Of a stretch of 64,000 nucleotides of DNA, positions 1 through 64,000 are shown in pieces. Source of the stretch: Cinnamomum chago (Eukaryota > Streptophyta > Magnoliopsida > Laurales > Lauraceae); the NCBI GenBank assembly GCA_038049695.1, contig CP142451.1:127724501-127788500 (forward strand). Reading direction: 5' to 3'. Below the pieces are notes generated by a model. That model saw only the letters and a list, made by a program, of their open reading frames with translations, had not been told where the DNA came from and did not search any database. Within the stretch, counting starts at the first letter, position 1; each line of letters opens with the position of its first letter. Position numbers and translations under genes: made by a program.

Positions 1-772
1 AGCTCCAACCTGAATATTTCATACAGCATTATGTAACATGGCAACTTTTGGTATTAAGCCTTTGGTCAAATGCAGCCATTATTTATTTCAGAAGCTAGAG
101 GGCTTCAATTTGGAGAGGTTTCTTAGGAGAATTCTGAAGACAAAGGCTTTCTAAGGATTTTTCTTTTCCCTCCTACTGGGATGGACAGACTGGGTGAGTG
201 ATCGAGTTTGTGGTCACCTGAGATGGTTCTCCACCTCTATTTCCCATGCAATTAAATCCAAGCATGAGAAAAAAAATAGGTAGTATATGAGAAAAGCCCT
301 TCCTAGGAAATCATGGCAAACCTGTGCAGACCAATTGATTGGTGCATTGACACCGTTCTTTTATTTGAGAATCCGACCATCAAGTTATCGTTGCCATTTA
401 TTTTTTTTTTGTTCCATTGTCCAACATATATTCTAATTGCCCGTCTGAAAGACCACAAACCATGTGATAATCATATTAGCTTCAACATCCCCAGCAATGC
501 AGGGGTTAGTTTGAGTGCTTTCAATTTGAACTCTTTATGGCCAACTGGCTAATGCAACCCTCTTTTTTGAAGCTTAGGAGCAGCACAAACTGAGGTACTA
601 CTTCATGTGGGGGTAGAATTAATTATCTGGAGCAGAACTTTCAAATGAGGCAGACAACTGGACCAACACAAGGCTCTTTGTAATGTTTGACAGGAGAAAG
701 GGATCATTGAAAAAGGATATCCTCAAAGACAGTGGAACTTTTCAATGCTAACCAATCCTACCAAAATCTCAA

Positions 773-826
773 GGCATCAGTAGAGACGGCGGCATCAGTA
801 GAGACGGCGGCATAAGTAGAGACAGC
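773..826. repeat. 18-bp tandem repeat, three units
   Basis: The unit GGCATCAGTAGAGACGGC occurs twice exactly (773-790, 791-808) and a third time with two changes (809-826). It is not in a recognised gene. Confidence 0.85.
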
Positions 827-1735
827 GGAAATACTTTTCAAGAAAATGAATTAAAGCAATTCAATGGACCATCAAAAGAAGGTGCCTTGGGTAACATCAG
901 ACCATGTTAGGCTCAACAGAATCACACTGCATTTAGCTCTTCCCCTCTCTTTCAAAGCAAACAAAATTTTCTTGGATTAGATCATTGACTACAAATACAA
1001 TGGGGAGCTACCATCAACAATTGAATGTCGTCTTGGGTCACTGTATGTGCCAGAATGGACAACACTAAACCTTCACTGTATGAGTTTCTTAATGACCCAT
1101 GTGCTGAGTGTAGACAACTGGTGTTTTTTCGTTTTAGAAAGGTGTGTAGATTACTTGGTTTACACTTAAAACAATGGTTCATGAATTTGAACTGTTCTGA
1201 CAGTGGTTCGTTCTCTGCCATAGCCAATTACAGATAAATAGGATTAGATTTACAGGTATATTGGGTGCAGGGCAACCGAGTTCCAATAATCTAAACCATT
1301 GAAAACATTTTCGGCAATGGGATAAGCATGTCGATTCGATTAGCCACGCATTTTTCTAGATTACAGCAATTGAAAGTATTTTACATGCTTTTGATCATAT
1401 TTGGCCTGCATACAACTGGCTGAGAAAAAAAAAAAAGAATGGGAATGCTTCAGAAGATATTGATGATCCAGGCCAAACAATCCAAACTTTTGGTCTTGGA
1501 TGCGTATATTTACACCATATATTTGGAGGATATTGGATCAGACATGAAGGACTTCCCCAATCAGAAAGCATATTTTGGGTCCCCCACAATATCAACAATG
1601 AGTATGGATTGGTCCCAACCCCTTTCATGAAAGCTGAGTCCTTTCTTTGAGAATGGCATCTTTAGATGCAAAGATCAGTATGAGAAAGACGTCTAACTTT
1701 TCCCCACAAACCTTGCAGTATCTAAAAAGAGATCC

Positions 1736-1849
1736 CCATATGAGTCAATGTGCATGCTGGAGAAGATAAAAGAGAGAGATCCAAAGCATATACCATATGA
1801 GTCAATGTGCATGCTGGAGAAGATAAAAGAGAAAGTTCCAAAGCATATA
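1736..1849. repeat. 57-bp tandem duplication
   Basis: Two adjacent, nearly identical 57-bp units start with CCATATGAGTCAATG at 1736 and 1793. They lie just beyond the 3' end of the iron transporter gene. Confidence 0.85.
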
Positions 1850-1998
1850 ACCAGAAAAGCCAACTGAAAAGAAGCTTGTTGAGAATCTAACTCTCTTCAT
1901 TCCTTCACTTTGAAAAAGTAAAACGTAGAAAGGAAAATAATTCAGTCTTGTCCCCTGTGCTGCAAATGGGCCCGAATTCTATCTAAAGGAGAAGTGGA

Positions 1999-4900
1999 TT
2001 ATGCTTGGACAACCCTGGCAATGCCAAAAGCTGCGGCAGAGGCAATGGCACCCACAAAAGCCGTCTGCAGTGCACTCCTCACCGGCCTGTTCCCCGTGAA
2101 ATGGCCCTTCACGTAGCCAAAGAAGAGTAAGGCCACAAGCGTTACAACCACCGACGTCAGCACCGCCTTTCTTGCAATTCGGATGAACATGTAAGGGACA
2201 AGGGGAACCAGACCACCCACAATGTATGCAAGCGCGATTGTAAATGCACTCTCCAACGCTCTTCTAGGATGGGGCTTCTCCAACCCCAGCTCAAACCTGC
2301 ATTAGATTATCATCTCATCAGAAAAATATGAATTTAAGGCAGAGATGATGGGGGTCTAGTATTGTTTTGGGGATTGACTCAGTGTCAAACGCAAAAATAA
2401 TTCCATCACTCTATAGTCACTGGAGAAAGTGAATCCGGTTTGCTCTGGATATGAACAATCACCGTATAAACAGAGATCGAACAGCATGAAAGCAACCTTG
2501 GTTTGATCCTTGAACGTTCCAATTATCATACAATTGTTCCCTCTGTACAAGCAAGCATTAAGATAGAAGTGTTATAAGTAACATTCAATTATTGGTGTTT
2601 CCAGTGATGAAGACCATCCATTTCTCATACAATGGACATCCATCCAAAAAACACTGCGCCTTCCAACTGATGATGATTCATAGTTAATGGTTAACAAGCA
2701 ATAATTTATCCTTGTCAACATTTTAATGGCCACCACGCAAAGATTGTACCAATTCACAATTGGACAAAGCAGTAAGTCCTAACAATAGCGTTTCTATTTC
2801 CTTTTCGTTTCTTCTTTTTATCACCATCTGTTCTCCATTTTGATTTGTTAGAACCATACAAGTCTCAAATTGATCACTTGACTTGTTTTTCTATAACTGA
2901 ACATCTTACTGGGTGGCCATGATTATCCAATTGATTGCTTTACATCCTGTTAACTACATGGCATATGAAATAAATGGTATGCATCAAATGAAAGGCATGC
3001 CCACATATCAAAATGCATCCATAAGGCACTGGAACTAATCAATGTAAACCCCAAACCCCCTGCCCCCTCACCCAAAACGCCCCGCGCACGCGCACAACAT
3101 ACACAGAACCACCCCCCACCAAACGCACGCCCCGCGCACGCACACAACACACACAAAGAAACAAAAAAGAAAAAAAAAAAGAAGAAGACAAATAGAAAGT
3201 GCAACAGACATACTTCATCATGAACTCAAGCCATGCTTTTGGATTTTTGCGAAGGGCATTCACCACTGGACCATATTCATGTGGTTCCAGACCATATTGA
3301 GAGAGTATCTCTGCAATCTCAGCTGCTTCTGTAATGTAACAAGAATCACAACATTATTACCACCATCGCTGCTGCTATTAACAAAATCAATGAAGTAAAA
3401 ATGGTTACTGCATTGCGATGTTTTTTTCTCAATTGTTCTGTGTAAAAGACCCAAGATCTTCATCTGGTGGGGGTCCTACCATTAGTTCTAGAGCATGTCA
3501 AGTGAATGTAATAAGACTAGACCAAGTCAAATTGATTGCATTGAGTTGCCTTATTCAAGTTGGGTCACAGATATTCAGATATCAACGATAAAAACAATGT
3601 CGAATTTATCTAGTTTCATAAATTTTTGACATAATTATCACAAATTTTTTTTAATATCAGCAATATTAATGACATTGTTTGAATTAATTCCTTCCTCGAA
3701 CAATTTTGATTATGAGACATTAATTTAAAAAATAAATAAGACCTGTAAGACCAGCTCCCAGATGCTACTGCCACCAACACCACCACCACATACATAGAGC
3801 AATAAAACTGCTGCTTAGTATAAGTTGTGTGCAAATTCATGTGGAGCAACAAGAGACCATGGCACAGTGGAATGTGCTCTGTGGTGGAAAGCTTATGGGT
3901 CCGTTCAAGTCATGTTCCGAATTAAAAAACAAATGGAATTTCCATTAATGGCAACAACAAAATTGGAACTATGCCCATTAATAACAATAACAAAAAGGAA
4001 AAAAAAGGAATTGCTCCCACTAACTAGAAGCCCGGATCCTCTGAGGATTTAACCTAGAGAAATCCCAAGTTAAAGATTGGATTGACTATTTGATGAAAAG
4101 TAATTTTTATGCATATTTATTATCACGTAAGCAATCAATCAAATGGTGGAACAAACTCTGATGGGCGTAAAACTTGAAAATACCTTTTATAAGACAGGCA
4201 TTTATTTCGAACGCTTTAGACTACAATTGGTGGCGCGACTGTGGAGTCACACTCCTCTTAACTCAGGATTTCTCCATGTTAAAACCTCAGAGGATCCACA
4301 TTCACAAACTAGACACGACAGTGATGGCGACAAATGACAACATGTGAACTCATGTATTCTATCTACAAAATGATATATTAGTGGAATCATGTCCATATAT
4401 ATATATATATATATATTTTCCATTTTCTAGATTCAACCTAGTGCACTTACATGCCTTATTTAATCATACATTTATTCTATTCTAAGATCAATGATACCTA
4501 TTAGATCTAGCACTAATCGTTTTATTAAAAAAAGAGCCTTTCGTCCTAATAGGGGTGACCCACCATTAAAAAGAAAAGGAAAGAAATTACCAAAGATAAA
4601 AAGATCAATCTCATCAAGGGTTATTAGCCATCCATCTGATCAAGGTAAAATGAAGACATTTGGGACCAGTGGGTCCCATCCACCCAGGGGCGGACCCACA
4701 TACATCCATGTGGGGGTGGACGCACCCATTGTACCTCCCACTTCTTAAACTATAATGAAAATTCTAACTCTACTATGAAAATCTACATAAAAATTCGGCA
4801 GCAGCCTCCAAAACGCACAAGAAAATTCAGGGTTTATTCCAAAAAACCAATTGCTTGTTACGGCATGCACCCCTCAAATGAAAATCCTAGGTCCACCACT

Positions 4901-5459
4901 GCACCCACCTGTATCAGGGACATTGATGATCTCCTCCTCTTCTCTTTTCATCTCACGCATGTAATGATCTGCCTCGCTCTTAGCCGCCAAGTATCTGCAA
5001 ACATACATACATGTACATCCAAGGTTTATCCATCATTCCAAATTAAATGATAGATAACAAGCTTAAGATTGCTTGATTGATACATTTGGCCACCCCCCAC
5101 AAAAGAAAAGCCAATAAAAATGCAATCTTTGGAAACTGAACTGATATGGATTGGAGGGTGCGTTTGGGTGCACCCCAAAACTTAAAATCTCAAACTGTTT
5201 TTTTGGAGATTGATTAGAAATATACGAACCCGCCGAGTCCCATGGAGATAGCACCAGCGGCAACTTCGGCTAGGCCTGCAGTGAGGATGATGGAGGAGGA
5301 GGCGTTGGCGCCGGAGAGGCCGGCTGCGAGAGCGAATGGGACGGTGAGGCCATCGGAGACGCCGATGATGATGTCTCTCACCACCTCTCCTGCCGTAAAG
5401 TGCTTCTCTGCGTGAGACAACAGAGGCTTCATTGTCGTTGATACTCCCTCCTCCTCCAT
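1999..5459 (-). CDS. VIT1: Vacuolar iron transporter (VIT1/CCC1 family), four exons
   Basis: This gene probably moves Fe(II) (and Mn) into the vacuole across the tonoplast. Exons on the minus strand are 5459-5230, 4994-4909, 3328-3214 and 2296-1999 (stop TAA). All introns are GT-AG with matching phases, giving 242 residues against about 250 for plant VITs. The N-terminal half has the first two membrane helices, with GVSDGL (Asp36) and SMGLGGYLAAKSEADHY (Met73). A charged cytosolic segment follows, with Glu95, Glu98, Glu106 and Glu109, then FMMKFE (Met142, Met143, Glu146), then three more hydrophobic segments. With a constant offset of 7, these fall on the metal-binding residues I recall from the Eucalyptus VIT1 structure, so transport looks intact. 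The start Met is the first in a long open exon and has a pyrimidine-rich leader (as read on the plus strand) upstream. Intron 2 carries a hAT-type MITE. Confidence 0.93.
4395..4417. repeat. (AT)n microsatellite in VIT1 intron 2
   Basis: An uninterrupted alternating AT tract within the second intron of the iron transporter gene. Other AT tracts in the window lie near 17903, 22935, 23482 and 34230. Confidence 0.8.
4685..4901. mobile_element. hAT-type MITE inserted at a VIT1 splice donor
   Basis: The 217-bp element starts CAGGGGCGGACC and ends TCCACCACTG, so its ends are inverted repeats of the hAT type. The flanks are CATCCACC (4677-4684) and CACCCACC (4902-4909), an 8-bp target duplication with one mismatch. 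It lies in VIT1 intron 2. The right-hand target copy contains the 5' splice site of exon 2, so insertion occurred within a few bases of the donor. A related copy lies at 43164-43349. It is too short to encode anything. Confidence 0.85.
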
Positions 5460-5464
5460 TCTTA

Positions 5465-5560
5465 TTTCAGATAGTCTTCTTCTTCTCTTTCTTCCTCTCT
5501 CTCTTCTCTTTCAGATAGTCGTCTTCTTCTTCTGCTTCTCTCTCTCTCTTTCAGATAGTC
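5465..5560 (-). promoter_or_regulatory. Triplicated motif in the VIT1 5' leader
   Basis: TTTCAGATAGTC (plus-strand reading) occurs at 5465-5476, 5509-5520 and 5549-5560, separated by CT-rich runs. The first copy ends only a few bases upstream of the VIT1 start codon. On the transcribed strand this is a purine-rich leader with three GACTATCTGAAA motifs. It may be a slipped-strand repeat or a translation/transcription control region; the sequence alone does not decide. Confidence 0.55.
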
Positions 5561-5576
5561 GTCTTCTTCTAGTAAT

Positions 5577-6295
5577 GAAAAAGAAAAGTTGTAGGCAGTG
5601 GACTGTAGCATAGAAAGGTGGAGGCAGGTAGAAGTGAAAAAGATGTGATCTTTGGAGTTGTATTAATAACTACAAAGGCTACAAAGAGAATATCATTGGA
5701 ATTGATGGAGAGAATGAGGTTCATTTCCACAGAGGCACAGATACACACAGATACCCTCCACGTGGTATACATGTAACAGAGAAGAAAGACAAAGCGACGC
5801 TCCAACTTTGTGAATGATCTAGGTCTGGGTCAATCCGGGCATCAATATTAGGCACATAAGTTACTGTAAAGGCTTTGGCTTAGGAAATGGGCCCATGAAC
5901 ATACCTCCAAGTGGCATGGATGTAATTGAAAAGGCTGTACAAGTCGTGGGCTGATAGTAATGAAATTTTGACTTGTAACTGAGTACTAATCATGATTTTG
6001 GATCCAAGGGCTGCAACAGATGGTTCTCTTTGTGCAGTGCTATAAATCAGTATGGAAGGTCGACCAATAGTCCTCCTCATACTGTACTAGTGCTCAAAAT
6101 TTGTGATTGATCATCACATCTGAAACATGTGATTGTAACACAAAAACTAGAATGAGATTTGACCCAATGGTAGATTAAGGACAGTGCTTTGTTTTCACCT
6201 GTTTAGATTTAGTAGTTAAGCTCCACAGATTGATCTATAAGATTGTGCATCATTAGTCTAGGATATTGCTCTCAGATTATCTGGATTCACATTCA
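5577..6295. other. Upstream region of VIT1, otherwise featureless
   Basis: This presumably holds the VIT1 promoter. No clear TATA box at a convincing distance and no iron-response element was recognised. Short reading frames here have no resemblance to known proteins. Confidence 0.4.
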
Positions 6296-6300
6296 CTTTG

Positions 6301-9057
6301 TGTCACATCCCGGTCCCGAAATCACCCTGGCCTAGGGTAATTCCCGAGGTGTGCCACACGTACTCCCGCATGTTGTACCTGTCTCGAGCCAAACACAACA
6401 CACGAAGGAGAGAAAGTCGACTATTCCACATGTGAGAACACATAACATATCATATAGCGGAAGTCGTAATTCATTTAGATAAGGTATCAAATTCCATCAA
6501 GGTAAATTAAACATTTAAGTTTTATACAAGGAAGTAAACAAATATATACATTCAGTTTTACAAAAGAGGGATCAATAAAAGAATCCCTGTACAACCATTT
6601 CAAGAACCTATACATTCACTACCAAAAGTATGTTCAAAAGAATTTCGTATGACCATATGAAAAGGATAGTCACACGAACTATGATATTTACTATTGTAGT
6701 TCGCGCTCCGAGGAGATCAATCTAGACTGGCCCTGGTTCTGGCCACTCTTCTAGTCCTGCTGGTACCTCCTGGGTACCCTCCTCTCTCTCCTGGGCCTCT
6801 TCAGGACCGGGAGCTGTATCTGCGTCTGTGACACCAAATGTAGTATCTCAATACGACGATTTTTAGCAAGTATAAGCACAATAAGAAATTACATAATGTT
6901 GCAACTTTGAAATTTATACGAGTAAATTAGTGAAGAGTAATGATAGTATCGCTATGCAAATTGTGCTTGAATTAATCATGCTGAGGAATCAATAAATAAG
7001 AAACCATACAAATGTGGCTACTACTTAAAGCTCATCCTCTCAAAGAGAGCGAAATCTTGTTGGGATGTCACCAGCGGCCCGGCCAAAGGCTAACTGGCTA
7101 CCCGGTTCTGGAGTTCCGGTACTCCAGGCGACATACTGCAGTAGTCTCTCAAATACGAACCCAAGTGCTGGCCCCGTCGGGCGTCACAGGGTCGAAGCTA
7201 GGTAGTGCCGACTCAATCGAAATCAAACGAATCGAATAATAAGTGGACTCGAGTGAGTTTGTATTTCACATCATTTCTAAACGAATCAATTCAATCCATA
7301 TCTCATCATATCATATACTCACTCAATCCACCTTTCTCATGATTTCTGAACAAATATACCACATATAGTAAATAGTGGAGGAAATAAAGGAAATAAAGCT
7401 ATTGAATCTCAAAGGATCTGAGAAATGAAATAAACTTATTTACTTATAATGATTGAACTGTCAAATGAAAATATATTCCAATATGAAATGCAATAAGTCA
7501 AGGAGTCAATGAATCTTACTAACCATTTCTAACTACTTCTGTTAGTCTCTCACCATCCAATACAAGGTAAGTTTAGCAACCCAATGTATTACTACATTAC
7601 CAGGTGTCACCATTTATGAGAAATACATTAAGTTCCTAAACTAACCCTCAGGGCATAATGTTAGACTCATAAACATCCATTAGGCCAATTAATAAGGTTA
7701 ACGGTTCCATTTTAAGGCCATAAAGTCTCTCAAGTTCTTAATTTCCTAAGGGAATAAGGGTAGGCACCTTAAGTATCCATTTGGAACCTTTAAGGTGGGT
7801 TAAAGTAAGTTAGGGATGACAATTCACTCAAAGATTGGGGTCAAAAAGAGGTCCAATACATAGCAGTAGGTTCGCTCGAGCGGACCCCAGTTCGCTCGAG
7901 CGGACCCCTTTCCAGAGCCTTGAAGGTTCGAGCGCATTTTATTCAATCGCTCGAACGGTTGGTTCGCTCGAGCGATGTGTCCAGTTCGCTCGAGCGAACT
8001 GTCCAGAACTCTTGTTCCGGATTTCCTTTTCCTTCCATTTCTCATTTCTCTTCCTCTTACATATTCCCTCCCACTACTAAACCTGCATAAGAATGGAGCC
8101 TTCATGTTCCCATTCATCATAAAATCACAAATAATCCATCCATTCACTCCCATAAACTTGAAATCATCTAAAACATTCATTTATTAAAAACTAGGAGCAT
8201 TAAATGAATATCATGGAGTCAATGAAATAAACAAGAATGTAATCCTTAGTATGCATATACTTGCCTCTATTTTAAGCTTTTCACTTCTTATACCCTCTTT
8301 TGATGTTCCAAGCTTTAAAACCCCCAATATTTCCAACCCTAAACACAATATCCATGAAAAACTCATGAATATGAATGCATGTCTAACATAAGGTCTTTTG
8401 ACTCTAATACAACTCAAAAATCCAAACAAAAGAGTTTGGAACCTACCTCTTGTAAATGATTCCGAATTTGAAGTTGAGAAGAAAGGTTCTCTTGAAACAA
8501 GAGGTGGAGAAGATGAAGAAGAAGAGCTCCACTTATCTTCACTTGCACTTGTCAAAGCTAATTAATTTAGGGAAAGGGAGGGAATTTGAAATGAAAGAAG
8601 AGAAAAAGGAGTTCTCTCTCTCTCACTCTACAACACACACACAGCCACCAAATGAAATGAGTCAATGGGGTTTGGTGTAGGATGATAAAGATGGACATTT
8701 TGCAGGAAAGCCACTAGCTTTGTGTATTTTCAGTTTGAGTCAAACGATAGCCCAATTCCTCAACGAGCGATTAAATGAAGTAAAGTCAAATACGAAAATC
8801 GACGTGCTCAACAAGATACACGCGATGACGCCAAAATGACGTGAAAACGATGAAAAACTAGGAAATCAATAATTACGGAAAAGTCCTTGACTCAATCCAA
8901 TTGAGTCAATTCAGCTCTACTCAATTAATCAAAACTCAAGACTCGAGTTGACTCGGTCTAAGAGATTAAATTAATGATTTATAACTAAACACGATTAATT
9001 AAACTAAATCCCCATTAATTAGCATTAATGAAGATTTAATTGGGTTGGGGTGTAACA
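6301..9057. mobile_element. Solo LTR of an LTR retrotransposon (probably Ty3/gypsy)
   Basis: The 2757-bp block begins TGTCACATCC and ends GGTGTAACA, the TG...CA ends of an LTR. It is flanked by a perfect 5-bp target duplication, CTTTG, at 6296-6300 and 9058-9062. No gag, protease, reverse transcriptase or integrase similarity and no second LTR copy lies beside it. It is therefore best read as the solo LTR left after recombination between the two ends of a full element. The length and ends suggest a long-LTR gypsy-type family, but the lineage is inferred only. The intact target duplication suggests a fairly young insertion. Short reading frames inside it are not viral genes. Confidence 0.85.
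7866..8002. repeat. Cluster of CGCTCGAGCG palindromes inside the solo LTR
   Basis: At least three full CGCTCGAGCG cores and two or three degenerate half-copies lie within about 135 bp. One, AGTTCGCTCGAGCGAACT at 7983-8000, is a perfect 18-bp palindrome. Their position inside an LTR suggests transcription-factor sites or an RNA structure of the former element. The function is not known to me. Confidence 0.8.
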
Positions 9058-9340
9058 CTTTGTCTAAGTTCAACCTCCTTAGGAACTCTGCTTAAATATT
9101 TGAACCTTGTTTTTTTCCAAAAGGCCAGTTGGGGTTGGTTATGGGCCTGGTCCAGCCAAATTCACGTATTTAATTAAGGGCCTGATGGCAGACCCAAATT
9201 TATTTGGGTCCACGCAATAGACCCCAAAGGGGTCGAAAGAAAAAGAAAGGACTTTCTTTGTCCAATCCATGGTGGGGACAAGCTCCTGAATTGGGTCCCT
9301 CTCTAGTTACTACACCCTACCCCATGGCCCATCCTAGCAG

Positions 9341-9964
9341 AAGATGAAGACAATTTAGACCACCATTTTTTCTCCTGTGGTTAGATTATAGAGATATAAT
9401 TTATAAATTGGAGACAGATTCCCAGATTGGACTCATCTTCTTTGGGAGACAAATGGGAATGTCAGTACCTGCAGAGAGCAGTTCAACGTGCCATGTGATC
9501 AACACAACAAAATAAACTGAGAAAAACATACTCCTGCTGCTGCAGTCAGATGTCTAGATGCCTTGCTCATGGGATGGGTTTTCTATTTCTTGCAATTTCA
9601 CTTGGTTGTCCTCATCATTTGGTAGTTCCTATTGCTTTCATTTGTGTCTAAATTCTTAGCATGCTGTATTAGCCATTTTGACTAATAGAATTCTTCAGAT
9701 TCCATCTTTTCAAATTTTGTAGGTCCTAAATATTTAAAAATTTAATTGAGAGACAGCATTTGAAAAATATGGTTATCCTTGACAACGTGCAATTTTTATG
9801 TGTTTTTTTCAGACAAACCAGTTAAGGTGATTATTTGGGTCATCTGCCTCACAGATGTACAGTAAGTGTTCTTGACTCTATCTCGAAACATGGCCCACTT
9901 CCTTTTTTAGGATTGGCCCTGTCTTTTCCAATTGGCTATCCATGAAATATCTCCATTAGATGAA
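9341..9964. repeat. Dispersed direct repeat, copy 1
   Basis: This segment begins around GATGAAGACAATTTAGACC and ends near ATCTCCATTAGATGA. It reappears, diverged and with small indels, at about 10428-11018. No coding potential was recognised, and no terminal inverted repeats were found at the limits of similarity. Confidence 0.8.
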
Positions 9965-10427
9965 AATACATAATGACTTATAGTAAAATTAGCACATGTA
10001 TGCAATGTAAAAAAAAATTATAAAAGAGAAAGTGGGTTTTTCATTCTTCTTCTTTATTCATACATCAAAGTTTAGTCTGCAACCTATAAATTCTTTCAAT
10101 TTCTTCAATAAGAAGATGTGCTTTCTCATCTTTCTCTCTTGGACCGTAAGGTTTGGGGCAAGTCTAAGGTGAGAATGAAAAAAAAAAAAAAAAAAACCTC
10201 TTCCTCAATCTCCATCAAGCTTTCTTTATCTGTTCTCATTTTCTTCATTTCATTTCCTTTCTTTTTCTTTCCGTTTGCTGTCTTGAATCAGCAATATTCT
10301 TATTTCCATTTTTCTAAGAGTCGAAACCATTTTAAAAAAGCCCTAAATAATGGTTGGCTACACATGGAGGGGCCAAAGTACTATTTTGAGTGGAGTTACT
10401 GTTGTATGGCCAAACACCAACCAGAAA

Positions 10428-11018
10428 GATGAAGACAATTTAGACCACATTTTTTCCTCCTGTGGTTAGATTATAGAGATATAGTTTATGAGTTGGAGAC
10501 AGATTCCTTTTTTTTGGAGACAAATGGGAATGTCGGTACCTGCAGAGAGCAGTTCAACGTGCCCTGTGATCAACACATCAAAATAAACTGAGAAAAACAA
10601 ACTCCTGCTGCTGCAGTCAGATGTCTAGATACCTTGCTCCTGGGATGGGTTTTCTATTTCTTGCAATTTCACTTGGCTGTCCTCATCATTAGGGGTATAT
10701 CATATTGCTTTCAATCGTTTCTAAAATTTTAGCACGCTGTATTAGCTTTTTTCTACTTATAGAATCCTCCAAATTCCATCTTTTGAGATTGTCTAGGTCT
10801 TGAATATTTGTAAATCCAGTTGAGGGACAACATTTGAAAAGTGCAGATATCCTCCACAACTATGCAATTTTCACGTATTTTTTTTCGGACAAACAAGTTA
10901 AGGTGATTATTTGGGCCATCTGCCTCGCAGATGTACAGTAAGTGTTCTTGACTCTATCTCGAGGGGGGCATATTTCAGGGCTCACTTTGGCTACCGACGA
11001 AATCTCTCCATTAGATGA
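10428..11018. repeat. Dispersed direct repeat, copy 2
   Basis: This is a diverged copy of 9341-9964 in the same orientation, including the shared GTACCTGCAGAGAGCAG block. About 460 bp of unrelated sequence with poly-A and T-rich runs separates the copies. An old local duplication, or two copies of an undescribed repeat family, would both fit. Confidence 0.8.
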
Positions 11019-11710
11019 CAGGCATATGATGTATGGCCTAGTTGGTGAAAATTCAACAACAAAATATTTGCGCGAAAATTCAACAACAGATATATGAATG
11101 ATTTTACACCTTTTTGTGATGTTAAATTAAAAATTGATCGATGTCTCAATATATATAGTTGTCTCCAGTGTACCAAGTAAAATCTAGCTGGAATCATTGA
11201 GAATTCCAAACAAGTAAAAGGTTGTAAGTATAAAATTTGATAGGAGCCCATGGTACAATAGAAGGTGCTTACAATGCAATGCAACCTTTCAATCTTATTA
11301 GAATTTGGGTTTTTGGTATTTGACTTCAACTCACCCAACTTAGCTAGATTACACTAAAATTTAGATTGAGCTCTCGGTAGAGAACTGTTTGGATTGCATC
11401 TTGGTTGGTTTCCCATTTGACCACATTCAGATCAAGTGTGCTTAGATTGAACTAATAGTCTAATACTCGGCCCAGTTGGTATGACATCTGTTAAGATATC
11501 TTAATGTTGTGGCTCTGATAACACTTCCTGTGTGCATGTTTGCAGAAGTGTGAAAAACCGTGATTGACAATCAAGCCGCATACAAGGAAGAGAGAAACTC
11601 CAGTTTCTTAGCCCCCCACAAAAGCCCAGCATAATTATCAAAAGTACTTATGACTCTTAACCTGGTCATTGGCCAATCCAATAGACAAATTCGGTCAATC
11701 TGGACACACG
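11019..11710. other. Intergenic, nothing recognised
   Basis: No conserved reading frame, RNA gene or repeat with clear ends was recognised between the second direct repeat and the foldback hairpin. Confidence 0.4.
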
Positions 11711-11730
11711 CCTCTGGAATAAAGTAAAAG

Positions 11731-11866
11731 TCTACGCACCCCGGGATCCTGACCCCGGACGGACCCCGGGGTGACTGGGATCCGTTGGATCCCAGAGGCG
11801 GCTGGGATCCAACGGTTCCCAGTCACCCCGGGGTCCGTCCGGGGTCAGGAACCCGGGGTGCATAGC
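11731..11866. repeat. Foldback hairpin element A (65-bp arms)
   Basis: The left arm 11731-11795 and right arm 11802-11866 are reverse complements with only about four mismatches, around a 6-bp loop. The arms are very GC-rich in an AT-rich neighbourhood. CCTCTGGAATAAA at 11711-11723 recurs as CCTCTGTAGAATAAA at 11868-11882, a possible imperfect target duplication. The sequence next to the loop, GTTGGATCCCAG, is shared with hairpin B at 40041-40169. Confidence 0.9.
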
Positions 11867-12538
11867 ACCTCTGTAGAATAAATATGTGCGATAAACTTTG
11901 GGCGCATCTGGATTTTATTTGGATTCAGGTTTGATATATTCACATGTAATTCCGGCACCCAATCCGCCATCTTGCATGCCTGATTCAGATATGTCCCAGA
12001 GTTCAAATATTTGTATGTGTGATGCAAGTTCTATACTTGTCTTCAATTTCTCATGTATTATTTTTATTTTAAATATTGACGCTTATGGGTTGACGCTTAT
12101 GGGGTTTTTTTTTTTTTTGAACATTTTTGTAGATGACGTGTCAATTACCGCCACAACACAAAGGATTGCTCCATTAGGTTTTCACCATCTGTGGAGAATT
12201 TCCAATGCTGTCTCTCTTAGGAGTTTGTGTCATGTGGCTAATTGATCATTCTCTTTGACTAGCCATTGATCATCATCTTGCTAAGCTATTGACTCATCAA
12301 CTACGAGCCTTCCTCAAATTGAGTTCTCCCTTTGCTCCTCAGCCTAATTAACATTAACAACGGTTTCGATCGTTGTTCTCCTCCCAATTAAGGATAGGTT
12401 TTTACGCATTACTCACCTGTTCTTGCTGGATTCCTTTCGGGTGTCATTTGTTATTTGACCCCAAATTGAGATGAGGCCTTTTGATATGAGAAGTTATAAT
12501 TAAGTTTTTATGATAAACAAAACTTTGTTGAGAATCTT

Positions 12539-12900
12539 TAGGGGTGCTCATAGGCGGGGCTAGCCCGATCCCGATCCCGGCCTAGCCCGCTTTGGGCTGG
12601 GCTTGGATATGTAATTAGGGCTCGATTATTAATTGGGCCAGCTTGATTAAGTGATAGAAAGCCCATAGCCCGGCCCAATTTGTGTAAGAAATGCCTGTCA
12701 TTTAATTTATTTAGTGCTCTAATGCCCACAAAACTGATGAAAAGCCTGGTTCGTCCTGGCCTGATTGATTAAACGAAGGGGCTCAGGCCTAATTTTTATG
12801 GCCTGTGTTGGGCTTAGGCTGGGCCTGAGTCAGTGTTTCTAAGCCGGACCGGGCCTGAATATGCCTTAGCCTGGCCGAGCCCGGGCCATGAACATTCCTA
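12539..12900. mobile_element. hAT-type MITE with perfect 8-bp target duplication
   Basis: The 362-bp element begins TAGGGGTGCTCATAGGC and ends GGCCATGAACATTCCTA, which are inverted repeats. AGAATCTT flanks it exactly on both sides (12531-12538 and 12901-12908). The 8-bp duplication and TAGGG ends fit the hAT superfamily. It has no coding capacity. Fragments resembling its interior (AAGCCCATAGCCCGGCC) also occur near 16660. Confidence 0.9.
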
Positions 12901-13160
12901 AGAATCTTACCTTTGACAGTTGCAGACCCAATCTCTCTCTAATAAGATTTTATTTATTTACTTTATTCAATTGATCAATGTTTTCTATGGAGAAAATGGA
13001 TCCATGGAGACTCAGACAACCATTTACAATTAGCTTTTGAAACTCCCACGAGGCTTCCTTCATCACAGTTCCACTCCGTCTCCCAAGGTGGACTTTCAGT
13101 GACGTGAAGAGAGTGTAGCTGCAACCATCAGAGAAATCAGAATAATGGATATGCCTTAGA

Positions 13161-13230
13161 GAAACTTCCTAGGGCTTGTGCTGACTTAGTGATCAGAAAC
13201 TTCCTAGGGCTTGTGCTGACTTAGTGATCA
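13161..13230. repeat. Exact 35-bp tandem duplication
   Basis: The 35-bp unit starting GAAACTTCCTAGGGC is present twice with no difference (13161-13195, 13196-13230), which indicates a recent slippage event. Confidence 0.9.
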
Positions 13231-13467
13231 CCAAACCAAATCTACAGCTTATTGGCTGCCTAAGTAAACTAAGATGACTAGATGACTATCCTAGTTGCTG
13301 CTTGTAGTGTGACATCTGAACGACCAACCATCCAAGTGGTTGGCAGATAATGACCATGTCATAATAAGAGAATTCAGCTGCCTCTGTTAACACTCCTCTC
13401 TCTCATACTGTCATACATGAATTGTCATTAATTATAACCTACTGCCATGTGTTAACTCTCACTTGGT

Positions 13468-13580
13468 TTTTATTTTTTATTTTTTATCGGAGGTTTTCAA
13501 CCCTTTGTTTTCAGAGGGAAGTTGGGTAAACACCCCTGTAGCCCCAAGGTGATAACACTAGTAGACTCAACCTTTGATTT
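13468..13580 (-). mobile_element. Fragment of a tRNA-derived SINE (tail part)
   Basis: A T-rich run is followed by sequence matching the 3' part of the SINE at 44520-44913, including the shared block around GTAGCCCCAAGGTGATAACACTAGTAGA. The tRNA-like head was not found, and no target duplication could be matched. It is probably an old, incomplete copy. Confidence 0.55.
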
Positions 13581-14465
13581 TTAAAGAAAGGAGAACTAGG
13601 GCACCCCATCACTCTCAATCTTCCAAGAAAACCAGCTAAATACTCTTCCTGGAAGTTGGGATTAGATAAGAAAAATCTGCTGCCTGACCCACATGAAAAA
13701 AAAAAAAAAAAAAGAGAAGACACTATCAAGATATGTCCATCCAAAGCCAAGTGGCATGCAGAAGGCATTGTGATGTGGCCCTGGAGCCCCAATAGAACAG
13801 AGGACTTGGCAAGTTGCAAATGTGATGTATATGCATGCATCTGGAGGAGACGATGAGGACAAGTTGCTACTGTTGGTTTGTTATTTTTTTAACTATGGTG
13901 GGGAGAGGTGGTGGGAGTAGTGTTGTGTCAGTGACCAGATACATTTTATTTGAATATTAATGTGACTAACGTGGGTGTCTCTTTGAAAGTTCCTTTCCAC
14001 TTCCACCTTTGTTTTCTGCTCCTGCCAGTTCTGTGCGCTGGTGAAAGGCATGGGACAAGAGAAAGATGTCATCTCATCTTTATCAGTTCTTTCTAATAAG
14101 AACCCTTTTGAGTGATGCCATGCCTATGAATGCACCAGTGGGGCCATTTCTCAATGTAAATTGGGCCCTCTAAATTGAATGAAATAAAGGGAAAATGTTC
14201 TACTGCAAGCAGACCCTGTGTCCAGTTCTATGGGACCCACTTGGCTCACCTTTGATCAATGCATCCCTTTTGATAATCTTATCATCGTATGATCGAGCAT
14301 CATGTCTAATTTTATACTCATATTAAACATTTACTTACGATTGGATTGAGTCTTAAAAAAACTATGGTTAAGGTGCGATCAAATTTTAAGGCTATTAAAT
14401 CAAGGGTCAGGATAGTTTGGTGGAGCTGATATTTTGGCTTGCCCTTGTCCATTAAGAATTGTATC

Positions 14466-14486
14466 GGTCCGTCCGTCCGTCCGTCC
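14466..14486. repeat. (GTCC)n tetranucleotide microsatellite
   Basis: About five consecutive GTCC units, an uncommon GC-rich microsatellite type for this neighbourhood. Confidence 0.8.
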
Positions 14487-14592
14487 TCCTCTTGGTAGAC
14501 ATTCATCTAACTGGGCTCCACAAGAGGAATAAATTGGTCTGGACATGGGGGATGGGGCCCTAAAGTGGGCCTTTCTCACAATGAGTCTAGAT

Positions 14593-14755
14593 TTGTGAGG
14601 ATTTACTCCACAGTGACCGTGAGTGGACCAATCATGATCCGCTATGTCACCGCGAGCAACTTGTCATACATCCAAGTAGGGAATGCGCTCCCACGATGAC
14701 ATGACAAACCGTGATTGGTCTACTCACGGTTACCATGGGGGAAATCCTCACATGA
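14593..14755. mobile_element. MITE with long terminal inverted repeats
   Basis: Arms of roughly 65-70 bp at about 14593-14660 and 14685-14755 pair with scattered mismatches. The left end reads TGTGAGGATTTACTCC, and the complement of the right end reads TGTGAGGATTTCCCCC. Only a short spacer lies between them, so the element is almost entirely inverted repeat. The superfamily is not clear. Confidence 0.7.
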
Positions 14756-15276
14756 TCCCGCACCAGAAAAAAAAATCGCTGAGATCTAAGTACAAAGAGC
14801 CCTAAGATAAAATATGGATGGATCAGAAAGCACCTTATTTTGAAACCTTAACTACACAAAGTCACAGTTCCTATGTAGAACATCTCACTAAAAAACAAGT
14901 TAAGTTAAGCAGTGAAAATTGACAAGCACCAATAATTAAGGGATGGAAGTGAGTTGGCTTAAAGAAGTTACCTTCTTCAACCCACTCCTGCTGGGGCAGG
15001 TTTGGTAGAGGCAATTTTGGGTTAGGGGGCCAATTCAAAGGCCGGTAGAGTTTTGTGGACCATTGCCCAAGATAGGTTCAAGGTGGATTCAATCATTCAC
15101 TGTTCTGTCGGTTACACCCCATTTATGGATAAATATTAATAAAATGTCATGCACAAAACACTTGTAGCTCAGCTGGAGTGTGCATCAACTAAAATATTAG
15201 AAAGGTTGAAAATGCTGCAAAAGAAGCTTTATCGCCAAAATCATGTCGCGGAAATGCAAGCTTTCCTAAGCTTTAA

Positions 15277-15757
15277 GGGCACGTTTGTGTAGCACATTTT
15301 CACAAAAAATGTTGTAGTTTTATGTGGAAAATTTCTTTTTATGTGTTCGGTACGATAGTTTTATGCGGAATTGTTTTTTCACCACGTATGCTTTTTTTGT
15401 GATAGGCATGAAAATAGACTTCCTACGGGGGGTATGAAAAGTCTATTTCCACGAAAAACTAACTTCCTATTTCCTCACTCCCACCCTCACTCCACATATC
15501 CACCTTTTTTCTTCCCCCTCCCCTCCTAACCTCACCCGCCCCACACACATACCAACCCACCCACCAAGTGGTCTTCACTAAAAAAATCTGCAGCTGCACC
15601 AAACAACATTAGCACTAATTCATCGAGGAAAAGCTTTTTGTACCAAACATGAATTTTTAACTTCCTTAGAAAACTTTTTCTAAGGAATTTAAAAACCATA
15701 GAATTTGCTAAAGTGGCAATTTATTCGTTCCATGGAAGTTGCCTCTACACAAAGGGG
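15277..15757. mobile_element. Probable MITE (GGGCACGTTTGTGT ends)
   Basis: The left end GGGCACGTTTGTGTAGCA has an imperfect inverted partner at the right end (CTCTACACAAAGGGG). Similar ends appear in partial copies near 26060, 35780 and 50588. No target duplication was established, so the limits are approximate. Confidence 0.5.
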
Positions 15758-18700
15758 AGGAAAAGCTGCATATTTGTAAAAAAATTTAACCCTACTGTTT
15801 TGGGTTAGATCTAGGTATGGTTCCAACAAACCTGCAAATTTTGTAATTTTTTTCGACCCTCCAGCTTAACCATGCCTCAAATGTAATTGGTTAGATGAGT
15901 TTAAAATAAAACCCCTAGATATAAAACTAGGTCTGATAAATGGTATATGATTAATGTAAGTACAGCCTAAAATATGAAACTCAAGCCATGTAAGTCCTTA
16001 AAACCTATATAAAAATTTTAATGCAAGTGTTATATGCATGTATCTAGAACACGGTTCTGGGTCTAGATCTGAATTTTTCTCGAACTCGGAAATTTGTTCC
16101 AGTACTGCTTCATTTGGTAACAAACACTTTTTGGATACTCAAACGCCCATTAATTTAAAAATTGGCTCCAGACCTGCTTCATTCAGTATCAGTCCCTTTA
16201 ATCCCTTGATCCTTTATAGGATTAAAAAAAAGGCTTGATATGTGGCCCACCACTTTATTTTTTTAAAGTAGAAAAAAAAAAATGTCTATCGATACAGCCC
16301 ATTAGGATCCATGGCATATTGGATTTATCTTATTTTATTTTTTTGGGTCGGGGTGGGGGGAAGGAGGGGTTGTTGCTCCACTCAGGTTGATGGTCAAGTG
16401 GAACCCACCTGAAAGACATAGGCAAATGCCTCTATGTGTGTGGATGTAATCAGCCTCTATTTGGATTCTTAATTTGGAACATATAAGGATCCAATTCCAT
16501 ATATAAATGTTCTGAACCTATATGCATGGATTCATATCCATATCTATATATCTCGTTGATCCAAAAAGAGGTAATACACCCATTTTATTCAGATCCTAAG
16601 TTGGAGTTTTCACAGGTTGAGTTGAGGCATATACACTCCATCCTGATGTTCGGCTTAGAAAGCCCATAGCCCGGCCAAGCTCAATCTCGGGCTAGACCAA
16701 GCTTTCCAATTATTTGTTGGATAAATTTGGGGCGAGCCTGGGATTTTCATGTGGGTTTTGGTTGCTGGCCTAGAATTTTCACACGAATTTTGGAAGCAAA
16801 CTCAAGCTTAACGGCAGCACCTGCCTCTATAACCATGTATATGGGTATGCCTGTACTTATAACCTACATTTAATCAATATGTGAGCCTTTGAACTTCAAT
16901 ACACACATATTTCTCTAATTGACATGGACTTTTTGATTTCATGCTATTCCAGACATTATTCCCTTTTGGATTTTTTTTTTCCATATGAAGATTTTAAGGG
17001 GTGCATGGCCGTAAACTTTGATGATCATTTGATTGACTTGATATCTTAAGTTCTTTTCATAGTAAAAGTCAAACCTCTCTATTAGTACTGTCTCTTTCTT
17101 GATTGTCATGCATCAACGGGCTCCCCTTTCCCCGTCATTTGTCATGCAACTTGAAAGAAATTCCTAAATCCTAATGGCCCCATTTCGATTATAATCTGGG
17201 CATATATAATATTAGGGCAGGCATCAATTAATGATAGAAAGCACAAAACCTGGCCAAGGCCAAGGCGTGCCCAAATAAAGAGTGTAATTTAGTGATTACT
17301 TTTCCAAACAATAAAGCATTTTATTTAGTATGGCCTGATTGAACAATATTTCAAATGAAATGCCATTTGGGTGCATTCACAGAAAGAGAAAAAAAAAAGG
17401 ATTGAAATGGAGGAGAAGTGTAACGAACCAACCCAAGGACCCAACCCATGTACAAGTGTACCGGACCCAGCCAGACCTGATCCCAAAAAACGAAACAAAA
17501 AATTAAGTTAACTCATTTTGATCGTTAGGGCTTGTTTGACAATTCTACTATTAGACTGAAGTAAGGTAAAGCCCTATTTCTATAAAAAAAAATCCACCAA
17601 AAGCACTTTAATTCAAATTTTCCACTATAATTAAAAAAAAAAGCCAAAAAGTAACCCCATCTCTCCACTAAAAGATAAAAAAAAAACTCCACTTTTCAAT
17701 AAAAAAAAGTCAAAAAAATTTCATCACAAAACAACTAAAAACAAAATATCATCATAACCTATTTATATTTTATTATTTCTTCAAAATAACATTTACTCCA
17801 CTCAACTCTATTAATAAAGCCCCTAAATAGGCCCAAGGAAAAACTCTAGTACTGTATTCTTAGAAAGGAGGATTTGGCGAACTTTAGAGTTGGTAGAGTG
17901 GCATATATATATATATATAAGGCGTGAAATATTTACTCTCTAAGTCCCGTGTTTAAAATATCTCTAGATTTACTCGAAATGCATTTGTGTAGATTAGTTG
18001 TTGTGGACCGGAAATTAGGGCCACCAACGTCATATAAATGATTTTAAAAACATACAAGAAAGAAAATTTTCAGCTTTTCGCTTCTTACCGTTAGAATGGT
18101 AGATGGATATGGCGAAACGATAAGGATAAGGTGTGGTATCGCCGTCTCATGAGCCGAAGAAAACATGAAACGCACAAATGGACAAAAACAGACGCCATGG
18201 AATCCCTAAAAATCCGAGCTTCCTGCGCCATCTCACCTACTAAACCCACGTGCGCATCATTTGCAAGTGGGATTTTCCAACTTTGGGTTGAAATTGAAAA
18301 TATGAATCCCTTGGAAACTTCGACTTGCAGAGAAATTGGACTTCACTTGGAAACTTCGACCAGGGTTCATATGTAAACATCAAGTTTACTTATAATTATT
18401 GTATTTATTTCTTAGTTTAAGGTTTTGGTAAGATGGGATCATCACTCATAACTCATAACTATGGACTTAAAAATATTTCATGAAATTAAATTATTGTAAT
18501 TACATAAATGTATCAGTCAATATATCGGAACTACGTTACGTTACTAGAGTGCACCTACATTAATAATTATGTTATATTTTTCTCTAATAATTAATGAATT
18601 GAATATCAAAATAACATTTTTTTTCAAAAATAAAATAAAATAAAAGGATATTTCCTTCAGTGGACCATTGTAGAGTCAAGAGTGTAGACTGAAAGATCAT

Positions 18701-19513
18701 CTCGTCAGATATTTAGGTGTGCGGTTTACGTTTACATACGATGATAATCTGAATGTCTTTTTCAGGAAATCGTGAAAAACCCAAATTAGGCAATTGTAAA
18801 CTTGCAATAAATACGTATAAGTTTGACCTCCCTTCATATTATTCCAAAATCCTCATTTTTGTAAACTTAAGCACCAAATTCGATTTTTCTCCGCTGTATG
18901 GAAATCTGCATTCCCATATCAATGCAAAAATCCTCACTAATATAAATTTTCAATAAAGAATCTCTGTTCATTTTCAGGGGCAATAACAAACCCTCAAATA
19001 TGTACATTTCTTGCTTATCACTAATTATGATCTTAAACTTTGAAACCTTTCGATAAATAGTTCTCTTCAGTCGGCCCTGACAGATCATCATAGACCTTCA
19101 TTAAACAACCAAAAATTTTAGTGATATTATAATTTTTTTGAATTCTGATTCAATCCAACAGTAGATAAAAGTTTGGCTTATGCCAAATGATAATGCTGGA
19201 AAGGGCCTTCACTGGTTAAATGTTAGCCTTGTGTGAGCTGTACTGCACATACCGTTGCATTTTGGATAATCTCTGAACAAAAGGACATAAAAAGGAAGTT
19301 TCAAGATTATACAGCTAATTACTGTAAAATCATCATTAAAGATTAAACAGTTTTTTTTTACAACAATTGAAGAAAAAAAAAATGAAAGATATCTTCGGTT
19401 GGTTCGCTGCGTTGAATGTACAAATCACGAACTCTCTCCTTATCTTTCCTAATCTGATCCGGACAAAAAAAGAAAAAAATTGCCAGCTGTCCTAATCAGA
19501 TCCGTTCAATTCA
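15758..19513. other. Long gene-poor stretch
   Basis: This is AT-rich sequence with homopolymer runs, an AT microsatellite near 17903 and GC-richer fragments of transposon type (16640-16850). No conserved protein-coding segment was recognised. The part next to 19514 should hold the 3' untranslated region of the minus-strand kinase gene. Confidence 0.4.
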
Positions 19514-20500
19514 TCATGAGATCGAGAGTCCCTCCATCTTAGCCATCAGATCCCGTTCCTTGGCCACAAACGGGTGGGCCAGAAGCTGCGCAACCGTCCA
19601 TCTCCGACTCGAGTCCTTCTGCAAGCAGCACTTGATAAAGCTCCGAAACTCATCCGACGCGGTCTCCGGCAGACTCGGCGGCTCACCGAAACAGATGGCG
19701 CACATTAGCGTCGCCCAGTCGGGTCTCTGACCCGGGGGCAAAAAGGGAAAATGCCCGATGTAAAGCTCGAGAAGGGTAAGGCCGAGGCTCCAGATGTCGC
19801 CCGCGTACCCGTTGTAGGCTCCGCCATAGGTGTCCGGGTCGAACCGCTCGGGGCTCATGTACGCGCAGGTGCCGACGAACGAGTCGCAGGCGTCGAGCGT
19901 GCGGCACATGATCTTGCTGACGCCGAAATCGGCGATCTTGATCTCCATCTTCCGATTCACGAGGAGATTCGACGGCTTGATGTCGCGGTGGACGATCTTG
20001 TGGCTGTGGAGGTAGCTGAGGCCTTCAAGCACCTGCCTCGAGATCCCGGCGAGGAAGTCCTCGGAGAAGGTGCCGGACTGGCGCCGGAGGAGGTTATCGA
20101 GCGTGCCGCAGTCCATGTACTCCATGACGAGGCCGATGTCGCCGCAGGACATCTCGAAGATGCCGTGGCAGCGGACTACGTACGGCGAGTCGGTGCGGCG
20201 GAGGATGTCCATCTCGCGGAGGATCTGGCGGCGGACGGAGGAGTCGCAGTCGGATTGGACGATTTTGAGGGCGTAGAGGGCGCCGGTGCGGCGGTGGCGG
20301 ACCTTGTAGACGGTGCCGCCGTTGCCGTGGCCGAGGACCTGGAGCTTCTCCAGATCGGAGAGGCGGTCGACGTCGGTCGGTCGGGAGGTGGTGAGGGCCG
20401 ACGGAGGGAGCGGGAGGGGGAAGCGAGGGCGGCGGTCTGCGGCGGAGTCCGGCACAGGGAGCTTCAGGTTCAGGTGTCTTCGTTCTCGGCCGACTGCCAT
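19514..20500 (-). CDS. MKK9: Group D MAP kinase kinase (MKK7/MKK9 type), intronless
   Basis: This dual-specificity kinase should phosphorylate MAP kinases (MPK3/MPK6 in Arabidopsis) in stress, ethylene and senescence signalling. From the Met at 20500 it has 328 residues, normal for the group. A basic docking site (RERRHLNLKLP, residues 5-15) precedes the catalytic domain, which has GHGNGGTVY (57-65), Lys79, HRDIKPSN (171-178), DFG (191-193), the plant activation loop T201-x5-S207 and SPE (216-218). FGEPPSLPE and RWTVAQLLAHPF close the domain. All catalytic residues are present. A longer reading frame runs upstream to 20689, but a TATA box at 20600-20606 lies inside that extension and MAVGRERR matches the family start, so 20500 is chosen. 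The gene is much richer in GC than its surroundings. MKK7 versus MKK9 cannot be decided. Confidence 0.95.
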   Translation of the reverse strand: MAVGRERRHLNLKLPVPDSAADRRPRFPLPLPPSALTTSRPTDVDRLSDLEKLQVLGHGNGGTVYKVRHRRTGALYALKIVQSDCDSSVRRQILREMDILRRTDSPYVVRCHGIFEMSCGDIGLVMEYMDCGTLDNLLRRQSGTFSEDFLAGISRQVLEGLSYLHSHKIVHRDIKPSNLLVNRKMEIKIADFGVSKIMCRTLDACDSFVGTCAYMSPERFDPDTYGGAYNGYAGDIWSLGLTLLELYIGHFPFLPPGQRPDWATLMCAICFGEPPSLPETASDEFRSFIKCCLQKDSSRRWTVAQLLAHPFVAKERDLMAKMEGLSIS

Positions 20501-20599
20501 TTCTTTGATGGTTTTTCTCTGATAGAGAGAGAGATGAAGAGAAGAAGTTTTTTTTTTTTTATTTGATCCTTCTGGAGAAGAAGTTGGAGTGAGAGATGG

Positions 20600-20606
20600 T
20601 TTTATA
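20600..20606 (-). promoter_or_regulatory. TATA box of the MAPKK gene
   Basis: TATAAAA on the minus strand lies about 100 bp upstream of the chosen start codon. It implies a leader of roughly 65-75 bases and rules out the upstream in-frame Met at 20689. Confidence 0.65.
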
Positions 20607-21337
20607 AGGAGGGAGAGACGGCTGGGGCAAGAGACAGGTGGAGAAGAGACAGATGAGGGAAGCAGCATGGAGGGTGTGATGGGGCCCACATGGGAGGGAT
20701 TATATTTATTTTAATGAACGGGTGGATGAGTGTGAGTAGTGTAGATTTAAGTAGTGAGAACAATTAAAGATTGATGGTGACATTTCCAATGCCGAAAATG
20801 GGCCTGGCTCTATTTTGCTGGGAAAATTTTAAAAAAAGGGCTCTCAAGTTTTTAGAGAGTTTGCAAAATAGAGTAAAAAGAGAGTTTGTTTTAAAGATAG
20901 ACATGTTACTTTGCTGGAATTTAAAGAAATTTTATTTGGGGGATTTATAAAATTTTAAATATAGTGAAATTTATGGATGCCCTTTTATATAGTTGAGCAT
21001 GCTGGGGATAACCAACTTTAAGTTTTTCGGATTTCTTTCAAATCAAACATCTAATGGTGCCCTCTTTCTTTAAATACTCAAATTGCTCTTATAATCCCTT
21101 AATCAAATCTCCTCCCAATGTCCCACATTTGTCCATTTTTTTTCTTTTCCATTATTTTTCTTTCCTTCCATTCTTTCACTAGCACCTATCTAAAACACTA
21201 TACCTACCAATACAAGCACACAAGTATAAAAGACAAAAAATAGTGTGAGAGATGTTATTTAGGAGTTGTAATAAGGCTTCCTAATTTAGAGATTTGGGTG
21301 GTTTGTAATTTTGAGTTGGGAAATGAACACTAATTGG

Positions 21338-21719
21338 TCGGGATGTAAATGGGTACCCGATTCTTCAATTATCTGAAGGTTCCGAACCGTTAAAAATCGG
21401 GTCTACATTCTTATTTAAGCTCCAATAAGTAAATGGGTGCGGGTCCGATTTCACCTTGGTTCAGACCCGTGGACCCAAGACCGGATATATTACATCAATT
21501 TTCGAAAATCTCCTCTAAAAATCATGTTTTTTTTTCAATATCATTTTCTACCTAAATCCTATCCCGGATCCAAACCCGTCCAATATATGATTTTGGTTTC
21601 AAATCTGGAGCCAAGAAATCGGTTCCTAAACGGTTTAGGTCAGGTTTTGGTTCCACCTTTTCATTAACGGTTTCGGTTCCCCATCGACCCGGACCAGAAC
21701 CGACTAGTTTACAACCTTA
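21338..21719. mobile_element. hAT-type MITE, family copy 1
   Basis: The element runs from TCGGGATGTAAATGGGT to GTTTACAACCTTA and is alignable along its length with the copies at 26339-26708 and 61707-62076. The 8-bp flanks (CTAATTGG, ACAAATGG) agree at only five positions, so this looks like the oldest of the three copies. It is non-coding. Confidence 0.8.
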
Positions 21720-22696
21720 ACAAATGGGGTTATGACTTAAAAACCTCAGGAGACGATAAAAATCAGTACTTCGAATGTGCTCATTTAAAGAAGTTTGAAA
21801 AGCTTAAAATTCATTTTAAAAACTAACCTTTTTGTCCCATTTTGAAAACTCCTAAAAGCTTGAGCTTCTTTTTTGAAATTTTCCTTATTTGGAAAGATAT
21901 GAGAGAAGTGAGTTTTTATTTTTATTTTTTGTTAAATAGATGTGGGTGAAGGGCATTATGGGAATAGGGTGGCGACTAGTGTGACGAAAAGGGGGTCCCA
22001 TGGACTAGGGGGGTGACGTGTGTTTTTTCATATTATATTACAGATACGAAGCACCGAAGCAGCAAGCGCTTAGGTTTTATCCTCACGTGGGCATTGGATT
22101 GGATTTGAAATTGGAGTTTGGAAGATCGTCTGGGCATCTCTCATTGTGTGCAAATGTTGCTTCGGTTTGGTTTCCTAATCATCGCACGTGCTTAATTAGT
22201 GGGTGATGTGCTTTGAAATCAGTGAGAGAGTGGGTCCCACCCTTTTTTCTTTTTTTTTGTTCCTTTTTGGGGCTGTGTGCCAATCCAAAACTACTGCTAA
22301 GACTTTTTAATCTCATCATTGGTGAAAGGTAAAATGATGGGAAAAGGAGGTGGATGGGTTGGAGGTGACTTGCCACTTTGGGTAGAGGATTTGGGCTCTG
22401 TTTTAAACCCGTCTGGTCTACATTCACTGTTTGGGATTAATTTTAAAAATAAATGGAAGTTTTGTGGCTAGTTTGTTTCATGTGATTGAATGCATAGGAA
22501 GTGCCAGACTTTATTTTTTTTAAACAGATTAAAATCAAAGAAATAAGTTTGAATCTTCAAAAATCACAATAAAATTATCACTCTTCTGTTTGAAAATGAA
22601 GTAAGGGGCCGGTAGTAGAAAATGAATACCCAACCACGATCTTAGTAAATTCAAATCGTAGAAAGTCAACAGTTGCATCTACAGTTCTACACGTGT

Positions 22697-23036
22697 GTAG
22701 GAGTTGTTTGTTTGTATAGAATACATAAGCATTTAGTGTATAAAAGTTTATGGTCAAATGAACTCCATGGAATAATTATTAAAAGGGTGGGTGGTGAAGG
22801 ATATAAAGTAACGATGTAGATGAAAATTTAACTTTTCAAGGATTTAAATTATTAGAGTGATAGCAGGGTGTTCATTTTCCATCCTCCATTGATTCAAGTT
22901 TCTATGAAAAAAAAATTATATGATCGTCATTTTTAGATATATATATATATATATAGCTTTGATTCATTATTCTTAATTATTTACATCGAAGGTCTTAAAG
23001 TTTATAGGAATTCAATTACATGAATTTAACATGCCC
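22697..23036. mobile_element. Tourist-like MITE, copy 1
   Basis: The ends GAGTTGTTTGTTTGTATAG and ATTACATGAATTTAACATGCCC are imperfect inverted repeats. The interior (AATGAACTCCATGG..., TTAGAGTGATAGCAGGGTG) matches copies at 30161-30411 and about 46040-46255. An AT microsatellite has expanded inside it near 22935. The ends resemble PIF/Harbinger-type MITEs. Confidence 0.65.
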
Positions 23037-23202
23037 TTGGACTTGAGGCTTGTGGAATGATTGAGGACAATAGTAAAACATTTGACAGTCTCAATTCGGC
23101 TTCTTAAAATGAATATTGTGTTTTCACTTAATTCCAACTAATTTTACTTCTATCGCATGATGATGATGATATTGACTCACACAGAGATCACCAGAGTTAA
23201 GT

Positions 23203-23690
23203 TGCAACATTTTTTACAGAGGACTTTCATGGTAATGAGTACAACAATCTTAATATAAATTAATATGTGTACATATATAAACAGAAAAAATATATAGATG
23301 GTGATACATAGTGCCATGTGGCATATGGCTAAGGCTTCTACTTTTCAAATGGATTGCAGACACAAAGGTTCCTGTGAAATTTTTGTGGTAAAGTGAGAAC
23401 TTAAACATGAAGATGAGGGAAACATTACGTAGAGCCTGTCAATTCATGCATAAGTCATGGCACACGTGATATGAGCATACACATATATATATATATATAT
23501 ATATAATTAAGAGATTGATGTTGACGGGATATTACTATGGAGGTCAATTTCTACTCTCACTTTTGAGCAGTCATAATTGTGGTCGAACCCTCGTCATTAC
23601 CATAAAACTATTATTATACCGTTTTCTATCACCAATTAGTTTTGAGATAATTAGTAGCTCAATCCTATAAGTCAGAGCCTGGTAATGAGT
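23203..23690. repeat. Local direct duplication, copy 1
   Basis: This is about 0.5 kb, starting around GCAACATTTTTTACAGAGGAC. It is repeated in the same orientation at 23709-24260 with very high similarity. It contains an expanded AT tract (near 23482) that the second copy lacks. No coding function was recognised. Confidence 0.85.
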
Positions 23691-23708
23691 TGCATAAGTC
23701 ATGCATAA

Positions 23709-24260
23709 GTTGCAACATTTTTTACATTTTTTACAGAGGACTTTCATGGTAATGAGTACAACAATCTTAATATAGATTAATATGTGTACATATATATAAA
23801 CAGAAAACATATATAGATGGTGATACATAGTGCCATGTGGCATATGGCTAAGTCTCCTACTTTCCAAAGAGAAAGTCCCCTAGAGAATCCGGTCCCCAAG
23901 TCGAGCCAGGTAGCACAGTTGCTTTCCAAATGGATTGCAGACACAAAGGTTCCTGTGAAATTTTTATGGTAAAGTGAGAACTTAAACATGAAGATGAGGG
24001 AAACATTACGTAGAGCCTGTCAATTCATGCATAAGTCATGGCACACGTGATATGAGCATACATATATGTAATTAGGAGATTGATGTTGACGGGATATAAC
24101 TATTTAGGTCAATGTCTACTCTCACTTTTGAACAGTCATAATTGTGGTCGAACCCTCGTCATTGCCATAAAACTATTATTATACCGATTCCAATCACCAA
24201 TTAGTTTTGGGATAAGTAGTAGCTCAATCGGATGTAAGATCCTACAAGTCAGATCCTGGT
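23709..24260. repeat. Local direct duplication, copy 2
   Basis: This is the second copy of 23203-23690, nearly adjacent. It differs by an extra GC-richer segment of about 65 bp (around 23860-23930) and a short AT run where copy 1 has a long one. The high similarity suggests a recent tandem event. Confidence 0.85.
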
Positions 24261-25331
24261 AGGTCGGGTGTTCGAGTGACACGCGTTTTGCGAGTTCGTA
24301 GTAGGATAAAATCATGTAAAACAATCTAAGAAAAAGAGAATAACAATAAAGTGATCATGCTGCGTTTTCACATTTTATATGATGGAAACATGGTAGCATA
24401 TGGAACATGTGTTATGAAGCAGTAGAATATGTATGCTAAAAATAACAGACATATAACATGAATCATAACTTCATTTCTGAAATTGTGAGCTAATCTCCTT
24501 TTTCTTTCCTTTTAGTAAGTTCCATTTTATTTAGAACAGCAGAGTTTTGTAAGCTTCTGGGAATATGTTGATTTCTGTTGGGATTCTAGCTGTGAGGAAT
24601 TTGAGAACTTATTTCCAGGCCTATAAATTGATAAGTAGGCCCACTTAGTAATATCTAAACAGCTTGAAATAATTACTTTGTGACTTGAGCTAGACTACAC
24701 ACAAAACGAACAGAGTGAAATCACTAGTTACACATAATAAATCTAATGCTAAGCCAATTTCTAAGCTAATATAAGAGGAAGGAGGAAGGAATAGCCTTTT
24801 TTATTTCGAGTGATTTAGGTTTTACTCATTATGGGCCCACTAATGAGTATATAGTGTGTCTTAATGAATTCCTTGATTGCAACCCAAATCACTGGTTTTA
24901 TTCATTATGATGAGTTTCTTAATCACCTCATCTAAGAAATCAGCTGAGGAGAATATTGAGGAATTCATTAAGACCTTTATACCTTCCTGATTAGAAAGTA
25001 ACATTATGCAACCCACTTGCTTAGATTTAGGTGAGAAGCTATAGATATATATTCTCTTTATAACTGCCCATTTCATTCATGCATGGACAAGACATCGATC
25101 GGGGCCTCCTGCTTTTAGCAGTGCTGGTGCACACACATGGTTGGCCCTTGGCCTTGGCCCACTAGATGATAATCTTGCCAGTTAAACGTGGTCCGGACCC
25201 TGTTGGCACTTTCTGATGTTTGTTGCCTTATAGTGGGCCTGTCGTTGGCCAGCAACTTGCCACCAACCTTCCCACCCAATTATTGTAAGTGTGGCGGCTG
25301 AGGCATTTAAAAGTAAGATAAGGATCTGTGG

Positions 25332-25334
<3 letters not shown>

Positions 25335-25367
<33 letters not shown>
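25335..25367. repeat. (GA)n tract
   Basis: A GA run of about 33 bp. AAGGATCTGTGGGAG occurs directly before it and again just after it, so the tract lies between direct repeats. A (CT)n run follows at 25414-25455. Confidence 0.9.
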
Positions 25368-25370
<3 letters not shown>

Positions 25371-25410
25371 GGATCTGTGGGAGAGAAGCTGTCGAAGCTG
25401 TCAAGATAAG

Positions 25411-25413
<3 letters not shown>

Positions 25414-25455
<42 letters not shown>
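25414..25455. repeat. (CT)n tract
   Basis: A CT run of about 42 bp that can pair with the GA run 50 bp upstream. It is followed by two copies of AACAATACAAGTGTTCCAT. A third GA-type run lies at 25643-25673. Confidence 0.9.
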
Positions 25456-25456
<1 letters not shown>

Positions 25457-25639
25457 ACAATACAAGTGTTCCATTGATTAACTCTAACAATACAAGTGTT
25501 CCATTTTTTAATCAATCGAATCTAAGCCCAACTGCTCATGTCATTAAGCCATGATGGAGACTAATGAAGTAAGGACGTCTGTTTAATGATGAGGTCTTAG
25601 GCTCTAAGCATGAGGGCATTTTTAGTTTATATATATATA

Positions 25640-25676
<37 letters not shown>

Positions 25677-26338
25677 ACATGGCCCATGAATTAGTGTCTT
25701 TTCATGTAAATGTTATAATCTAGAATATGGAAGTTTTGTCATGATCTTATTTTCTAGCTATAATGGATGGATCTTGAAGTCAATAGTTAGAGGGAAAAGG
25801 AAAAACAAAGAGACTTTTTGCGGCCTTCAAATTTTATCAAATGTTCGAATTTGATCAGATTGGATCTTACTTTTCCCTTATAACTAGCATGATTTCTTTG
25901 TATTCTCTTAGTTGAAGGGACTAAAAGGCTCCATCAAGCAAGAGATTTTTTTTATTACCCATGTATTTATATTTGTTATAAAATGTATTTTAATTTGGGT
26001 ATTAAGAACAATTATAAGAATCAATGTTTTTTTAAATAAGAAAAATCAGAATAGTAATGTGAGGGGTACATTTGTGTAATCATTTTCCCATGGAAATAAA
26101 AAGGAAAAGTCAGACAATTTTGTAAAAAAAAACCTTCACATCTTTCCAGTATAAATGCTTTTTCGTGAGGAAAAAAAATCTAAATCAGTGCAATTTTCAT
26201 TAGACTTGAGAATTTTTTTCACTTTTTGCTTTTTCAACGAGAGGTAGGGAAGCCAAGTAGGAAGAAAGTTTTTCCACGAAAAGCTAAAATCCATCATATG
26301 TCCATTTCCACTGATGTTGCATGAATATGCCCTAAAGG

Positions 26339-26708
26339 TAGGGATGTAAATGGGTTCTCGATTCTCCGATTACCCGGAAGTTTCAACTCATTAAAAACCG
26401 GGTCTGGGTCCTTATTTAGGCCCCAACAAGTAAATGGGTTCTGGTCCGGTTCCATCTTGATTAGGACCAGCGGACCCGAGACCCGGCATATTACCTCAAT
26501 TTTTGAAAATTTTTCCTAAAATCATATTTTTTTAAATATCATTATCTACCTACACCCGGACCAGGATCCAGACCTGTCCCATATATGGTTATGATTTCGG
26601 AGATAAGAAACTGATTCCGGGTCCGGATACGGTTCCACCTCATTTTTAACGGTTCCGGTTCCAGGTCCACCTTGGTTTCGGACTGGAACCGATTCGTTTA
26701 CAGCCCTA
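26339..26708. mobile_element. hAT-type MITE, family copy 2 (perfect target duplication)
   Basis: The 370-bp element begins TAGGGATGTAAATGGGT and ends GTTTACAGCCCTA. CCTAAAGG flanks it exactly on both sides (26331-26338, 26709-26716). The 8-bp duplication and TAGGG ends place it in the hAT superfamily. It carries no transposase and must have been mobilised by one elsewhere. Confidence 0.93.
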
Positions 26709-27865
26709 CCTAAAGGTAGCTCATTCTTTGGCTACCCATGCATTTATATGATGAGAAGAAACCATGACTCATAGGAAACTCATTTATTTTCGGTAGAGTT
26801 AAGTTTTTGCATTGTTTTGTGCTATATTTCTTTTACATAAAAAATGATAAAAAAAATTAAAATAATTATCTCCAAGAGTTACCTGCCTGATTATATGTTT
26901 GTTATCAAAAGGTGTGAGTTTACTCATCACATCGTGTGTTTGACACCCTAGATTCATCTAGTGCACATGTGTTATGGGGTCGTACATGCACATAGGGTAT
27001 TAGTCCTATTGGGTCAAATACCATGAGAATACCCCATCAATAAAAAAAAATAAAAAAAAGTTCCTCCAAAGAGGTTGAATCTCAGTTTCTTATTAAAGGT
27101 AGGATGACATAGGAAAGCAAAGTCCTCTCAAACATGGAATCCTCCTCCTATACACACCCACCCATAAAATTTCAAGCAGCTCAAAACTCAAGCTCCTCTT
27201 CCTTCCATAACTATGTCAAATTTCACTGAAATAAAAAAAAGGTGCAACCTTAAATTGATTCAACTTTAGAGTGAAGTTTGAATTATGAGCTTTAACCTCA
27301 AAATTTGTACTACAGGTTGCTCAAGAAGAATTCTCTGTATGTTACCACTGACATCCCAGATTCATTGTTTGGGATAGTGAAATAAAGGCACCAGCACTGG
27401 GTCCCTGTTGATGGACAGGTTAAGATAGGATGACTAAGAACAGTTTTCCTAACCACATTGTGCAAACGTAACAGAGAATTCTGATCAAATGAACTATAAG
27501 AAATGGATTGCCCCAATCAATGAATAGGTGTTAATCGAATGCGAGCCATCAATTTACCAGTGTCCCTAATCATAACACTAATCAGACCCACATATAATGG
27601 AGAATCAGAATAGAGTCTCAAGTGGTTCATCCATCTACCAGTTTGTCAAAAAGACAATTAATCATGGGCTTTTTCTGTGTCTATGTCAATCTGACTCAGG
27701 AAAAGACACCCAAACGTACTTTTAAAATTGTGGAGCCAAAGAAGATTAAGGAAAGGAGGAGATGAGATAGGAATCATAGGATCCATAGTCGCACAAAATC
27801 TGAAAAAGTAAGATCTAGGGTTTCAAAAATCAAACCAAAGATGATTTAGGAGAGGAGGAGAGATG

Positions 27866-28147
27866 TAGGGTTTTAAAAATTGACCGAGTCCATGTTGACT
27901 GGGCCAATTTGATTCTAGTGCAACTCGGCCGAGTCTCGCCGTAAGGTTTAAAGACCTTAATATTGTCGTATTTTTCCTACTTTTGTGCATTTCTTCTCCA
28001 TTTTCATGCTAACGGAGGGTTTTTATCATCATTTCATCTTTTCCATAAACACCATTTTTGAACTAACAGAAAAAAAAAAAAAAAAAAAAAAAACACTCGA
28101 CTCAGCTCCGGCCGAGTCCGAGTCCCATTTTGCCTTTTTGAACCCTG
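27866..28147. mobile_element. hAT-type MITE
   Basis: The ends TAGGGTTTTAAAAA and CTTTTTGAACCCTG are imperfect inverted repeats. The flanks GAGAGATG and GTGAGATA agree at six of eight positions. The interior contains repeated GACTCGG/CCGAGTC motifs and a poly-A run. It is non-coding. Confidence 0.7.
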
Positions 28148-29057
28148 GTGAGATAACTCTACCACCCCTTAAATGGAGAAAACAGAATGGAGATAATATT
28201 CATTTGGATTTGGTTCATGTTTTGTGTCGCATCAGGATATGAATAGCAAAGGGAATGAGTGGGGCCCCATGTATTTAGGTAGGTGAATGGTCTAGTAGAC
28301 CCATTACTGATGGGCCATGTCCCTAACTTTCTTGGGATCATGTGATCCCAGCCTCAGCTCTTTGCTCCTTTTCCTATCAACGTTTTGGGCATTTATTGGT
28401 ATTTGGGCCTGTTGTTTTAGTAGAATTTCTGCCAAGAATTCACCATGTCCAGAATTTTTTGGACACGATGTGACAAGTTGTCTCTTGGAATTTTTGAATC
28501 CCATGTTTTTTAATTAGTATTTCAGGATTCCGACCACTTGAAAATTCTCTTTTGACCTTTGGGAATCTAGGATTTCCACTCCCTTTGCATTTTGGTGGAA
28601 TTCTTGGATGCCCAAACTCAAAGGGAATTCAGGAATTTCACTATGTCCCCGGACAGGAATTCCTGGAATTACAGCAAAGAAACAGGAGCTAAGACTGTAT
28701 TTGTGCAGCACAATTCGTCGTGGAAAGGGGAGGAGATAATTTGGCCCCTTCCTCGCATTGTTTGATGTAGGAAAAAGGAGGGAATCCACTCCATTTGTCT
28801 TTGGTTTCAAGGCTAGAGTCCATTCCAAAGTCCGACTTGGTGAGGTCAGCCTTGTAGAGATTTCCTTTTCACAACTCTGCACAAACTACACCTAGTTTAG
28901 TAATAGTAACATTACTTTAGAATTTCATTTATTTATTTATTTTCAAGTTTAGACCACCTATTTGTGACTATAACAAGCTGGACTTCGATGCTGTGCTGAC
29001 CGGCCTTGACAGGCCTAAATACAAGTCCAATTGCCAAAACAAACTAAACTTGGGCCC

Positions 29058-29178
29058 ATTAATACATGGATGGCCTAGTGGTAACGGTTCCCGCTCCCAT
29101 CCCTCCAAACGGGGATCGATCCTTGGTGGGAGGCTTTAATCCTCTCTAATTTGAAAAAAAAAAAAAAAAAAAGAAAAC
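29058..29178 (+). mobile_element. tRNA-derived SINE with perfect 14-bp target duplication
   Basis: A short element with a Pol III box A-like TGGCCTAGTGGT (29071-29082), a box B-like GGATCGATCC (29113-29122) and a poly-A tail of about 18 bases. CTAAACTTGGGCCC occurs exactly on both sides (29044-29057 and 29179-29192), the signature of LINE-driven insertion. The exact duplication and clean tail indicate a recent event. It appears unrelated to the longer SINE at 44520-44913. Confidence 0.93.
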
Positions 29179-30160
29179 CTAAACTTGGGCCCTGGCCCAG
29201 CCTGGATGCACGTAGCCCCAGTATTGCAAGTCAAATAGTTTTGAAGCCTGCTTGAAATGGGCTGGACCTGGGGAAGCTTTAACCATATTGATTTATTACT
29301 AGTGATGTATCATTGTTTGTTTGCGAATGTCCTGATATTCCGGGCCCTATTCAAGGTACAGTCTTCAATTCAACCCTAGAAACTCAGAAGTAATCAAGGT
29401 ACAGTCTTGAATTCAACCCTAGAAATAGTCTTGATTACTGGTGATGTATCATTGTTTGATGCCTGACTTTTGAACACTAGTGCATGATATGACACTAACC
29501 TAGATGAATTTTTATGAAATCATCACATGTTTGGAATTGAAAACAAAGGATGGATCACCCAATAATGGGCTCCATGTGTATAAAAGTCAAGCACCAAGGG
29601 CACAACCAGTAAGTATACTCTATATCATGCATTCCACTTGTAGTGTACTTCAACACTACACACAAAACTACTCTAGCTACTAGGCACCTGGGTCCAAATA
29701 TTCAAAAAAATAAAAACCACCCTCCTAAAGAAAAAAAAAAAGGAGATAATTTTCAACATGGAACAGTATTGGAGACATTAATGACGGAGATTCCACATTC
29801 ACCCAAAGACTGCGTTTGTGTAGGAGCCACGTGTGTTTTCTCTTCCGTGGCACTTGATTTCCAACCGGGGTAGGTGTTGATTTCCAACCAGGGTAGGTGA
29901 GAAAGCTGGATTCTCACTGGTGAAGAAAAAAGAGAAGACAAAGAGTTGGAAAACCCAAATTCGCAGAATCATTGCTACACCAAACCAAACAAAGGCGCTG
30001 TAAATCATCTTTTTGTATGGTAAGTGCGTAAATAAAGAGGCATATATTTGGTTCCACCATTGTTGATCCCATTTATGCACCCAATATCTGACTCCATCAA
30101 TCCCCACGGTAAACAACCACTTGCACGGAGAGTGGTTGAATAGCAAAGATTTTACACCAA

Positions 30161-30411
30161 GGGCATGTTTGTTTGCATACGGTACATAAGAATTAGATAA
30201 TCAATTGAACTCCACATGGATTATTAAAGAGGTGATAGGTGAATGACAATAAGGTCAAGGTTATAAGTTATGATGTAGATGGGCTCTTGACTTTCTTAGA
30301 GATTATATATTGTTCATTTTTTTATATTCGTCTTTCATCCTTCAATCATCTATAGAAACACAAAAGTCTTGAAATTCATAAAAAACTCAATTACATGAAA
30401 CAAACAGGCCC
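30161..30411. mobile_element. Tourist-like MITE, copy 2
   Basis: The ends GGGCATGTTTGTTTGCAT and ATGAAACAAACAGGCCC are inverted repeats of the PIF/Harbinger Tourist kind. The flanking triplets CAA and TAA are a possible decayed 3-bp target duplication. The interior matches copy 1 at 22697-23036. Confidence 0.75.
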
Positions 30412-31242
30412 TAATCCTTCGTCTTTACTATATTCACAAACTAAAATAGAAAGAAATTAAGATGGTGGGTCTCCTTGGAAAATCCAAGAGCTGTATTTAT
30501 TTCATTGCTTAATGGACCTCAAACATAGAAATACATAAAATTTACAACTCTCAACCTTGTCACAAGAACTTGGGATAGATGTGTACAGAATTCCTCTACG
30601 GATACACCCATCATTTAATTACTACTCACTATAGAACACTTTTATAGAGGAAACAGGGGAATTTACATACTACCATGGTATTTTTAACAATTACAAACGA
30701 CCACCTGCCTTTCTTTATTTTTCACAAATAGCTACACCTATTAACCTAATTATCTTGGTCAACCAATGTTGATCATCAGATCTGGTTCCATATAGTTTGA
30801 CAGAATTCACTATATCTTGATTTAAAAGGATAAAAACTTCCTTGAATCTATCTATGATCGGTTTAAAATTTGGAGCTTTATAACCCGAAAAGACAACTAA
30901 ATCTAACCCAATTGAATTATGATCTCAATCAATTTAAACTAAATTGGGTTAGATCTAAGAAAGTTCTCATCCTTTAACAATAGAACACATTAAATCTCAT
31001 ATATCAGTAGGAAAAAAAAAGAGAAGACTTTGATTGTGACTCAAGATGATTGATCCAGCTTTTAGATTAATAGAAGTTATTATTTGTAAAAAAAAAAGAA
31101 AAGAAAAAGAACTTGAGGTGGTTATTTGTAAGTTTCAAAAGACATGATTGATTATATAGGTAAATTACCCCATTATTTGAAAAACAAAGCAAGTATCTTC
31201 ATCTCTCTAATCACTTACTAGTGATGCATGCAAATGCATTGA

Positions 31243-31473
31243 TCAAGGAAGGCGAAGATGCTGCACTTGCCGAAAATGCTTTTGAGCATTAACGTTACCT
31301 TGGGTGGAAGAGTCTCTGTGACCATTTCCCATGTTCTGGCTTGGACCTTCTTCATAATCATCACAAGAAGAGGGAACCAGAAGACAACCCAATACATACC
31401 TTAGGAAAGGACAAGATGTAGTTAGAGAATTAGCCCATCCCAGCTCCATAACTTGGCCTAGTTTCGCCCACAT
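31243..31473 (-). CDS. Unrecognised small reading frame (76 codons)
   Basis: I do not recognise this predicted protein. It starts MWAKLGQVMELGWANSL, has a Cys-containing hydrophobic centre (CPFLRYVLGCLLVPSS), then an acidic and polar second half ending QVQHLRLP. No signal peptide or known motif is evident. In its favour, a TATAAAA box lies about 110 bp upstream (near 31583-31590, minus strand) and no transposon signature surrounds it. Against it, it is short and lies alone in a gene-poor stretch. It could be a real small-protein gene, one exon of a longer gene, or chance. Confidence 0.25.
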   Translation of the reverse strand: MWAKLGQVMELGWANSLTTSCPFLRYVLGCLLVPSSCDDYEEGPSQNMGNGHRDSSTQGNVNAQKHFRQVQHLRLP

Positions 31474-32444
31474 AACTACCAGTACTCTTAGCTAGTAACA
31501 CTGCTATAACTAAAAAGCTTAAGAATGAAGCAGGCTATAAGCCTATAACACTTCTGAAAGCGGAAGGATGAGATTAGGGGGTTTTATAATATGAAGTAAG
31601 ATGGAATCTTGTGGGAGGTCAAGAAGATTTATGCGTGGGAAACAAGCAAGAGCTGCCTCATGTTGACTTGGGCCGAGAAAACTCTTAATTTGTTGGCTTT
31701 CTACATTCACCTTTCTTTTCTCATTGGCTTTTCTCTGGCTCTTCCTTTGGCATTTTCATCATATCTCAAAGAAATCTCATAATTTATTTTATAAAGAAAG
31801 GTCTTTTTTTTTTTAATTGACATAGTTGGTTAGTCCCTAACAGTGTAGAAACTTGAAATTTTTAATCTAGGAAATTGGCAAATTTGGGCCCCTTGTAGAA
31901 AGAGTGATATGCCAGACAATGTGTTTGCATATTGGCCATGAAAACAAACATAGTCTATTGTCAATGAGACAAACACGTTTCTTGACTTTAAGAAATATTT
32001 ATAAGGAATGAGTCACTCTCAGGTCCATGTGACATACGTTGGCTACACAAGAACGATATGATCGGAATCCGCTTTGATACAATGTAAGGTACCTTATACC
32101 AACAAAAAAATATAAGCTGATAGATGGAATGTCCAATTTGGTATATGAACCCCTGTCCAACTTAGATTTCAGGCGATGTGAGTGTGGGACTTCCCAATAG
32201 TCCATTTCGAATGTTGTCCTTGACATTTAGTGGGGATTAGGGATTTTGCTAGTATTGAGTTTTGCTATATCCATAGAAACTCCAATAATGCTGCACATAA
32301 TCTGGCTAAATCTAGGTTTAATTCCCTTTTGGTAGAAAATATGGTATGAAAATTATCCTAGTTGGCTTTGGAAGTCATTGCTTCCTTTGTGATTTTGTTT
32401 TTCTTTGAAGAAACTGTAGTCTTATTCATACACACAAAAAAAGA

Positions 32445-32773
32445 GGTTTTTGCATACACCCCCCTAAGGTTTTTAGGATTAGTAAATAAGCCCCTATAGT
32501 TTGATAATTGTATATAGCCCTCTTCCTTTTCATTTTAATACCTTATATGTCCCAAAATTACTAGCCTTACAGCCACCATGAATTTAAGGGCAACGTTGTC
32601 ATTTAAAAAAAATCAGCACAAATCTTTTGGTGGTCGCCTATTCTTGTTATGTCTAGTAAATTTGGAGAAATGGAAGGTATTAAAATGAAAAAACAGGGGG
32701 TATATGCAAATACTGAAACCACATGGCCCTCTTTACAAAGTCTATAAACCCTAGGGGGTTACATACAAAAAAC
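32445..32773. mobile_element. MITE with terminal inverted repeats of about 40 bp
   Basis: The left end (GTTTTTGCATACACCCCCC) and the complement of the right end (GTTTTTTGTATGTAACCCCC) match with a few differences and continue as AAGGTTTTTAGGA / AGGGTTTATAGAC. The interior has no coding capacity. The superfamily is uncertain; Mutator-like is possible because of the long ends. Confidence 0.7.
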
Positions 32774-33397
32774 TGAAAAAAAAAATGTTTTATGTTAAGT
32801 AGATTTGGCAATAGGCAATTATTCAATAATGATCGTCAAGAAGAAAACATATTGCTGTTGTGTAATGGAGTAAATGGACTATGAAAGGAGTCCACTTGGA
32901 GAAAGAAAATCAACTCAAGAGCTCCTTAATATCTATAATATCCCAAGATATGCGGGCATTATTTCACCACAAACCTCTTGATAACAAAAAAAAATCTATC
33001 TACAATTTAAATTTATACTACGAGAAATTCTCTTTTTTCTTCACATGTTTTCTCTAGATTCAAATTGACCCCAAGTAAGATAAATACACAGTTGATATAT
33101 ACAATGTGCGTTCCTTGCAGATTCCCAATTACCCTGCACAGTTTGCAATCCACACCATCCACTAGTGGGCACGTTCCATGTGATCACAGCCTATAATCTA
33201 AAAACATAATTGGTGGGAGCAGTAAACACTTGGGCCTGTTTTGATACTGGGAACTTGGCCTTCTTTTCCTCTAAAAAAGTTGTAAAACGCTATATATTGA
33301 TTTCCCCCGATCCCATAAAATGCATTTCTTATGGAGGGAGGATAGGAAAATGTTGATGTGGAAAGAGGAAGTCTGTGAAATTAAGTTCTGTATAATC

Positions 33398-33534
33398 TTG
33401 CTTCCGAAGGTTGTGGGTTTGAAACTACACTACCACACTATGGCTACAGGGGATTTATCCGGCTTCCCTCTGGGCCCGGAAGGATTAGTCCAGTCCAAAG
33501 GGTTGGGAACCCTCCAATAGCGAAAAAAAAGAAG
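33398..33534 (+). mobile_element. SINE, truncated at the head, with 15-bp target duplication
   Basis: AAGTTCTGTATAATC flanks the element exactly (33383-33397 and 33535-33549). The body has a box B-like GGTTTGAAAC (33416-33425), the tail block AAGGATTAGTCCAGTCCAAAGG shared with the SINE at 44520-44913, and a short A-run. The tRNA-like head with box A is missing, so it is a shortened member or a subfamily. Confidence 0.88.
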
Positions 33535-33549
33535 AAGTTCTGTATAATC

Positions 33550-36500
33550 CCCAAACAATTTTGGAGGCCTCTTGCTAAAAAAAACTCTCAGGGTAATTCT
33601 CTGAAACGCCGCACTTTAAAAATGCGCCTTTTTTTCCCCTCTTCTCAAGGTAATCATTTCACACACGCTACCCCCACGAATAGTCAAAAGTTTATATTTT
33701 GACACTTATTCAACTTTTTCTCATTGTTGGATTGAAATCATCAAAAAAAAATTATGCTTCTAGAATCATTAAATCTTAGGATCATGGATCAAAAGGTTAG
33801 AATGATCTTATGGAGATAAAAGTTTACACATAGGCATATATAGATCTTTCCATCCAATGGACTTCTCAACAAAGAGTGTTTTTATTTTAAATAATGCATA
33901 CACACACATGAGAGTGACTTGTAAACTATCATATTCCTATAGTTGGTTAAAAAAGGGCTTATATAGATTCCAAATGACTGAGAAACTAGCTTTATTAAAT
34001 CGTTATGATAAGCAAAATCAAGTTAAAACTTGGGCCATATGAAAATCCATAGAAAACAACCTCAAGATCAATTATGACATTCTCCAAGGGACAAAACCAT
34101 CAAAAGAAGGTACCCGACCATCAACATTTGAACAATGAGGCTCATAAAGTGATTTTTGAGTTGGTTTTTTGGGGACAAAATAAGTTTAAGAAAAGACAAA
34201 AACTTGCCAGAAATGTATTTTATTCATTTAAAATATATATATATATATAAAGAGGACTTCACTGAAAGAAATATGAAGAACTTATATAATTTTTTGAAAT
34301 ACTCAAATCCTCATGTACTTTTTTTTTAAAAATTAACGAAAAGTTTGATACTGTTTTGAGATTTTCCCTTGATTATCACCTATATCTTGATTAAAAAAAC
34401 AAACACAATTTGAAACTATCCATGTTGTCTCCCGCCAGTATTAAACAAACAAGGATATTGAAACACTGGTTCTAAGCTTGACAATGATATTCTTGTCTGA
34501 TATTTATATGGGGTGGGCATGGACCTTTGTATGGTTAAAGGCCTGGTCCAGTTGGCCATATAAATTGTAAAAGGGGGTGCAAACTTTTTACAAATGGGCT
34601 GGATCTGTATCCAACTTTAAAGCCTAAAAATTAGACCTGATAACTAGACAGGCTGGGTGTTGACTGTTGACAAACAATGACCTAGCCTGGCTGGGCCAGT
34701 CTGGGCACTTGAACACTCTTTATCTTAATCAGGATAAAAATTCAGAAATGGAAGTGGCATAATCATCCAAATCTATATGCTAGAAAGAGATCTATGAGAT
34801 ATTATTACTAGGTACTCTCAAATGAACACATATAAAAGTAATATGTGGGAACTGAGCTGAGGTGAAGATTGCCAAAATCTAGATGGTTTAGTTATTGCCC
34901 ATGATATACAGATGTGGATCCAGTCCATGAGCCAAGAAGTTAACCTGAACGCAGCCCATTTGAAAGATCGATTTCATCCACTTCTTGATGAATATGTCAA
35001 ATCCAAATAGGCCGGGCATATAGTTTGACATTTTACATTATCACCCAGCCCAGGTAGGGATTTTCATGTGGTAGGCCATCGAGGTTGGGAAAAGCCCAGC
35101 ACATATCATTGTGGCTCAGGATATGTTTTAGGCCCTTTGGATGGATCCGGCCACCTTGAGTTTCTTCTGTTGTGGTTTCATGGACCAAATCAAGTTTCCC
35201 TTGTGATAGTTCACTGGGCCATACCTAGGCCTATAGAAACCGTGGCCCAATATGGCCCAACTTATCTGGCACATTTTGACTTATATATATTTCTCAACTG
35301 GGTTGGGCCTTGGCCTAACATCTTTCACAGGCCTGTTCCGACCCACCCAGACAATGAACACCCCTACTTCATGCATCAGGGTTTAAGCATTGTTCGCTTA
35401 TAATGGATACCTGGACAGTTTAGATTTTCAGATTGTGAAGAACTTTAAATGCTCTACTTATATAAGAAGAATAAAACTAGTTGAAATCTATTTTCACAAA
35501 AACCAAAATGTATTACAACTATGCTCTCGCAACATTTAAATCTCATTTTATGGCATATTAAAATTACTTCCTCAGAAAACCTTTTTTCTTTATGTGGGAA
35601 ATTCATTTACACCCCCCTCATGGGAAAAGCCTTTTAATGGAGTCGTTGAAAATTGAATTCATTTTTTATACTTTTTTTTTTTTTTTTGTAGAAAAGCTAT
35701 TGCACCAAACTTAGAATCTTTTCACAAGAAAAAAAAGTATTTCCACTTGTTATGATTTTCAGATAGAAAAGTTGTCACACAAACGTGCCGAGAATTAATA
35801 GAATGAAAGATCACGGTCTTTTAACTACAAAACAGTTATACTGAAAAAAAAAATTCTACTAAAAAAGGGTTTCAAACAAGATAGAATGGAGTCCAAGACT
35901 AATATATAAAGGTGTGATTAAATGCTAAATTAGCACTTGGAACAGTGTTTCAAGATTGTAAAGCAGTTGAGAATGGCCTCTTGCCTCTGTGGTAAGAAGC
36001 GGCAGTTCTAACCTAATAATGGTCCTAGAACAGTGTTATCTGTGATGGAGATATTGAAGACGATAGGACTTCAAATCATTAGGCCCCCTTGAAACCTCGT
36101 TCAACAATTGAGGAAGAAATTTTATTTTAAATATTATGGCTTATCATGTATGTGACGAAATTAAGTGACGGGCAGGCTTGAATCAAGTAAATTCGCACCG
36201 TCCGGTTTGTATAATACTTTTAGCTTTATTAAGTATCGGACATTATTTTCCAATCATAGATCCGTTATCTCTGAACATACGGTAATTTAACGGCGTCAAT
36301 AGCTTAATGAATAGCATTGACATTATGAAATCTCTTTATTAAGAAAATTGTAAAACGAGATAATACTGCCCAAGATATATTTTCTAAAGTATTTATAAAT
36401 TTCTTAAATAATAGAGTTTTACATATTTAAATAAAACCTTCCAACTAATTGTATCGAATAGAGGGTGCCCCTGTAACAATAAAAAAAAAAATACAAACGT

Positions 36501-36900
36501 GGGTGAATTGCTTAAATGTAAGATACTGTGATGGTTAGAAAGATCAAAGATTATTACTTAATTATGACCCAAAACAGTCACCCTGTCTTTCTTTTTGTTG
36601 GACATGAGCTGGAACGACACTCTTATCATCCAAAGGACACAATTTGCTTGTGCTTAGAATGGATGCGTTACTATTCACCCTCTGGCACAGTCGCACTGCA
36701 TTCATATCCTTTCCAACAATAGAGTGTTTTTCTCTTATCTCTTTCTTCTCACTTTCAAAATTGGTGGTTTGCCAGTTGCTGCTGGCCCACCTTTCCAACG
36801 ACCCAGATTTCATCATGCGAGAGGGCACGCACGAAATTGTGCTCCCTCAACGTTTCAGGGCGGGAAAGGGAAGATGATCCCTTGTTTCGTCCAAACATGG
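33550..36900. other. Gene-poor stretch with decayed repeats
   Basis: No conserved coding segment was recognised. The stretch holds an AT microsatellite (near 34230), GC-richer decayed hAT-like MITEs (34509-34720 and 35055-35366) and a partial copy of the GGGCACGTTTGTGT-ended MITE family (about 35560-35790). Confidence 0.4.
35055..35366. mobile_element. Probable decayed hAT-type MITE
   Basis: The ends TAGGGATTTTCATG and AATGAACACCCCTA are imperfect inverted repeats resembling the element at 12539-12900. The flanking 8-mers do not match, so the target duplication is lost or the limits are slightly off. Confidence 0.5.
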
Positions 36901-36902
36901 GA

Positions 36903-37025
36903 GTCCTGTTTGGATGAATCAGGGGCCGCCACATGCGGGGGCGGAATAGGGACGGAGAAAAGAAAAAGGTAATTTCTCTTTCCTCCACCCCGCACGTAGA
37001 GGCCTCTGATTCATCCAAACAGGGA
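36903..37025. repeat. Foldback repeat upstream of the PLATZ gene
   Basis: The left arm 36903-36946 (CCTGTTTGGATGAATCAGGG) and right arm about 36981-37025 pair with scattered mismatches around a 34-bp spacer. It lies about 0.2-0.5 kb upstream of the PLATZ coding sequence and so probably in its promoter region. It does not share the core of hairpins A and B. Confidence 0.7.
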
Positions 37026-37526
37026 TCCCCTGATCCGCGGGAAATATGCGCTCGTTTGGAATCGGACGACGCGCCTCGAATGAAACGGACCTAGGGTTTC
37101 TAAATCCCGAGGCAGAGAGAGAGAGAGTTGCATCCGACGGCTCGTACAACGGCGAAGATTCTCAACACCATTTTAAGCAGTGAAATTGCGAAAATAAAAT
37201 CCAGCCGTCCATTTCCTCATCAAATGGCTGGGATTGTTTCATGCCCACCCTGAAATCACTGAAAATGTGAGAGGAAAAAATATAAAACGGAAGTTTGAGG
37301 ATCTTTTCTTCTCCACTCTTATTTTGTTCTGCAGGGAGATACTATACTGCTATTATAAGTATCTCTCTGCAAGAATACAGAGAAATGGTGGTCTCTCTAT
37401 CTCTTCCACTCCTTTTACAATTGGGTTTCATTTCGATTGGATTTTTAGTTCAATTCAAATTCTTAGTATGAACTTTGAAGTTTTCTGAGAATCTCAATTT
37501 GAATTGAAATTGGATTCCTTTTGCAG

Positions 37527-38457
37527 GTGAGATTGGAATTGAAGCATAGCACTAATAAATACCCGGAATGGCTTGATTTACTACTGCAAAGCAAGTTCTT
37601 TAGGCCGTGTTTGAATTTGAATCATGAAGAATTGAGAAAGGGTGAGATTAATGTATTCTGTATTGATTGTAAAGTCTGCCTCTGCCAACACTGCCTTGCA
37701 ACCCCTCTGCATTCAGGTCATAAACAATTGCAGATCCGGAGATACATGTACAGAGATGTTGTTAAGATTGATGACATGGAAAAGCTCATGAGTTGCTCTC
37801 GTGTCATGGTTTGTGATTGGATTTTTTTTTTTGCTTTTAGATTTAGATTTACTTCACAGATGATCTTTTAAAAAAAAATAAAAAAATTCTTAGTCTTTTT
37901 TCTAATAAATTATGTTTTTGGATTGATTTGTTTCTTAGCCATATACTCTCAATGGTGCCAAAGTGATACTCTTGAATCCGCGACCTCAAGGAGCTAAACC
38001 AACAACAAAATCGAATGAAACTGGACCCAATTGCATGAGGTGTGAAAGAATGCTAGTGGAGCCAAATCACTATTGCTCCATTGCATGCAAGGTGAAACAC
38101 AATCAAATTTGATTAAGTCAGTAATGATCAAAATTTATGGGTTTTTTTTTTTTTTTTTTGTGATTATTTATTGTGAATTTGAAATTTGTTTGATTTGGAA
38201 ATATGCAGGTTTTGTATGAGAGTGAGAATAATGGATGTGATACTTTCGAATTGTCTCAAATAATGGAGATGGAGGTGGAGGTGGAGAAGGAGAATAAGAA
38301 TGCTGAGTTGTTCTCACCCACCGACTCAGTTCACTCAAATGAGAACAACAACTCATTCAATAACTTGGATGAGTATAATTCGCCTTTCAAATTGAATTTG
38401 AAGCACAAGATGATGCACAAGAGGAAAGGAGTTCCTCGTAGGTCACCTTTCTTCTGA
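37527..38457 (+). CDS. PLATZ zinc-binding transcription factor (first exon unresolved)
   Basis: PLATZ proteins are plant-specific nuclear proteins that bind A/T-rich DNA and usually repress transcription. Recognised exons are 37527-37808, 37939-38091 and 38209-38457 (stop TGA), all in phase 0 with GT-AG introns. The first carries EWLDLLLQSKFFRPC, then a Cys/His cluster (FCIDC, CLCQHC, HSGH) and the basic strand QIRRYMYRDVVKI. The second has C-x2-C-x10-C-x3-C (CMRC...CSIAC). The last exon encodes an acidic, Asn-rich tail ending RRSPFF, close to the usual family C-terminus. There is no Met at 37527, and TTTTGCAG precedes it, so a short upstream exon must supply the start. ATGGCTGGGATT at 37224-37235 is one weak candidate. 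The family assignment is firm, the 5' end is not. Confidence 0.9.
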
Positions 38458-40018
38458 ATGCACAAGATAGATTATTCTCTGGAATGGGGTTTGGTTTGTT
38501 TGGATTTTGTTTTCTTTCTGTATTTTGTTTGTAGCCATTGATTTTCTCTTAATATCTGTCCATCGAAAGTGGGGTTTTGGTTGCGCCTGAGTGGCCAACA
38601 AAAGGAGACTTGTATGGCCAACAAATGTTCTTAAATTTTTAATATATATTTATTTTTGACCCGAGCTTAGTACGGGCGTTTGTTGCTAGTATCTTAATAA
38701 TATTAACAATATCTTTACTATTACTAACGATATTTCTAAGTTTTTCCCATGTTTCCACCTTTCGTTATTATCAAGATGGTCCTTAACTGTTAGATTTTAA
38801 TAAGAAATTAGAGAAAAGGGTTTTCTAATACCACTTTTAGAGGGAATCCAATTACACTCCCAAATCGAAACTTTATCCTCATTACCAACATCATATGTTA
38901 TTATAAATAAAGCCCACCGCCTCTACAAAACTTTTCAATTACAATTAGTTTTAATCTTTCCATTCAATCTCCCATAAAGGAATTTGTTTACAACTTTGGA
39001 ACAAAGTTCGTTCCAAATTTCCAACACATCTTTGGTTGGGAGAGCCAAATTTTGTATTATTTGAATCTCTTGTACCCTCAATCCTCTTGGCGAGTCCATA
39101 TCATTCATACCAGTGGGCCTATTGTTTTCTTAAAGATCTCCCAAATGTGATCCCATCTATGATGCATGGATACGGCAAAGATATGTCATAGACACGGTGG
39201 GACACGGATTTTACACGTAAAAGGTTAAGTATCATACACGATACATTGCCCGTTTCGAAATATCCGTGCATCTTAGGATCCCATTGCTCCATTTTGGACC
39301 CTTTTGTGAACCTTGCTGCATTAGCAGCATGACTACTTGGATGTTTTTGGGTCCCCATCAGTGGTGGAACACATCCTTTCATGCACAGCACAGGACGGAA
39401 AAGCTGGTAGCATGGCATAAGATATTGCAGGGCCACAATAGTTCTTTACACAATAATTTAAACTGATCGACATCTTGTGAGGTGGGCACTTTATCTATTT
39501 ACCTGTATATGGATATAATGGGACCATATCAAGTCAACTAACTGGACTACTGAGCCATATGCCCAAATGTAAAAAGGTGGGCATGCATCTCTCCAAAGTG
39601 TGAACTGTGCAGTTGCTGAGGCTTAGGAGTCACGACCCTGTAATGGGACACCTGTACGGTACTTCTTTCCACAATCTTCCAATCTACGTAATTCTTTGTA
39701 AGAAGAAGTTATGGGTTTAAGTGGGTTCGGTTATGATGCAAAGAGGCTTATGGTTGTGTTTGGTTAGGGGCACGGGTCATAATGGAAAAAGGCTGGCTCG
39801 AAGTGGGTTTTGTTTGTGAATGGTGAAGATGAATGGAGAAGAAAGAGGTGGGTTTGTTGGTCGTGTGAATGGTGTGATGGATTTTTTTCTTTTATAAATG
39901 AGTTCAAGTTGTGATTGTAGAGAATACTAGCCAAGTGTACTTTTCAGAATGGATGGTTGAGATATCTTTTATCTTCTATGCTTTCTCATGTTGGTCCCAA
40001 TTAAAAAATTGTTATGCA
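38458..40018. other. Downstream of PLATZ, no gene recognised
   Basis: The first few hundred bases should be the PLATZ 3' untranslated region. The rest has no recognised protein or RNA gene; short reading frames near 39119-39466 overlap on both strands and look random. Confidence 0.4.
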
Positions 40019-40040
40019 TTTTACAAAGGGCAATGCTACA

Positions 40041-40169
40041 TGGACCGAAAATGGGGACCGGCTGGTGGCCCGGTCCCCAAGGGGATCGTTGGATCCCAGG
40101 ACAGCCTGGCCTGGGATCCAACGATCCCCTTGGGGACCGGGCCACCAGCCGGTCCCCATTTTCGGTCCA
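40041..40169. repeat. Foldback hairpin element B (perfect 60-bp arms)
   Basis: The left arm 40041-40100 and right arm 40110-40169 are exact reverse complements over 60 bp, with a 9-bp loop. TTTTACAAA occurs at 40019-40027 and again at 40183-40191, a possible 9-bp target duplication, which would put the whole element at 40028-40182. Bases beside the loop (CGTTGGATCCCAG) match hairpin A. The arms are GC-rich. Reading frames crossing it on both strands are by-products of the palindrome. Confidence 0.93.
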
Positions 40170-40191
40170 AGAAGACTTTTCGTTTTACAAA

Positions 40192-43163
40192 ACTCTACAA
40201 TGAAAAGAAAAACTTCACTCCTCAGATGCACACCATATGTTTGAAGAAATGTCTGTGTAATTATTCTAATACATTGTTGTAAATGTAGAATATATCAGTG
40301 TCTTTCATGGTGTCATATTCTCATTGATTTTGGATGCTATTGGTTGAAGACTCCAAGTTCCCATTTAATGGTGTTGCAAATGTAACTCTCAAAAGTTTAC
40401 AAGTTATACCATGTAACTGTAGAACACGGTGAATAAGGATGGATATAAACCTACTGAAAGGAGTCTATTCCTTTTACAATGCATTTTGTAAAACACAGAA
40501 TCCGTCTAACGTTGACAAGAAATTTGTCTACAAAATTTGTCGATATCAACATAAAAAATTTATCGACAGCAACATAAACATATATTGACGTCAACATAAA
40601 CAGTCACTTAGGAGTTTAATTTGCACTCTCCACAGAACATAGGTCATTCCGTAAAACACATTTTTTATCGACGCCAACAAAAAATTTGTCGACGTCAACA
40701 TAAACATATATGCAGAAAAGGAGTATGAAAAAGGGGAAAAAAAAGGGGGGGGCAGGGGCGGGGGGGGGGGGGGGCTGGCTATTTCTATCTTAGGATTTTG
40801 TTGATATCAACAAACTCAGGGGCAAAAGGGGAATGGAATAATGGAATTTGGGCAGGAGGTCCTTGGCTGATATAATAAAAGTTTGGGGACCTTAGCGGTG
40901 GTTACTTTAATTAGTGAAATTTTCTAGGTAAATGTCCCTATTTAAAAATTATAAAAATTATAAAAAAAAAGAAAAAAACTAACTATAGTCTGGATGTCCC
41001 CCAAATCTCAATTGGTTCGTATACTCTGGTAGAATGAATGATTATTGGTCCCCCAGCTGGCTAGTGGTTCGGACATGGTGGCGGTGTGGAATATCAGTGC
41101 CTTCTGGCAACCAGGAGATCAGACACCATACAAGATGGAACACCGAGGTTATTTACAAAATCTTCAATATTTCATTCTGAGTTGTATCAAGTCAAACACA
41201 TGCAACTAGTCTGTCAGAGTGTAGGGAGGTCACTGTGGATGGACTCCCACATTCATCATACCACCGTAGGATCGATCCGTGGGCAGGGGAGGGCTCTGTG
41301 GTCTGTTAGACGTGAGTGGTCCTCATGACCACATGTGCAACACTATTGGGACCCACGGTTTGAGCCCACTAAGTTAAGATACTTTCCCCTTTTCGTTTTT
41401 TATTTTACTAAGTTTATCTTGGATTCAATTTTAGTAAGACCAAGTCATATAGAACTCTTAGTGGCTAATTTGAGAGAATTAAGGAAACTTACTTTTATTA
41501 GATTTCTTTAATGGGAAGAAATATCTCTAGGGCTTATCTATATATATGGTTTTCCGGCACGCATATTGGAGTGGGTGACAACGGAGATAGGAGAAAACCC
41601 TATTTGAGAAAAGAGTTCCGCTCATCATCAAGATCATGGCGCAAGGTACGCTTTTATTATTTGAGATTATATATTGTTTAATGCATAAATCTAGATCCAT
41701 AGGTTTGATTTATATTGCAAATCATATTAGATATTACATGGTCAACTAAAGTATATTCATCACTCAGAAATGTGTACAGACATCAGCTGGCATCTTCATT
41801 GGATCAGTAACAATAAAGGAAACCAGCAATATCACCGTATTATGCCAGACTATGAAGGTTTTCCTTGCTCACTCGTTTGATTACACGGCTTTTGATCTCA
41901 GCAAAATTATTTGACACCAACAGAGCGAGTAACGCATTGTTATGAGCAACTATGCAGGTAGATAAAGTGATTGCCTGCGATAACAAAATAAACGAATGCA
42001 GAAGCATGGCAAGCTAAGGAAAAAAAAAAAAAATGTTAAATACCTATGACAATAGATATAAAATTTAAATGAAAATTCTGTCAGGCAGTTCCAGAGGCCG
42101 TGTGCAGCAGAATTGTCTGATTTGGGCTGTTTTATTGTGTTGGCATCTGGGGTTACTCTTTTACAGGCAACAGGTGGGTATTTAAAGCTGTTGCTCTGAA
42201 TTGCATCAGATATTGAGGCATTTCACGATGCTGTTATTGCATTTCATGGTGGGTATTTCATGATGCTGTTGTTGCATTTAATTTCACCCTTGCAAATTTG
42301 CAGTTTTACTGAGGCCCCTTGAGAGGACAATCCTTGTATTCTCATTTTTATGCTTTTGATCATTTAATATGATTTTGTCCATGCACAGAAGACAGATTTC
42401 AAGTGCCTCCTTTACATATATGTGGGTCCCATTTCTGATAAGACTGTTGATCTGATGGGTCCTATTAGGATGGGGTTTGCATCAAAATCTCCCAGATCTG
42501 GAGGTTCTAATCCTTTTCTTGTGCTAATGTTTTTTGTCTTTTCATTCTTGTATTCTTTAAGAAATGTATATTGTGGGACATTGTGATTTCAAATCCCCTG
42601 TTCCTTTTATCACATTGATTGGAGGCTCAGGCTAAACTAACATGACAATGTCAGTCATTACATCTCTCATTTTCCCCATTTAACGTCACCCATTAACCAT
42701 CTTCTGTCTGTTGACATCCATTTGATGAGTGTCTTGTGGCCTGAATAGTTTGGGGGTGGCGAGGGGGTGGGCATCTTTCTAGCAAATTTGCATTTTACAT
42801 GTCCAATCAGATGTCCATTCATTCATACAAAGTTGGATATCTGCTTTCGTTTACCTTTCCCCTGCTTTATATATCAATTTCTTCTTCCTTTTTTCATAGT
42901 TCATATGAGAGCTAAATGATTTAGAATGAGATTGCAAAATGTTCAATAGCCAAAAAAATCTCACCTTGGTGTCACACAAAGTTCCATAAGAAGAAGATCT
43001 CCAAATCTCAAGCAACAACACTTATATCTGGTACCAAAACAATGTCACTGTTGGGCATAAATGCATATATCTGACAACAACCAATTCCAAACAAAATCTA
43101 ACAGAACCTGAATAAATGAAACCAATTTACAATTTGAATCCTCTGCCATTACATGAATCCAAC
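40192..43163. other. Gene-poor stretch with small repeats
   Basis: It contains scattered GTCGACGTCAACATAAA-like repeats (40505-40720), a run of about 16 G (40760-40775), and an LTR-leader-like segment with a splice-donor-like motif near 41638. The segment 42080-42400 looks less repetitive and might be a gene remnant. No complete gene was recognised. Confidence 0.4.
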
Positions 43164-43349
43164 TAGGGGTGGACTTACGCATAACCACGTGGGTGCAGTC
43201 GCACCCGTTAGACCTTGATATGCTTAAAGAATTCAATAAAAAATGCCGGTCCATCCTCAAAATCCACATAAAAATCTCCGGTTCACCCCAAAACCAAACT
43301 ACCTATTAAGGTTTGCACCCTTTAAATGAAAATCTTGGATCCGCCACTA
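43164..43349. mobile_element. hAT-type MITE related to the one in VIT1
   Basis: It begins TAGGGGTGGACTTACG, ends TGGATCCGCCACTA, and matches the 4685-4901 element along its length (for example AAATGAAAATC near the right end). No clear 8-bp target duplication remains, so it looks older than the VIT1 copy. Confidence 0.75.
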
Positions 43350-44519
43350 TTTTCCAATCCACCAACTTGGCAGTCTCCAGCTTGCCGGCAACATTCCCAT
43401 TAGGCGCAAATCTAATGACCCAACGAACTCATCTCCATTCATTTCTCATCATTGGCAGGTTTTGCAACCTCCGGCGGACTCCCATTCACAGTCCCCTAGC
43501 GCATTTCGTATGAGAATGAACATCACCAGTTACGGCCAATCTACTTGGATGGTATAAAATCCTAATTTATCACCAGCACATTATTATTCGGATGACATTG
43601 AACCCTGCATCTCTGGTGCTTTCATGCTAGTAAATACATATGGACAAATTTGGGGTAGTGTTGAACACAATATATAGGAGAGCAAATTCACGCCTTATAT
43701 CAATCTATCAACTTCCTATTAGATATATAAATTTTGGAATCTAAAACTTTCTTATTTTACCCATCTTCTTTTAATGTCTCTTAAAATTTGAATCTCCACT
43801 TTAATTTACTTTACAAATGAATTGCCCGAATAAGCCCATGTTTCGATAAGAGATTAATATATTTTTTCTTTCTTTTTTTTCTTTTTTTTTTTTTGTAAAA
43901 GGGAGGTGCCCCATGTCCCCATCGCTTGGCTATAAGTGGATCCGCAAAATCTCAAATTGCTCAAAGCAAAAGTCAGTTTTTTAAAGGAGATATTACCAAA
44001 TTCCACTCTCTTTTATTCTACTTTTCAAAAGTAAAAAAAATTCACTCTTAGGAGATATGTAACATGAATTTTTTAATATGTTAATTAAATACTTTAATTA
44101 TCCTGTTGAATATATGATATATTAGATTGAAACTTTATCATATTCAAATGGCCTTTTTACGAGTAATTAAAATTTTTATAGGTGAGTTCATTACACACAA
44201 GTACATTAAAATTTTGATAATAATTCATTAAAATATTATCAAATCTTCTTGTGAGCTAAAAACACATTAGAGCAAAAGTGCATCTTATTTTATGATCTTA
44301 GACATAAGATATTGGGCAAATAATTATGAGAAGTTTAAATTTAAAGAAAACTCTTTAAGCTCAAAACAATACATTTCGTGGGGCACTGTGGGACGAATTG
44401 AATATCCAGCACTGTAAGTAATATTTCATTCGATCAAAGGTGGGCCATGTATTCGTACTGTAATAACGTTTAAATAGCTTCTTGATAGAGTTGTCGAACT
44501 GTTTGAAGTTTGGACTAGT

Positions 44520-44913
44520 TTTTATTTTATTTTATTTTATTATTATCGAAGGATTCCATACCCTTTGAGCTGGACTAATCTCTCCGGACTAAGAGGAAAG
44601 TCAGGTAAACACCCTTTGGCCCCAATGTGGTAGCACTAGTAGATTCAGCCTTCAATTCTTGTAGAAGGGGAAATCGAGAGTCAATACCAAAACCTCTGAT
44701 TCTGGAAGAGGGAGTAACTAGAAGTCGATACCAAAACCTCTACTTTCGGAAAAGAAAGAAACTGTGGATTCCTTGAAGAATGGAGAATGAGAGTCGATAT
44801 CAAGACTTTTAGTTCCGTAAGAGGAGGAACCAGGAGTCGATACTAAGAGCTAAAACATTTACTTTCAGAAGAGGGACGAACCATGGTCTTGACCACTCGG
44901 CCAACCTCGTGGG
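44520..44913 (-). mobile_element. Full-length tRNA-derived SINE with internal tandem repeat
   Basis: TTGAAGTTTGGACTAGT flanks the element exactly (44503-44519 and 44914-44930). On the minus strand it starts with a tRNA-Ser/Leu-like head containing box A TGGCCGAGTGGT (44892-44903) and a box B-like GGTTCGTCC. About four degenerate units of 43 bp marked by TTTGGTATCGACT follow (44640-44860), then a conserved tail and an A-rich TAAAA end. The 17-bp duplication shows target-primed insertion. Two shorter relatives lie at 33398-33534 and 13468-13580. Confidence 0.9.
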
Positions 44914-45318
44914 TTGAAGTTTGGACTAGTGGACAATCAATCCTCTGCAATCCACGTTGACTTTGCAAATTACAACACGTAGTGCCCCCATTCCTTCTCG
45001 ATTAAGTATCTCACCACCCTAAATTAATAAAACAAACCAAAACTGAAGCTACCTTTCGTGGGGCACATGCAAAAGAATCCCAAAAGCTTCCACCAATTCA
45101 CGACACTTGTGCAAAAGGTGGTAATCGAACGGCCCTATTTCAAAACATACATTACAATGATGAATCCGACGCGTTTGTTTGAAAAGTGGACCCCACCTGA
45201 TTTTCGCATGTAACTTCGCATGCGAGTGCGTATACATTGCATTTTCGTCTGCGAAACACGTCGGCAAACAGAAAAAGGAGGAACTAAGAAGGAGAAGGAG
45301 AAGGAGAAGAAAGGAGAA

Positions 45319-48300
45319 ATGGCGTTGCAGTGGCTGATCCTGTCCTACATCGTAGCCGCAGAGGCAGTAATCGCTCTCATCTTGACCGTTCCTTTGCCGA
45401 AGCTCGTGAAATCTCGGGTCGTCTCTCTCGTTTCCGTGCTCCTGCAGCCTGCAATCAGCATCGTCCCTTTCGCTGCGTTTCAGATCATGGGTGGGCCCGC
45501 TTTTCTTCCCCATGGCTTTTTGGATAACCAGGATTCGCGATTTCTACATATATTGATTTTTCTTCTCTCTTGTTTGTAGATATCTACTGGAAGAACGAGC
45601 ACCGATTGATGTGCACGGGCGAGGCCTGTACGGCATATGAGAGGGACCGATATGAAAAATCTGTGAGTTTGCTTCTTCTCCATCGATTTTTCTTTGTTTT
45701 GATTGGCTTTTGCGGTGCGTTTGGATGTACCTAGTGTTTGGATATTAGGGTGTCAAGGGAAACAGGGAATGGGAAGTTGAAATACTGTTATTTGGACTCT
45801 AACCAGAGATGAATGTGGTTTCCATTTCCAATCATTCATTCATTTTGTGAAAAAATGTAAAAGTAATTTTATTTCCAATAGAAGACGAGGAATGCGGAGA
45901 TGGGCAATCTAACAAAAAGCTAATTATATTAAGCAAAACTTTGTTAGATTAAGATCTAGATTGCTCACAAGATCAAAGGCCGCCTTCTCAAGTTGAGCTT
46001 TTGTAAGTGCCCGGAATTGAATACAGAGGAATGAATTCATGGTCAGATGGGCTCTGCGGAATATTAAAGACGTGAGGGGTGAATGATATAAGATGGATAT
46101 ATTTAGATGCAAGATCACGTTCATAGGATTTGAATTACTAGGGTGATAGTTGGGTATTCATTTCTCATCATCCTTGATTCACTTTCTGGTAAAGCTGTAA
46201 AGGGGAGATAATTTGATGGCCATCTTCGGAAATTCACTTTTGTTTCTTTAATTTTAACCACTTTAGAAATAGAAGTCTTTTAGTTCTTGTGTATTCACCT
46301 AAAGTAAGCTGTAATGGCCTGGGATAAATCTGAATAAATTCTACTTCAAATCTTGGTTGCATTCCATGAGTTTCCATCCTCCATTGTGTAGAGAAGTAGG
46401 GGGGAAATCAACAATTTCCCATTCATTATCACCATGATTTCCCAAAAGCACATCCTGGCTTGTAAATAGCAAATTTGATTTACTTGTCGTGGAAACAAGC
46501 AATGCAGGAAAAAGGCTTGGTATTTTGATACCCTTTCTCTTTCCACTTGTTTATAGAGTATAAACCCTTATCCCCATTGAATCTCACTTTGCTTGAAATT
46601 CATCCAACAATGCTGTCCTTGCAAGATTCTCTTCGTCAGATCAACTGCCTATGGAGTATGGCCTCCTTAACATCAAAATTATGAACACCTGGCAAGAGAG
46701 AATCCATAACTAAATCAATACAACCAAACTGTCTTTTTCTATTTTCTGAGTTTCCACAACTTCAACCTGTGTCTCAATGAAAAAATCATCCACCTATCCA
46801 CATAATAATCTTCCACCATGCTTTTCGAAGAATTCCACACAATCTCCTTGCTGAACCACAGATCCCTGTTCAAAATGCTTCATCTTTGGTTGACTCAAAA
46901 TAACCTTCCACCTTTTATTTAAAAGGATCTACTGTTATTGTGATCTAAGTCCAACGCCCCCAAACAAGCACCAAGTATAATGAAGAGTTTTTCCATCCAT
47001 GCATGTAACAGGATGCCAATCAGCACGGAATCAGACCAGGGCCAGTCACCTCTGCCCATGGGTCAAGCCTTCAAATACATGCTTCTGACTGAAATACTTG
47101 TTCATTGGGTGGAATGACCCAAGAATGAATTGCTTTGAGCCTCTTTACAATCACTTCAAGAATCAAGACCAAACCAACAACAAACCAGGTTTCTTACCTC
47201 AGTTTTAGAAACATAAGCAACAACAGCCTATGGAACAAAAGTATTTTTTTATTTCTTCCTTCAATGATGAAGACAACTGCTTTTCCACCTTCACGACCTT
47301 CTTGTTCCCTAATCCTCCAGCTAGATGTCAGAATCGCCCAACCGCCCCCAACTTCCAATGCCTGCCGACACTTGCGTGATCCTTGGCCCATCCATATTCT
47401 ATTGCTGACCCCCAGCCTTTAGTATTGGTCAGGCTCTTCCAACATAGAAACCTGGAACAGTAATTCCTTAGTTCTACCCTTGGTCCAACAGAAATCTTAA
47501 CTTGCCACACTTGCCTTTTTTAATCATTTTTTGCTGTTTTATTTCTATGTAATTTTATTTTTAAGTGTTGCTTGCTACTGTGCTCAGATACAGCAACGGT
47601 ACTTGAGGGACATACCATAGATGCAACAGGGACATTTGTTACACAAAATTGAAGCATCGAATATAGTATGATATGGATACAGTCACAACATGTGGTATCG
47701 GTAGAGATGGCCCATCTCAACCCAATCGAGCTGTGCTGGCCTGTGAAAGTTCATAGGGTGCTGTGCCCTCCACAAACTGGGCTGGCCCACGGGTCAAATT
47801 TTTTTTTCATCCTTGTTCATGCCATTTAGCCATATTTCCATACCCTCTAATGCAGTCATGAAGAGTTGTTCCATCCAATTAAATGCAAATGTCTGCTATC
47901 GAGAAAAAGTCCTAGAGCGTTCCATATTGCCATTTGAGAGAGAAATCCAATGAGGTTTTCTTGAGAAAACGTACAACCCATTCTAAATCCTTTCTGCTGC
48001 CATCATTGTCTCCTAGATTTGTGCAAGCATCAACTCCTTGATTTTCTAACAAGATCTTGCAATTCTTAACTTCTCTGACAATAAGAGAAGAAAGGGAGGA
48101 TACTTACCTATATTTTTGGATGGAAACAGGAAGGGAAGAGGAATGAAGTTGCCGGGCCTGGCTGGGCCCCGAGTCTGGGCACCCAAGCGCAGCACGGCAC
48201 GTTGACTTAGCGTGTTGGGCAGTGCCGGGCCCAGTCAGCCCAACCCAATTTGCATCCTTAGGTATTGGGGCGTTATAGATTGCAATTTGCATCTCTGGGA

Positions 48301-49810
48301 AATCTTTAGTTGTTCTTTTGAAGACCTAATACCCCTTATAGAACAATTCTTGTTGAGGAGAAAAAAAAAAGAAGTCCAATGTAGGAGGAATCAAAGAGGA
48401 ATAAGTCTGTTCTAGGTTTTAAAAACTCAGGTCCATATCTTCAGTCTGTGTTTTTCCACCCTAATACCAACTCCAAATAGACAGAATAGGGCTACCGTGA
48501 TTATGATTTTTCATCTAAATGAATGTTCATATTAGATGATTTTCTCTTTGGATGCAAAATACCCCAACCTGCAATTCCAACTGCTGACAACTGACCCACA
48601 CGCCCCTCTGGGAACAACTAGATTCCAGACACTTCAAACCTTTTTGCACTAGTTTTTCAATTCTGACACCACCATCAATAGCTGTAGTTTCATCAAAGTG
48701 CTAGTTTTGTAAAGATTTTCACGGAAGGTAAGATGATGATGCTGATGCTGATGATGAGAAGGGCCTTTTGTTTTTCTGAGTCGGCCCAGTGGCCAGGAGA
48801 GGGAAGTTTAAACCACCCTGCCAGGGATGCAGGGGCTATGGGAGCGGGTGTTGCTATCCACAGCAATACCCTGTGATTCCCTGTGCTATGTGAGCAGGGG
48901 CTATGGCAGAGGCCCTTGTGTTTCTATTAACAATCACAAAGTACAATTACATGAATACTCTTGGAAAAGGGTTTAAAGAAAGAATGAATACAAGGGCAAT
49001 CTGGGAATGCCTGATTTATATGTAGTTATCTAGAGGGATTCTGATTTAAGATCATGTTTGATGAGAGGCCCTTGTATTTATATTAATAATCACAAAGTAC
49101 AATTACAAGAACACTCTTGGAAAAGGGTTTAAAGAAAGAATGAATACAAGGGCAATCTGGGAATGCCTGATTTATATGTAGTTATCTAGAGGGATTCTGA
49201 TTTAAGATCATGTTCCTTAGGTGGACTAAATTGGTTCCCTCTTCACGCTTGTATGTTATAGAAGGAATCCAATCTTGGTCGTATTTTGTTCCTTTTTAGT
49301 TTTGCATGACTTGACGCAACTTTGGTGGAGCTGCTCACTGTGTTCTCTTGCTGTGGGATGCATCTTGCATTTGATGAGACTCAGTTCTGGCGGTGATTGA
49401 ATTGGACACCATAACTGGGATTTTGATATTTCTTGTATTTATGTATTTGTTTTTTTATCCCCTTTTCTAGTTGGTAACTAATGCTGTTAATTGCTGTTTC
49501 TGATTTGGTTAAACCATGAATTGGGTCCCATGTCCCATCTACCACTGCCATGTGCTCACAATGTTTTAAGATTCTCTGCAGATTTACAAAGCTCAAAGGA
49601 ATGTAATTCTCTGCATTGCTGCCTGCCTTCTCTATTGGTGAGTACTTGGCATCTTCAATTGGCAGGAATACCAGATGTGGTAGAACTCTCCAACTTCCAT
49701 GCTTAGAATACACTGTGTACTGTTCATGCAGGTTTGCCTATCGCATTTGCAAGTATTACAAGGATATTCAGGATTTGGAAGAAACTGAGAAGAGGTTCAA
49801 GAGCATATAG
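45319..49810 (+). CDS. BAP29/BAP31-like ER membrane protein, four exons
   Basis: The protein resembles the membrane domain of B-cell receptor-associated protein 31, an ER protein that in animals helps sort membrane cargo; the short plant version is little studied. Exons are 45319-45490, 45580-45662, 49582-49637 and 49732-49810 (stop TAG), with GT-AG introns and matching phases, giving 129 residues. Three hydrophobic segments lie around residues 5-25, 40-58 and 91-105, with a conserved loop between the last two (DIYWKNEHRLMC and ERDRYEKSIYKAQRN). The tail is RICKYYKDIQDLEETEKRF, a short charged helix. The long coiled coil of animal BAP31 is absent, as in the plant family. The start is the first Met, in a purine-rich context. 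Intron 2 is 3.9 kb and holds repeats and a Tourist-like copy. Confidence 0.9.
46040..46255. mobile_element. Tourist-like MITE, copy 3 (partial) in BAP-like intron 2
   Basis: The interior (GAATTACTAGGGTGATAG, GTATTCATTTCTCATCATCC) matches the copies at 22697-23036 and 30161-30411. The terminal repeats could not be placed; a GGTGCGTTTGGATG motif at 45713 might be an outer end. Confidence 0.55.
46550..48900. other. Middle of BAP-like intron 2: decayed repeat sequence
   Basis: Read on the minus strand, 46560-47450 gives broken stretches of protein-like sequence (for example KHFEQGSVVQQGDCVEFF and EGREGGKAVVFIIEGRNKK) interrupted by stops, suggesting an old LINE or captured gene. GC-rich transposon-like pieces lie at 47710-47800 and 48140-48260. 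No intact gene is seen. Confidence 0.35.
48910..49214. repeat. Tandem duplication of about 150 bp in BAP-like intron 2
   Basis: The unit starting GGCCCTTGTGTTTCTATTAA (48911) recurs at 49067 with few differences and ends at the same ATTTAAGATCATGTT block. The two units lie 156 bp apart. It is well away from the splice sites. Confidence 0.9.
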
Positions 49811-52401
49811 CTATTTGGCCCAAGGATGTTTTCCTCTAATTGTTGTAGAGGTAACTGATTCCAGTTGATCTATTTTGTAAGAAAAATCTGACAATATGAT
49901 AGGCATGTTTTGGTTCTCTTTGAACTCCACGAGCTCTTGTATTTGCAATCATAGAGTTTATAATGCTTTGTTTCTTTCTCCAATGTGTTCAAAACTTCCT
50001 CAAGGTGACTGAACCAACATGATAAGCTTTAGTTTTCTTTTGATGCTTTCTATATTAATACAAAGTATGGGGGGACATGGATGAGTAGGGCTGTCAATGA
50101 GCTGAGCTTCCCTCCCCTCTTGCTTAGCTCATACACAAAGTGCTACAGCGCGGCTTACTTCAAGTTTTAGCTCATTTCTGTAAAGTAAATACCTTATTCA
50201 GAGTATGTCTCCCGCTCAACTTAGGTTTGAGGTAATTTAAAGTCCACCGTATTGGAATACAGAGGAACAAAACACTCAAATTATCATCACTATGTAATGT
50301 AAACTTAAGATATTGTTGCATCTTGTAATACCATCGGTAATGGTTTGCAAGGTAATGATTTGCAAGTGTATCGATCCTAAACATGCGGCATATGTAATTC
50401 TGTCATTTTCTTAGTTAATTGTGATGATGGGTTGAATCAATGGAGTAAAGGGCACTTTATTATATATTGTGGGAGTAACCCTGAGTAGAGTGGAGTGGAA
50501 TAAAAGAGGTTCCACATCAGCAGACATGTTTACTCTACTTGTGTCCTTTATTATTGAGTACTTCATATGGAATCCATGTACTCGGGGTGCATTTGTGTGA
50601 TGCGATGAGAGGATTCCATGATAAAGGAAATTTGTTTTGATTCTTCTGTGCCGCGTACAGTTCCATTGCTAGAAGCTGCACGTTTTCTGTTTGGGAAAAG
50701 AAGAGAAGTGAACTAATTTTTCTCCCTATAAAGGATTTCAATTTCCTATGAAAGGTAAGAAATGCAAAATTCCTCTTTTTCATAGAAATATAAAAATCCT
50801 CAGGCACAAATATTCCTAAAATCAAGTTGAAGCTGAACCACTGATGGCGCAGTGGTTGTAGGCCCTTCACTTCCCTGGGTTAGACTCAGCAGCTGTACAC
50901 TGATCCAAATGTAGCCAAAGAGAAAAGAAAATCTAACCCCAAAGGGCGAGGCTGCTTTCAACCGTGTGAGATGATGTTGGTATGGGCTAGAGGTATTTGG
51001 CACTTGGCACTGACCTTTTTTGAATATGTGATTCATGTTTTGGACTTAGTCGATTTGTTTAATTAGTTCTGTTAATTGATTAGCGTGGCTAATGTCAATT
51101 CATGTGCCTAATTGTCTTCAACTCTTTAATTAAATGGAAGCTTTCTCCGAGTAGGATTCTTCTAATTTTTATTATCTCCAGCAGTCATAATACTATCCTT
51201 CTTTCTTTAAAGAGAATTTTACCCGAAAAAGCACCTTAGAAGTCCACTAACCAAAAGAGATATCCATAGTTTTGATGCAATAGAACCGGTATTTCTGATA
51301 GAATATTCTTTTTTTTTCTTTACTTTTTTCATCGTTGTTAATTTGTCAAATCTGCCTCTTCTCCAACCTTTATCATCTGCAAATGCTGGTTTTCTGTACC
51401 AAAATGAATCAAAACAGAACTCTTCCCCAACATTGAATATTCTTTATAGAGGTTGTTGATCTCCATTAACGAGGTAGGCGTGGCACAGTTTGACATTCTT
51501 TCATGTGTTATTTATCATAGAGCTTGAGTTTCATGTTTACTTTTTGAGAAAAGTTCATTAGTGTTTTGATATATAGTTTATTCATTTCATTGTCTTTGCT
51601 ATATGATTATTTTTAGGTGGCTAAATCATCAAAATTAGGACCTTTTGAGGAAGGAGAAAAGGAAACCACCAAAGAAAGGGGGAAAACGATGAGAGGAAGA
51701 AGGGGGAAATGGGGTTTCAGACGATTTGTATGAGTTTGAATACGACGACATCGTCACACATTTAAATCTTTAATAAGTGTCATATTGACTAGTGGCGTGT
51801 TTTTCGATTAGTGACCATCTAAGGTCATTTTTTTGGTAGTTTTCTCTGCTTTAAATTATTGTACTCAAATGCTTCATCCATCCATTCCTAGCACATAGGA
51901 GGAGCTTTACTGGTTACATGTCACGTTTCCTTGGTTTAAAACATCACATTTAGAAGCCGCCAAGCCGGGGAGTCAGATGTGAATGAAAATTGAAGACAAT
52001 AGTAGCTGGTGTTACCCACACCTTATTCCAAAAGTTTAGAGTTGACTAGATGTTGTCTCTACCTTTCGCAGTGGGTCATCAATTAGGTCATCCTAATAAA
52101 AGATTATATGTGCTGGAATTTCATTACTGGGCGTTTTAAACATGGACTTCGTAGAAAAACCTGATTTAGGCCTCACCTCTAACGTGTCCTAGTCCCCAAA
52201 TTGCACTGGGCAACTTTCATAGCCGTTCATATGAGGGTTTGGACATGAATGGTGAAAAAGAATAGGTACTTATTAGGAAAAAAAAACTAATTAACCGGAA
52301 GTTTGTAATTGAAGGTTCGGGTTGATCATTTTAACTTGTGTGAACTTGTGTAGATAGTTTCAAGTCGATTACTTAGTGGGTGCGACTTTGCATTCTACCC
52401 C
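49811..52401. other. Downstream of the BAP-like gene, nothing recognised
   Basis: The first part should be the BAP-like 3' untranslated region. A partial GGGTGCATTTGTGTG-type MITE copy lies near 50588-50810. No other gene, RNA or bounded element was recognised. Confidence 0.4.
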
Positions 52402-52915
52402 TAGTGTTCGATCTAATCCGGAACTAGTTAACACGACACGAACCCACACGATATTAATGGGTTTGGGTGGGCTCTTAATGGGTTCAGGTCGTTAACGGGT
52501 TAATGGGTCATGAATGAATTAAATCAGTAACCCGCTAACAACCCGCTTAATCCGTTAAAATGTTTTTAGTCCCTAAGTGTAACTGGAATTAATTTATATT
52601 CGTAAAGAAGAAATTGAAATTTATTGTTTTATAATGGGGCTTTAGATGGGATCCACTTGAGATTCTCACTTATAGTTTCATGTGGCTTATATGTTTTTCT
52701 CCTCATATATTTTTGTATGGATTTTTTTTTTATTTTTGAAATGACTTAATTACTTAACGTGTTGGGTTGAGTAACTCGTTACATGAACGGGACGTATTCG
52801 GGTTGGATTTTTTTGATCCGTTAAGTTAATAGGTCGTGTATGGGTTGAGGTAATTTTAATATGTATTCATTAACTCGTAACCCGAATTGTTAACACGACA
52901 CGATTAACAGCCCTA
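52402..52915. mobile_element. Probable hAT-like MITE with GTTAACACGACACG repeats
   Basis: GTTAACACGACACG occurs near both ends (52428 and 52889) with many GGGTTAATGGGT-like motifs between. The right end is CAGCCCTA, as in hAT elements. The left end (TAGTGTTCG) is tentative and the 8-bp flanks do not match. Confidence 0.45.
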
Positions 52916-52971
52916 CCCGAAACCCTCTTAACCCTATTCAATGCCTATTTGTCGGGTTAAAAAAAAAAGGG

Positions 52972-55183
52972 AATTCGGCGAAGAGTCCCTTAACATTTCA
53001 CTTTAGTGCCTTAGGTCCACAATCTTTTTTCATATTGTAATAGGTCATTTTTTCAAATTTGAAGACCTAAAATGTCTAATTTACCCTTCATTCAAAATCA
53101 TTAATAATGGTCAACTACCATTTAATTAACCAAATAAATTTCAAAATATCCAAATAAATTTCAAAAAATGTAAATACATTTCAAAAGACGAAAATAAATT
53201 TCAAAATACGTAAATAAAATTAAAAAAAGAAAATAAATCTGAAAAATACAAATAAATTCGAAAGAACGCAAATAAATTTGTAAATAAATTTCAAAAGATG
53301 AAAATAAATTTCAAAGTACTCAAATAAATTTCAAAATACACAAATAAAAATAAAAAATGAAAATAAATTTTCGAAAGAAAGCAAATAAATCTTAAAAAAA
53401 CAATAATTTCAAAAAACGCATTAAATTTCAAAATAACACAGAGAAATTTAAAAAGATGCAAATAAATTTCAAAAGATCCAAATAAATTTCAAAAAATGTA
53501 AGTAAATTTCAAAAACGAAAATAAATTTAAAAAAAACGCAAACACATTTGCCAAAACTAAGATAATTTTTTTTCCTAATTTCATAAAAATTTGCCAAAAA
53601 CTCAAGTATTTTTGTCAAAACTCAATTAAATTTATTTCAAAAAATGTAAATAAATTTCAAAAGAACAGCCTGAGTTTAGTTCAAAAACTCATTTAAAATT
53701 TGTCAAATTGAGATAAATTTGTCAAAAACTCTTCTATATTTTTAAAAAACTCAAATAAATTTGCTCCATGACTCAGATAAATTTGTTCCAAGACTCAGAT
53801 AAATTAGCCAAAAACTCAAATAGATTTGTCTAGAACCCAGAGAAATTTGTTTCAGAACTCAGATAAATTTGTGCAAAACTCAAATACATTTGACAAAAAA
53901 TGAAAAACTCAGATAAATTTGACAGAAACTCATATAAATTTGTAAAAACTCAGATAAATTTAATAAAAACTTAGATAAATCTCACAAAAACTCCATGTCC
54001 TCCACCTCCTCTTCCATCCCTCTGGCATCCTCCCCAAATCGAGACCGACAGGACATGCACCAACCCGAGACCTGACCTGCTTACTGTTCTGGCGTGCTTA
54101 CTTGCCTATTTACTATTCTGGATCTGGGCTCCGGGTCGAACCTGACATGAACCGACCCGAGACCTAGGACACCCAAGATAGATCGTCGACAAAGCCAGAA
54201 AATCGCGCAGGGCCCATCGCTTTTCTTCTTCTTCTCCGGTGGGTAGGACTTCTGCCAGGAACCACTTTCCCGACGACGTGCACCAACTGTGATGGGAGAC
54301 AGCGGGCAGCGATTCTGGGATGCAATGGGCGGTGATTTTGCAATTTCCGGAGCTAGATTTATTTCCTCATTGACTGGGTTCCGACACAGAACCTGAAACG
54401 CCCCTGCTACCCTTTGTCGATGTGCAGCAGAGCTGATCAAGGTGGGTCCCCCGCGCCAGATCTGATCGACAACAGTGAAACAGAACAGAGGAATCAAATT
54501 CGTTCTGTTATCTAGTTTTGGAGAAACCAAAAGTAGAGACGCACAGAGGATCCAGACATCGAACAGAGGTTTGATCCTTTGTTGCAAAGGCCTTCACATC
54601 GCTTGAAGTGAAGGAGAAGAAGGGTTCTATACCCAGTTGCACGCTATCGGAGAAGAAAGGGGTGTTGCCGTGCCCGACCGCCGCTTCCTCCAGTAGTCAC
54701 AGAGAAGACGAAACAGAGAACCGACATCTTGTCCAAGTTGAAACCGCCCACACAGGACCCATCCCAGAAACGATGGGTTTCTCGCCTACACATCCGATAG
54801 TGGGTCCCACTCATCAGGAACCCATGATCAGGCCCACCAACAAGGTCGCACATGGCCTCCCAACAAGATCAATGGTCCAGATTTCCATTGGTCGGCCACC
54901 TGAACCCCACAGTCTCCCTCTTTGGTTGCTGGATGGTGGATTGCACCTGAGAGAGGATGAGATGAAATATGGGTTGAAGAAGAAGAGGGATAATACAAGA
55001 TTTGAAATTTGAAATTTCAAAATTTTATGCCTAAAATGGTTGAAAGGGTAAATCAGTTGTGAGAATTGTATTCAGTGACCTCTGCCTACAAACAATCTAA
55101 CTGTTTGGACCAGAGCCCTTAAAAAGAATTTGTCTGGACTGGAGGCCGAAAACATTCAATTATAGGGACCTTTGGCTAATTAT
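52972..55183. mobile_element. TIR-bounded non-autonomous DNA transposon carrying a minisatellite
   Basis: The left end reads AATTCGGCGAAGAGTCCCTT; the complement of the right end reads AATTAGCCAAAGGTCCCTAT, and further blocks (GCC..., GGTCCA) pair beyond these. About 1 kb of degenerate 20-bp repeats, then a GC-richer 1-kb core, lie between. The A-rich flanks hide any target duplication. The core contains overlapping reading frames on both strands that are not kept in the duplicate, so no transposase is claimed. The right end is repeated at about 58100 through the tandem duplication. Confidence 0.55.
53100..53990. repeat. Degenerate 20-bp minisatellite (unit 1)
   Basis: Repeats of the form AAATAAATTTCAAAANAYG run at a period of about 20 bp and change gradually rightward into ACTCAGATAAATTTGNCAAA. 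About 40 units are present, with no long exact run. The left half of the array is shortened in the duplicate at 56190-56855. Confidence 0.85.
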
Positions 55184-56183
55184 CTATAAAAAAAAAAGTA
55201 AAAAACAGTGCCTCATGCCTACACCTTCTAGAAGCAAATGAATTCATCAAATTTCTTTCTAGAGGAAGGAAGATTGGGAGAATATATCTTTGATGGGACT
55301 TTCTTTTGCATCAAAGAAAATCCGGTTTAAGAAATGTACTCGAGAAAACAAAACGTTTGACTTGGGTTACTCGGTTTGACTGAACTATACTTCCTCATCA
55401 TATACGGCAATAGGTGGCTAAGCCTAAAGAACCCTTATAGTAAGGTGGTGGGATGGGGAAGATATAGGTTAGTTCCTAGTATCAATTAAGTTGATGGTTT
55501 TAGGAGTACGGATCTTCTTCACATTGCTTGATCATGTGCAGCCATAATTCAGAAGAAGCCGTGGTCGTTCCAAAATATGAACGCATGAAAATCATGGGGT
55601 TAATAGTTTGAATGGTCCCCCATGACCTACTAATTTTGTGCAAGAGATGGACCATCTCATCTTAAGTTTCTAACCTTTCAATATTTTGTTGATGGATGCT
55701 AGATTTGGATGATTAATTCGAAGGTCTACAAAAGAATTCTGCAGAATGGGGGTTGGGAACTTTGAAGGTTTTAGATTGGCAATAGGGTGGGTAATGGGGC
55801 CCTTTACCTTCCTCCCTCTTATTCAGCTGTATCTTTAAATTGCAAAATTTTCACCCTAAAATGGAGTCCTTTATTAGAGAAATTGATGCGGAAATGTCCT
55901 TCCTCATTTCTAACAAATGCGGGGCCACTGCATTAAAGGCACTGTAAATTGGGACCTTCTTGGAAAGGTTACGCCTCTTGCTTTGCCAAGAAGCGTGACA
56001 ATTATAGGGATTTAAGAATTTGAAAGGGTCTTCCTATAACCCAACAGTGCGAGGAGAAAAAAACACATATTTTGAGGGCTTCAATGACGTCCAAATCCTA
56101 TCCATTAAATATAGTTTTATGAAAGCGAAATTTTACATAATGATCAATTGATTGGCCCATATAGCTCAGAAGGGTCGACACTA
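53264..56183. repeat. Tandem segmental duplication, unit 1 (about 2.9 kb)
   Basis: This unit and the next are alignable over their whole length at a constant spacing of about 2.92 kb: GGGTCGACACTA closes both units, at 56172-56183 and 59091-59102. The left border falls in the minisatellite and so is approximate. The unit covers most of the TIR element plus about 1 kb of downstream DNA of unknown nature, including a short open segment around 55863-55947 that begins MESFIREIDAEMS and is not identified. Confidence 0.88.
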
Positions 56184-59102
56184 TATTTAAAAAATATAAA
56201 TAAATTTCAAAAGATGAAAATCAATTTAAAAAGACGCAAATAAATTTCAAAATATCCAAATAAAATTTTAAAAATATAAATAAATTTCAAAAGATCCAAA
56301 TAAATTTCAAAAAATGTAAGTAAATTTCAAAAACGCAAATAAATTTAAAAAAAAAACGCAAACACATTTGCCAAAACTAAGATAATTTTTTTTCATAATT
56401 TCAGAAAAATTTGCCAAAAACTCAAGTATTTTTGCCAAAACTCAGTTAAATTTATTTAAAAAATGTAAATAAATTTCAAAAGAATAGCCTGAGTTTAGTT
56501 CAAAAACTCATTTAAAATTTTCCAAATGGAGATAAATTTGTCAGAAACTCAACTATATTTTTAAAAAACTCAAATAAACTTGCCAAAAACTCAAATAGAT
56601 TTGCTCCAAGACTCGGATAAATTTGTTCCAAAACTCAAATAAATTAGCCAAAAACTCAAATAGATTTGTCCAGAACTTAGAGAAATTTGTTTTAGAACTC
56701 AGAGAAATTTGTGCAAAACTCAAATACATTTGACAAAAAATGAAAAACTTAGATAAATTTGACAGAAACTCATATAAATTTGTACAAACTCAGATAAATT
56801 TGATAAAAACTTAGATAAATTTCACAAAAACTCAGATAAATTTCATAAAAACTCCATGTCCTCCACCGCCTCTTCCATCCCTCTGGCATCCTCCCCAAAT
56901 CGAGACCGGCAGGACGTGCACCAACCCGAGACCTAACCTGCTTATTGTTCTGGCGTACTTACCGGCTTGTTTACTATTCTAGATCTGGGCTCCGGGTCGA
57001 ACCTGACATGAACCGACCCGAGACCTGGGACACCCAAGATGGGTCATCTTCTTCCTTTCTTCAACGACCCTGCTCTGGAACAAAGCCAGAAAATCGCGCA
57101 AGGCCCATCGCTGCCTTTTCTTCTTCTTCTCCGGTGGGTTGGACTTCCGCCAGGAACCACTTTCCCGACGACGTGCACCAACTGTGATGGGAGACAGCGG
57201 GCAGTGATTCTAGGATTCAATGGACGGTGATTCTACAATTTCCGGAACTAAATTTATTTCCTCATTGACTGGGTTCCGACATAGAACCTGAAACGCCCCT
57301 GCTACCCTTTGTCGATGTGCAGCAGAGCTGATCAAGGTGGGTCCCCCGCGCCAGATCTGATCGACGGTAGTGAAATAGAACAGAGGAATCAAATTCGTTC
57401 CGTTATTTAGTTTTGGAGAAACCAAAAGTAGAGACGCACAGAGGATCCAGACATTGAACAGAGGTTTGATCCTTTGTTGCAAAGGCCTTCACATCACCTG
57501 AAGTGAAGGAGAAGAAGGGTTCTATACCCAATTGCACGCTATCGGAGAAAAAAGGGGTGTTGCCGCGCCCGACCGCCACTTCCTCCGGTAGCCACAGAGA
57601 AGACGAAATAGAAAACCGACATCTTGTCCAAGTTGAAACCGCCCACACAGAACCCATCCCAGAAACGATGGGTTTCTCGCCTACACATCCAATAGTGGGT
57701 CCCACTGATCAGGAACCCATGATCAGTCCCACCAACAAGGTCGCCCATGGCCTCTCAACAAGATCAATGGTCCAGATTTCCATTGGTCGGCCACCTGAAC
57801 CCCATAGTCTCCCTCTTTAGTTGCTGGATGGTGGATTGCGCCTGAGAGAGGATGAGATGAAATATGGGTTGAAGAAGAAGAGGGATAATACAAGATTTGA
57901 AATTTGAAATTTGAAATTTCAAAATTCAAAATTCAAAATTTTATGCCTAAAATGGTTGAAAGGGTAAATCAGTCGTGAGAATTGTATCCAGAGACTTCTG
58001 CCTGCAAACAATTTAGCTGCTTGGACCAGAGCCCTTAAAAAGAATTTGTCTGAACTGGAGGCCAGAAACATTCAATTATAGGGACCTTTGGCTAATTATC
58101 TATTAAAAAAAAAAAAAAAACAATGCCTCATGCCTACACCTTCTAGAAGCAAGTGAATTCATCAAATTTCTTTCTAGAGGAAGGAAGATTGGGTGAAAAT
58201 ATCTTTGATGGGACTTTCATTTGCATCAAAGAAAATCCGGTTTAAGAAATGTACTCGAGAAAACAAAACGTTTGACTTGGGTTACTCGGTTTGACTGAAC
58301 CATACTTCCTCATCATATAGGCCAATAGGTGGCTAAGCCAAGAGAACCACTTATAGTAAGGTGATTGGATGGGGAAGATATAGGCTAGTTCCTAGTATCA
58401 ATTAAGTTGATGGATTTAAGAGTACGGATCTTCTTCACATTGCTTGATCATGTGCAGCCATAATTCAGAAGAAGCCGTGGTCGTTCCAGGATATGAAAGC
58501 ATGAAAATCATGGGGTTAATAGTTTGAATGGTCCCCCATGACCTACTAATTTTGTGCAAGAGATGGACCATCTCATCTTAAGTTTCTAACCATTCAATAT
58601 TTTGTTGATTGATGCTAGATTTGGATGATTAATTCAAAGGTCTACAGAAGAATTATGCAGAATGGGGGTTGGGAACTTTGAAGGTTTTAGATTGCCAATA
58701 GGGTGGGTAATGGGCCCCTTTACCCTCCACCCTCTTATTCAGCAGTATCTTTAAATTGCAAAATTTTCACCCTAAAAATGGAGTCCTTTATAAGAGAAAT
58801 CGATGCAGAAATGTCCATCATCCCTAACAAATGCGGGGCCACTGCATTAAAGGCTCTAACTATAAATTGGGACCCTCTTGGAAAGGTTACGCCTGTTGCT
58901 CCACCAGAAAGCGTGACAATTATAGGGATTTAAGAGTTTGAAAGGGTCTCCCTATAACCCAAATAATGCGAAGAGAAGAAAACACATATTTTGAGGGCTT
59001 CAATGACGTCCAAATCCTATCTATTAAATATAGTTTTATGAAAGCAAAATTTTACATAATGATCAATTGAAGGGCCCATAAAGCTCAGAAGGGTCGACAC
59101 TA
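56184..59102. repeat. Tandem segmental duplication, unit 2 (about 2.9 kb)
   Basis: This is a near-identical second unit. Visible differences include an extra segment of about 30 bp around 57040-57085 and a shortened minisatellite (56190-56855). Reading frames in unit 1 are interrupted or truncated here, which argues that neither copy is protein-coding. The unit stops about 0.4 kb before the 3' end of the U-box gene. Confidence 0.88.
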
Positions 59103-59515
59103 GGGCTTACATTGATCATATGGGGTACCAAGTGACCCTATAGGCAGACCATTCCATGCCTAGTTAGGTTTCCTGTAATTTTAAGCTAATACAAGATAGT
59201 AAGGAATGTAAGTAAAATGCATCTTACATATGGGGGAACTAATAGAATGCAAAAGGATATCTTCTCTGTTAATGTCTTATGTGATTTGTGACAATCTCTT
59301 AAAATGCTTCCCATTAGAACACAAATGCACTAAACTTTCCCAACAAAGAATCCTAATGAAATAGAAGATAATCATAACCCCATATTAGTCCTCAATTAAT
59401 CAATCAAATCTTTAATAAACATACACAATTTTAATTACAATATCATGTGTATGCTTCTGTATTTTATACAGAACACTGAAGTTTTCCTAACAAAAACAAC
59501 CCCCATAACCCTTCA

Positions 59516-60841
59516 TTAAAAGGGCCTTTTCAGGTACTTGAAATCCATGGAATCATTACACTCACCCCTCATCCTGTTTGCATTCAACAGCTTCAGAAGA
59601 CCTGATGCTTTATCCTTTGTCTTCTCACTACAACCAACCTGCAACACCACCAACACCTTCTGAAATGCACCCACCTGAAGAGTCTCCACCAAAACCCCCC
59701 CATCTTCTCCTCTGTAGTTACTGCATAGCTTCCAAAGAGCAGAAATGGTGAACTCTGTCGCCAGATCTGATACCCTTAAAATCTTCTTAACCAAAACTGG
59801 CACTGTTAGCGCGTGATTATAAGCCGCCTCCCTCCCTTCTTCCCATCCAAAAATCCCATCCAAAACACCCAAAGCCTTCTCGCAGACGCTCTTGTCCGAC
59901 CCGACTAACATCTCGAGTAGCAGAGGCACCAGACCGATCTCAATGAACCTTGACGCGGTCTTGGAAGAAGAAGAAGAAGGAGAAGAGACGAAGTAGAAAA
60001 CTGCAATTAAAGAAGCTTTTGTGGTCATTGGGCAAATGGGTTCTTTTAATACCTTGAATAAAGCTTCAATTAGTCCTTCAATCTCTGTTAATGAATCCAA
60101 GACTCGCTGTTCTGACGACGAAGCGAGGTCTTTCACTACCAAAGCAGCATTCCTCCTTCCCGCCAAATTACCACAATTCAAAAACCAAACCATCCAATGT
60201 AGAGATGCATGGGAAAGAAGGTGCGATCGAGCTTCCTCATCTAGTGGGAACATCCAAGCCAACATTGACAAGATTTCTTCCATCCCCTCTGCATAATTAT
60301 CCTCCGACGCAGCGGCGAATGACTCGAAAGCCGCCGCCAAGACCCCACTTGTCGTTCCAATGGCTACAATGCACCGCCGGTTGCGATCGCTCTCCCTCCC
60401 CAACACATTCATCTTCTTCACCAATTTACCACATTGGATCAAGTCGCCTTCTCTACTCGCCTTCCCAATCTCCATCAGAATCTTGGACACCTCTGCCTGG
60501 GTGGCGGGGATTCGGGGTGTTGGGATTCGCTCAACGCCTAGAGAGTGATTTTCCACGCACCAATTTTGAATAATCCTCAGAATTGTGTGGTTTGGGATCA
60601 GTTCTAGGCTTTTGAGCTCCTGCTTCGTGACCGGGCATGTCCGGTTACCGGCGTCGAGCCAGGTCTCGATGCTTTGTCGGTCGTAGGTGATCCCTGTGGA
60701 TATTGTAACGGGGTCCTTCATAAGTTCTAGTGAGATGGGGCATCTAAAATGGGCTGGGATTGGAAGACTGACGGCCGGATCAACCGTCACCTTCACCGGT
60801 GCAGGCCTGTTTCGCCTACAAACTCTTCTAATTCTGAACAT
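59516..60841 (-). CDS. PUB21: Plant U-box E3 ubiquitin ligase (PUB20/PUB21-like)
   Basis: The U-box recruits a ubiquitin-charged E2 and the C-terminal armadillo repeats bind the target; relatives act in defence and growth signalling. From the Met at 60841 the protein has 441 residues in one exon, normal for this intronless subgroup. A basic start (MFRIRRVCRRNR) precedes the U-box at residues 29-103, with IPAHFRCPISLELMKDPV, the GITYDRQSIETWL helix and TCPVTKQEL. ARM-like helices follow, including GRRNAALVVKDLASSSEQ and the SASGLLKLLN-type end common to the group (here DKASGLLKLLN). The frame is open back to a Met at 60955, but a poly-Leu stretch unlike the family would be added, and a TATA-like element at 60972-60979 implies the transcript starts near that upstream Met. 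The shorter start is therefore preferred. Confidence 0.93.
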   Translation of the reverse strand: MFRIRRVCRRNRPAPVKVTVDPAVSLPIPAHFRCPISLELMKDPVTISTGITYDRQSIETWLDAGNRTCPVTKQELKSLELIPNHTILRIIQNWCVENHSLGVERIPTPRIPATQAEVSKILMEIGKASREGDLIQCGKLVKKMNVLGRESDRNRRCIVAIGTTSGVLAAAFESFAAASEDNYAEGMEEILSMLAWMFPLDEEARSHLLSHASLHWMVWFLNCGNLAGRRNAALVVKDLASSSEQRVLDSLTEIEGLIEALFKVLKEPICPMTTKASLIAVFYFVSSPSSSSSKTASRFIEIGLVPLLLEMLVGSDKSVCEKALGVLDGIFGWEEGREAAYNHALTVPVLVKKILRVSDLATEFTISALWKLCSNYRGEDGGVLVETLQVGAFQKVLVVLQVGCSEKTKDKASGLLKLLNANRMRGECNDSMDFKYLKRPF

Positions 60842-60971
60842 GAATGAATTTAGAAAACTAAGAAGAAGATCAAGATGAAGAAGTTGAAGAAGAAGGAGGA
60901 GGAGGAGGAAGAAGTTATTATCAGCTGTTTGATTTGAGAAGATTGGAGATTTCATGGGTGGAAAGGTTACA

Positions 60972-61004
60972 TATAAATAGGGGAGAGAGAGAGAGAGAGA
61001 GAGA
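60972..61004 (-). promoter_or_regulatory. Putative core promoter of the U-box gene
   Basis: TATTTATA on the minus strand (60972-60979) lies about 130 bp upstream of the chosen start, directly next to a (GA/CT)n tract at 60982-61005. Y-patch or CT-rich tracts beside the TATA box are common in plant promoters. Confidence 0.45.
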
Positions 61005-61706
61005 GGGGTCTAAAAGTACGTAAGTACGCGGTTATTTGGAAAAATTGGCCGTTGGAAGGAAGCATTCAAACAAGAGTTACATGCATGATCCTTGTCCCGA
61101 TGATAATGCCTGCTGTCCTTGGACTTTGACCAGGACAGTTTAGAAAATGTATAGCGTCGATCAGACACGCCAAAAATTGGATTGGATACGATGGATACAT
61201 CTTCACACCGAAATAAGAAGAACCTCTAATGAAACTTGGGGCCTCCAAATGTGGCTGATAAGGAATCAAGCAAGATCTATCAAGTGTCACATGGGTTGCC
61301 CAAACCAGAATTGGATGGTTCTGATCGAGTCGACGTAGCCGATTTTGTAAGTAGTGGGTCCCACTTGTACCAGCAGTTCCTTGATAAGTGCTGGTTTTTT
61401 GGGGCAAAATAGAAAGGGTAGAGGGAGAGAGAGATTAGGATTTGAATATTGACCGTTGAAAGTCGGAACTCGGAACGTGTAAACTCCCTCTTCAGGTATT
61501 CGCCTCAATTGTAATAGCAATTATAAAACTCTGGAACCTTGACGCGTAGACCGAATGTTGGTCAACAGGTCGGTGTGAGGGATGCTGACGGATCAGGAAC
61601 TCGACTGCACCCAACATGGTCGGGTTTGGTAGTAGGCCAAGAAATTATGAAACAGTACCCCCTGAATTTTTTTTCATATAGTTACCCTTTAAAGGCGAAT
61701 CTTTGG

Positions 61707-62076
61707 TAGGGATGTAAATGGGTCATCGATTCTCTAATTATGCGGAGGCTCTTATCCGTTAAAAACCGAGTCTAGGTCCTTATTTATGCTTTGATAAGTA
61801 AATGAGTCAGTGTCCGATTCCACCTTAGTTCAGACCCGTGGGCACGAAATATGACATATTACCTCAATTTTAGAAAATTTATCCTAAAAACCATATTTTT
61901 TTAATATTATTATCTACCTAGCCCGAACCTGAATCCAAACTCGTCCCATATATGACTCTAATTCCGGTTCCGAAGCCAAGAAACTGGTTCCGTGTCCGGA
62001 TCCGATTCCACCTTCTCCTTAAACGGTTCCGAGTCCACCATGGGCCCGGACCGGAACAGACCCATTTACAACCCTA
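61707..62076. mobile_element. hAT-type MITE, family copy 3
   Basis: The 370-bp element runs TAGGGATGTAAATGGGTC to GACCCATTTACAACCCTA, the best-matched terminal repeats of the three copies. The flanks ATCTTTGG and CTATTTGG agree at six of eight positions. It is the same length as copy 2 at 26339-26708 and is non-coding. Confidence 0.88.
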
Positions 62077-62084
62077 CTATTTGG

Positions 62085-64000
62085 TAGTGGTTTTCTCCTT
62101 CTTTTTTTATCTGGGCCAAGTGTGTTTAGCTAGATATATAGGCTCGAGCCGTGTGCAGGGTAGGTCTGGTTTTGGGCGCCATGACCCATCTCCACCCCAT
62201 TTTAGTTGATCCTTCAAGGCTTCACTTGACATTGTTAGCCATGTAACTAGATCATTGTGTTTTTAATAATGGACCCTATTATATATTATTAGCCATGCAA
62301 ATATATCTTTTGGCTCAAACTAGTGGGTAGTGGGTGACACTCAACAATGGTGCACACCTATTAAAAGATACAAATTATACAACTAAATGGCGCCTCTTGT
62401 AGGGAAACTTGCTTGAATTTCAGTGTGAGATGGGCTCAACACCAAAATGATCAAATATAAAACACATGAGCATTTGTAAGTATTTTTTTTATAGTTTGTT
62501 ATTTTATTTAATAAGTTAAACACAAGCAATCTTACGGTGGGCACAAGAAATATTAAAGTAAGAATTTATCAATTTTAATATAAGAGGCATTTTTATGAGT
62601 GGCTCAGATTTTAAATAGGCAGGGCATGTTGTGGATGAGTTTCAATTTTTATAATATTTTATTTAAACGGTATTTTATTTGTAACTGCTTTTATACCGGA
62701 AGGAAGAGTGAATGAAGGATTGAGCTAACCATTTAACCTCGAAACAAAAAAAAAAAAAAAAATGACTATTAAAGCGCTACCAATTGTTCAATATAAAGCT
62801 ATGAAATAAATAGTCAAAATAATATCTGTGTTTAACCCCAAAACGAAATAAATAAATTTCTGACTATGTTAAAACGCTACCAGTTGTCCAATATAAAGTT
62901 ATAAAATGAACGGTGAAAATAATAATTGTGTTTACCACTCATTTATGCATTCAATGGACCTAATATTTTTTCCTAAATGAATATAAATATAAACCCTTTT
63001 GTATCTGGTAGGCTTCACAAAGACTGAAAAAACTCTTCACAACCCACTTTTTTCAGTTATGATCATCCAATTCGAATACCCATTAGAAAGCAGGAACTTC
63101 CTACAATTTACCAACCAAGTGGGCCTGATTAAATTGAAAAGCCCAAGGTGCGACCCATATGCCAGTGTACAGGACTGTTGGTTGAGCTCTTTTACAGAAG
63201 ATCAAAACCATCAATTTTGCAGGCACTTTGTTTGGTTCAGAGGCTAGAGAGCATGTCCCAAGGGCTTGATGAGTGGTTAAGCAATAACTTACTTGGAAGG
63301 TGCTGGAATTCTCATATTGTACTGGCAGGTATGGTTGCAAGAGGTTGACCCAGGCCAGGGTCAGTCAGGGCCCAATCCACTTTGGACTGTGATCTTAAAA
63401 GTCTCTATTGGGAACTGAGTTTAAGTGGATCTGATTACAAAATCAATGGGCCTGGCCCAGACTGTCATATCCAAAAATGATTGGCCTTATCAACAACTGA
63501 AGTGCCTGAACCCAGGCCTGACTCTCTGGCTTTTGTCCTATTTATCAAGAAGTCCCTGTTAAAACTTCATATTCCCAAGCTCAGCTTGTTTAGCTGCTGG
63601 GTCAGAAAATAGGTCTGGCCAAAGAGAACAGGACAGGATACAATCCAAAGATATTGAACTGGGTTCCCTAACAAAGACAATGATGAAATAAAGTACATGG
63701 TGGTCCATAGCCTTGAGACTGTAAATAGTTGGGCCCAAGCTTATAACTGTTCAAATTTAAAATAGACTTGGCCTCTGACAACTTTAAATCTTGGCTTGAA
63801 TTAGGCCAAGCCCATTACAACTACCACAAGAGAATTCAATAAGAATGTGATAGAATCACAGAAAGAGAAAGGCTTTCCTGTGCTAATAAGAAATCTTCAG
63901 CATTGCACAAATGGTGTCCTAAGGGTGTGTTGGGACGTTTGGGTGGAGCTGTGAAGTTTTATGGATAACCTTTTCCTCATTTCGAAGGAAAACAAGTCTT
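62085..64000. other. Right end of window, no gene recognised
   Basis: This is AT-rich sequence with a poly-A run near 62745 and a short tandem duplication (62764-62935). GGGCCC-rich pieces near 63340-63800 look like decayed MITEs. No conserved coding segment was recognised. Confidence 0.4.
62764..62935. repeat. Diverged tandem duplication with units of about 98 bp
   Basis: GACTATTAAAGCGCTACC at 62764 and GACTATGTTAAAACGCTACC at 62862 each begin a block of about 73 bp that matches with scattered changes. Confidence 0.75.

Follow-up and report, generated by a model that had tools for sequence, protein, structure and literature searches.

Two inverted copies of a putative foldback element with a common core and dissimilar arms in a 64-kb sequence

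Genomic setting of the hairpins

The window, by which we mean the whole 64-kb stretch of DNA that was analysed, has a GC content of 38.6% and a CpG ratio of 0.53. Pfam comparison covered three frames of the window, with a protein kinase match in the frame at 19514-20710 (-) and matches to the U-box and the plant U-box ARM repeat region in the frame at 59516-61009 (-). Because of these kinase and plant U-box frames, the window is most likely plant nuclear DNA. The frame at 37503-37871 had sub-threshold Pfam scores for both PLATZ (20.9 bits, cut-off 25) and B-box zinc-finger (20.3 bits, cut-off 24.1) domains, and may represent an exon from a plant gene for a transcription factor. A tRNA scan found nothing in the window, and a search for distant plasmids with the kinase-gene region as the query gave no match.

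An earlier note on this DNA had described two foldback hairpins, A at 11731-11866 and B at 40041-40169. Both are present, and these coordinates span the hairpins. Among the matches listed (the best 25 of 72 pairs), A and B are the two longest inverted repeats within 300 bases. The arms of A pair at 57 of 59 positions (11737-11795 with 11802-11860) on either side of a 6 nt dyad spacer (11796-11801). In B, all 60 positions pair (40041-40100 with 40110-40169), and a 9 nt stretch at the dyad (40101-40109) lies between these perfect 60 bp arms.

A common core beside the loop

According to the same note, A and B have one sequence before the loop and its complement after it, and this is what we observed: GTTGGATCCCAG occurs once per arm in both hairpins, at 11784-11795 and 40088-40099 on the forward strand and at 11802-11813 and 40111-40122 on the reverse strand. 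With up to one mismatch allowed, the window holds no occurrence beyond those four sites. Shuffles of the window gave a mean of 0.35 matches, and four matches were reached in none of 100 shuffles.

The core common to A and B is really 18-19 nt long, GGGATC[C]GTTGGATCCCAG, with one single-base gap. In A it reads GGGATCCGTTGGATCCCAG (11777-11795, +), which forms an inner hairpin, and its complementary copy (11802-11820, -) carries one difference, at 11816. The loop-side core of B, delimited by core match counts and alignment, reads GGGATCGTTGGATCCCAG (40082-40099, +) and has an exact complementary copy at 40111-40128 (-). When both arms were shuffled with dinucleotides preserved, the local alignment score of the core was matched by about 0.1% of 3,000 shuffles (p ~0.001), a test that takes no account of the register of the core beside the loop, which is the same in A and B.

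A few of the 3,000 shuffles did attain the core score, as they might if A and B were unrelated hairpins and the core match a coincidence, and chance matches are raised because the core is built on the GGATCC palindrome in GC-rich arms. We nevertheless find such a coincidence scarcely credible, since the core p-value is joined by the equal register at the loop and by the related termini and 9 bp repeats described below.

Arms alike within each hairpin and unlike between hairpins

Between the core and the terminus lies a variable arm of 40 nt in A (11737-11776, +) and 41 nt in B (40041-40081, +). The complementary arm of A (11821-11860, -) has one difference, at 11851, and that of B (40129-40169, -) is exact. 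Similarity between A and B breaks off abruptly where the core ends. The two arms outside it have an ungapped identity of 15/41 (p 0.20), gapped alignment gives p 0.87, and the A arm against the reverse complement of the B arm gives p 0.26; in the A-to-B arm alignments, the A arm is a 41 nt slice that includes one core base. The arms have no 6-mer in common on either strand, against an average of 4.7 in shuffles. As arm similarity is at the shuffle level and no 6-mer is common, the contrast drawn in the earlier note, with arms that differ between elements and are complementary within each (57/59 and 60/60), holds for A and B.

Each half-element folds as two smaller hairpins, the inner one made by the core and the outer one by the arm. 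The inner core hairpin is CTGGGATCC-GTT-GGATCCCAG in A and GGGATC-GTTG-GATCCC in B. In the outer arm hairpin, CACCCCGGG pairs with CCCGGGGTG in A and GGGGACCGG with CCGGTCCCC in B; by self k-mers and fold, the nested foldback of the arm is built on ACCCCGG in A and on GGACCG/CGGTCC in B. Compared with dinucleotide shuffles, the fold energy of the half-element was reached by 0 of 500 shuffles for A and with p 0.002 for B, and that of the arm taken by itself gave p 0.01 for A and p 0.004 for B. Self-repetition of the arm, scored as direct or inverted words, gave p 0.001 for 6-mers, 0.001 for 7-mers and 0.006 for 5-mers in A; the values for B were 0.003 for 6-mers, 0.012 for 7-mers and only 0.053 for 5-mers. 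The arm plan is common to A and B and the arm letters are not, each element having a motif peculiar to itself.

Nine-base repeats and asymmetric termini at the borders

For the borders, we searched for 9-mers equidistant from the dyad of each hairpin, at about 60-90 nt. B has the same 9 bp target-site repeat, TTTTACAAA, on its left (40019-40027) and right (40183-40191), a 9/9 match, and A has TGGAATAAA on its left (11715-11723) and TAGAATAAA on its right (11874-11882), an 8/9 match. Random dyads, of which 20,000 were placed in the window, gave at least 8/9 in 1.4% of cases and 9/9 in 0.24%, hence random-dyad P values of 0.014 for A and 0.0024 for B. Without the symmetry condition, the longest word common to the 30 nt flanks is 7 for A, which 7.8% of 4,000 random places equal, and 9 for B, which 1.75% of 4,000 equal. 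The flanks of A also have CCTCTG in common just outside the 9 bp repeats. The borders of A are therefore less sure than those of B, and the duplication there may be longer and contain an indel (CCTCTGGAATAAA / CCTCTGTAGAATAAA).

Inside the 9 bp repeats we distinguished 13 nt termini of two types. Type alpha comprises the left terminus of A, GTAAAAGTCTACG (11724-11736, +), and the right terminus of B, CGAAAAGTCTTCT in inward reading (40170-40182, -), which match in register at 9/13 when the latter is reverse complemented and both contain AAAAGTCT. Type beta comprises the right terminus of A, CAGAGGTGCTATG in inward reading (11861-11873, -), and the left terminus of B, GGGCAATGCTACA (40028-40040, +), with a weak match of 6/13 in register and TGCTA in both. 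The match sum of 15 between A and inverted B has p 0.0019 with either pairing of the ends allowed; the alternative pairing gives 7/13 and 4/13. On the two strands of the window, AAAAGTCTNC is found solely in the right terminus of B (40170-40182) and at 11726. The two ends of one element match poorly (5/13 in A, 7/14 in B), unlike ordinary terminal inverted repeats, and the termini are therefore asymmetric, in the same way in A and B.

The elements inferred from these borders, each with its hairpin at the centre, are A at 11724-11873 (150 bp) and B at 40028-40182 (155 bp), plus the 9 bp repeats. As short inverted-repeat elements bounded by dyad-equidistant 9 bp repeats, A and B have the build of miniature inverted-repeat transposable elements (MITEs) or foldback elements. 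In the frame listing, which served as the coding check, a 126-codon stop-free frame (39902-40282, +) traverses B. The proposal in the earlier note that A and B are one family gains support from the core (p ~0.001), the in-register termini (p 0.0019) and the 9 bp repeats equidistant from the dyad. Insertion, a common family and the nested foldback are all supported by what we observed, from two copies seen in opposite orientation within 64 kb. All conclusions on A and B rest on these two copies within the window. The tests were chosen with the sequence already known, and the p-values carry no correction for this. An assembly artefact was thought unlikely, given that two separate loci have the core, related termini and duplication length in common.

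The folds predicted for A and B are very stable, at -148.2 kcal/mol for the 201 nt around A and -152.7 kcal/mol for the 201 nt around B, as might suit a small-RNA precursor or structured transcript whose arms are kept complementary by selection on the RNA hairpin, through ordinary compensatory mutation. This explanation is very improbable in our estimate: the window has no Rfam match at gathering scores, perfect pairing of unrelated arms would require many compensated changes, and the 9 bp duplications signal inserted DNA.

Paired differences between the arms of A

The arms of A contain only two mismatches, at 11746 and 11781. Both sites read GGATCC in the left arm, and in the right arm, in the same reading direction, they read GGTTCC and GGAACC. 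Within one arm, a 6 bp helix joins positions 11746 and 11781 as a base pair, and the two differences together preserve that pair. The chance that two random arm substitutions hit and keep such a pair is 0.007 (helices of at least 6 bp, 38 pairs). Because B carries T at the second site, the sequences suggest that A changed in its right arm. In the predicted fold, the change in A removes one base pair from the inner core hairpin of the changed arm, a loss that selection for the inner core hairpin would not favour.

The earlier note had further held that, if A and B belong to one family, changes in one arm must have been copied to the other. The mismatch pair of A is as expected from such copying; it suggests a fit to nested-repeat copying better than to independent decay, from one event that was spotted post hoc, and arm copying as a process is likewise suggested by this one pair of changes. 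The arms may descend from one ancestral arm through mutation and copying, but the abrupt core edge also fits replaced modules or a one-time inverted duplication and is as compatible with module replacement as with gradual copying. We infer that the arm difference between A and B was produced by arm copying.

The sharp end of A-B similarity at the core edge would equally be expected if A and B belonged to the same mobile family and each palindrome had been made once, by fold-back or inverted-duplication synthesis or by capture of an arm module, with young copies and no rewriting. Both copies do look young: B has perfect arms and two identical 9 bp repeats, and A has two arm mismatches and one repeat mismatch. 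Such one-off formation sits poorly with the two differences in A, which together keep a base pair within one arm (p 0.007), and with the nearly equal arm lengths (40 and 41 nt) and the nested-hairpin plan in both elements, which are unexpected from capture of random DNA. We consider it unlikely, while giving it real weight.

A candidate foldback MITE with putative copying of arm changes

The reading that we prefer, with a probability of roughly 0.6, is that A and inverted B are insertions of one non-autonomous foldback MITE, likely with a Mutator-like mobiliser, in which arm changes are copied within the hairpin. The plan of such an element would be a 9 bp duplication, an asymmetric 13 nt terminus, a variable arm of about 40 nt, the 18-19 nt core and a short spacer, followed by the mirror image. 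A Mutator-like transposase encoded elsewhere in the genome would recognise the termini and mobilise the element. Target duplications of 9 bp are typical for Mutator-like elements in the available text of PMC4486113, and the roughly 9 bp duplication expected of a Mutator-like element (MULE) is seen in A (8/9) and B (9/9). The 9 bp length of the target duplication makes a Mutator-like mobiliser likely and is the sole trait by which we make this link. No autonomous partner and no empty site came to light, the Pfam comparison having covered three frames.

Once single-stranded, the palindrome would fold, and template switching within the hairpin could carry a change over from one arm, or from one repeat of an arm, to the partner. 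The arms would then drift or be replaced as a unit with complementarity retained, and the termini and core would remain similar because they are constrained. Template switching is described as creating stems and restoring their pairing in one event (accessible portion of PMC8794818), and individuals of a nematomorph were found to differ by paired changes in their palindrome arms (accessible portion of PMC6649704).

A more far-reaching possibility, which we put forward tentatively and with more doubt than belief, is a self-templating transposon family. Its termini and core would be fixed and its arms free, as nested-hairpin copying spreads changes, so that copies could come to have unrelated arms without loss of the fold. 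If arms are rewritten as a unit, each copy would carry paired mutations of readable order and tract length, and the elements would serve as a natural archive of template switching in a plant genome. In that case, homology-based repeat annotation may miss such elements, because most of the element length would have no sequence in common between copies; structure, duplication and termini would be the best guides to them.

Comparison with known elements

REPINs are two small palindromes in inverted arrangement that make a larger hairpin; they are bacterial REP pairs moved by a RAYT and are not known to make a target duplication on insertion. We rejected membership of A and B in this class, as both have 9 bp duplications and the window has a plant U-box gene. 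We also set aside mitochondrial double-hairpin elements, a similar idea, since the window looks nuclear from its kinase and plant U-box frames and the duplications indicate a DNA transposon.

Tm1, a Mutator/Foldback element of root-knot nematodes, consists, in the part of PMC3169594 that is available, of a 9 bp duplication followed in order by 7 bp outer motifs that are asymmetric, GGA, arms that are repetitive and variable in length, and a conserved inner motif. A and B show the same plan of a 9 bp target duplication, asymmetric outer motifs just inside it, repetitive arms that vary between elements and a conserved inner motif near the centre-side end of the arm. They resemble Tm1 also in the short GGA motif after the outer motifs, and Tm1 has MITE-like members (PMC3169594). 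In the same text, the arms of Tm1 differ by how many copies of one tandem motif they hold, and the two ends of an element may be of unequal length; A and B each have two equal arms with near-perfect complementarity, and it is the motif of the arm that changes from one element to the other. The Tm1 elements described there measure about 1 kb and have further sequence separating the arms, and a third class is typically less than about 0.5 kb, as far as the available text goes (PMC3169594). The printed Tm1 motifs are absent from A and B, where the best ungapped matches are 5/7 in both for A1, 5/7 in both for A2, 9/15 and 8/15 for C, and 8/12 and 9/12 for D.

MuTAnT, a Mutator-like element of Medicago truncatula, is like A and B a plant foldback with a strong hairpin and a 9 nt target duplication (PMC4486113, available text). 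There, 90% of copies are 200-300 bp, and the first one described has almost identical modular 144 bp arms with four similar segments. Unlike A and B, MuTAnT inserts into TA microsatellites and its subfamilies have consensus sequences, and arms unrelated between copies are not among the features described in that text (PMC4486113). The flanks of A and B, taken as 40 bases on each side, contain no TA run of at least three units.

Galileo of Drosophila mojavensis resembles A and B in that each copy has arms with 98-100% identity to one another and the terminal inverted repeats (TIRs) differ between subfamilies. Exchange and conversion among arms, and conversion among copies, have been proposed for it (PMC3573991, in its accessible sections). 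It differs in belonging to the P-element superfamily, in arms of hundreds of bp and in the transposase sequence of some copies (PMC3573991). The mitochondrial coding palindromes of Nematomorpha are, like A and B, mostly perfect inverted repeats, with arms that evolve in concert and template switching as the proposed cause; unlike A and B, they are mitochondrial, lie within coding genes and are not described as mobile elements in the accessible portion of PMC6649704. FARE and Tnr8 are cited or mentioned in the available texts of PMC3169594 and PMC4486113.

As to the undescribed foldback family proposed in the earlier note, a foldback with a 9 bp duplication and modular or variable arms is an already described kind, as far as the available texts of PMC3169594 and PMC4486113 go (Tm1, MuTAnT); the kind of element is known because Tm1, MuTAnT and Galileo have been described. 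The literature in reach of our search, which has most subscription journals outside it, yielded in its accessible texts no family with dissimilar arms but similar core and termini. Searches there gave nine papers with a core string and two with a terminus string, none of which seems, from the text available, to concern such an element.

Patterns of the core pair had 0 matches in a viral collection and 0 in prokaryote genomes; these collections hold no plant genomes, so the result is little informative. Looser core patterns matched 13 and 11 viral stretches, and all 24 were examined. In the 30 positions beyond the match on each side, 4-11 were complementary in 22 of the 24 stretches, and 14 and 16 in the rest. 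We judged these stretches to be chance palindromes, not copies, because none has long arms.

Other repeats in the window

The window contains several further repeats. At 7870-8006, a cluster of GC-rich short palindromic repeats lies in AT-rich surroundings, with CGCTCGAGCG present four times (7873, 7893, 7965 and 7987); its sequence is different from that of hairpins A and B. A foldback at 14594-14752 has 59 nt arms of 78% complementarity, a 41 nt spacer and ends TGTGAGGATTT/AAATCCTCACA, and may be another MITE. The inverted repeats at 36896-37032 (45 nt arms, 84%) and 32518-32700 (42 nt arms, 79%) are MITE candidates. In the tested range, a search for direct repeats of 7-11 bp in the flanks found none for the foldback at 14594-14752 or for either of these inverted repeats. 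An inverted repeat at 4034-4297, starting with GGATCC, has 40 nt arms (88%); just outside it, CACTAACTAGA / CACAAACTAGA (10/11) may form a direct repeat of 11 bp.

A direct duplication about 2.9 kb apart, 53383-55096 and 56198-58012, aligns in two blocks, 53383-54179 with 56198-57040 at 88% and 54189-55096 with 57080-58012 at 93% (query end 55100), and consists partly of AT-rich tandem arrays of 20-21 bp. At 48908-49214, a 156 bp unit is present in two tandem copies with 96% matches.
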